IMG/VR virus record: IMGVR_UViG_3300036715_001763
Coordinates: 1 to 28,159 of that record
From: a virus
DNA: 28,159 bases
Reading direction: 5' to 3' (one strand)
In this document: in pieces, positions 1 to 28,159 of the stretch
Layout: every line of letters starts with the position of its first letter
Position numbering within the stretch: position 1 is the first letter of the stretch
The notes under the pieces: generated by a model
The model's input: only the letters and a program-made list of their open reading frames with translations
Databases searched by the model: none
What the model was told of the DNA's origin: nothing
Made by a program: the position numbers and the translations under genes

Positions 1-143
1 ATATCATACTTCTTATTTTTCTTTTTGCTTGACATATACAAACAGAGTTTTTCATCACTTAACTTGAAGTTAATGATTTCTCTATCCTTTATTTTTTGGT
101 TAAGAATATTTTTAATTTGTATTTTATTAAAAAGATTAAGCAT
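1..143 (-). CDS. Partial hypothetical protein, N-terminus only
   Basis: On the minus strand an ATG at 143 opens a reading frame with no stop before the window edge, giving about 47 residues rich in Lys, Asn and Ile (it begins MLNLFNKIQIKN). The sequence is low in complexity and I do not recognise a family. It is divergent from the gene starting at 206, with about 60 bases of very AT-rich DNA between them that could hold promoters for both. It could be a real gene start or a chance frame; the clean opening and the divergent layout favour a real gene. Confidence 0.45.
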   Translation of the reverse strand, partial: MLNLFNKIQIKNILNQKIKDREIINFKLSDEKLCLYMSSKKKNKKYD

Positions 144-164
144 TATACAAATTTAGTGAAAAAA

Positions 165-182
165 TTTTTAATATATATACTA
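165..182 (+). promoter_or_regulatory. Candidate phage promoter, TTTAATATATA-type
   Basis: The sequence TTTTTAATATATATACTA lies about 24 bases upstream of the ATG at 206. It resembles the block found at 8498, 15458, 17442, 25985 and (minus strand) 15287. It is close to, but not identical with, the T4 late -10 box TATAAATA. The promoter role is inferred from recurrence. Confidence 0.4.
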
Positions 183-205
183 CAAATAAATTTATATTAA
201 AATAT

Positions 206-1900
206 ATGAAATGGATTAGAAATAGAAACAAATTCCTTAATGAAGCAAGATTAAGAGATGTTATTTTACCCACACAAGCTAAGGCAGTTGCTGCCAAATG
301 GGGAGAGAAGTATTTAGATTATGAAGAGATAGAACCTACAAGTAGTATAGAACAAGGTAGATGGAAATTAAACTATGAAGATAAGATGGTAGTATTTTCT
401 GCTTTTATGGATTGTGATATGGATGAGATAATTCAATTATTTGATGATTTACCACAAGCATTTGTCAATTTTATTTCTGAGGTAGCATCAGAAAATGTAA
501 AAGGAATTGATATAAATAAACCTACTTTAGACCAATTAGTATTTATTTTTAATCCAGTATTTAGAAAAATATCTGTAAATGATACATTGGCAAATAATAT
601 GATTTCTAAAGATGAGAATGGTAGACCAATAAAAGATTCTGATGGAAATATGATTAGAGTTGAAAAAACTCCAGGTGAATTAGTTTTTTCAAATAACTTA
701 GTTAATATTAATTCTACTATGGAAGATTATAATTCAATGATTAGTAAGTATTTAGAAAGTAATTTAGGTGATAAGTATAAAAAATCTGATATATTAACTG
801 ATAATTTATTTAATAATAGAGATTTAAAAAAATATGTAAGTGCTGCAAAGGATGACTCAAATTCAGATTATGATTGGAAATATGATGTTGAGGTATTTGA
901 GAAAGATATTTATCTTTCAATTAAACATAATCCAATGGATATATTAAATATGTCTATATCTAAATTTTATTCATCTTGTCAACATTTATATACAGGAATT
1001 TGTAGAAGTCAGTTATTGGCAAATGTATTTGATCCAAATAGTATTCCTGCATTTTTACTTTTTGATACACCAATTTATAATAAAGAGAATCAAAAAATAG
1101 CGGATGTAATGCCATTATCAAGAATGCAATTAAGAAAGATTGAAACTCTTGATGACAACAAAGATATTAAAATATATTTTGATAGAGCTTACCCTGATAG
1201 AATGCAAGATATTTTCCCAGAAATTGTTGAGAGATATACATCAAATAAAGAAGCAACTACTACAAGTGGTTATAAATATATCTATGCACCAGATATTGAT
1301 TCAGGTGATGATGAGATAGAAAGACCATACCATGATAGAATTGAGAATTTAATTCTAAACAAAAAAAGAATAGGTTCTAATGTTAGAAGTCTTGAACTTT
1401 CTGCTTTACATGATTGGAGTAGTTTTATTATTTCACCAAATAATAATCTTAAAGAGTTGGTTATTGAAACTACTGAATTACCTGAAAATCTTTTAGATAT
1501 TAAATTAGAACTTGAATGGGTTAAGTTTAAGTATTTGAAATTAGATTCATTGGAACCATTTTCTAAAATATCTTACTCTGCTATTGCATTTGAAAAATGT
1601 AAATTTGATAATAAGATATTTACTGATATTGCAAAAAATACTCCAGATATTAAAAAGATAAGACTTATAAGTTGTGATAATAAAACAGTTCCTAATTTTT
1701 CTAAATTTAAAAATTTAGAAGAGTTACATCTTATTTATACATTAGATAGTATCAGACAATTGCAAAATGCAATTAGAGGTGTTGTTGGTCTTAAAAAACT
1801 TGGAGTTTCAGGTGACTTACTAACAAAAGAAACAAAACCATTTTTTAATTCATTAAAATCAAAAGGTATTAAAATAGAAATAACAGGACCATCAATATAA
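206..1900 (+). CDS. LRR-like phage protein with capsid-targeting-like N-terminus
   Basis: This is a 564-residue protein I cannot assign to a named family. The first residues read MKWIRNRNKFLNEA; MK, then basic residues, then F-L-N-E-A resembles T4 internal-protein targeting peptides (MKTYQEFIAEA) that gp21 cuts after L/I-x-E. Here L11-N12-E13 would be the cut. The middle has a Cys-containing stretch (FYSSCQHLYTG, around residue 252). The last 180 residues contain irregular leucine-rich repeats (for example LKELVIETTELPENLLDI and LEELHLIYTLDSIRQL). There is no signal peptide or membrane segment. The next gene starts within its stop codon (ATAATG, one-base overlap), so the two are probably translated together. 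A packaged, host-directed protein is an inference; a plain virion or early protein remains possible. Confidence 0.65.
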   Translation: MKWIRNRNKFLNEARLRDVILPTQAKAVAAKWGEKYLDYEEIEPTSSIEQGRWKLNYEDKMVVFSAFMDCDMDEIIQLFDDLPQAFVNFISEVASENVKGIDINKPTLDQLVFIFNPVFRKISVNDTLANNMISKDENGRPIKDSDGNMIRVEKTPGELVFSNNLVNINSTMEDYNSMISKYLESNLGDKYKKSDILTDNLFNNRDLKKYVSAAKDDSNSDYDWKYDVEVFEKDIYLSIKHNPMDILNMSISKFYSSCQHLYTGICRSQLLANVFDPNSIPAFLLFDTPIYNKENQKIADVMPLSRMQLRKIETLDDNKDIKIYFDRAYPDRMQDIFPEIVERYTSNKEATTTSGYKYIYAPDIDSGDDEIERPYHDRIENLILNKKRIGSNVRSLELSALHDWSSFIISPNNNLKELVIETTELPENLLDIKLELEWVKFKYLKLDSLEPFSKISYSAIAFEKCKFDNKIFTDIAKNTPDIKKIRLISCDNKTVPNFSKFKNLEELHLIYTLDSIRQLQNAIRGVVGLKKLGVSGDLLTKETKPFFNSLKSKGIKIEITGPSI

Positions 1901-3306
1901 TGAAAGACTTAAAATATATACAACTTTTTGAAGCATTTGAGTCTAGTAAATTATCTAAGACATTAAAGTTTATTAATAAAGAATATAGAAGTAGATTTCT
2001 ACAAGATATAAAATCACTATGTAATTCAATGAATTTTCCATTATCTGAGATAAGTGATGATTTATTTGAATATCTACCTTATAAAAAAGCACTTACATGT
2101 CATAAAGACCCAGTACAAAAAAAATGTAGTGCAACATCTGAAAGTGAATTTGGTTCTAGTGTGGGAATACCTGGTGAAAAATGTGAGGATGGTAAATTAA
2201 AAAGAACTTGGGGAGCTGGTCGTATTAGAGTTATGGAATGTCCAAATTGTAATGGTACAGGAATTGAACCATTTAAAGAAAAATGGAAATATCTTAAATT
2301 TTGGTTTAGTGCTGATAAAAAGTATATTACAAAAACTGCAACAAATGGTGTTACTTATGATAGTGTAAGTCCATACAGATATGATAGAACAGTTAATATA
2401 AGTAATGGTTCAATTAGTGCTTCTGGATGGTATTGGGTTGAGTCTAATATGGAGAAGTCATTAAGAGAAGCTAATTTTGCATTGGTACTTGATTTAGATA
2501 AGTTGAAAAAGAAATCTGAAAAAGTAAAAAGTACTGAAATAACAAGAAAAGAAAGAGAGAAAAGTAAGGAAGATGCAGTTGCTCTACAAAGTAATGAAGA
2601 TATTAAAGACCAAAACATTAGAAGATATTTTGATGATCTTATAGAAAGAAGTAAAATTAAAGGTAACTTAGATGATATTAAGAACCTACATAAACTTGTT
2701 TCAAGATTATTATGTAATAATCTTGCATTATTTGCAATATATCCTTCTAGTGATGTTGATTCTATGCGTAAGATAAATACAGTTGGTGAAGAAGTTTATG
2801 ATATTATGATTTCTTTACAAAAAGATAATAGTGAAGAGAATAGAAATGCATTAACAAATAAAGTAAATAATATAAATTATAATATTCAATCATCTATTAA
2901 TAGTATGAAGGAATATAAAATTATAATTAGTAAAAGTTTAGAGTTAACCAAATCATATCTTAATTCACACGCAGAAAGCACAAAAGATTATAGACCTGTT
3001 AAAGTGTTTAATAATATTATGGAGATAAATAATCTTATTTTTAAGTATGTATCTAATTATAAGATTGAGACTTTATATGATTATGAGTCATTACTGGCAG
3101 ATTTAACAACAATTACTGAACTCCTTAACCAAAAAAGGTATCTATATTCAGTTAGAAGTTTCTTTTATAGAGTTGCATCTAGATGGAGTTGGGATGATAC
3201 AAAATATCAATTAACTGATAGACACCTTTATTCAAGAGAGATTGATTCTGCACTTGAAGGTACTGATAGATTTATACAATTCTTAAAAAATAAATATTCT
3301 TTGTAG
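1900..3306 (+). CDS. Hypothetical Cys-motif protein with capsid-targeting-like N-terminus
   Basis: This is a 468-residue protein of unknown function. It starts MKDLKYIQLFEAFESS, matching the MK..K.[LT][YF]E pattern of neighbouring proteins; L9-F10-E11 fits the T4 gp21 cleavage rule. Residues 67-120 contain several Cys residues ending in CPNCNGTG (C114, C117), a motif like the DnaJ zinc-finger repeats. Only one full CxxCxGxG is present, so a structural zinc site is possible but a complete DnaJ finger is not. The C-terminal 250 residues are charged and helical. It is coupled to the upstream LRR-like gene by a one-base overlap, so the pair probably works or is packaged together. The start follows from that overlap; no Shine-Dalgarno sequence is visible. 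Confidence 0.65.
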   Translation: MKDLKYIQLFEAFESSKLSKTLKFINKEYRSRFLQDIKSLCNSMNFPLSEISDDLFEYLPYKKALTCHKDPVQKKCSATSESEFGSSVGIPGEKCEDGKLKRTWGAGRIRVMECPNCNGTGIEPFKEKWKYLKFWFSADKKYITKTATNGVTYDSVSPYRYDRTVNISNGSISASGWYWVESNMEKSLREANFALVLDLDKLKKKSEKVKSTEITRKEREKSKEDAVALQSNEDIKDQNIRRYFDDLIERSKIKGNLDDIKNLHKLVSRLLCNNLALFAIYPSSDVDSMRKINTVGEEVYDIMISLQKDNSEENRNALTNKVNNINYNIQSSINSMKEYKIIISKSLELTKSYLNSHAESTKDYRPVKVFNNIMEINNLIFKYVSNYKIETLYDYESLLADLTTITELLNQKRYLYSVRSFFYRVASRWSWDDTKYQLTDRHLYSREIDSALEGTDRFIQFLKNKYSL

Positions 3307-3316
3307 TTTACCATCA

Positions 3317-3511
3317 ATGTATGGTTTATATAATGGTGAATTAAATTATGGTGAATTAAATTATGGATGGGATATAGATCACAAAATACCTTTATCTTCT
3401 GGTAAAACAGAGGAGAAAATAATAGAATTAAACCATTATACAAATCTACAACCTCTTTGTAGTAAAATAAATAGAGATATAAAAAAGGATAATATTTATG
3501 AAACATATTAA
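3317..3511 (+). pseudogene. HNH endonuclease remnant (C-terminal half)
   Basis: This 64-residue frame carries the catalytic end of an HNH homing endonuclease: YGWDIDHKIPLSS, then NHYTNLQPLCSKINRDIKKDN. It matches almost word for word the last 60 residues of the intact HNH protein at 17594-18274. The zinc-ribbon N-terminus is absent, so this is a truncated relic. Near its start the 15-base unit GGTGAATTAAATTAT is duplicated in tandem (3335-3364), giving GELNYGELNY where the intact paralogue has one GELNY. Its 3-prime end overlaps the next gene by 14 bases, the same arrangement seen at the portal gene. Confidence 0.75.
3335..3364 (+). repeat. 15-base tandem duplication in HNH remnant
   Basis: Two exact adjacent copies of GGTGAATTAAATTAT add five codons (GELNY). 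The homologous HNH gene near 18107-18121 has a single GELNY, so this copy gained a unit, probably by replication slippage. Confidence 0.85.
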
Positions 3512-4112
3512 ATTATATGAAAATTTCAATTCAAGTACATTAATTATAGTTGATGTACAACATAGTTTCAAGAAATTTTTCACAGATAATTATTTAAAGC
3601 AATTGAATAGTTATTGTCTAACCTTTGATAAGGTATATCAAATTTTTGATAATCATGTTGATGGTAAAAATCCTGATAAAGATTATCTTTATGATGAGAA
3701 TCCAGATATTGAAAATAAAAAAGATTTATATAAATTTAATAATCAAGTTGATTTAATAGAAAAACGTTATCAGTATGATGTTGATGCAGATTTCTATAAA
3801 AAGATATTGGATGAAAAGGTATATAATGATATAAAACAAAAAGAAAAGGATAAATCTTTAAAGATAGGTGATTACTTTCCTACCACAGAGGGAACTATAA
3901 TTGTTTATATAGCCAACAATCATCAGTGGTTCCACATTCCTAAAAAACTTTATGATATTTTTATAACACTTAAAGGGAAAGAAGTTACTATTTGTGGAGG
4001 TAGTTCAGATGAGTGTTTATTAGATGTAGAAGTTTGTGGACTATCAATGGGTGTTAATATAAAAAGAAATACAAACTATATTTATAGTGCTTCATTCTGT
4101 CCTATAAAGTAA
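3498..4112 (+). CDS. Isochorismatase-like cysteine hydrolase, candidate packaged protein
   Basis: This is a 204-residue protein with the layout of the isochorismatase/nicotinamidase-like hydrolase fold. An early strand ends in the catalytic-type Asp (LIIVDVQHSF, D19), and a late strand and loop carry the nucleophile-type Cys (VTICGGSSDECLLDV, C173), followed by the usual G-x-x-V strand. The third Lys of the triad cannot be placed by eye. It is preceded by MKHIKLYENFNSS, which fits the capsid-targeting pattern, with L6-Y7-E8 as a possible protease site. The length suits the family (about 180-220 residues). The substrate is unknown; nicotinamide or isochorismate cannot be claimed. AAGGAT lies about 7 bases before the ATG, one of the few Shine-Dalgarno-like sequences here. 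The 3-prime end overlaps the convergent endonuclease gene by 11 bases. Confidence 0.6.
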   Translation: MKHIKLYENFNSSTLIIVDVQHSFKKFFTDNYLKQLNSYCLTFDKVYQIFDNHVDGKNPDKDYLYDENPDIENKKDLYKFNNQVDLIEKRYQYDVDADFYKKILDEKVYNDIKQKEKDKSLKIGDYFPTTEGTIIVYIANNHQWFHIPKKLYDIFITLKGKEVTICGGSSDECLLDVEVCGLSMGVNIKRNTNYIYSASFCPIK

Positions 4113-5031
4113 AGTTAGACTTATTATGTTTTTTAGAATTTATGAATCTTTTTGTAATACAAAGATTATTTATATCTGCTATTATATGTGGTGATATACC
4201 TTCTTTAAATCCTTGAAAAACACTAATTTTATGATCAATTGTTGGATAATTTCCATGTAAATAATGAAATTCTTTATAATTTTCTTTTATATACGTTTTG
4301 TCATAAAAATCATAACCATCCCAATTATTTAATAATTCTTTTTTATTATATCTGGTCAGTTTATCAACTTTTACTCTATATGTTTTATATTCATTAGTTT
4401 CAAAATCACGTCCTGTTGATAAAAACATCTTTATCATTTGATTTTTATTCATTAGATGATGTATAAATCCATAGTTTTTTAAACTTGTCAATTCACTTTT
4501 CTTCTTGAAATCATCTGATAATACATAATATTCAACACCATGTCTTTTCAACATTGTATTTTTCCTTTTCTCTTTATGAAATTCAGAACTTGATATATTT
4601 TCAACTCCATATCTTTCTAAAATTGTAATTTTAACATTTTGTTTAAATGTATCAAGTTTTGATGGATAATCAACCCCATATTTATTAAGATTAGTATTTT
4701 TACACTTTTCTTTTGATTCATTAGTTTTTGAGTAGAAATCAACCCCATATTTTTGTAAATTGGTTTCTTTTATTTTACCTGTTGAACATTTACCTTTACA
4801 AGAATAATATCCTCTTATTTTACAAGAACGCAGATATTCTTTATATGATATTTTTCTTTCATTATCACATACATCACATTTAACATCAATTATTTGATGA
4901 GATCCTTTTGATAAGTCAATAGTTTTAATATAGATAATTTCATCACACTTTTCAAAAAAATATCCTAATTCTTTAAGTATTTTGTAATTTTTTGTATTTA
5001 TTTTTATTTCAATAAATTCATTTAGTATCAT
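4102..5031 (-). CDS. HNH homing endonuclease with KYGVD repeats
   Basis: This 309-residue protein has three parts. An N-terminal zinc-ribbon-like segment contains CDVCDNE and further Cys residues (about residues 50-85). At least four short repeats of the type LxKYGVDxxSK (about residues 90-180) are typical of DNA-binding linkers in phage homing endonucleases. A C-terminal HNH-like site follows: D266-H267 in YPTIDHKIS, N289 and N298-S-K-K. The N-terminus is paralogous to the truncated protein at 23865-24254 (both start MIL and share KGSH...KCDVC). It lies on the minus strand downstream of the gp25-like gene and an HTH relic, separated from that relic by a 12-bp hairpin. The frame appears intact, so it may be active. 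Confidence 0.75.
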   Translation of the reverse strand: MILNEFIEIKINTKNYKILKELGYFFEKCDEIIYIKTIDLSKGSHQIIDVKCDVCDNERKISYKEYLRSCKIRGYYSCKGKCSTGKIKETNLQKYGVDFYSKTNESKEKCKNTNLNKYGVDYPSKLDTFKQNVKITILERYGVENISSSEFHKEKRKNTMLKRHGVEYYVLSDDFKKKSELTSLKNYGFIHHLMNKNQMIKMFLSTGRDFETNEYKTYRVKVDKLTRYNKKELLNNWDGYDFYDKTYIKENYKEFHYLHGNYPTIDHKISVFQGFKEGISPHIIADINNLCITKRFINSKKHNKSNFTL

Positions 5032-5037
5032 AATTAC

Positions 5038-5071
5038 AGAGATTTTTTATTATATATATTAAAAAATCTCT
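5038..5071 (-). terminator. 12-bp perfect hairpin between HTH relic and endonuclease gene
   Basis: AGAGATTTTTTA and TAAAAAATCTCT form a perfect inverted repeat around a 10-base AT loop. It sits just after the stop of the 66-residue frame and just before the start of the endonuclease gene. The stem is mostly A-T, so termination may be weak. It may instead mark the boundary of an insertion. Confidence 0.4.
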
Positions 5072-5270
5072 ACTCACTTTTATAAATTCTTTCAAAAAGT
5101 TCAAATATATTATTACTATTTTCTTTGAAACAAAATTCATGAAGTCTTTTTTCTGGAAACTTACCGTGTCTCCAGCCTGATGTAACAGAACTGACAACTC
5201 CAAAATATTCTTCTAATTTTTGGTTATGTAGTCTATTTATGTAAAATTCTATAAAGTAAATATCTATCAT
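5070..5270 (-). pseudogene. HTH-domain remnant of a homing endonuclease
   Basis: This 66-residue frame starts MIDIYFIEFYINR and continues KLEEYFGVVSSVTSGWRHG, a helix-turn-helix pattern (FGVxxSVxSGWR) common in endonuclease accessory regions. It aligns with the first 60-odd residues of the decayed HNH gene at 6656-7494 (MIDIFFIEFYINR...KLEEYF...VNKSVASGWR). The zinc-ribbon and HNH parts are missing; a different endonuclease (4102-5031) follows instead. It is probably a truncated relic, although the short frame itself is open and could still encode a DNA-binding peptide. Confidence 0.6.
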
Positions 5271-5299
5271 ATCACTTTTATGAAATATTAGTAATTTGT

Positions 5300-5680
5300 T
5301 TATGTTATAGTTGCATAAACTTCATATCCATTAATTGTAAAATTAATTTCCATATACTCTTGATAATTTTCTGGATCATCATAAAAATTTACAACTAACT
5401 CATAGTTCATACTATCAATCTCTGGTATATAATCTGCAATTTGTGCCATTAGTTCACCTTGAACCGACTCTGATGATAGTTTTGTTTCATGTAATAGTAA
5501 TGTAAGATCACCACCAAAGTTAGGCTCACCTAATACTTCTCCTTTATTTGTGAATAGTATCATTTCATACTTTTGTATAATAACCTTTACTACATCATCT
5601 TCTATTAGTTCTAATGGTATATAGTCAGGATGTCCTGGATAGTGAATATAAAAATCTATAAAGTTAAAGTTACTTGCCAT
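5300..5680 (-). CDS. 25: gp25-like baseplate wedge protein
   Basis: This 126-residue protein matches the T4 gp25 / phage W-type baseplate wedge family. The key block is KGEVLGEPNFGGDLTLLL (residues 46-63), equivalent to the family signature in which a conserved G-E-R/V and an N/D-P-x-F-G-x-D-L motif form the wedge core. The length is close to T4 gp25 (132 residues). In the virion it would join the inner baseplate wedge and help start sheath assembly; that role is from family knowledge. The start is the ATG at 5680, preceded on its strand by TATATAAATT, close to a T4 late box. It is divergent from the ADP-ribosyltransferase-like gene and is followed downstream only by mobile-gene debris. Confidence 0.8.
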   Translation of the reverse strand: MASNFNFIDFYIHYPGHPDYIPLELIEDDVVKVIIQKYEMILFTNKGEVLGEPNFGGDLTLLLHETKLSSESVQGELMAQIADYIPEIDSMNYELVVNFYDDPENYQEYMEINFTINGYEVYATIT

Positions 5681-5701
5681 AATTTATATATAAAAATTTT
5701 A

Positions 5702-5733
5702 TATATACATTATGAAATATATACATTATGAAA
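5702..5733 (+). repeat. 16-base tandem repeat carrying promoter-like motif and duplicate start
   Basis: TATATACATTATGAAA occurs twice in a row (5702-5717, 5718-5733). Each copy contains a TATATAC box directly followed by an ATG. The first ATG (5712) opens a 12-codon frame that ends quickly; the second (5728) starts the long gene. The duplication therefore creates a decoy or upstream mini-frame. Confidence 0.7.
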
Positions 5734-6645
5734 TATATGAAAACATATGAGTTTTTCTCATCAGGATTTGGTAATTCATCAATAAGATTTTCAAGTTTAG
5801 GTAGTTTTATTACTTGGGCTGAGAAAAGATATAAAGAAGAAGAATATACAGATGAAGAATTTCAAGAAATTATTTCTATGTTAGAAAATGAATGTAAACA
5901 ATTTCTTGATGAAGTAAAAGAAGGTAAAGTAGGTCCTATTTTTAGAGGTGCAAAAAATGTTGATGATACTTATACAAAAGGTATTGGTGTTAAAGGTTCT
6001 AGAATTGATAGAGCACCTCTTGATACTAGAAAGGATGTGTCAACAATTTTAGATAATTGTTTTGAAGAAAAATTTGGACTTAAATTAAGAAGTAGTGGTG
6101 TTTTTGCTTCTAAACTACCAACAGTTACAAGTGATTATGGTAGACCTTATTTATTTTTCCCAATTGGTGATTATGAATACTTTTGGAATCCAGATGTAAA
6201 AGATTTATATGGTGATATTGAAGGAGAACCTTGGTACTATTATAATGAAAGTGATTGGGAATGGCAATATGGTCCTGGTAATAATGGTGATTGGTGTTAT
6301 GATGGACTTGAGTATGATAATGATATTATAACTGCAGTTAAGAGAGTTAAAGAAGATAATGTAGAATTGTCAAATAAGTCATTTGAATATGTTCAAAAAC
6401 TTTTATATTGGGAACCTGCCTGTAGTCTTGAGGATTATATGGAAGAAGCACATAAAGAATTACAAGAAAGATTAGAGAATATAGTATATGGATATGTTAA
6501 TAATCAAATGGATAAGATAGTTGACCAAGAAATAACATTTGTCTGTGATAAATACTATTTAGTTGATCCTGCTTTTTATGTTAAGTATTTAGAATACTTA
6601 AATGATAAAAACTTAGATGAATATAAAAAAAATAACCCAGATTAA
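5728..6645 (+). CDS. Putative ADP-ribosyltransferase-like protein, candidate packaged protein
   Basis: This is a 305-residue protein. It starts MKYMKTYEFFSSGFG; from the internal Met (5737) the sequence MKTYEFF is strikingly like the T4 internal-protein leader MKTYQEF, so translation might also begin there. An Arg-centred motif (GPIFRGA, R73), a Ser block (RSSGVFAS, residues 121-128) and a late EITFVCDKYYLVDP segment (E268) follow the R-S-E order of arginine-type mono-ADP-ribosyltransferases such as T4 Alt and ModA. The stretch YLFFPIGDYEYFWNPDVKDL is distinctive but I cannot assign it. If correct, it would be an Alt-like enzyme injected with the DNA to modify host proteins. Fold assignment by eye is weak. 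The stop codon lies inside the loop of a bidirectional terminator. Confidence 0.45.
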   Translation: MKYMKTYEFFSSGFGNSSIRFSSLGSFITWAEKRYKEEEYTDEEFQEIISMLENECKQFLDEVKEGKVGPIFRGAKNVDDTYTKGIGVKGSRIDRAPLDTRKDVSTILDNCFEEKFGLKLRSSGVFASKLPTVTSDYGRPYLFFPIGDYEYFWNPDVKDLYGDIEGEPWYYYNESDWEWQYGPGNNGDWCYDGLEYDNDIITAVKRVKEDNVELSNKSFEYVQKLLYWEPACSLEDYMEEAHKELQERLENIVYGYVNNQMDKIVDQEITFVCDKYYLVDPAFYVKYLEYLNDKNLDEYKKNNPD

Positions 6646-6657
6646 ACTGGGTTTTTT
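6634..6657 (+). terminator. Bidirectional intrinsic terminator
   Basis: AACCCAG and CTGGGTT pair around the loop ATTAAA, followed by a T-run on the plus strand. The opposite strand reads the same stem followed by ATTTTTTTT. It lies between the convergent gene ending at 6645 and the decayed HNH gene. The TAA stop of the plus-strand gene is in the loop. Confidence 0.85.
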
Positions 6658-7494
6658 AACCTATATATTTATTACCTTTTGACAAATTATCTATTACCCA
6701 AAGTGGTTGAAAATTTGTATAGTGATTTAGAATATATACTTCTTCTTTACTTCATATGATATTGGAATTATATGGTCAAGATGCCATTTTCCATGATTTG
6801 ATAAGGTCATTCCATCTTTGAATTTTGATTCTATATATATTCTAAACTCTTCATATGAACATCCTAATATACTATTTGTTTTTTTATCTTTAAAAAAACC
6901 AAGAGTTCTAAATGATTTTGATATTCTACTTCTTATTGATATTTTAAGTTTATAAACAGAATCAATTTTACAACGATTATATGTGTATTTATTTCTACAA
7001 GTATTACAACTTGAATGTAATTTGTCCAATTTAGAATTATCAGTAGTAAATAATAATCTACATTTTACTTCAAGACATTTAGAGCATATCTTTTTTGTTG
7101 GATCATTTATTTGTTCCTTTAGTAAAGAGAGTTTTATTAATTTACCATCTAAATCTTTATTATCTTGTTGGTATTCTCTCATTTTAATTAAAAGTGAATC
7201 TCTATTTTCACAATAATACTTTCAGGATTTGTTGTTATAATATTCTTTATTTTCTAAATAATTATTTTTTCCACAATTTCTACACTCTGACCTAAAGCCA
7301 TCTTTGACTCTTTTTTTAATTAATTCATAAACATCTAAAGTTCCTTCTCTAAACAAAAATTCCTTCATTCTCCTATCTGGAAATTTAGATAATCTCCAAC
7401 CTGATGCAACAGATTTATTAACCTAAAAATATTCTTCAAGTTTCTTACTATATTTTCTATTTATATAGAACTCTATGAAAAATATATCTATCAT
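6656..7494 (-). pseudogene. Decayed HTH plus HNH homing endonuclease
   Basis: Read from the ATG at 7494, which overlaps the clamp-loader stop (ATGA), one frame runs through an HTH segment, a Cys pair (SECRNCGKN), another Cys4 ribbon (CSKCLEVK...CNTCRN) and an HNH core ([11 protein letters not shown]). It is broken by an in-frame TAG after residue 23 (7425-7423) and a TGA after residue 90 (7224-7222). A one-base frameshift also occurs in an AAG run near 6730. After the shift the frame resumes with the expected HNH tail ([14 protein letters not shown]) and stops at 6656. Undamaged it would be about 280 residues. A 151-residue frame (6727-7182) remains open but lacks both ends. The stops are of two kinds, and other genes here end normally, so decay is more likely than recoding. 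Confidence 0.8.
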
Positions 7495-8456
7495 GATGAT
7501 AATATATTTCTTATTTTACCTATACAACTCATACCTAATATAATTGGATCAATTGCACTATCTAATTTAGGTGTAAACTCAGTTACTACATAACTTGTCT
7601 CAAATAATTTAGATATGTCTTCTCTTTTCTCATTAAAGGCCCACTCAACAAATGGTTTACCCAAAAGAGTTAACATTGAGTGTATCTTCTCTGCACCAAA
7701 GTTAGACATTAAGAAGTGATAGATTTGTTCATAGTCTAAATCATCATATAAGCTTTTGTATAAGTCTAATTTGACTTTGTTTGATATATTACTTGCACCA
7801 CTACTTAATGTACCGGTTTCTAAATAACCTTGAATTTCAACCATTACAGACCTGAAATCTGGAAACTTCTTATTTATAATTGAAATTAAATCTTCTTTAG
7901 GTATTTCACCACCTTCATTAGGTAGAACTGTGTTAGTAATCTTTTTATAGATTTCTTGTTTTAAGAATTTCTCTTCTTCTAATCCTTGAACATCAAAGTC
8001 AATCAATTTAATTCTTGACTTTAATCCATCAGATATTTTATTTATGTGATTGGTTGTTATGATAAATCTAACATTCTTATTATACTTCTCAATAAATGCT
8101 TTAAATGCATCTTGGAAGTTTGTAGAAACTCTTTCAAACTCATCTAAGAATACATACTTTACATCTGAGTTCACATCCATTATTGATGAGAATTTACAAA
8201 AGTCATCAATCTGAGTTCTAAGAACATCAATAGAAGTATCAAAAGAACAATTAAGTTCTAAGAATGCTGTTTCTTTTGAGTATTTACCTATAAGTATTCT
8301 TGCTAAACTGGTTTTACCAGTTCCATAGTGACCATGAAAGATATAGTGTTGAGTGACACCGTCTTTGAATTGTTCTCTTATTCTTGGTAGTAGGATAACA
8401 TCTTCCATATTTTTTGGTCGATATTTTTCCCACAATAATAATTTATTTACTGACAT
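7491..8456 (-). CDS. 44: gp44-like sliding-clamp loader ATPase subunit
   Basis: This 321-residue AAA+ protein matches T4 gp44 in length and motif order. It starts with LLLWEKYRPKNMEDVILL, typical of clamp loaders. Then come Walker A GHYGTGKTS (42-50), Walker B VFLDE (102-106), sensor-1 TTN (134-136) and the arginine-finger motif KSRIK (S147-R148). The later NFPDFRSVMVEIQGY segment matches NFPDFRKTIGELDSY of gp44. It would load the gp45-type clamp at primer ends during phage DNA replication. A small-subunit gp62 gene, which follows gp44 in T4, is not seen here; instead a decayed HNH gene starts at its stop codon. It is divergent from the endonuclease gene at 8513, with TATAAATT upstream of its own start. 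Confidence 0.9.
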   Translation of the reverse strand: MSVNKLLLWEKYRPKNMEDVILLPRIREQFKDGVTQHYIFHGHYGTGKTSLARILIGKYSKETAFLELNCSFDTSIDVLRTQIDDFCKFSSIMDVNSDVKYVFLDEFERVSTNFQDAFKAFIEKYNKNVRFIITTNHINKISDGLKSRIKLIDFDVQGLEEEKFLKQEIYKKITNTVLPNEGGEIPKEDLISIINKKFPDFRSVMVEIQGYLETGTLSSGASNISNKVKLDLYKSLYDDLDYEQIYHFLMSNFGAEKIHSMLTLLGKPFVEWAFNEKREDISKLFETSYVVTEFTPKLDSAIDPIILGMSCIGKIRNILSS

Positions 8457-8497
8457 ATTTCTAAATTTAGAATTTATATGATGTATAGAAGTGAAAG

Positions 8498-8515
8498 TTT
8501 AATATATACTTTATG
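8498..8515 (+). promoter_or_regulatory. Promoter-like block abutting endonuclease start
   Basis: TTTAATATATACTTTATG ends in the start codon of the broken endonuclease. The identical 18 bases occur at 15458-15475. If TATATACT acts as a -10/late box, transcription would begin at or next to the ATG, giving an almost leaderless mRNA. Confidence 0.5.
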
Positions 8516-9494
8516 TCTAAAAGATTAACAACTCAAGAATTTATAGAAAAATCTATCTCAAAACATGGAGATAAATATGATTATACCTTAGTTGATTATA
8601 AGAATGCTAAGACTAAAATTATATTGACCTGTAAAAATAATCATAAATTTGAAATAAATTCACAAAAACACCTATTAGGTGGTGGATGTAGAAAATGTTT
8701 TACAGATAGTAGAAGATTGGGTATAAATACATTTATTGAGAAATCAATAAACAAACATGGAGATATTTATGATTATTCAAAGACTAAATACATAAATGAT
8801 ATTACAGAAGTTCTTATAACTTGTATAGAACATGGAGAATTTTACCAACTACCTTCTGTACATTGTAGAAGTGGATGTTAAAATGAGAGATAAAGTTAAA
8901 ATAATTTGTAATGAACATAATATAGAGTTTCTACAAACACCAGAAAAACATTTGTCCTCTAAAACGGGCGGGTGTCCAAAATGTAATACAATTGGTAAAG
9001 GTAAACTAACAAACTTACAATTTATTGAAAAATCAAATAATATACATAATAACAAATATGACTACTCAATTACACAATATATTATGTCAAGAGATAAGGT
9101 TAAAATTATTTGTGATAAACATGATATATTTGAAATGACACCAAATGCACATTTGAGAGTAGAGGGTTGTAGAATATGTAATAGAAATGGTGGGATTATG
9201 GAAAATATTTGGTTAGATACATTTAATATACCCAAAGATTATAGACAATATAAAATAGATAATTTCTATGTTGATGGTATAGATTTGGATAATAAAATAA
9301 TTTATGAGTTTAATGGTGATTTTTGGCATGGTAATCCTAATATATATAATTCTGTTGATATTAATAGAGTTAATCAAATAAGTTATGGTGAATTATATAA
9401 AAGAACAATAGAAAGAGAAAAATACTTAGAAATATTAGGTTATAAAATAGTCTCTATTTGGGAGTCTGATTTTAAAAAAATATTAATTAGATAA
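8513..9494 (+). pseudogene. Broken zinc-ribbon-repeat homing endonuclease with Vsr-like nuclease
   Basis: The first frame (8513-8881) holds two repeats of the pattern F-I-E-K-S..KH.DKYDY...I.C..H..F....H...GC..C. It ends just after the GC of the second repeat. The rest continues in another frame (open from 8832, homologous from about 8884) with MRDKVKIICNEHN, a half repeat, then a full repeat, and a C-terminal nuclease domain IDLDNKIIYEFNGDFWHGNP (PD-(D/E)XK, Vsr-like) ending at 9494. About half a repeat is missing at the break, so recombination between repeats plus a frameshift destroyed the gene. Compare the intact relatives at 13635-15272 and 15473-16390. The stop TAA overlaps the ATG of the next gene by one base. 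Confidence 0.8.
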
Positions 9495-10399
9495 TGATAG
9501 GAGATAGAATGAACTTTGAAGATTGTTTTTTTAGAGACCTTACAGTTTGTGTTTTAGATACATTAGAAGGACAAGTAAAATGGATTAATAGATTTTCATC
9601 AGGTGATAAATATGTGAATGTACCTTTCTACTATTCAATGACAGGTGATGAGAGATTTTTATTAGATTCATTTGTTGATGATATAGTTTCTGGTGATTCA
9701 GAAGGTAATGGTAGATATGTTGAATTAAATACTGATATGATACCAAGAGGTCATGTAACAATGACTGGATTTAACATTAGAGCTGATGAGTATGCAAATC
9801 CAAATGTTTGGTTAAGAACAGTTGTTGAAAATGAGGTTGAGATTAAAAAATTAATTGGAAGAGTTAGATCTGTTCCAGTTTCAGTAACTTATGATTTGGA
9901 AATATTATTGGCAAGTGAGTTAGATATATTTAAGTGTAGTCAATCAGTTATGGACACTTTATGGATTTATAAGTTTATGTATTTTGAACACAACTTTATG
10001 AATATAGATGCTGTTATTTTGATGCCTGATACAAATGGTATAGAAATATCAAGAGAAAAAAATCTTTCTAGTGATAACACGGTTAAGTTAAAAGTTTCTT
10101 TTGAAGTTCAAACTTATTATCCTGCATTTAGAAAAGATAGAATTGATATGCCTGGATATTCAAAAGGAACAGGACAATCAGATATGAATGGATTTTCAAT
10201 TGATGGTGGTTTCTCTGATTACTTTAACCAACCAGGTTCTACCCAATCAAGTTATTATAATCAAGCTGATTACTTTTTACAACCAAAAAGAACAAGGTGG
10301 TTTAATAATATATTAAGAGCAAGAGAACAATCTAATGCAAGAAATGATAATACTGGAACAAGAGGAATACAGAATAGGAATACTAATAATGATTTGTAA
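9494..10399 (+). CDS. 15: gp15-like tail completion / sheath stabiliser protein
   Basis: This protein is up to 301 residues long; its layout follows T4 gp15 (272 residues). An N-terminal FFRDLTVCVLDTL...GDKYVNVPFYYSM corresponds to the gp15 opening, in which a self-cut-off strand leads to VPITY. A central SVPVSVTYDLEILLASELDIFKCSQ matches the P-x-x-x-x-Y-E-L-x-I segment. The later VKLKVSFEVQTYYPA matches the closing strand. The C-terminal 70 residues are polar and Gln/Asn/Arg-rich. In the virion it would cap the tail tube and sheath and bind the neck. Two starts are possible: ATG at 9494, overlapping the endonuclease stop, or ATG at 9509, which has AGGAG five bases upstream and begins MNFEDCFF. 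The second is better supported. The assignment is by pattern only. Confidence 0.6.
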   Translation: MIGDRMNFEDCFFRDLTVCVLDTLEGQVKWINRFSSGDKYVNVPFYYSMTGDERFLLDSFVDDIVSGDSEGNGRYVELNTDMIPRGHVTMTGFNIRADEYANPNVWLRTVVENEVEIKKLIGRVRSVPVSVTYDLEILLASELDIFKCSQSVMDTLWIYKFMYFEHNFMNIDAVILMPDTNGIEISREKNLSSDNTVKLKVSFEVQTYYPAFRKDRIDMPGYSKGTGQSDMNGFSIDGGFSDYFNQPGSTQSSYYNQADYFLQPKRTRWFNNILRAREQSNARNDNTGTRGIQNRNTNNDL

Positions 10400-10424
10400 A
10401 AAGTGGTAAAAAATGGCTTTTTAA

Positions 10425-10432
10425 TATAAATA
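10425..10432 (+). promoter_or_regulatory. T4-type late promoter box TATAAATA
   Basis: This is an exact match to the T4 late -10 consensus TATAAATA, 31 bases upstream of the ATG at 10464 in an AT-rich leader. It fits the presence of a gp55-like late sigma factor gene at 11947. Confidence 0.65.
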
Positions 10433-10463
10433 TATAGTATATAAAAAAATAATATTTAATAAT

Positions 10464-11744
10464 ATGAAGAATCTTAAACTTGAATTGTTTAACTTCAAAA
10501 AGGATCTTGCTTTAGACCAGGAAGAGATATTTGTAATTGTGGAAAGCCATATGAATGCTTGTAATCAACACTCTGAAAAAACTATAATTACGTCACTTAA
10601 TGAAAGATTAAAACCTTATACTTATGATAAGGAAGTTAAATCTTTATTAGAGAACCTTAATGATGACATGGCAAACTATGAATTGTTATATGAATTAAAA
10701 AATCTATACAGTGTTCTTAATTCTAAAAATCAAGGTGAGCTTTATAGACAACCTATAAATGTTTTACTACAAACTATTAATTTAGAGACTGATCAAGATA
10801 GAATGTCAAAAGTTCTTAATGAGTTGGCTGTTTATGACTGGGTTCCAGAAATTAAAGTATTTGTTCATAACTTAACTAAATCTCCAGAAAAAAGAAATAA
10901 TCTTTTAAGTGGTGGTAATGCTGAATCAATTTTTACAATTGTTGAGCAAGTTGAAGAAGGACACATTACATTAGTTAGAGATTCTTGGTTTTTATTAACT
11001 GAAAATTCAATTGAAAAAACTTTATTGGAAAATCATGTTAAAGATTTAGAGGCTTTACAAAGTTTAAGAACTTTAGAAACTGCTATGAAATATGCATCAG
11101 TTACTGAAAATAGAATTAATTTCAGAATTTCTGAGTATATGACTATTGGTTTAGGAGTTGGTAAAAAAGCACTTTTTATTAATGATGATGAATTAAATGG
11201 TGAAACTACATTAGAGAGTTTATTCAATTCTCCAATTGTTCCAATTGTAAACAAAAACTTTTATCCAGTTTTATTAGAAACTTCTAAAAACTTAGATAAA
11301 TTTGTTGAATTAGATGTTGTTAAAAGAGTTAACAACTTAATCAATCCTTATTTAGAAGTATTTGCTTTCAATTACAAAAATAATACATTTGTTTACAGAT
11401 GTGATGAAAGATATGGTAATTCATTCTTCAAATATGAATCAGCTTTAGAATTGGTAAATGAAGTAAGAAATGAATTAAACTGTGACTTAACTTACTTTTA
11501 TGAAAATAAATTAGGTAAAGAGTTAATTGTTAAAAGAAAACTTGAAGATAAAGAAAGAGAAATCACTCTTAAATTAGAAGATATTAACTTTAACATTGAT
11601 AAAATCAAAGGTTCTATTCAAATGATTGGTGAATCAGAAACTTTAAGTACTGCTCTTAAAAATTTAGAGAAAAGATGTTTAAATCTTAATTGTGAGTTAC
11701 GAGCTGTTAAAGAATTACAATACAAAGAAAGAATTAGAGGATAA
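10464..11744 (+). CDS. Unknown late protein, probably structural
   Basis: This is a 426-residue soluble protein that I do not recognise. It is acidic to neutral, with an alpha-helical N-terminal half (LLENLNDDMANYELLYELKNLYSVL). A mixed middle part follows, and a C-terminal coiled-coil-like segment (residues 365-426: KRKLEDKEREITLKLEDINF and on). No signal peptide, membrane segment or catalytic motif was seen. It stands alone between an exact late promoter box and a strong intrinsic terminator, so it is its own transcription unit. Its codon choice (frequent AAC, TTC, GAC) resembles the protease-scaffold gene more than the endonucleases. Both points suggest high late expression and a virion or assembly role, which is inference. 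Confidence 0.7.
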   Translation: MKNLKLELFNFKKDLALDQEEIFVIVESHMNACNQHSEKTIITSLNERLKPYTYDKEVKSLLENLNDDMANYELLYELKNLYSVLNSKNQGELYRQPINVLLQTINLETDQDRMSKVLNELAVYDWVPEIKVFVHNLTKSPEKRNNLLSGGNAESIFTIVEQVEEGHITLVRDSWFLLTENSIEKTLLENHVKDLEALQSLRTLETAMKYASVTENRINFRISEYMTIGLGVGKKALFINDDELNGETTLESLFNSPIVPIVNKNFYPVLLETSKNLDKFVELDVVKRVNNLINPYLEVFAFNYKNNTFVYRCDERYGNSFFKYESALELVNEVRNELNCDLTYFYENKLGKELIVKRKLEDKEREITLKLEDINFNIDKIKGSIQMIGESETLSTALKNLEKRCLNLNCELRAVKELQYKERIRG

Positions 11745-11761
11745 TCATTCTAAAACATATA

Positions 11762-11794
11762 AAAAATACTCAAATGAAAGTTTGAGTATTTTTT
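11762..11794 (+). terminator. Intrinsic terminator
   Basis: AAAAATACTCAAA pairs with TTTGAGTATTTTT around the loop TGAAAG, ending in a T-run. It lies 17 bases after the stop of the preceding gene. Confidence 0.85.
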
Positions 11795-11946
11795 ATAATA
11801 TTTAATTTATTGGGTAAATGTACTCAGATGATATTTCATTAAAATTAATAGAATTGAAAAAAATAATTGATAATTACTAAACAAAATTATCATTATTAAT
11901 ATAACATGAATAAATAGCATTCACTAAAAAAAATAATATGCTATAA

Positions 11947-12321
11947 ATGGAAAAACATTACTTAAATAATAAAGAATTATATATTGAAATAATAGTTAGT
12001 AAAGCTCAGGGAAGACTAACAAGAAATGCTGAGAAAATGCTTGAGATACTTGCCAAAAAAACTATTAAAAAAATGCGTTATTACTCCAATGATGATAAGT
12101 TGGATTGCTACCAAAGTGGTCTATTGGATATGTTCCAAAACTGGTATAACTTCAATGAAGACAAATCAATTAATGCCTTTGCTTACTTTACAGAAATATT
12201 CAAAAGAGGATTGGCTAAAGGATGGAATGACCTTTATAAAAAGAAAGGTGATAATGAACATCAAATTAAACTTATCTCAATAAATAGTGCAAATGATGGA
12301 AATGGACTACACTCTATATAA
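11947..12321 (+). CDS. 55: gp55-like sigma factor for late transcription
   Basis: This 124-residue protein resembles T4 gp55, the small divergent sigma factor that directs RNA polymerase to late promoters with the gp33/gp45 coactivators. Shared features by eye are YLNNKELYIEII near the N-terminus (gp55: YVNNKELLQAII) and a sigma-2-like block, DCYQSGLLDMFQNWYNFNEDKSINAFAYFTEIFKRGL. In gp55 this corresponds to the E/D-IEASIKGLHNFDE...NPHAYITQACFNAF segment. The protein is shorter than gp55 (185 residues), lacking part of the C-terminus where the clamp-binding tail lies in T4. A separate 55-residue frame starts inside its end (12293). The presence of an exact TATAAATA box at 10425 supports the role. 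Confidence 0.7.
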   Translation: MEKHYLNNKELYIEIIVSKAQGRLTRNAEKMLEILAKKTIKKMRYYSNDDKLDCYQSGLLDMFQNWYNFNEDKSINAFAYFTEIFKRGLAKGWNDLYKKKGDNEHQIKLISINSANDGNGLHSI

Positions 12322-12460
12322 TATTAGATCATTTGATATAGTGGTAAATCCTGGATTTGGTGCTACCATTATAACAAATACTATTTTTCCACTAAAGAAT
12401 GTTATGAGAAAGAAAAAGATAGAAAACTTATTAGATAATTTTGATAAAAGTAGTAAATAA
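12293..12460 (+). CDS. Small hypothetical protein overlapping the gp55-like gene
   Basis: A 55-residue frame begins with two adjacent ATG codons at 12293 and runs to a TAA at 12460, overlapping the last 29 bases of the sigma gene in another frame. The peptide contains a hydrophobic stretch (IVVNPGFGATIITNTIFPL) and a basic tail (NVMRKKKIENLLDNF). The next gene starts 6 bases after it, so the three genes look like one operon. The hydrophobic part is too Asn/Pro-rich for a clear membrane helix. It may be a real small protein, or the displaced C-terminus of the sigma factor after a frameshift, since gp55 is longer in T4. Confidence 0.5.
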   Translation: MMEMDYTLYNIRSFDIVVNPGFGATIITNTIFPLKNVMRKKKIENLLDNFDKSSK

Positions 12461-12466
12461 AGACTA

Positions 12467-12772
12467 ATGAATAAATTATCAGATACTATTATTCTTCAAC
12501 TTTGGGAAGAATCTATTAAAGGAAAAGGTTCAAGACCAGATGGTTGTTCTATACATATAGATTTAGAGGCTAGATTGGATTATATCAATAGAGAATATGA
12601 GTTAAAACAATCAAATGTTATTCCTGATGAATATGAAGTAGCAGTTGGTGTACCTATTGAAGTTTCAGTTACAGATAATATTTTTAATATTATAAAAGAG
12701 GCAAAGTCTATTAGATTATTACAAACAGAACTTAGAAACTTAGTTGAGTTAAAAGAAATAGAATATGTTTAA
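12467..12772 (+). CDS. Hypothetical protein
   Basis: This 101-residue acidic protein starts MNKLSDTIILQLWEESIKG. I do not recognise it. It has a helical N-terminus, a short strand-rich centre (DEYEVAVGVPIEVSVTDNIF) and a helical C-terminus (IRLLQTELRNLVELKEIEYV). There are no cysteines apart from one in DGCSIHID. It lies 6 bases downstream of the small protein gene and overlaps the start of a broken frame at 12765, suggesting an original four-gene run behind the sigma factor. Confidence 0.6.
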   Translation: MNKLSDTIILQLWEESIKGKGSRPDGCSIHIDLEARLDYINREYELKQSNVIPDEYEVAVGVPIEVSVTDNIFNIIKEAKSIRLLQTELRNLVELKEIEYV

Positions 12773-13137
12773 TTGGATTGAAGATAAATCTGAAAAAAGT
12801 AGGTTTGAAATAGAATAGATATTTTATAAAAACATCATTTATTTCAATTGTTGAAAGAATTAGAATAGTTAAATATACTGAATCAGAAACTAGTTTGATT
12901 TACTCAAGAGTGGTTGGAATGAATGAAAAATATATGTTCAGAGATACACTTTTGTGTAATTATATTACATTAATTTAGAAAAAATTAGATGACATTTTTT
13001 CTAAAAAAGAAGTATTGGATGATGATAATTCAATTATATCATCATGGTTTATAAAGAATAAATATATAAATACCATTGTAAATACACATTTTATATCTTA
13101 TATTAGAGATAATAAATTAAAAGAATTACTTTCCTAA
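12765..13137 (+). pseudogene. Broken small gene downstream of the sigma operon
   Basis: The ATG at 12765 starts MFNWIEDKSEKSRF and hits TAG at 12816. After a one-base shift the frame continues with a protein-like sequence (FIKTSFISIVERIRIVKYTE, then SLIYSRVVGMNEKYMFRDT). A second TAG at 12976 interrupts it before LDDIFSKKEVLDDDNSIISS and a final TAA at 13135. The undamaged product would be about 120 residues. The family is unknown. Two lesions in a short gene indicate real decay rather than a single sequencing error. Its last 12 bases overlap the convergent gp4-like gene. Confidence 0.6.
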
Positions 13138-13654
13138 GTGTTTTTCAGTTATTATAATAAATTCATAACCCTTTTTATTACACCACTCAATCATAGTTTC
13201 CCATTTAGTCTTGTTCTTGTATGCAAGCTTGAGTTCATACTCAAAACTTTTCAATTTCTTCAAATTATTCTCAGGTACATTTGCAAATTTACCTTCATTT
13301 AATTGTATAACCATATCATATTCTTTTTGTGGTTTAACCTCAACTACTACATCTTTTATTGAATCATCAGGTTGTCTTATTCTATAATAGAAATCAGGAT
13401 AGTACCTATGTCTTTTTATTTTCATATCTCCATTATCAAAGTGTGTCATCTCATATGGTATTTCAAGATTTTCACATCCCCAAATTAATATCTTTTCGTT
13501 ATTATCTAACCAAAACATCATTTTTTTTTTTTTTTTCGAGTCCGCTTCTGTAGTAGAGCCCCCCTTCATTATTTAATTTAAATACTTTTCCTTTATTTAT
13601 GGGTATATAATTTCCTTGATGATATTTTTTATTATTAGGTTTTGAGTTTATCAT
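13126..13654 (-). CDS. 4: gp4-like head completion protein, frame interrupted at a 16-A tract
   Basis: T4 gp4 (gp50/gp64-type) is a head-completion protein with an endonuclease-like fold that prepares heads for tail joining. The matching parts are WLDNNEKILIWGCENLEIPY, RHRYYPDFYYRI, a VVVEVKPQKE strand carrying the E-x-K, and a C-terminal KTKWETMIEWCNKKGYEFII. The longest open frame starts at 13569 (MKGGSTTEADSKKKKK), which looks wrong. A different frame from the ATG at 13654 gives MINSKPNN...GNYIPINKGK...EGGLYYRSGLEKKKK, the expected N-terminus. The two frames meet at 16 consecutive A residues (minus strand, 13536-13521); 15 would join them. The gene may be rescued by slippage, or the tract may be miscounted. 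The 5-prime end is a second copy of the fragment at 15285-15386. Confidence 0.75.
13521..13536 (-). repeat. 16-base poly-A tract (coding strand) inside the gp4-like gene
   Basis: There are sixteen T on the plus strand, read as A16 in the coding direction between CTCG and TGATG. It is exactly where the N-terminal and C-terminal halves of the gp4 frame part. Confidence 0.95.
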
Positions 13655-15272
13655 ATAATAGTTTATTTTTTAATATATTTTCTATATTTTTTAATTCTTT
13701 GTAACTTATTCTTATTAGTTTTATATTATTCATAATACAATATCTACTTTTAATATTATCTGACTTTTTAATAAAATCAAATGTTTCATCACCTCCAAAA
13801 AATGGAATAGATTTAAAATGGTGTTTTCCATCATATTCTATACAAGTATTAGTTTCTGTTAAATAAAAATCAAATGGTAATTTATTTTTGTTAATACAAT
13901 CACTAAACTTATATTGATGTATATATTTAATTTTATTATCCTCTAAAAAATTTTTAATGAAAATCTCACCTCTACTTTTAGTAAAGCAAAGAGGACATCC
14001 AGATCCTCTAAGATGACTATCTGCATTTTGTGAAAATAAACCATGTTTATTACAATTTATTTTTACTTTATCAAGAGTTTTGATTATAATATCATTATCA
14101 ATTAAATATTGATATTTATTATTATGAACTTTATGTGCCTTTTTAATAAAATCAATTTCATTCATTGATTTTTCTTCTAATTGACACAACTGGCATCCTT
14201 GTCCATTTTTGTGATTCCATGCATTTATACTAAACTCTCCATGTTTATTACATATCACTATTATATTTTCTTTAACTCCATTAAAAATAGTTTTATCATA
14301 ATCATATATATTATTATGTTTTATAGCACATAATTTAATAAATTCAAGATTAGAATATTTAAAATTTCCTTTATTTTTACCACTACCAGTACCACCACCA
14401 CTACCACCAATTGAACAATGTTTACAACCACCTCCACTTGAATGATAGTATGGTAATTGTTCAAAATCCCCATGTTTAGGACAGTTTATGATAACTTTAT
14501 TCTTATGTCCGGTATATATAGTTTTGTCATAATTATAATAATATGAATGTTTTTTTTGTGATTCTATAATAAATAACTTAGTATCTTTTTTAGCATTTCC
14601 TATGGTATTCATATAACTACATTCAGGACAACCTTGTCCATTTTTATGATGATGTGGTGTTTGCTCAAATATACCGTGTATTTTGCATACAATTTTAACT
14701 TTTTTATTAACCGCAACATATTCTAACAAAGAGTAATCATACTTCTTCATGTGTAGTTTTTCTACAATTTCAATAAAATTACTTTGTTTACTTTGTAATT
14801 TTGTAGTTTTTATGGTATTAAGACATTCTATTTTATTTAAAATTCTTTTATTTCTATTTATTAATATTCTCTCATTGTTACATTTTATACAACCACTTCC
14901 ATTTAGATGTTCATTTGGATTTAGATAAAATTCACCATGTATCTTACATATTATTGTTAATTTTGTTTTCCAGTTAACATATATTGATTTTGTGTATTCA
15001 TATTTATTATAGTGTTTGATATTTGCCTTTTTTATAAAGTCTTTAATATTAGATAAGCAACTTTTTTTTGAACTCTCACGGCCACAAGTAGGACAACCTC
15101 TTTTATTGCCTATTAAATTACCCACTAGAATACCAAATTCACCATGTTCTCTACATACTAAAATTATATTTTTTTTATTATGTATATAATTTACTTTATC
15201 TAGAATGTATTTATCATTATGAATTGATATTATCCGTTCTTTTATTTCGTCATTAGTTACTTTTTTACTCAT
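13635..15272 (-). CDS. Zinc-ribbon-repeat homing endonuclease inserted in the gp4-like gene
   Basis: This is a 545-residue protein. About six tandem modules of 60-75 residues each end in the pattern I.C..HG.F....H..G.GC..C, which should bind zinc and contact DNA. They are followed by a Vsr-like PD-(D/E)XK nuclease: KLPFDFYLTETNTCIEYDGK (D468, E479, K483), then FFGGDETF and KLIRISYKEL. A Gly/Ser-rich linker (GGSGGGTGSGKNKG) separates modules four and five. The start ATG at 15272 is directly preceded by TAATATATATACTT. Its last 20 bases overlap the start of the reconstructed gp4 gene (13654). Just upstream lies a fragment of a second gp4 5-prime end. The frame is intact, so it may be an active mobile endonuclease. 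Confidence 0.85.
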   Translation of the reverse strand: MSKKVTNDEIKERIISIHNDKYILDKVNYIHNKKNIILVCREHGEFGILVGNLIGNKRGCPTCGRESSKKSCLSNIKDFIKKANIKHYNKYEYTKSIYVNWKTKLTIICKIHGEFYLNPNEHLNGSGCIKCNNERILINRNKRILNKIECLNTIKTTKLQSKQSNFIEIVEKLHMKKYDYSLLEYVAVNKKVKIVCKIHGIFEQTPHHHKNGQGCPECSYMNTIGNAKKDTKLFIIESQKKHSYYYNYDKTIYTGHKNKVIINCPKHGDFEQLPYYHSSGGGCKHCSIGGSGGGTGSGKNKGNFKYSNLEFIKLCAIKHNNIYDYDKTIFNGVKENIIVICNKHGEFSINAWNHKNGQGCQLCQLEEKSMNEIDFIKKAHKVHNNKYQYLIDNDIIIKTLDKVKINCNKHGLFSQNADSHLRGSGCPLCFTKSRGEIFIKNFLEDNKIKYIHQYKFSDCINKNKLPFDFYLTETNTCIEYDGKHHFKSIPFFGGDETFDFIKKSDNIKSRYCIMNNIKLIRISYKELKNIENILKNKLLYDKLKT

Positions 15273-15287
15273 AAAGTATATATATTA
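15270..15287 (-). promoter_or_regulatory. Promoter-like block abutting endonuclease start
   Basis: On the minus strand TAATATATATACTTTATG directly follows the last homologous codons of the gp4 5-prime fragment (GGTGGTGTG) and ends in the endonuclease ATG. The gp4 homology stops exactly where this block begins, so the block belongs to the inserted cassette. Confidence 0.55.
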
Positions 15288-15386
15288 CACACCACCCTCT
15301 GTGTTTAATTTTAAGACCTTATCTTTATTCTGAGGTATAAAGTTACCACCATGAAATTTTGAGTTGTTAGGTTTAGAATTTATCAT
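15285..15386 (-). pseudogene. 4: Stranded 5-prime end of the gp4-like gene
   Basis: A 33-residue frame starts MINSKPNNSKFHGGNF and ends EGGV then TAA, and aligns with residues 1-33 of the frame at 13654 (MINSKPNNKKYHQGNY...EGGL). About 24 of 33 residues are identical by eye. It lacks the following YYRSG and the nuclease part. It lies immediately upstream of the endonuclease gene, on the same strand. It is best read as the original beginning of gp4, cut off when the cassette brought in a diverged replacement. Confidence 0.85.
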
Positions 15387-15457
15387 TGTTCTGTTTGTTT
15401 ATTTTTATATATTATATTTTTATTATCTGTAAATAATTCATTACAGGGATGGAACAT

Positions 15458-15475
15458 TTTAATATATACTTTATG
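15458..15475 (+). promoter_or_regulatory. Promoter-like block abutting endonuclease start
   Basis: TTTAATATATACTTTATG, identical to 8498-8515, ends in the ATG at 15473. It shows that the upstream in-frame ATG at 15449 is probably not the start. Confidence 0.5.
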
Positions 15476-16390
15476 AAAAAGTTAACAAAAGAAGAATTTA
15501 TTGAAAGAAGTAATAAAATACATAAAAATTGTTATGATTATTCACTTGTAGAATATGAAAATGTTATGAAGAAAGTAATAATCATTTGTCATAAACATGG
15601 TAAATTTGAACAAACTCCATTAAATCACTTAAATGGTCATATTTGTAAAAAATGTTCAAGAGAGATAGTTGCTGTTAAACAGAGAAAAGATATTGAATTT
15701 ATAGAAAAGTCTAATATTAAATATAACAATAAATATGATTATTCACTTGTGGAATTTATAAATAGAACCACAAAAGTTAGAATAATATGTCCAATACATG
15801 GTGAGTTTTTATCAACACCCACTAATCATCTAAATAGAAATGGTTGTAGTAAATGTTCTAAATATGAACTTAGAAAAGATAATAAATTAAAATTTATAGA
15901 GAAGTCTAATTTTATACATAATGGAATATATGATTATTCACATGTAGAGTATATTTCTGATAAAGTTAAAGTTAAAATTGTGTGTAGTAAACATGGTGAG
16001 TTTGAACAACAACCAAATACACACTTAAATGGAGTTGGATGTCCAACTTGTAAAAGTAGTAAAGGTGAAATAAGAATACAGAATTATTTTATGAAAAATA
16101 ATATATACTTTATAAAAGAACATAGATTCAATGAATGTTTTTATAAGAAAAGTTTATCATTTGATTTTTACTTACCCAACCATAATATTTGTATAGAATT
16201 TGATGGAAAACAACATTTTAGACCTATTAATTTTTTTGGTGGTTATGAGAACTTTAAAAATACAATTGTTAGAGATACTATCAAAAATAAATTTTGTTTA
16301 GATAATAATATTAAAATAATAAGAATTCCTTATGATAAATATAAGGAAATAGAAAAAATACTTCAAGATGAATTATGGGAGAATTATTAG
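15473..16390 (+). CDS. Zinc-ribbon-repeat homing endonuclease with Vsr-like nuclease
   Basis: This is a 305-residue protein from the chosen start MKKLTKEEFIERS, which aligns with starts of the relatives (MSKRLTTQEFIEKS at 8513, MKKLTTDEFVKKC at 21412). An upstream in-frame ATG at 15449 would add eight residues encoded by the promoter-like block, so it was rejected. Three modules of the FIE+SN.IH..YDYS...C..HG.F...P..HL...C..C type precede a PD-(D/E)XK domain, FDFYLPNHNICIEFDGKQHF (D231, E242, K246), then FFGGYENF and KIIRIPYDKY. Its 3-prime end overlaps the next gene by 16 bases. The frame is intact and it may be active. Confidence 0.85.
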   Translation: MKKLTKEEFIERSNKIHKNCYDYSLVEYENVMKKVIIICHKHGKFEQTPLNHLNGHICKKCSREIVAVKQRKDIEFIEKSNIKYNNKYDYSLVEFINRTTKVRIICPIHGEFLSTPTNHLNRNGCSKCSKYELRKDNKLKFIEKSNFIHNGIYDYSHVEYISDKVKVKIVCSKHGEFEQQPNTHLNGVGCPTCKSSKGEIRIQNYFMKNNIYFIKEHRFNECFYKKSLSFDFYLPNHNICIEFDGKQHFRPINFFGGYENFKNTIVRDTIKNKFCLDNNIKIIRIPYDKYKEIEKILQDELWENY

Positions 16391-17070
16391 ATAGAGTGAA
16401 ACTTAATTTACTTGTTAATGGAGATGGAATAGTTGAAAATTTTAAGAATAATTCATTATTCTTTTATGAAAAATACAATCAAAGTACACCAGATGTTTTA
16501 GCAATAAGCATTACTGATATTTATCCAGGTGGATTTTATTTTTTTCATTATTTGGATGATAGTAATTGGTTAAAATTTGCACCAGTATTTGTTGCAGACT
16601 TTAAGAAGTTTGATGATAAAGTAATTTTATTTGCTGTTAATTTCAATTTTATTCCAATGGAGATAAGAGTGATGTTATTTGATAAGTTTATTTTACCAGA
16701 AGACTTTGAAAAGAATAGTTTATTAAAAGTTGATTATAATGGTATGTATAATGAGATTAGAAAATTAGGATTTGAATATGCTTTAATGGAGTTCAATGCA
16801 ATTCAATTGGTTAGAGTTCATAGAATTAGTTTAGAGTTATTACCAAGGTTTTTATATTCACAACATCCTATAAATAAATATGATCCTAACAAGTTAAATG
16901 AAATATGGGTTGCTAAAATTGGTAAAAGAGATGAAAGACATAAAGAATTAATGACATCTGCATTAAATGACTTTTATGATGTTAATAGTGAGATTTCGGA
17001 AAAGTATAATGTGATGAAGGATCATATTAAGAGATTACAGACAAGTCTTACCAAGTATGGGAATAGGTAG
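16375..17070 (+). CDS. Conserved-looking phage protein, possibly structural
   Basis: This is a 231-residue protein that I do not recognise. The centre is rich in aromatic residues and looks like a compact beta domain (PGGFYFFHYLDDSNWLKFAP, then ILFAVNFNFIPMEIRVMLFD). It is followed by a helical part (YNEIRKLGFEYALMEFNAIQ) and a charged C-terminal helix. There is no signal peptide or catalytic motif. It lies between the gp4-like and portal genes, so a neck or head-tail role is conceivable, but this is context only. The start lies inside the end of the endonuclease gene, as at the portal gene, suggesting that the endonuclease arrived at its 5-prime end. Confidence 0.65.
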   Translation: MGELLDRVKLNLLVNGDGIVENFKNNSLFFYEKYNQSTPDVLAISITDIYPGGFYFFHYLDDSNWLKFAPVFVADFKKFDDKVILFAVNFNFIPMEIRVMLFDKFILPEDFEKNSLLKVDYNGMYNEIRKLGFEYALMEFNAIQLVRVHRISLELLPRFLYSQHPINKYDPNKLNEIWVAKIGKRDERHKELMTSALNDFYDVNSEISEKYNVMKDHIKRLQTSLTKYGNR

Positions 17071-17073
17071 GTT

Positions 17074-17352
17074 TTAAATGAATTTTATAATTGTGAATGT
17101 TGATGACTCTCTGTATAGTTTAATTATCATTTCATCTTTGTAATGTTTATATTTAATATCCACCATTATCCAATAATTCAAATCACTATCACTTAATTTA
17201 AAGGTAATAACTAAGTATTTATTATTTTTAAAAGATAAAGTTATGTTTGAATTTAAGTATTCTATAACATTCTTATCTTGAATATAATTCTTTTCAAGAA
17301 GTGTGTTATATGATTCTATAGAATGTGTAGGTATAAAATTGTCTGTTAACAT
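17074..17352 (-). CDS. Hypothetical protein
   Basis: This 92-residue frame on the minus strand begins MLTDNFIPTHSIESYNTLLE and contains strand-rich segments (NITLSFKNNKYLVITFKLSD and YWIMVDIKYKHYKDEMIIKL). I do not recognise it. It is convergent with the gene ending at 17070, three bases away, and has TATATAAC about 20 bases upstream of its start. The pattern of alternating hydrophobic residues looks like a real small beta protein rather than a shadow frame, since the opposite strand has no gene here. Confidence 0.55.
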   Translation of the reverse strand: MLTDNFIPTHSIESYNTLLEKNYIQDKNVIEYLNSNITLSFKNNKYLVITFKLSDSDLNYWIMVDIKYKHYKDEMIIKLYRESSTFTIIKFI

Positions 17353-17441
17353 TTTTATTTTTTATTGTTATATATAAAAAATATGTACTTATTTAAAAAT
17401 ATAGAAAAATATGTAAAATATAGAAAAAGGGGAAACACAAT

Positions 17442-17459
17442 TTTAATATATACTATATG
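17442..17459 (+). promoter_or_regulatory. Promoter-like block abutting HTH gene start
   Basis: TTTAATATATACTATATG differs from the block at 8498 and 15458 by one base and ends in the ATG of the small HTH gene that precedes the HNH gene. Confidence 0.5.
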
Positions 17460-17594
17460 AAAGCAAAAGAAGTATTAGAAAAATATAACATAACAAGAAG
17501 AACTCTTAGTAACTGGGTTAAAAAAGGTGTAATTGAAGTTGAACTAACTCCAACAGGTAGATATATTTATATTGAAAAAAAGAAAGAAATATAA
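17457..17594 (+). CDS. Small MerR/IS607-type helix-turn-helix protein
   Basis: This is a 45-residue protein that reads MKAKEVLEKYNITRRTLSNW in its first half. It is a helix-turn-helix of the MerR/excisionase type (E-V-L-x-x-Y-x-I-T-x-R-T-L-x-x-W-V-K-x-G), followed by a wing-like TPTGRYIYIE. This is the same layout as the DNA-binding N-terminus of IS607-family recombinases, but no recombinase domain follows. Its stop overlaps the start of the HNH endonuclease (TAATG), so translation is coupled. It probably supplies DNA recognition or autoregulation for the endonuclease cassette. It shares the promoter-like block used by the other endonuclease cassettes. Confidence 0.7.
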   Translation: MKAKEVLEKYNITRRTLSNWVKKGVIEVELTPTGRYIYIEKKKEI

Positions 17595-18274
17595 TGAAAA
17601 GTTGTAGTAAATGTAAAATTGAAAAGGAATTTACTCTTTTTCATAAAAGTTCAAGAAATAAATGTGGATATAGGTCACAATGTATTTCTTGTGAAAATGA
17701 ATATAAGGAGGTTAATAAGGATAAACGTAGAGAATATGATAAGAATAGAATACGTGATAAAGAAAAAAGTATTAACTATTATATTTTAAATAAAGAAAGA
17801 ATTATATCAAAGAGTAAAGAATATTATGAAAATAATAAAGAATCTAAATTAGAATATCAAAAGGAATATAATAAAAACAATAAGGAAAGTAGAAACTTGT
17901 ATCTAAATGAGAGAAGAAAAAATGATCCTTTATTTAAGCTAATAACAAATGTTAGGAATTTAATATATAATTCATTCTATTATAATGGATATTCTAAAAA
18001 TTCAAAGACAGAAGAACTATTAGGTTGTTCTTTTGAAGAACTAAAAGAATATTTAGAATCTAAGTTTGAACCTTGGATGAACTGGGATAATAGAGGATTG
18101 TATAATGGAGAATTAAATTATGGTTGGGATATTGACCATATAATACCTCTATCAAGTGTAGATAAAGAAGATGACATAATAAAATTAAATCATTATGTAA
18201 ATTTACAACCACTCTGTAGTAAAGTAAACAGAAATATAAAGAAAGATAATTTAGAACATGGCGAGTTACAATAA
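17594..18274 (+). CDS. HNH homing endonuclease upstream of the portal gene
   Basis: This is a 226-residue protein. The N-terminal zinc ribbon has C4, C7, C30 and C33. A long, very charged helix follows (residues 40-110, many Lys/Glu/Tyr/Asn), then TEELLGCSFEELKEYLESKF, a segment common in phage HNH enzymes. The HNH core is YGWDIDHIIPLSS (D181, H182), then LNHYVNLQPLCSKVN (N203). The frame is intact. The start is coupled to the HTH gene, and the end overlaps the portal gene by 17 bases: its last codons LEHGELQ are read from the portal start region. A near-identical C-terminal relic exists at 3317-3511. Confidence 0.85.
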   Translation: MKSCSKCKIEKEFTLFHKSSRNKCGYRSQCISCENEYKEVNKDKRREYDKNRIRDKEKSINYYILNKERIISKSKEYYENNKESKLEYQKEYNKNNKESRNLYLNERRKNDPLFKLITNVRNLIYNSFYYNGYSKNSKTEELLGCSFEELKEYLESKFEPWMNWDNRGLYNGELNYGWDIDHIIPLSSVDKEDDIIKLNHYVNLQPLCSKVNRNIKKDNLEHGELQ

Positions 18275-20006
18275 TTACGACACTAATAGTAATACAGCAA
18301 ACTTTGGGTCTGCAGGACAATCCGCAGTTGAGAATAAAGGATTGTTTAATAGAATACTTAGAACTTTATCATCTTATGGTATGAACTATGATGATATGAT
18401 TATTAGAAATCAAGTGGGAATTGGAATTAATGAAGATCCATATGCAGCACGAGGAAATTCGATGTACGACTTCTTTTCAAGTCGAGCAGTTGCATCTGTA
18501 TTAAACAGAAAATCAATACCTTATTTAGATAAAGCTTATGCAGATAAAAGAAGAATTTTAAGAGAGTATTCTATTAAAGATGAGATTAGAGACTTTGTGA
18601 GTTCAATTGCTGATGAGTGTATAGTTTATAATGATGAGAGAGATTTCTGTTCACCAGTGGCTTTACCAGTAGAATATTCAACAGAGATACAAGATAAGTA
18701 TCAAGAGTATTTTGAATCTATTTACAATAAGTTTGGTTTCTCTGATAACATTACTGCCTGGAATATGATGAAAGACTTTTTAGTTGATGGTTATGTTGCA
18801 CTTGAGATTATATTTGATGATAAAAAGAAGAATATTATTAGTTTCAATAGATTAAGACCAGAAACTTTAGTTCCTGCTTATGAACCTTCAATTGGTCACT
18901 TATGGATTCAGTTTCCTGAGGATCCACAATTAAGAAGAATATTTTTAGATTCACAGATAGTTTATGTTTCATATTCAACTCAAAATGAATTTTCAGAGAC
19001 ATCTTATGTAGAGGGTTTGATTAAACCTTACAATCAATTAAAAATATTACAACAAACAAGAATAATGTTTAATATTATTAATGCAACTATTTATCAGAAG
19101 TTTACTGTTCCAATTAAAGGTATGTCAAGACAAAGAGCAGAAGAACAAATAGGACAATTAATACATGATTATTCAGAAGAAGTAGAATGGGATGACTCAT
19201 TGGGAACTTTAACTATTAATGGTTCTAAACACTTACCTTATAACAAACAAATCTGGTTTCCTGAGGGAGATGCAGGTACTCCAAATATGACATTAGAATC
19301 TCCACAAGGTCATAACTTAAATGATGATACAATGTTGGATTGGTTCTTTAAAGCATTAAAGAGAGCATCTAAAATACCAATGTCAAGATTTGAAAGTGAT
19401 AATGGTGGTGGTAACTTAGTTACTGATGCAGCTGAAATGACAAGAGATGAGATTAAGTTCCATAACTTTATTAGTAGATTAAGATCTAACTTTAAAGAAT
19501 TAATTGTTAAACCATTGAGATTACAAATGTTAATTGAGTTTCCTGAGTTAAAGGATGATGATTTTTTTACAAATGCTGTTGATATTACATTCTTTACAAA
19601 TCAAGTATTTGAAGAATGGAAAAAGATAAACAATTTAGAAAAGAAAGCAGGTATAGTTGGTACTTTACTTGGTGTTATGAATGGTGAGAAACCATACTTT
19701 CACATTGAATGGATTATGGATAATGTATTCAAACTTACCCCAGAAGAAAAAGCTGAGAATGCTAAGTACTGGGCAATGGATGTTTATAACCAAGCAGCTG
19801 GAGCTACTGGTGAACCTGGTTCTCCATCAGAAGGTGGTGGTGGAGGTGGTTTTGGTGGTTCCGGTGAAAGTGGTGAAATGCCAGGTGGAGGTGGACAAGC
19901 AGCACCTCAAGCAGCACCAGAAGCTCCAGCACAAGGTGGTGGACAAGCAGCACCGGAAGCTCCTCCTGCTCCTGACGCTGGTGGAAGTTCTGAATTCGAG
20001 TTTTAA
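18258..20006 (+). CDS. 20: gp20-like portal protein with low-complexity tail
   Basis: This is a 582-residue portal protein (T4 gp20 is 524). Portal features seen are the helical wing and stem region with VSYSTQNEFSETSYVEG, followed by PYNQLKILQQTRIMFNIINA. Next comes IWFPEGDAGTPNMTLESP, and then HNLNDDTMLDWFFKALKRAS leading to KIPMSRF. T4 gp20 has the same order (a W-L-P-R motif, a TLPGG-type loop, then KLYRALNIPMSRL). It forms the dodecameric DNA gate at the head vertex and starts prohead assembly. The last 70 residues (513-582) are a Gly/Pro/Ala/Gln-rich tail ending SSEFEF, unusual beside gp20. The start ATG lies inside the HNH gene. Confidence 0.9.
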   Translation: MASYNNYDTNSNTANFGSAGQSAVENKGLFNRILRTLSSYGMNYDDMIIRNQVGIGINEDPYAARGNSMYDFFSSRAVASVLNRKSIPYLDKAYADKRRILREYSIKDEIRDFVSSIADECIVYNDERDFCSPVALPVEYSTEIQDKYQEYFESIYNKFGFSDNITAWNMMKDFLVDGYVALEIIFDDKKKNIISFNRLRPETLVPAYEPSIGHLWIQFPEDPQLRRIFLDSQIVYVSYSTQNEFSETSYVEGLIKPYNQLKILQQTRIMFNIINATIYQKFTVPIKGMSRQRAEEQIGQLIHDYSEEVEWDDSLGTLTINGSKHLPYNKQIWFPEGDAGTPNMTLESPQGHNLNDDTMLDWFFKALKRASKIPMSRFESDNGGGNLVTDAAEMTRDEIKFHNFISRLRSNFKELIVKPLRLQMLIEFPELKDDDFFTNAVDITFFTNQVFEEWKKINNLEKKAGIVGTLLGVMNGEKPYFHIEWIMDNVFKLTPEEKAENAKYWAMDVYNQAAGATGEPGSPSEGGGGGGFGGSGESGEMPGGGGQAAPQAAPEAPAQGGGQAAPEAPPAPDAGGSSEFEF

Positions 20007-20037
20007 TTTTTAATATATAGAAATAAAAACATAATTT

Positions 20038-20373
20038 ATGTATAGTATTTATGTATTAAAATGTCCTATCTCAAATGAAGTCAATATGTTGGATAAACAA
20101 GGAATAGAATAGATAAACGATTAAGTAATCATATATGGGAATCTAAAAAAGACTAAGAAAAAATATTCTCATAAAGATAATTGATTTTAAAACTATCTAA
20201 ATTAGAACTAAACCAATTATTGAAAAGATAGAAGAAATATCACTTGATTCTAATTTATCATATGTTTTAAATAGAGAAACTTATGTATTTTAAAATTTCG
20301 TAATAGTAGTAATTTGGTAAATGTCACTGATGGTGGTGAGATTCAACTAAAAATAAAAATGATAAATATATAA
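20038..20373 (+). pseudogene. GIY-YIG endonuclease relic
   Basis: This 434-base stretch between the portal gene and the next gene has no long frame. Pieces in shifting frames resemble a GIY-YIG enzyme: MYSIYVLKCPISNEV (opening strand, from 20038), then RLSNHIWESKK, then KPIIEKIEEISLDSNLSYVL followed by NRET, and lastly NLVNVTDGGE, a typical closing motif. At least three frameshifts and several stops separate them. A TTTTTAATATATAG block precedes it, as for other endonuclease cassettes. It is a degraded mobile gene. Confidence 0.65.
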
Positions 20374-20414
20374 CTTGTTCAGGATTTATATTTTCATTTA
20401 CTGAACTTTAAATA

Positions 20415-20445
20415 AAAAATCCTTTCAATTTGAAAGGATTTTTTT
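20415..20445 (+). terminator. Bidirectional intrinsic terminator
   Basis: CCTTTCA pairs with TGAAAGG around ATT, with A-runs to the left and T-runs to the right, so it works on either strand. It lies between the portal region and the convergent minus-strand gene, whose stop is at its right edge. Confidence 0.85.
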
Positions 20446-20863
20446 ATGCTACATTTTTTGGTGTCTCTATTATAAAGTTTAAATTTTTATCATATATAAA
20501 TTTACTTACTTTAACTTCCATACCTACCTGTATCATTGTTTTAACTATCTTACCACATTCGGTATCAAGTATTTTAGATTTTAAAGTTAGTTTCTCAATC
20601 TTATTACTATTTAAGATAAATGTCATTCCAGTTATAGAACAACATACTTGTTTTAAAGATACTTGATGTTGATGAACATCAACAAGTGTAATATATTTCT
20701 GAATATCATCAATATCATACTGTATTTTCTTACTACCTTCTAAAAGATAATTTAATTTTATCTCACGATAAACAGATTTCCAAGTTGGATAACTAGAAAG
20801 TGTTAAATTATAATCATCTAATTCTAAATCGTCTGCTAATATGACATCAAATAAATAGTCCAT
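20444..20863 (-). CDS. Hypothetical protein downstream of the RNase R fragment
   Basis: This is a 139-residue acidic protein that I do not recognise. It starts MDYLFDVILADDLELDDYNL and has a possible beta-rich centre (HQHQVSLKQVCCSITGMTFI) and a strand-turn-strand end. It contains three Cys residues (a CC pair and one later) but no clear metal site. The start overlaps the stop of the S1-domain gene (TAATG), so the two are translated together in the operon that originally continued from RNase R. It ends in a bidirectional terminator. Confidence 0.6.
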   Translation of the reverse strand: MDYLFDVILADDLELDDYNLTLSSYPTWKSVYREIKLNYLLEGSKKIQYDIDDIQKYITLVDVHQHQVSLKQVCCSITGMTFILNSNKIEKLTLKSKILDTECGKIVKTMIQVGMEVKVSKFIYDKNLNFIIETPKNVA

Positions 20864-21222
20864 TAGAACAATTCAAAATCGATTTGTTTTCTGTCTAAGT
20901 CAATTGCTTTAACTGTTACTTTAACTTTATCACCTAATCTTATTGAACCTCCCATTTTAGGAAATACAATATAATTATCAGTATCAACTGTGTAGTTATT
21001 GTTATATCTAACCATACCTTCACATTTACTTTCAATAAGTTCAACATACATACCCCATTCAGTTACTCCTGAAACTATACCATCAAATACTTGTCCAATT
21101 TTATCTTCTAAGTATTCAATTTGTTTATAACGTATGGAATCACGCTCTGCTTTTTTTGCTAATACTTCTCTACTTGAAATGTGTTTACACATTTCATTAA
21201 TTTTATTTCTATCAATTTTCAT
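20863..21222 (-). CDS. rnr: C-terminal S1 part of split RNase R
   Basis: This 119-residue protein corresponds to the end of RNase R. The linker NKINEMCKHISSREVLAKKA and ERDSIRYKQIEYLED is the conserved segment that follows the RNB domain. The RNA-binding S1 domain follows (about residues 43-119: GQVFDGIVSGVTEWGMYVEL, EGMVR, IRLGDKVKVTVKAIDLDRKQ and IDFEL). It has its own ATG at 21222, exactly at the point where the N-terminal part (22343-23872) ends. The 1.1-kb insert between carries an endonuclease on the other strand. Whether this piece is translated and binds the catalytic part in trans is unknown, but the clean start makes it possible. Confidence 0.85.
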   Translation of the reverse strand: MKIDRNKINEMCKHISSREVLAKKAERDSIRYKQIEYLEDKIGQVFDGIVSGVTEWGMYVELIESKCEGMVRYNNNYTVDTDNYIVFPKMGGSIRLGDKVKVTVKAIDLDRKQIDFELF

Positions 21223-21231
21223 ACTAATTAT

Positions 21232-21409
21232 ATGAAAGGAAGAGATAAAGTTTTAATAAAAACACAACCTATTTACAATATTTTTTATAGAGGTGTTATA
21301 ATTTCGGTTTCAACTTCTTCTATTTGTGGATATTGCAATAAGTAAAAGTGTAAAAGAAGGAAGAGTTGTTAAAGTTTCTGAAATTATTAGAGAAAAATTA
21401 GAAAATTAA
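21232..21409 (+). pseudogene. Broken small gene in the RNase R insert
   Basis: The ATG at 21232 opens MKGRDKVLIKTQPIYNIFYR and runs to a TAA at 21345. A second frame continues with VDIAISKSVKEGRVVKVSEI and ends at 21409, two bases before the endonuclease start. It probably encoded a small protein of about 60 residues that travelled with the endonuclease. The family is unknown. Confidence 0.4.
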
Positions 21410-21411
21410 TT

Positions 21412-22348
21412 ATGAAAAAGTTGACAACAGATGAATTTGTAAAAAAATGTATTGAAGTACATGGATATAGGTATGATTATAGTATATCAATATATAATGG
21501 TACAAATATTAAGATGAATATAATATGTGAAAAACATGGTGTATTCTTGCAAAGAACATCTGCACACTTACTAGGTCAGGGTTGTATGGAATGTAGATTG
21601 GATAATAGAAGGACTGGTATAGATAAATTTTTAGAAAGATGTTTGGAATTACATAGTAATAAATATGATTATTCATTAGTTAGTGAATATAAAAATAGTT
21701 CAACAAAAGTTAGAGTTATATGTAGAAACCATGGTGTATTTGAAGTAACACCCGATCATCATCTTAATAAAAAACAAGGTTGTCCAGAGTGTAAAAAATT
21801 AGGATTAGATAAATTTATAGAAAAATCAAATATTAAACATAACAGACTTTATAAGAAAATCAAATGAAATACATAATAATAAATATTTATATTCTGATAA
21901 TATAGAATTTAAATCTAATAAAGATAAGATTGAAATAACTTGTAAAGAACATGGGATATTCTTACAAAAAATAAATGCACATTTAAGTGGACAGGGTTGT
22001 CCTAATTGTAATGAATCCAAAGGAGAGAAATTTATAAAAAAATATTTAATAGAAAATGATATAAGTTTTATCCAACAATATAAATTCAAGGATTGTAAAG
22101 ATAAACAACTACTACCATTTGATTTTTATTTAACAGATTTGAATATTTGTATAGAGTTTAATGGTAGACAACATTATGAACCAATATCATATTTTGGTGG
22201 AATAGATAGTTTTAAATCTCAAATTAAAAGAGATAATATTAAAAAGAAATATTGTGTAGATAATATTATTTATTTTTTTATAATAAAGTATGTTGAAAAT
22301 ATAAAGGATAGATTGGATGAAATATTAAAAATAGAACAGACTTTATAA
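21412..22348 (+). pseudogene. Broken zinc-ribbon-repeat homing endonuclease inside RNase R
   Basis: The first frame (21412-21867) has two complete modules (KYDYS..., C..HGVF..., GC.EC) and the start of a third, FIEKSNIKHNR. There the frame shifts and another module start follows at once (FIRKSNEIHNNKYLYSDN, from about 21847). The second frame runs on through C..HGIF...GCPNC, a Vsr-like nuclease (LLPFDFYLTDLNICIEFNGR, then YFGGIDSF) and stops at 22348. Two module starts in tandem show that repeat recombination removed most of one module and broke the frame. It is on the strand opposite to RNase R and interrupts that gene. Confidence 0.8.
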
Positions 22349-23872
22349 ATTTATTGGGTATCCACCATTTCCAAGTGCTACTGATAATAGACGATGAACA
22401 ATATTATCCGAGTAACGTCGGATGGGGGATGTAAAGTGACAATAGTCTTCAAACCCAAGGCCATAGTGTCCAACATTATCTGTTGTATAATATGCCTTTT
22501 GTTGACTTCTAACTATTAAAGTATTGATAAGATTTTCCTCAGGATTTCCTTTAACATCTTTTAACAGACTATTAATACTTGATTTTATATTTAACTCATT
22601 TATATCAAAGTTATATCCTAATTTATCACATATATTTTTTATTTCTGTAATCTTCTCAATATTAGGTAAACCATGAGATCTATTTACACAAAACTTAATT
22701 TTAGTCTTTAATTCTTTAGCAACTAATTTATTTGCAAGTAACATATATTCTTCAATAAGTTTATTTGCATCTTTTTGTGTTTTGAAATAAACACCAGTTG
22801 GTTTCATTGTAGTTGGATCCAATTGAAATCTTACTTCAATTCCACCCATTTCAATAGAACCATCTTCTATTCTTTGCTTTCTCATTTTTTTAGCAGTTGT
22901 ATCTAATAGAAGTATTTCAGTTTTGAAATCTCCATCTTTACCTTCAATTATTTCTTGAGCTTCTTCATAAGAATATCTTCTATCTGAATGTATAATAGTT
23001 TTACCAAACCATTTATTCAATACTTCTCCTTCTTTATTTAAAGTAACTACAACTGAGAAACAAAGTTTATCTTCATTAGGTCTTAATGAACATACACCAT
23101 TACTCAATCTCTCAGGTAACATTGGTACACATCTATCAACTAAGTAAACAGATGTTGCTCTTTTAATAGCTTCTTCATCAATTATACCACATTCTTTAAC
23201 ATAATGTGAAACATCCGCGATATGTATACCTACTTCTACTGTATTATCATCAAGTATATTAACCGAAAGAGCGTCGTCAAAATCTTTGGCATCAACAGGG
23301 TCAATGGTAAAGGTTGTAATTGCTCTCATATCTCTTCTTTTTTCAATTTCTTCTTCTGATATTTCAAAAGGTATTAATTCTGCATCAGCTTCAACCATTA
23401 GAGGGAAACTGTTAGGTAATCCATATTCATACATAATTGAGTTCATTTCGGTATTGTTATCTCCAGATTCTCCTAAGATTTCAATAATTTTACCTTTAGG
23501 TGATTTAGAACCAGGTTCCCAGTTTGAAAACTCAACCAAAACTTTTTGGTCATTCTTTGCATCATGGTTACCTTTAATATAAAAATCTACTGGAATTTTT
23601 TGACTGTCTGGTATTACAAAGGTTAGGTCTTTGTTTAAGTGTACTTTACCAACAAATTGTGTACGGAATCTTTCTAATACTTCTATTACTTCCGCTTCTA
23701 CTTTATTATTTTTAATAATAATCTTAACTTTAACTTTATCTGAGTTAAGTGCATTCAAAGTATTTTTCTTATAGATAAAAATACTTTTATCCTCTATTCT
23801 AATGGATGCATTTCCACTATTTGAGAATTCTATAGTACCATCATAGATACTATCTTCTTTTAATTTATTCAT
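22343..23872 (-). CDS. rnr: Catalytic part of split RNase R (exoribonuclease)
   Basis: This 509-residue protein has two cold-shock-like OB regions (about 1-135) and an RNB catalytic domain. The metal-binding motif IDPVDAKDFDDALSV (D191, D194, D197, D199, D200) is complete, and HFTSPIRRYSD (479-489) supplies the catalytic Arg region. RNase R degrades RNA 3-prime to 5-prime. The protein stops right after YPINL, where full-length relatives continue into the linker and S1 domain now found at 20863-21222. All catalytic residues are present, so activity without S1, or with it in trans, is possible. The start overlaps the end of a truncated endonuclease gene by 8 bases. Phage-encoded RNase R is uncommon among T4-type phages to my knowledge. 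Confidence 0.9.
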   Translation of the reverse strand: MNKLKEDSIYDGTIEFSNSGNASIRIEDKSIFIYKKNTLNALNSDKVKVKIIIKNNKVEAEVIEVLERFRTQFVGKVHLNKDLTFVIPDSQKIPVDFYIKGNHDAKNDQKVLVEFSNWEPGSKSPKGKIIEILGESGDNNTEMNSIMYEYGLPNSFPLMVEADAELIPFEISEEEIEKRRDMRAITTFTIDPVDAKDFDDALSVNILDDNTVEVGIHIADVSHYVKECGIIDEEAIKRATSVYLVDRCVPMLPERLSNGVCSLRPNEDKLCFSVVVTLNKEGEVLNKWFGKTIIHSDRRYSYEEAQEIIEGKDGDFKTEILLLDTTAKKMRKQRIEDGSIEMGGIEVRFQLDPTTMKPTGVYFKTQKDANKLIEEYMLLANKLVAKELKTKIKFCVNRSHGLPNIEKITEIKNICDKLGYNFDINELNIKSSINSLLKDVKGNPEENLINTLIVRSQQKAYYTTDNVGHYGLGFEDYCHFTSPIRRYSDNIVHRLLSVALGNGGYPINL

Positions 23873-24254
23873 TCTTTTTTATTTTTTTGGAGATATTATC
23901 CACTCCATATTTTTTAATTAATGTTTTTTTCATCTTATCTAAAACTCCTTTATTCTGAATAGGATAATCTACTCCAAAGTTTTTTCTAAGTGTTTCCTTC
24001 CTCTTACTCTCTGAACACTTTCTACAATAATACTCTCCCCAAACATTATCATATTTAAGGTAATTCTTATAGATTACATCTTTCTCAACCCCACAAACAT
24101 CACATTTACATTTAATTTTATAATGAGAACCTTTTGGTAACAGATCAACTGGTATCACAATTTCTTCTCCTATATATACATCATATCCTAATGAATCATA
24201 ATAGTTGTAATTTGACTCAATTATTTTAATATTTATCTCTCTTGAAAGGATCAT
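23865..24254 (-). pseudogene. Truncated KYGVD-repeat endonuclease, nuclease domain missing
   Basis: A 129-residue frame starts MILSREINIKIIESNYNYYD and contains a zinc-ribbon part (KCKCDVCGVEKDV...YYCRKC) and two repeats (FGVDYPIQ, YGVDNISK). It aligns with the first part of the protein at 4102-5031 (MILNEF..., KGSH...KCDVC, KYGVDYPSK). The HNH or other nuclease end is absent. The frame ends KKIKKNE by running into the RNase R start (8-base overlap). Its start overlaps the stop of the upstream endonuclease (ATGA). It may be a relic, or a short DNA-binding protein that is still made. Confidence 0.65.
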
Positions 24255-25879
24255 ATTTTATATTCGTATTTTAATTTACCACAATCATAGATTTTTAAGA
24301 ATCCATCTTTTTCCATTTGTTTAGCTTCAGTTAAAGTAGTATTTAGTTTAGATTTTTTATATCTTGATTTATGAACTCTACATCCATCAACAATATATTT
24401 ATAATCTGGACCATTTCCACCAACATTTGTAAATCCTAACACTTCATAAAGATTTCCTAAGGACCAATCTTTATCAGCATAACTAACTATTCTACTCGGA
24501 TTATATGTTTTAATAAAATATGAAAGTAATTTTGATGCACCACCAACTACATTAACACCACATTTATTACAAAATCTATTCAAATTATAACCACCTTGTT
24601 CCATTTTCTTCCTACCCTCTGAACTATTAAAAGTCATAAGACTTACCAATTCATCATTAGTAACTCCGTTACTCTGTGTAACAGTATAATATAATCCTAT
24701 CTTATACTGACTTGAAACACTTCCTTGTATATGATTATCATCTAAAAACATTTTGGAATCCTTTATAGAAACTTCTTTAACAACACAATTTCTCGCAAAA
24801 ATCTTGTCACTAAATCCAAGTAAATTTTTAATTTGTGATTCTATAATTTCATTATTATTCAACCAATCATCTTCCCATATATGTATGATTCTAATGCACT
24901 TTTGTTTAAAGTAATTAGTTTTATTCAAATGATAGTTCTTATCTTTAAATTTATTTGAGTGCCAATATAATCCATTAAATTCAAATCCTATTTTTAATTC
25001 CGGAAGATAAATATCAATTTCCAAAACATCTCTATAAGAAGATATTATTTCACCTGAATATATAGATTTGATTAATTCTAATAATTTTTTTTCTTTTATC
25101 GATTTTTGTTCATCAATTGGATAACAAATAGTACAAAGTATATTATTTTTAACTCTGTATCTATAGTTATCAGAATTTATTTTATAATTATGTCCTTTAT
25201 CACATTTAAATTCATATAAACCATCTCCAACAGATCTTAGATAATTTTTATCTTTCGTTATATTAAAAGAAGTTAACATAATATCATGAAACTCTTTTGT
25301 TTTAGAGAAATGTACTTCTCCATATTTCTCTAAAATAGTTTTTTTATATTTTTCTCTTACTATATTAGACTTCATTGGATTATCAACATTATACTTTTCA
25401 ATAGAAGTACTTTTTATTTTACTTTTAATATCTTCTGATTGTGATATAAAATCAACACCATATTTCTGTAAAACCGTCACATTACGTTTTTTATTTATTT
25501 CTACAATTTTATCATGACTAAATTCAGATTTAGTTTGGTTTGCCTTATCAGTCATCATTTTTCTAATACCAGTATCATAGTTACATAGTAACATTTTGGA
25601 AATTCTAGATTCTTTAATATTAATATCATTATGTGTATATTTTGCAGCACACGCCTTACAACAGAATTTTCTATACCCTTTGCTAAATTTAATAAATTTA
25701 ACTTTATTACTACAATATGAACAAATAGGTGTCTCACTTAAATTATTTTGAAATAACCAAACTTTTTCGGAGATAAAAACATCTTCTACTACAAATTTAA
25801 ACATCTCATCATAATATTCTGGATAATTTTTCTTCAAGAAATTAAATGTGAGATTTTTAGTAGTTTTAAATTTTATCAT
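24251..25879 (-). CDS. KYGVD-repeat homing endonuclease with Vsr-like nuclease and extra C-terminal domain
   Basis: This is a 542-residue protein. The N-terminal zinc ribbon is C53, C56, C74 and C77. KYGVD-type repeats follow (residues 139-200). Next comes a Vsr-like PD-(D/E)XK nuclease, LEIDIYLPELKIGFEFNGLY then WHSN (D289, E300, H307) and IHIWEDDW. A C-terminal domain of about 190 residues starts ARNCVVKEVSIKDSKMFLDD and contains ELVSLMTF and RIVSYADKDWSLGNLYEVLG then F. This last domain recurs in phage endonucleases of this type and reminds me of acyltransferase-like folds, but that is a guess. The frame is intact. It is followed by a truncated member of the same repeat family and then RNase R. 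Confidence 0.8.
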   Translation of the reverse strand: MIKFKTTKNLTFNFLKKNYPEYYDEMFKFVVEDVFISEKVWLFQNNLSETPICSYCSNKVKFIKFSKGYRKFCCKACAAKYTHNDINIKESRISKMLLCNYDTGIRKMMTDKANQTKSEFSHDKIVEINKKRNVTVLQKYGVDFISQSEDIKSKIKSTSIEKYNVDNPMKSNIVREKYKKTILEKYGEVHFSKTKEFHDIMLTSFNITKDKNYLRSVGDGLYEFKCDKGHNYKINSDNYRYRVKNNILCTICYPIDEQKSIKEKKLLELIKSIYSGEIISSYRDVLEIDIYLPELKIGFEFNGLYWHSNKFKDKNYHLNKTNYFKQKCIRIIHIWEDDWLNNNEIIESQIKNLLGFSDKIFARNCVVKEVSIKDSKMFLDDNHIQGSVSSQYKIGLYYTVTQSNGVTNDELVSLMTFNSSEGRKKMEQGGYNLNRFCNKCGVNVVGGASKLLSYFIKTYNPSRIVSYADKDWSLGNLYEVLGFTNVGGNGPDYKYIVDGCRVHKSRYKKSKLNTTLTEAKQMEKDGFLKIYDCGKLKYEYKI

Positions 25880-25948
25880 ATACTATGTATTAAGTTTGGC
25901 TCTTCTTCTATCAAAATTTATTTATTTAGTTCAGTCTTCTTTATCTAT

Positions 25949-25971
25949 AAAAAATCCACCTTTGATTTTTT
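25949..25971. terminator. Weak A/T-rich hairpin
   Basis: AAAAAATC and GATTTTTT pair around CACCTTT in the 145-base gap between the divergent endonuclease and protease-scaffold genes. It has only one G-C pair, so termination is doubtful. It could insulate the two divergent units. Confidence 0.25.
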
Positions 25972-25984
25972 ATTATTTAGAACT

Positions 25985-25997
25985 TGTAATATATACC
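25985..25997 (+). promoter_or_regulatory. Candidate promoter for the protease-scaffold gene
   Basis: TGTAATATATACC lies 28 bases before the ATG at 26025. It shares AATATATAC with the blocks at 165, 8498 and 15458, but here a normal leader follows. Confidence 0.4.
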
Positions 25998-26024
25998 ACA
26001 GAACTACAAAAAATAATTATTTAA

Positions 26025-28159
26025 ATGAAACCAGTTTTAATAGTAGAAAATTCAACAAATTCTCTTGTAAGAGAGAGTGCTTCTACAGGTAACCAGGATT
26101 TTATCCTTAATGGTACTTTTACAGAGTTTGGTGTTAAAAATCGTAATGAGAGAATATACACTGCTGAAAAGTTCCTACCTGCGTTAGGAGAATTGAATGA
26201 AAGAATGAACAGCTTAGGTGCTGTTTTTGGTGAGTTTGATCACCCGGATGTTTTTGATACCTCATTGTCAAGAGCATCTCACATCATCACCAAAGCTGAA
26301 TATGTTTCTGAAAAGAACACAGTTGAAGGAGAAATCAAATTGTTAAGTACATATTGGGGAAAAGAAGCAAAGGCATTAGTTAATGATGGATGTCCTGTTT
26401 TTGTATCTTCAAGAGCAGCAGGTATTACTGAATCTGATGGTTCAGTATCATTGAAAAAACTTTTTACATATGACATTGTTGCTGATCCAGGATTTGCATC
26501 TGCAAGAATGAGTGTAAAAGTATTGAATGAATCTTTAGGATATTGTACTGATGGACAAATTGAAAAAAATAACTTTAGGATATATGAGATGTCTGACGAG
26601 TCCAAAATGAACGAATTATTCAAAATGAACAACAATGACTTTGTAACAAAACAACAACTAAGTGACTATTCAAAGTATTTAGTTAATGAGATTGCATCTA
26701 CTAAAAAAGTAGTAAATAGTGCAATTACTAAAGGTAATATGCCAGCTAAGAAATTAGAGCAATTACTTGAGTATTATGAAGAGTTAAATGGAACTAACTC
26801 ACAAGTTGCTAAATATTTAGATTATTTGGCTGACAAAATCCAAGTGGTAGTTAATGAAAACAAATCATTAAAAGAAACTACTACAAAATTAGCTAAACAC
26901 AATGACTACTTAGCTGAGAACTTAGAAAAAGCTATTAACTATTCAGAATACTTAGCTGAGAATTTAGATAAAAATATTGAGTATTCAGAGTATTTAGCTG
27001 AAAACTTAGATAAAAATATCAATTACTCAGAATATATTGCTGAAAACTTAGACAAAAACATTTCTTACTCAGAATACTTAGCTGAGAACTTAGACAAAAA
27101 CATTGAATATTCAGAATACTTAGCAGAAAACTTAGACAAAAACATTGCTTACTCTGAATACATTGCAGAAAACTTAGACAAAAACATTGCTTACTCTGAA
27201 TACATTGCTGAGTCGGTTGATAACTCAATTGCTTACTCTGAATACTTAGCAGAACATGTTGAAGGTAACATTGCTTACTCTGAATACATTGCTGAACATT
27301 TAGATGATAACATTGCTTACTCAGAATATGTTGCTGAAAACTTAGACAAATCTATTTCTTACCAAGGAATGATAGTTGAAAAACTTAATGCATTTGGTAA
27401 ATTAAATGAAGGATTTGGTGAAGATGAAGCTCAATTCCCATCTATTGAAGATGCTGGTTTTGAATCTCAAGAAGAGGAAGAACAAGAAGAAGAATTTGCT
27501 GGAGAAGAAGGACACGGTGACTTTGCACAAGAAGCTGAAGAGTTTGCACATGATGCTGAAGAGTTTGCACATGATGCTGCTCAATTTGCTGGTGGTGAAG
27601 GACATGAAGGTGAAGAATTTGCACCAGAAGGTCATGAAGAAGAACAAGAAGAAGAATTTACAGGTCAAGATGACTCTGAACTTTCTGAATCTATTAATAA
27701 ATTAATTGAAGAAGCTAAAAAACGTAAAGTTTCTGAAAGCAGTGATTTGAACTTTTTAAAGTTCTTAAACAAATCACAAGTTGATAGTTTTTATGCTCTA
27801 TCAGATGAAGAACAAGATACTGTTAAACTACACATAAACGAGAGTAGTTATTTTACACAGAAAGAAGTCCTTACTTTGATCTCAGAGTCATTAGCAACTA
27901 AAAACGAAACTCTTGAAGAAAGAGTAATCAGATTGATGCCTGATAACATTAAGCCAATCTGGGGTACTTTAAACGAATCTGCTAAAAAATCTGTCTTATC
28001 ACAAGCTAGATTATATCCAGAAGAAGTTTTAAGAACTGAAAATCAAATTGAGCATTTCTGGGGAACTAGAAATATCAAAACTAATGAAACTGTAACTAAA
28101 AAACTTGTTGCTCATGAAGGTTTAATACAAGAGGATAAACTATCTGATAATGAAGTTTC
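26025..28159 (+). CDS. 21: gp21-like prohead protease fused to a repeat-containing scaffold, 3-prime incomplete
   Basis: The frame is open from the ATG at 26025 to the window edge (711 residues so far). Residues 20-168 match T4 gp21: FILNGTFTEFGVKNRNERIY, then GEFDHP (H73) and FVSSRAAG (S128/S129), with the same His-Ser spacing as I recall for gp21 (H85, S140), then YDIVADPGFASARM. In T4 the scaffold is separate (gp22, gp67, gp68). Here the same chain continues into a helical part, twelve 14-residue repeats (292-459), an acidic Glu/His/Gly-rich part (about 463-590) and a further helical domain. T4 gp21 cuts after L/I-x-E; LNE at 167-169 would free the protease, and [L/I]AE in nearly every repeat would shred the scaffold for exit. 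The promoter-like block at 25985 fits late expression. Confidence 0.85.
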   Translation, partial: MKPVLIVENSTNSLVRESASTGNQDFILNGTFTEFGVKNRNERIYTAEKFLPALGELNERMNSLGAVFGEFDHPDVFDTSLSRASHIITKAEYVSEKNTVEGEIKLLSTYWGKEAKALVNDGCPVFVSSRAAGITESDGSVSLKKLFTYDIVADPGFASARMSVKVLNESLGYCTDGQIEKNNFRIYEMSDESKMNELFKMNNNDFVTKQQLSDYSKYLVNEIASTKKVVNSAITKGNMPAKKLEQLLEYYEELNGTNSQVAKYLDYLADKIQVVVNENKSLKETTTKLAKHNDYLAENLEKAINYSEYLAENLDKNIEYSEYLAENLDKNINYSEYIAENLDKNISYSEYLAENLDKNIEYSEYLAENLDKNIAYSEYIAENLDKNIAYSEYIAESVDNSIAYSEYLAEHVEGNIAYSEYIAEHLDDNIAYSEYVAENLDKSISYQGMIVEKLNAFGKLNEGFGEDEAQFPSIEDAGFESQEEEEQEEEFAGEEGHGDFAQEAEEFAHDAEEFAHDAAQFAGGEGHEGEEFAPEGHEEEQEEEFTGQDDSELSESINKLIEEAKKRKVSESSDLNFLKFLNKSQVDSFYALSDEEQDTVKLHINESSYFTQKEVLTLISESLATKNETLEERVIRLMPDNIKPIWGTLNESAKKSVLSQARLYPEEVLRTENQIEHFWGTRNIKTNETVTKKLVAHEGLIQEDKLSDNEV
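26898..27401 (+). repeat. Twelve tandem 42-base / 14-residue repeats in the scaffold part
   Basis: The consensus residues are YSEYLAENLDKNIA. Units 2-7 are nearly identical, unit 1 (HNDYLAENLEKAIN) and units 8-11 vary (AESVDNS, AEHVEGN, AEHLDDN, AENLDKS), and unit 12 (YQGMIVEKLNAFGK) is degenerate. Ten units carry [L/I]-x-E, and unit 11 has VAE. The heptad-pair length (14) suits a coiled coil. DNA copies differ mostly at third positions, so the array is not freshly expanded. Confidence 0.9.

What the first reader, a model, noticed from the sequence alone, without database searches (positions are those of the whole stretch)
13126..15386. Endonuclease cassette that splits gp4 and brings its own replacement 5-prime end
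The gp4-like gene has two 5-prime ends. One (15285-15386) is a 33-residue stub ending exactly where the endonuclease promoter block begins. The other (from 13654) overlaps the endonuclease stop and runs on into the rest of gp4. The two N-termini share about 24 of 33 residues but differ clearly in DNA. The simplest reading is that a homing endonuclease moved together with a diverged copy of the target gene's first codons. It cut the resident gene, displaced its start and restored the gene as a hybrid whose new 5-prime end should resist cleavage. An analogous arrangement (endonuclease plus duplicated gene terminus making a hybrid gene) is known from fungal mitochondrial atp6; I know of no such case for a phage head gene.
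Basis: partly seen in the sequence, partly recalled or inferred. Interest (0 to 1): 0.85.

Follow-up and report, generated by a model that had tools for sequence, protein, structure and literature searches.

The report
Phage gene-end-swapping homing endonuclease cassette
In a T4-like uncultured phage, a DNA-cutting selfish gene appears to have cut an essential head gene and pasted itself in together with a foreign, altered front part of that gene; the same enzyme-plus-altered-front unit recurs in other phages, where the altered part carries an unusually long run of A's that often breaks the reading frame.

Summary
Stub (15386-15285), endonuclease (15272-13635) and second gp4 start (13654) are real. 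The stub matches the phage's own lineage at 31 of 31 informative sites. The second copy is foreign for about its first 100 codons and then switches back to the local lineage, so gp4 is a true donor/recipient hybrid. None of about 120 related gp4 loci without this endonuclease has two starts.

(1) Copy 2 is not in frame with the rest of gp4. An A16 run (13521-13536; next longest run in the window is 8) shifts the frame.
(2) It recurs. Further contigs (L138/L211, L209, L210/L213) carry the same endonuclease clade with an identical 20-nt overlap onto gp4, and A12 or A14 at the same codon. Gp4 without it has at most A8. Two diverged A14 genotypes keep dN/dS below 0.1.
(3) The nearest known system is the yeast WHO/FBA1 homing element, here in mirror image, rather than fungal atp6 alone.

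Best reading: an EDxHD homing endonuclease that travels with a cleavage-resistant gp4 5' end; gp4 is probably read through the A-run by slippage. Cleavage, resistance and slippage are inferred. A second phage cassette of this design, at a PTH2 gene, was found in L151.

The parts
15285..15386 (-). gp4 stub: resident 5' end, 33 codons, ends at the inferred cut point (GGTGGTGTGTA|)
   Evidence: 96-99% DNA identity to local-lineage gp4 (L003-L006, L021, L027); 31/31 informative sites local
15387..15412 (-). resident gp4 leader
   Evidence: aligned with local relatives together with the stub at 92-94%
15273..15284 (-). start of the HEG unit: AT-rich block before the HEG ATG; AATATATACTTTATG is shared with two other HEG ORFs of the window
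13635..15272 (-). HEG1: 545-aa endonuclease, DUF723/treble-clef repeats plus C-terminal EDxHD (Vsr-like) domain
   Evidence: Pfam/PHROG, alignment, Foldseek to I-Bth0305I prob 1.00
13638..13982 (-). HEG1 catalytic domain (residues 431-545): E436, D468, E479, H485, D505, K508
13346..13654 (-). foreign 5' ~100 codons of gp4 (donor, L001/L002-like); first 20 nt overlap the HEG 3' end
13538..13564 (-). recoded, GC3-rich codons 31-39 (GGG GGG CTC TAC TAC AGA AGC GGA CTC), the part around and after the point where the stub ends
13521..13536 (-). A16 run; puts the 5' part out of frame with the gp4 body
13336..13357 (-). donor-to-resident switch inside gp4 (EVKPQKEY region)
   Evidence: informative-site scan; longest identity between parental types there 14 nt
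13126..13345 (-). resident 3' part of gp4
   Evidence: 37/43 informative sites local; local KFANVPE indel

Best explanation
HEG1 is a free-standing EDxHD homing endonuclease that travels as one unit with an altered 5' end of its target gene, gp4. It probably cuts HEG-free gp4 around codons 33-42, at the conserved GG-YY-RSxxE-KK stretch. Repair from the donor copied in the HEG plus the donor's gp4 5' end and rejoined resident gp4 about 200 nt further on, at codon ~103. The resident first 33 codons were left upstream of the HEG as a stub. The unit's gp4 5' end differs from target alleles by recoding at the cut region and by an expanded A-run, which would make it resistant. When the A-run length is out of frame, gp4 is probably still made because RNA polymerase slips on the run. 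Shown: anatomy, mosaic origin, recurrence, fixed HEG-gp4 junction, purifying selection. Inferred: cleavage, resistance, slippage.
For: The mosaic has two switches: stub local 31/31; copy 2 foreign 60/71 up to nt ~309, then local 37/43. Flanks on both sides are 88-95% local. The closest HEG relatives (L138, L209, L210/L213; 48-52% to HEG1, next best 40%) all sit directly upstream of gp4, and each overlaps its start by exactly 20 nt. All five viral contigs with G-A11+ before gp4's ATGxxxTGG have this HEG, while gp4 without it has at most A8 (the distant HEG-gp4 pair L164 has A11). HEG-linked gp4 5' ends share PINK(E/G)K (61 of 62 others have D) and a GC3 excess in the YYRS codons (p=1.2e-4). N-terminus versus body: window and L213 agree at 85% in the N-terminus with only 54% in the body, above all 117 comparable pairs. 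Grouping the HEG-linked gp4 is rejected for the body (AU p=1.4e-4) but not for the 5' end (p=0.20). L210/L213 also carry a short gp4 stub before the HEG. L138 vs L209, both A14 and out of frame, have dN/dS 0.09 and 0.03. A poly-A11 transcriptional rescue is documented elsewhere (PMC4256274).
Against: No cleavage or resistance was measured. L138 and L209 have no recognisable stub, so a stub is not obligatory. L001 has a donor-type gp4 in a local-like backbone without a HEG, so gp4 alleles also move, or lose HEGs, without it. Exact A-run lengths in metagenome assemblies may be off by one. Synonymous divergence in codons 31-39 is only modestly above that between HEG-free relatives (7 of 9 against 4-6 of 9).
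Confidence: 0.8

Rival explanations
1. Ordinary intronless homing: the HEG dragged its neighbour gene by co-conversion, and the stub is only a scar of an imperfect left-hand join with no role as homology arm.
For: Co-conversion of flanking genes by free-standing T4 HEGs is established (PMC2988022). L138/L209 and L035 have HEG-gp4 without a stub.
Against: Two lineages (window, L210/L213) keep a stub at the same side, and L151 shows stub-HEG-gene at another target. It differs from the best reading only in the role of the stub.
Confidence: 0.35
2. The A-run is mutational decay or a sequencing slip: gp4 copy 2 is either truly in frame (A15) or a dying gene.
For: Homopolymers of 11-16 are error-prone in PCR and short reads. 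L210/L213 (A12) are in frame.
Against: Identical run lengths come from separate samples (L138 and L211 both A14; L210 and L213 both A12). Long runs occur only beside this HEG clade or, in L164, another HEG. dN/dS is below 0.1 across two A14 genotypes. A systematic one-base error in the exact length cannot be excluded; the long run itself is secure.
Confidence: 0.3
3. gp4 was exchanged by ordinary homologous recombination and the HEG arrived separately.
For: L001 shows a donor-type gp4 without a HEG.
Against: The identical 20-nt HEG-gp4 junction and the shared gp4 5' allele class across lineages, and the stub ending where the HEG unit begins, point to joint transfer.
Confidence: 0.1
4. Assembly chimera of two strains.
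For: The source is a virus contig assembled from a metagenome (IMG/VR record).
Against: The parental types share at most 14 identical bases near the right switch, below usual k-mer sizes. The left junction has no shared repeat. The same HEG-gp4 junction is assembled in other contigs.
Confidence: 0.03
5. Simple tandem duplication of the gp4 5' end with later divergence.
For: The two N-termini are homologous.
Against: The two copies have different nearest relatives.
Confidence: 0.01

Closest known systems
Yeast WHO elements at FBA1 (PMC7282813)
   Same: Endonuclease beside its target gene; target gene is a donor/recipient hybrid; recipient fragment left on the far side of the HEG; donor allele resistant; mobile unit = HEG plus resistance-conferring gene end.
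   Different: WHO replaces the 3' end and is an intein-like/zinc-finger protein in yeast; here it is the 5' end, an EDxHD enzyme and a phage. Cleavage and resistance were shown there, not here. No A-run or frame break is described there in the full-length gene.
Fungal mitochondrial mobile ORFs in atp6/atp9/cox2/nad3 (Allomyces, Glomus; PMC3630166)
   Same: Endonuclease plus foreign gene end forms a hybrid; the displaced native end persists and matches close relatives.
   Different: C-terminal ends, mitochondrial, LAGLIDADG/GIY-YIG.
T4 intronless homing (SegF, SegG, MobE; PMC2988022)
   Same: Free-standing phage HEG near an essential gene, cutting a neighbour allele, with co-conversion.
   Different: No gene-end stub described; other nuclease families; cleavage sites usually hundreds of bp or more from the insertion.
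T4 mobA / gene 60 bypass (PMC5009743)
   Same: A non-coding, frame-breaking insert in the target gene beside a HEG, proposed to protect from cleavage, with the gene read by unusual decoding.
   Different: 50-nt bypass by the ribosome; here an A-run with inferred slippage.
I-Bth0305I (EDxHD family; PDB 3R3P)
   Same: Catalytic fold and residue pattern.
   Different: Full-length architecture with DUF723/treble-clef repeats and a gp4 target here; no activity data here.

Membership tests
EDxHD homing endonuclease | Vsr-like catalytic domain with E, D, H, D residues | tested here: met
   E436, D468, E479, H485 invariant in 6 homologs, D505 in 5 of 6; Foldseek to 3r3p_B probability 1.00, TMt 0.58, E=0.042
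EDxHD homing endonuclease | Site-specific cleavage and homing | not testable with these tools
   No enzymology
WHO-like gene-end-replacing homing element | Target gene is a hybrid of donor end and recipient remainder | tested here: met
   Informative-site scan
WHO-like gene-end-replacing homing element | Recipient fragment on the far side of the HEG | tested here: met
   33-codon local stub in the window; short stub in L210/L213; absent in L138/L209
WHO-like gene-end-replacing homing element | HEG and gene end inherited as a unit | tested here: met
   Same 20-nt overlap and 5' allele class across lineages; resistance itself not tested
WHO-like gene-end-replacing homing element | Allele-specific cleavage | not testable with these tools
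   Recoding and A-run only suggest it
WHO family proper | Intein-like endonuclease domain fused to zinc finger | tested here: not met
   HEG1 matches DUF723/DUF4379 and PHROG endonucleases and has an EDxHD fold; works like WHO, is not a WHO protein
Transcriptional-slippage gene | Run of about 9 or more A's at the frame break | tested here: met
   A16, A14, A11
Transcriptional-slippage gene | mRNAs of mixed length giving full-length protein | not testable with these tools
   No transcripts; dN/dS below 0.1 is indirect
T4 gp4 head completion protein | Family match | tested here: met
   PHROG 218 E=1e-22; 2266 phage records match the query

The most novel reading that the evidence does not exclude
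A phage homing cassette whose immunity lies in an A-run placed in the target gene: the run destroys the endonuclease site and also makes RNA polymerase slip, so the essential gp4 stays expressed whatever the run's frame. The run length then drifts freely (A11, A12, A14, A16). Such gene-end-swapping cassettes are a general but overlooked class of phage HEG (gp4 here, PTH2 in L151).
Probability: 0.4. Interest if true: 0.92.

Novelty: new variant of a known kind. Interest (0 to 1): 0.84.

Why it matters
Free-standing phage endonucleases are known to drag flanking DNA, but in the papers searched no phage case was found of an endonuclease that travels with a replacement, altered end of the essential gene it attacks and leaves the old end as a stub. 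If right, it brings the yeast WHO principle into phages with an unrelated enzyme family, explains mosaic structural genes, and offers a directly testable link between homing immunity and frame-breaking A-runs decoded by slippage, akin to the T4 mobA/gene 60 bypass case.

Tried and rejected
An exact pattern for the stub-HEG junction and for the recoded codons in viral contigs found no second copy. PDB sequence search of HEG1 gave nothing useful. The 340 bp after gp4 (12788-13125) had no protein match. The idea that the whole gp4 is foreign, suggested by overall identity, was rejected by binning and informative sites. My first GC3 scan included one ORF in the wrong frame (13126-13529); its hits were discarded and the point was retested by comparison with other gp4 genes. 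The A-run pattern in genome contigs gave one unrelated archaeal hit. HEG2, the HEG at 8513 and the HEG before gp20 show no comparable 5'-end replacement. L181/L194 hits in the duplication survey are HEG against HEG. L035 and L002 have a different HEG type upstream of gp4 and no long A-run.

Full report
WHAT IS THERE. The window is a 28-kb IMG/VR virus record of a T4-like phage (gp20 portal at 18258-20006, PF07230). On the minus strand lie a 33-codon gp4 stub (15386-15285), a 545-aa endonuclease ORF (15272-13635) and a second gp4 start at 13654. The stub and copy 2 share 24 of 33 residues and 69.7% of DNA. gp4 belongs to the T4 head-completion family (PHROG 218; TnsA-like N-terminal domain).

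After ...GGACTCG the DNA has 16 A's and then TGATGTTTTGG. Fifteen would be in frame. Copy 2's own frame stops after 50 codons; the body is read in another frame. A16 is the only run above 8 in the window.

ORIGIN OF THE TWO 5' ENDS. HEG-free relatives (L003-L006, L021, L027) match the window's flanks at 88-95%. At sites where they differ from the donor-like L002, the stub is local at 31 of 31. Copy 2 is donor-type at 60 of 71 up to nt ~309, then local at 37 of 43, including the local KFANVPE indel (permutation p<5e-5). So gp4 is a hybrid with about 100 donor codons and a resident 3' part. The parental types share at most 14 identical bases near the switch and the left junction has no shared repeat, so an assembly chimera is unlikely.

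RECURRENCE. The closest relative of HEG1 found in the viral contigs, L138 (52%), sits at the same place, between the same divergent gene and gp4, and its gp4 has A14 at the same codon, again out of frame. A pattern search of all viral contigs for G-A11+ before gp4's ATGxxxTGG returned five contigs, and all five have this HEG upstream (L209, L211, L212 with A14; L210, L213 with A12; L212 is the same contig as L138). L164, a more distant HEG-gp4 pair, has A11, also out of frame. Other gp4 genes have at most A8. The gp4-linked HEGs HEG1, L138, L209 and L210 are mutual best hits (48-95%, next 40%) and each overlaps gp4 by exactly 20 nt, so HEG and gp4 5' end probably share one ancestral junction. 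L211 is identical to L138 from another sample, and L213 to L210, so run lengths are reproduced between assemblies. Just upstream of the HEG, L210/L213 carry a short gp4 start (ATGATAAATTCCAAACCAAGTAA) after a gp4-like leader: a second, eroded stub. L138/L209 have none.

THE GP4 5' END TRAVELS WITH THE HEG. HEG-linked gp4 starts share PINK(E/G)K, where 61 of 62 others have D, and an excess of G/C-ending codons in exactly the GG-YY-RSxx stretch (difference to the codons before it 0.19 to 0.71, others -0.07 +/- 0.12; Mann-Whitney p=1.2e-4, though the five HEG-linked genes are only three lineages). Window and L213 have 85% identical N-termini but 54% identical bodies, above all 117 pairs of similar body identity. 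Trees: grouping the HEG-linked genes is rejected for the body (AU p=1.4e-4) and not rejected for the 5' end (p=0.20), which has few columns. Synonymous divergence alone is only modestly raised.

IS GP4 STILL FUNCTIONAL? L138 and L209 differ by about 10% in DNA and both carry A14 out of frame, yet dN/dS is 0.09 for the body and 0.03 for the 5' part. That fits a gene that is still expressed. Transcriptional slippage on 11 A's rescuing a broken gene is documented (PMC4256274), and long poly-A runs give 12-50% of transcripts with corrected frames in endosymbionts (PMC5009743). Slippage here is inferred, and a one-base error in the assembled run length cannot be excluded.

MECHANISM. HEG1's C-terminal domain has the EDxHD residues and the I-Bth0305I fold. 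The stub ends in codon 34, just before the conserved YYRSxxE codons, so cutting is inferred there. In the WHO model (PMC7282813) the cut gene is repaired from a donor with HEG plus resistant gene end, giving a hybrid gene and leaving the recipient's old end as a fragment; such a fragment serves as a homology arm. The window is the mirror image, with the 5' end replaced. The stub may be such an arm or only a scar.

HOW GENERAL? In a survey of 103 HEG ORFs, one further locus has a gene 5' end duplicated across the HEG: L151, where a PTH2 peptidyl-tRNA hydrolase gene follows the HEG and a diverged copy of its start precedes it (55 of 70 aligned bases identical; TAG read as Q).

NOVELTY. Gene-end replacement by a HEG is known in yeast and fungal mitochondria, and co-conversion in T4. 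I found no paper describing it in phages (open-access library only), nor an A-run tied to homing. I file it as a new variant of a known kind.

Noticed in passing
L151:2875-4586: A second stub-HEG-gene cassette in another phage: the 5' end of a PTH2 (peptidyl-tRNA hydrolase) gene is duplicated before a DUF723 HEG, in frame with it, and both copies carry an early TAG (TAG probably read as Q).
   Followed up: partly
window 15449-16390 (+) and L064:2013-2930: A related HEG (65% identical between the two) sits head to head at the same intergenic site and overlaps the start of the divergent gene 16375-17070; this short intergenic region is a hotspot invaded from both sides (also L035, L002).
   Followed up: partly
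window 12773-13125: About 340 bp between gp4 and the next gene, absent from all relatives held; holds a degenerate ORF (..KYTESETSLIYSRVVGMNEKYMF..) without any match in phage records.
   Followed up: partly
window 3317-9494, 17594-18274, 21412-25879: Many further HEGs or HEG fragments in 28 kb; several end over the start codon of the next gene (HNH HEG over gp20 at 18258; broken HEG over the gene at 9494).
   Followed up: partly
L001:3479-3997: Donor-type gp4 inside an otherwise local-like contig without HEG or stub, so gp4 alleles may be exchanged widely in this group.
   Followed up: no
window 5701-5731: Tandem pair of ATATATACATTATGA directly before ORF 5728; similar blocks precede several HEGs and may be a promoter motif of this phage group.
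   Followed up: no
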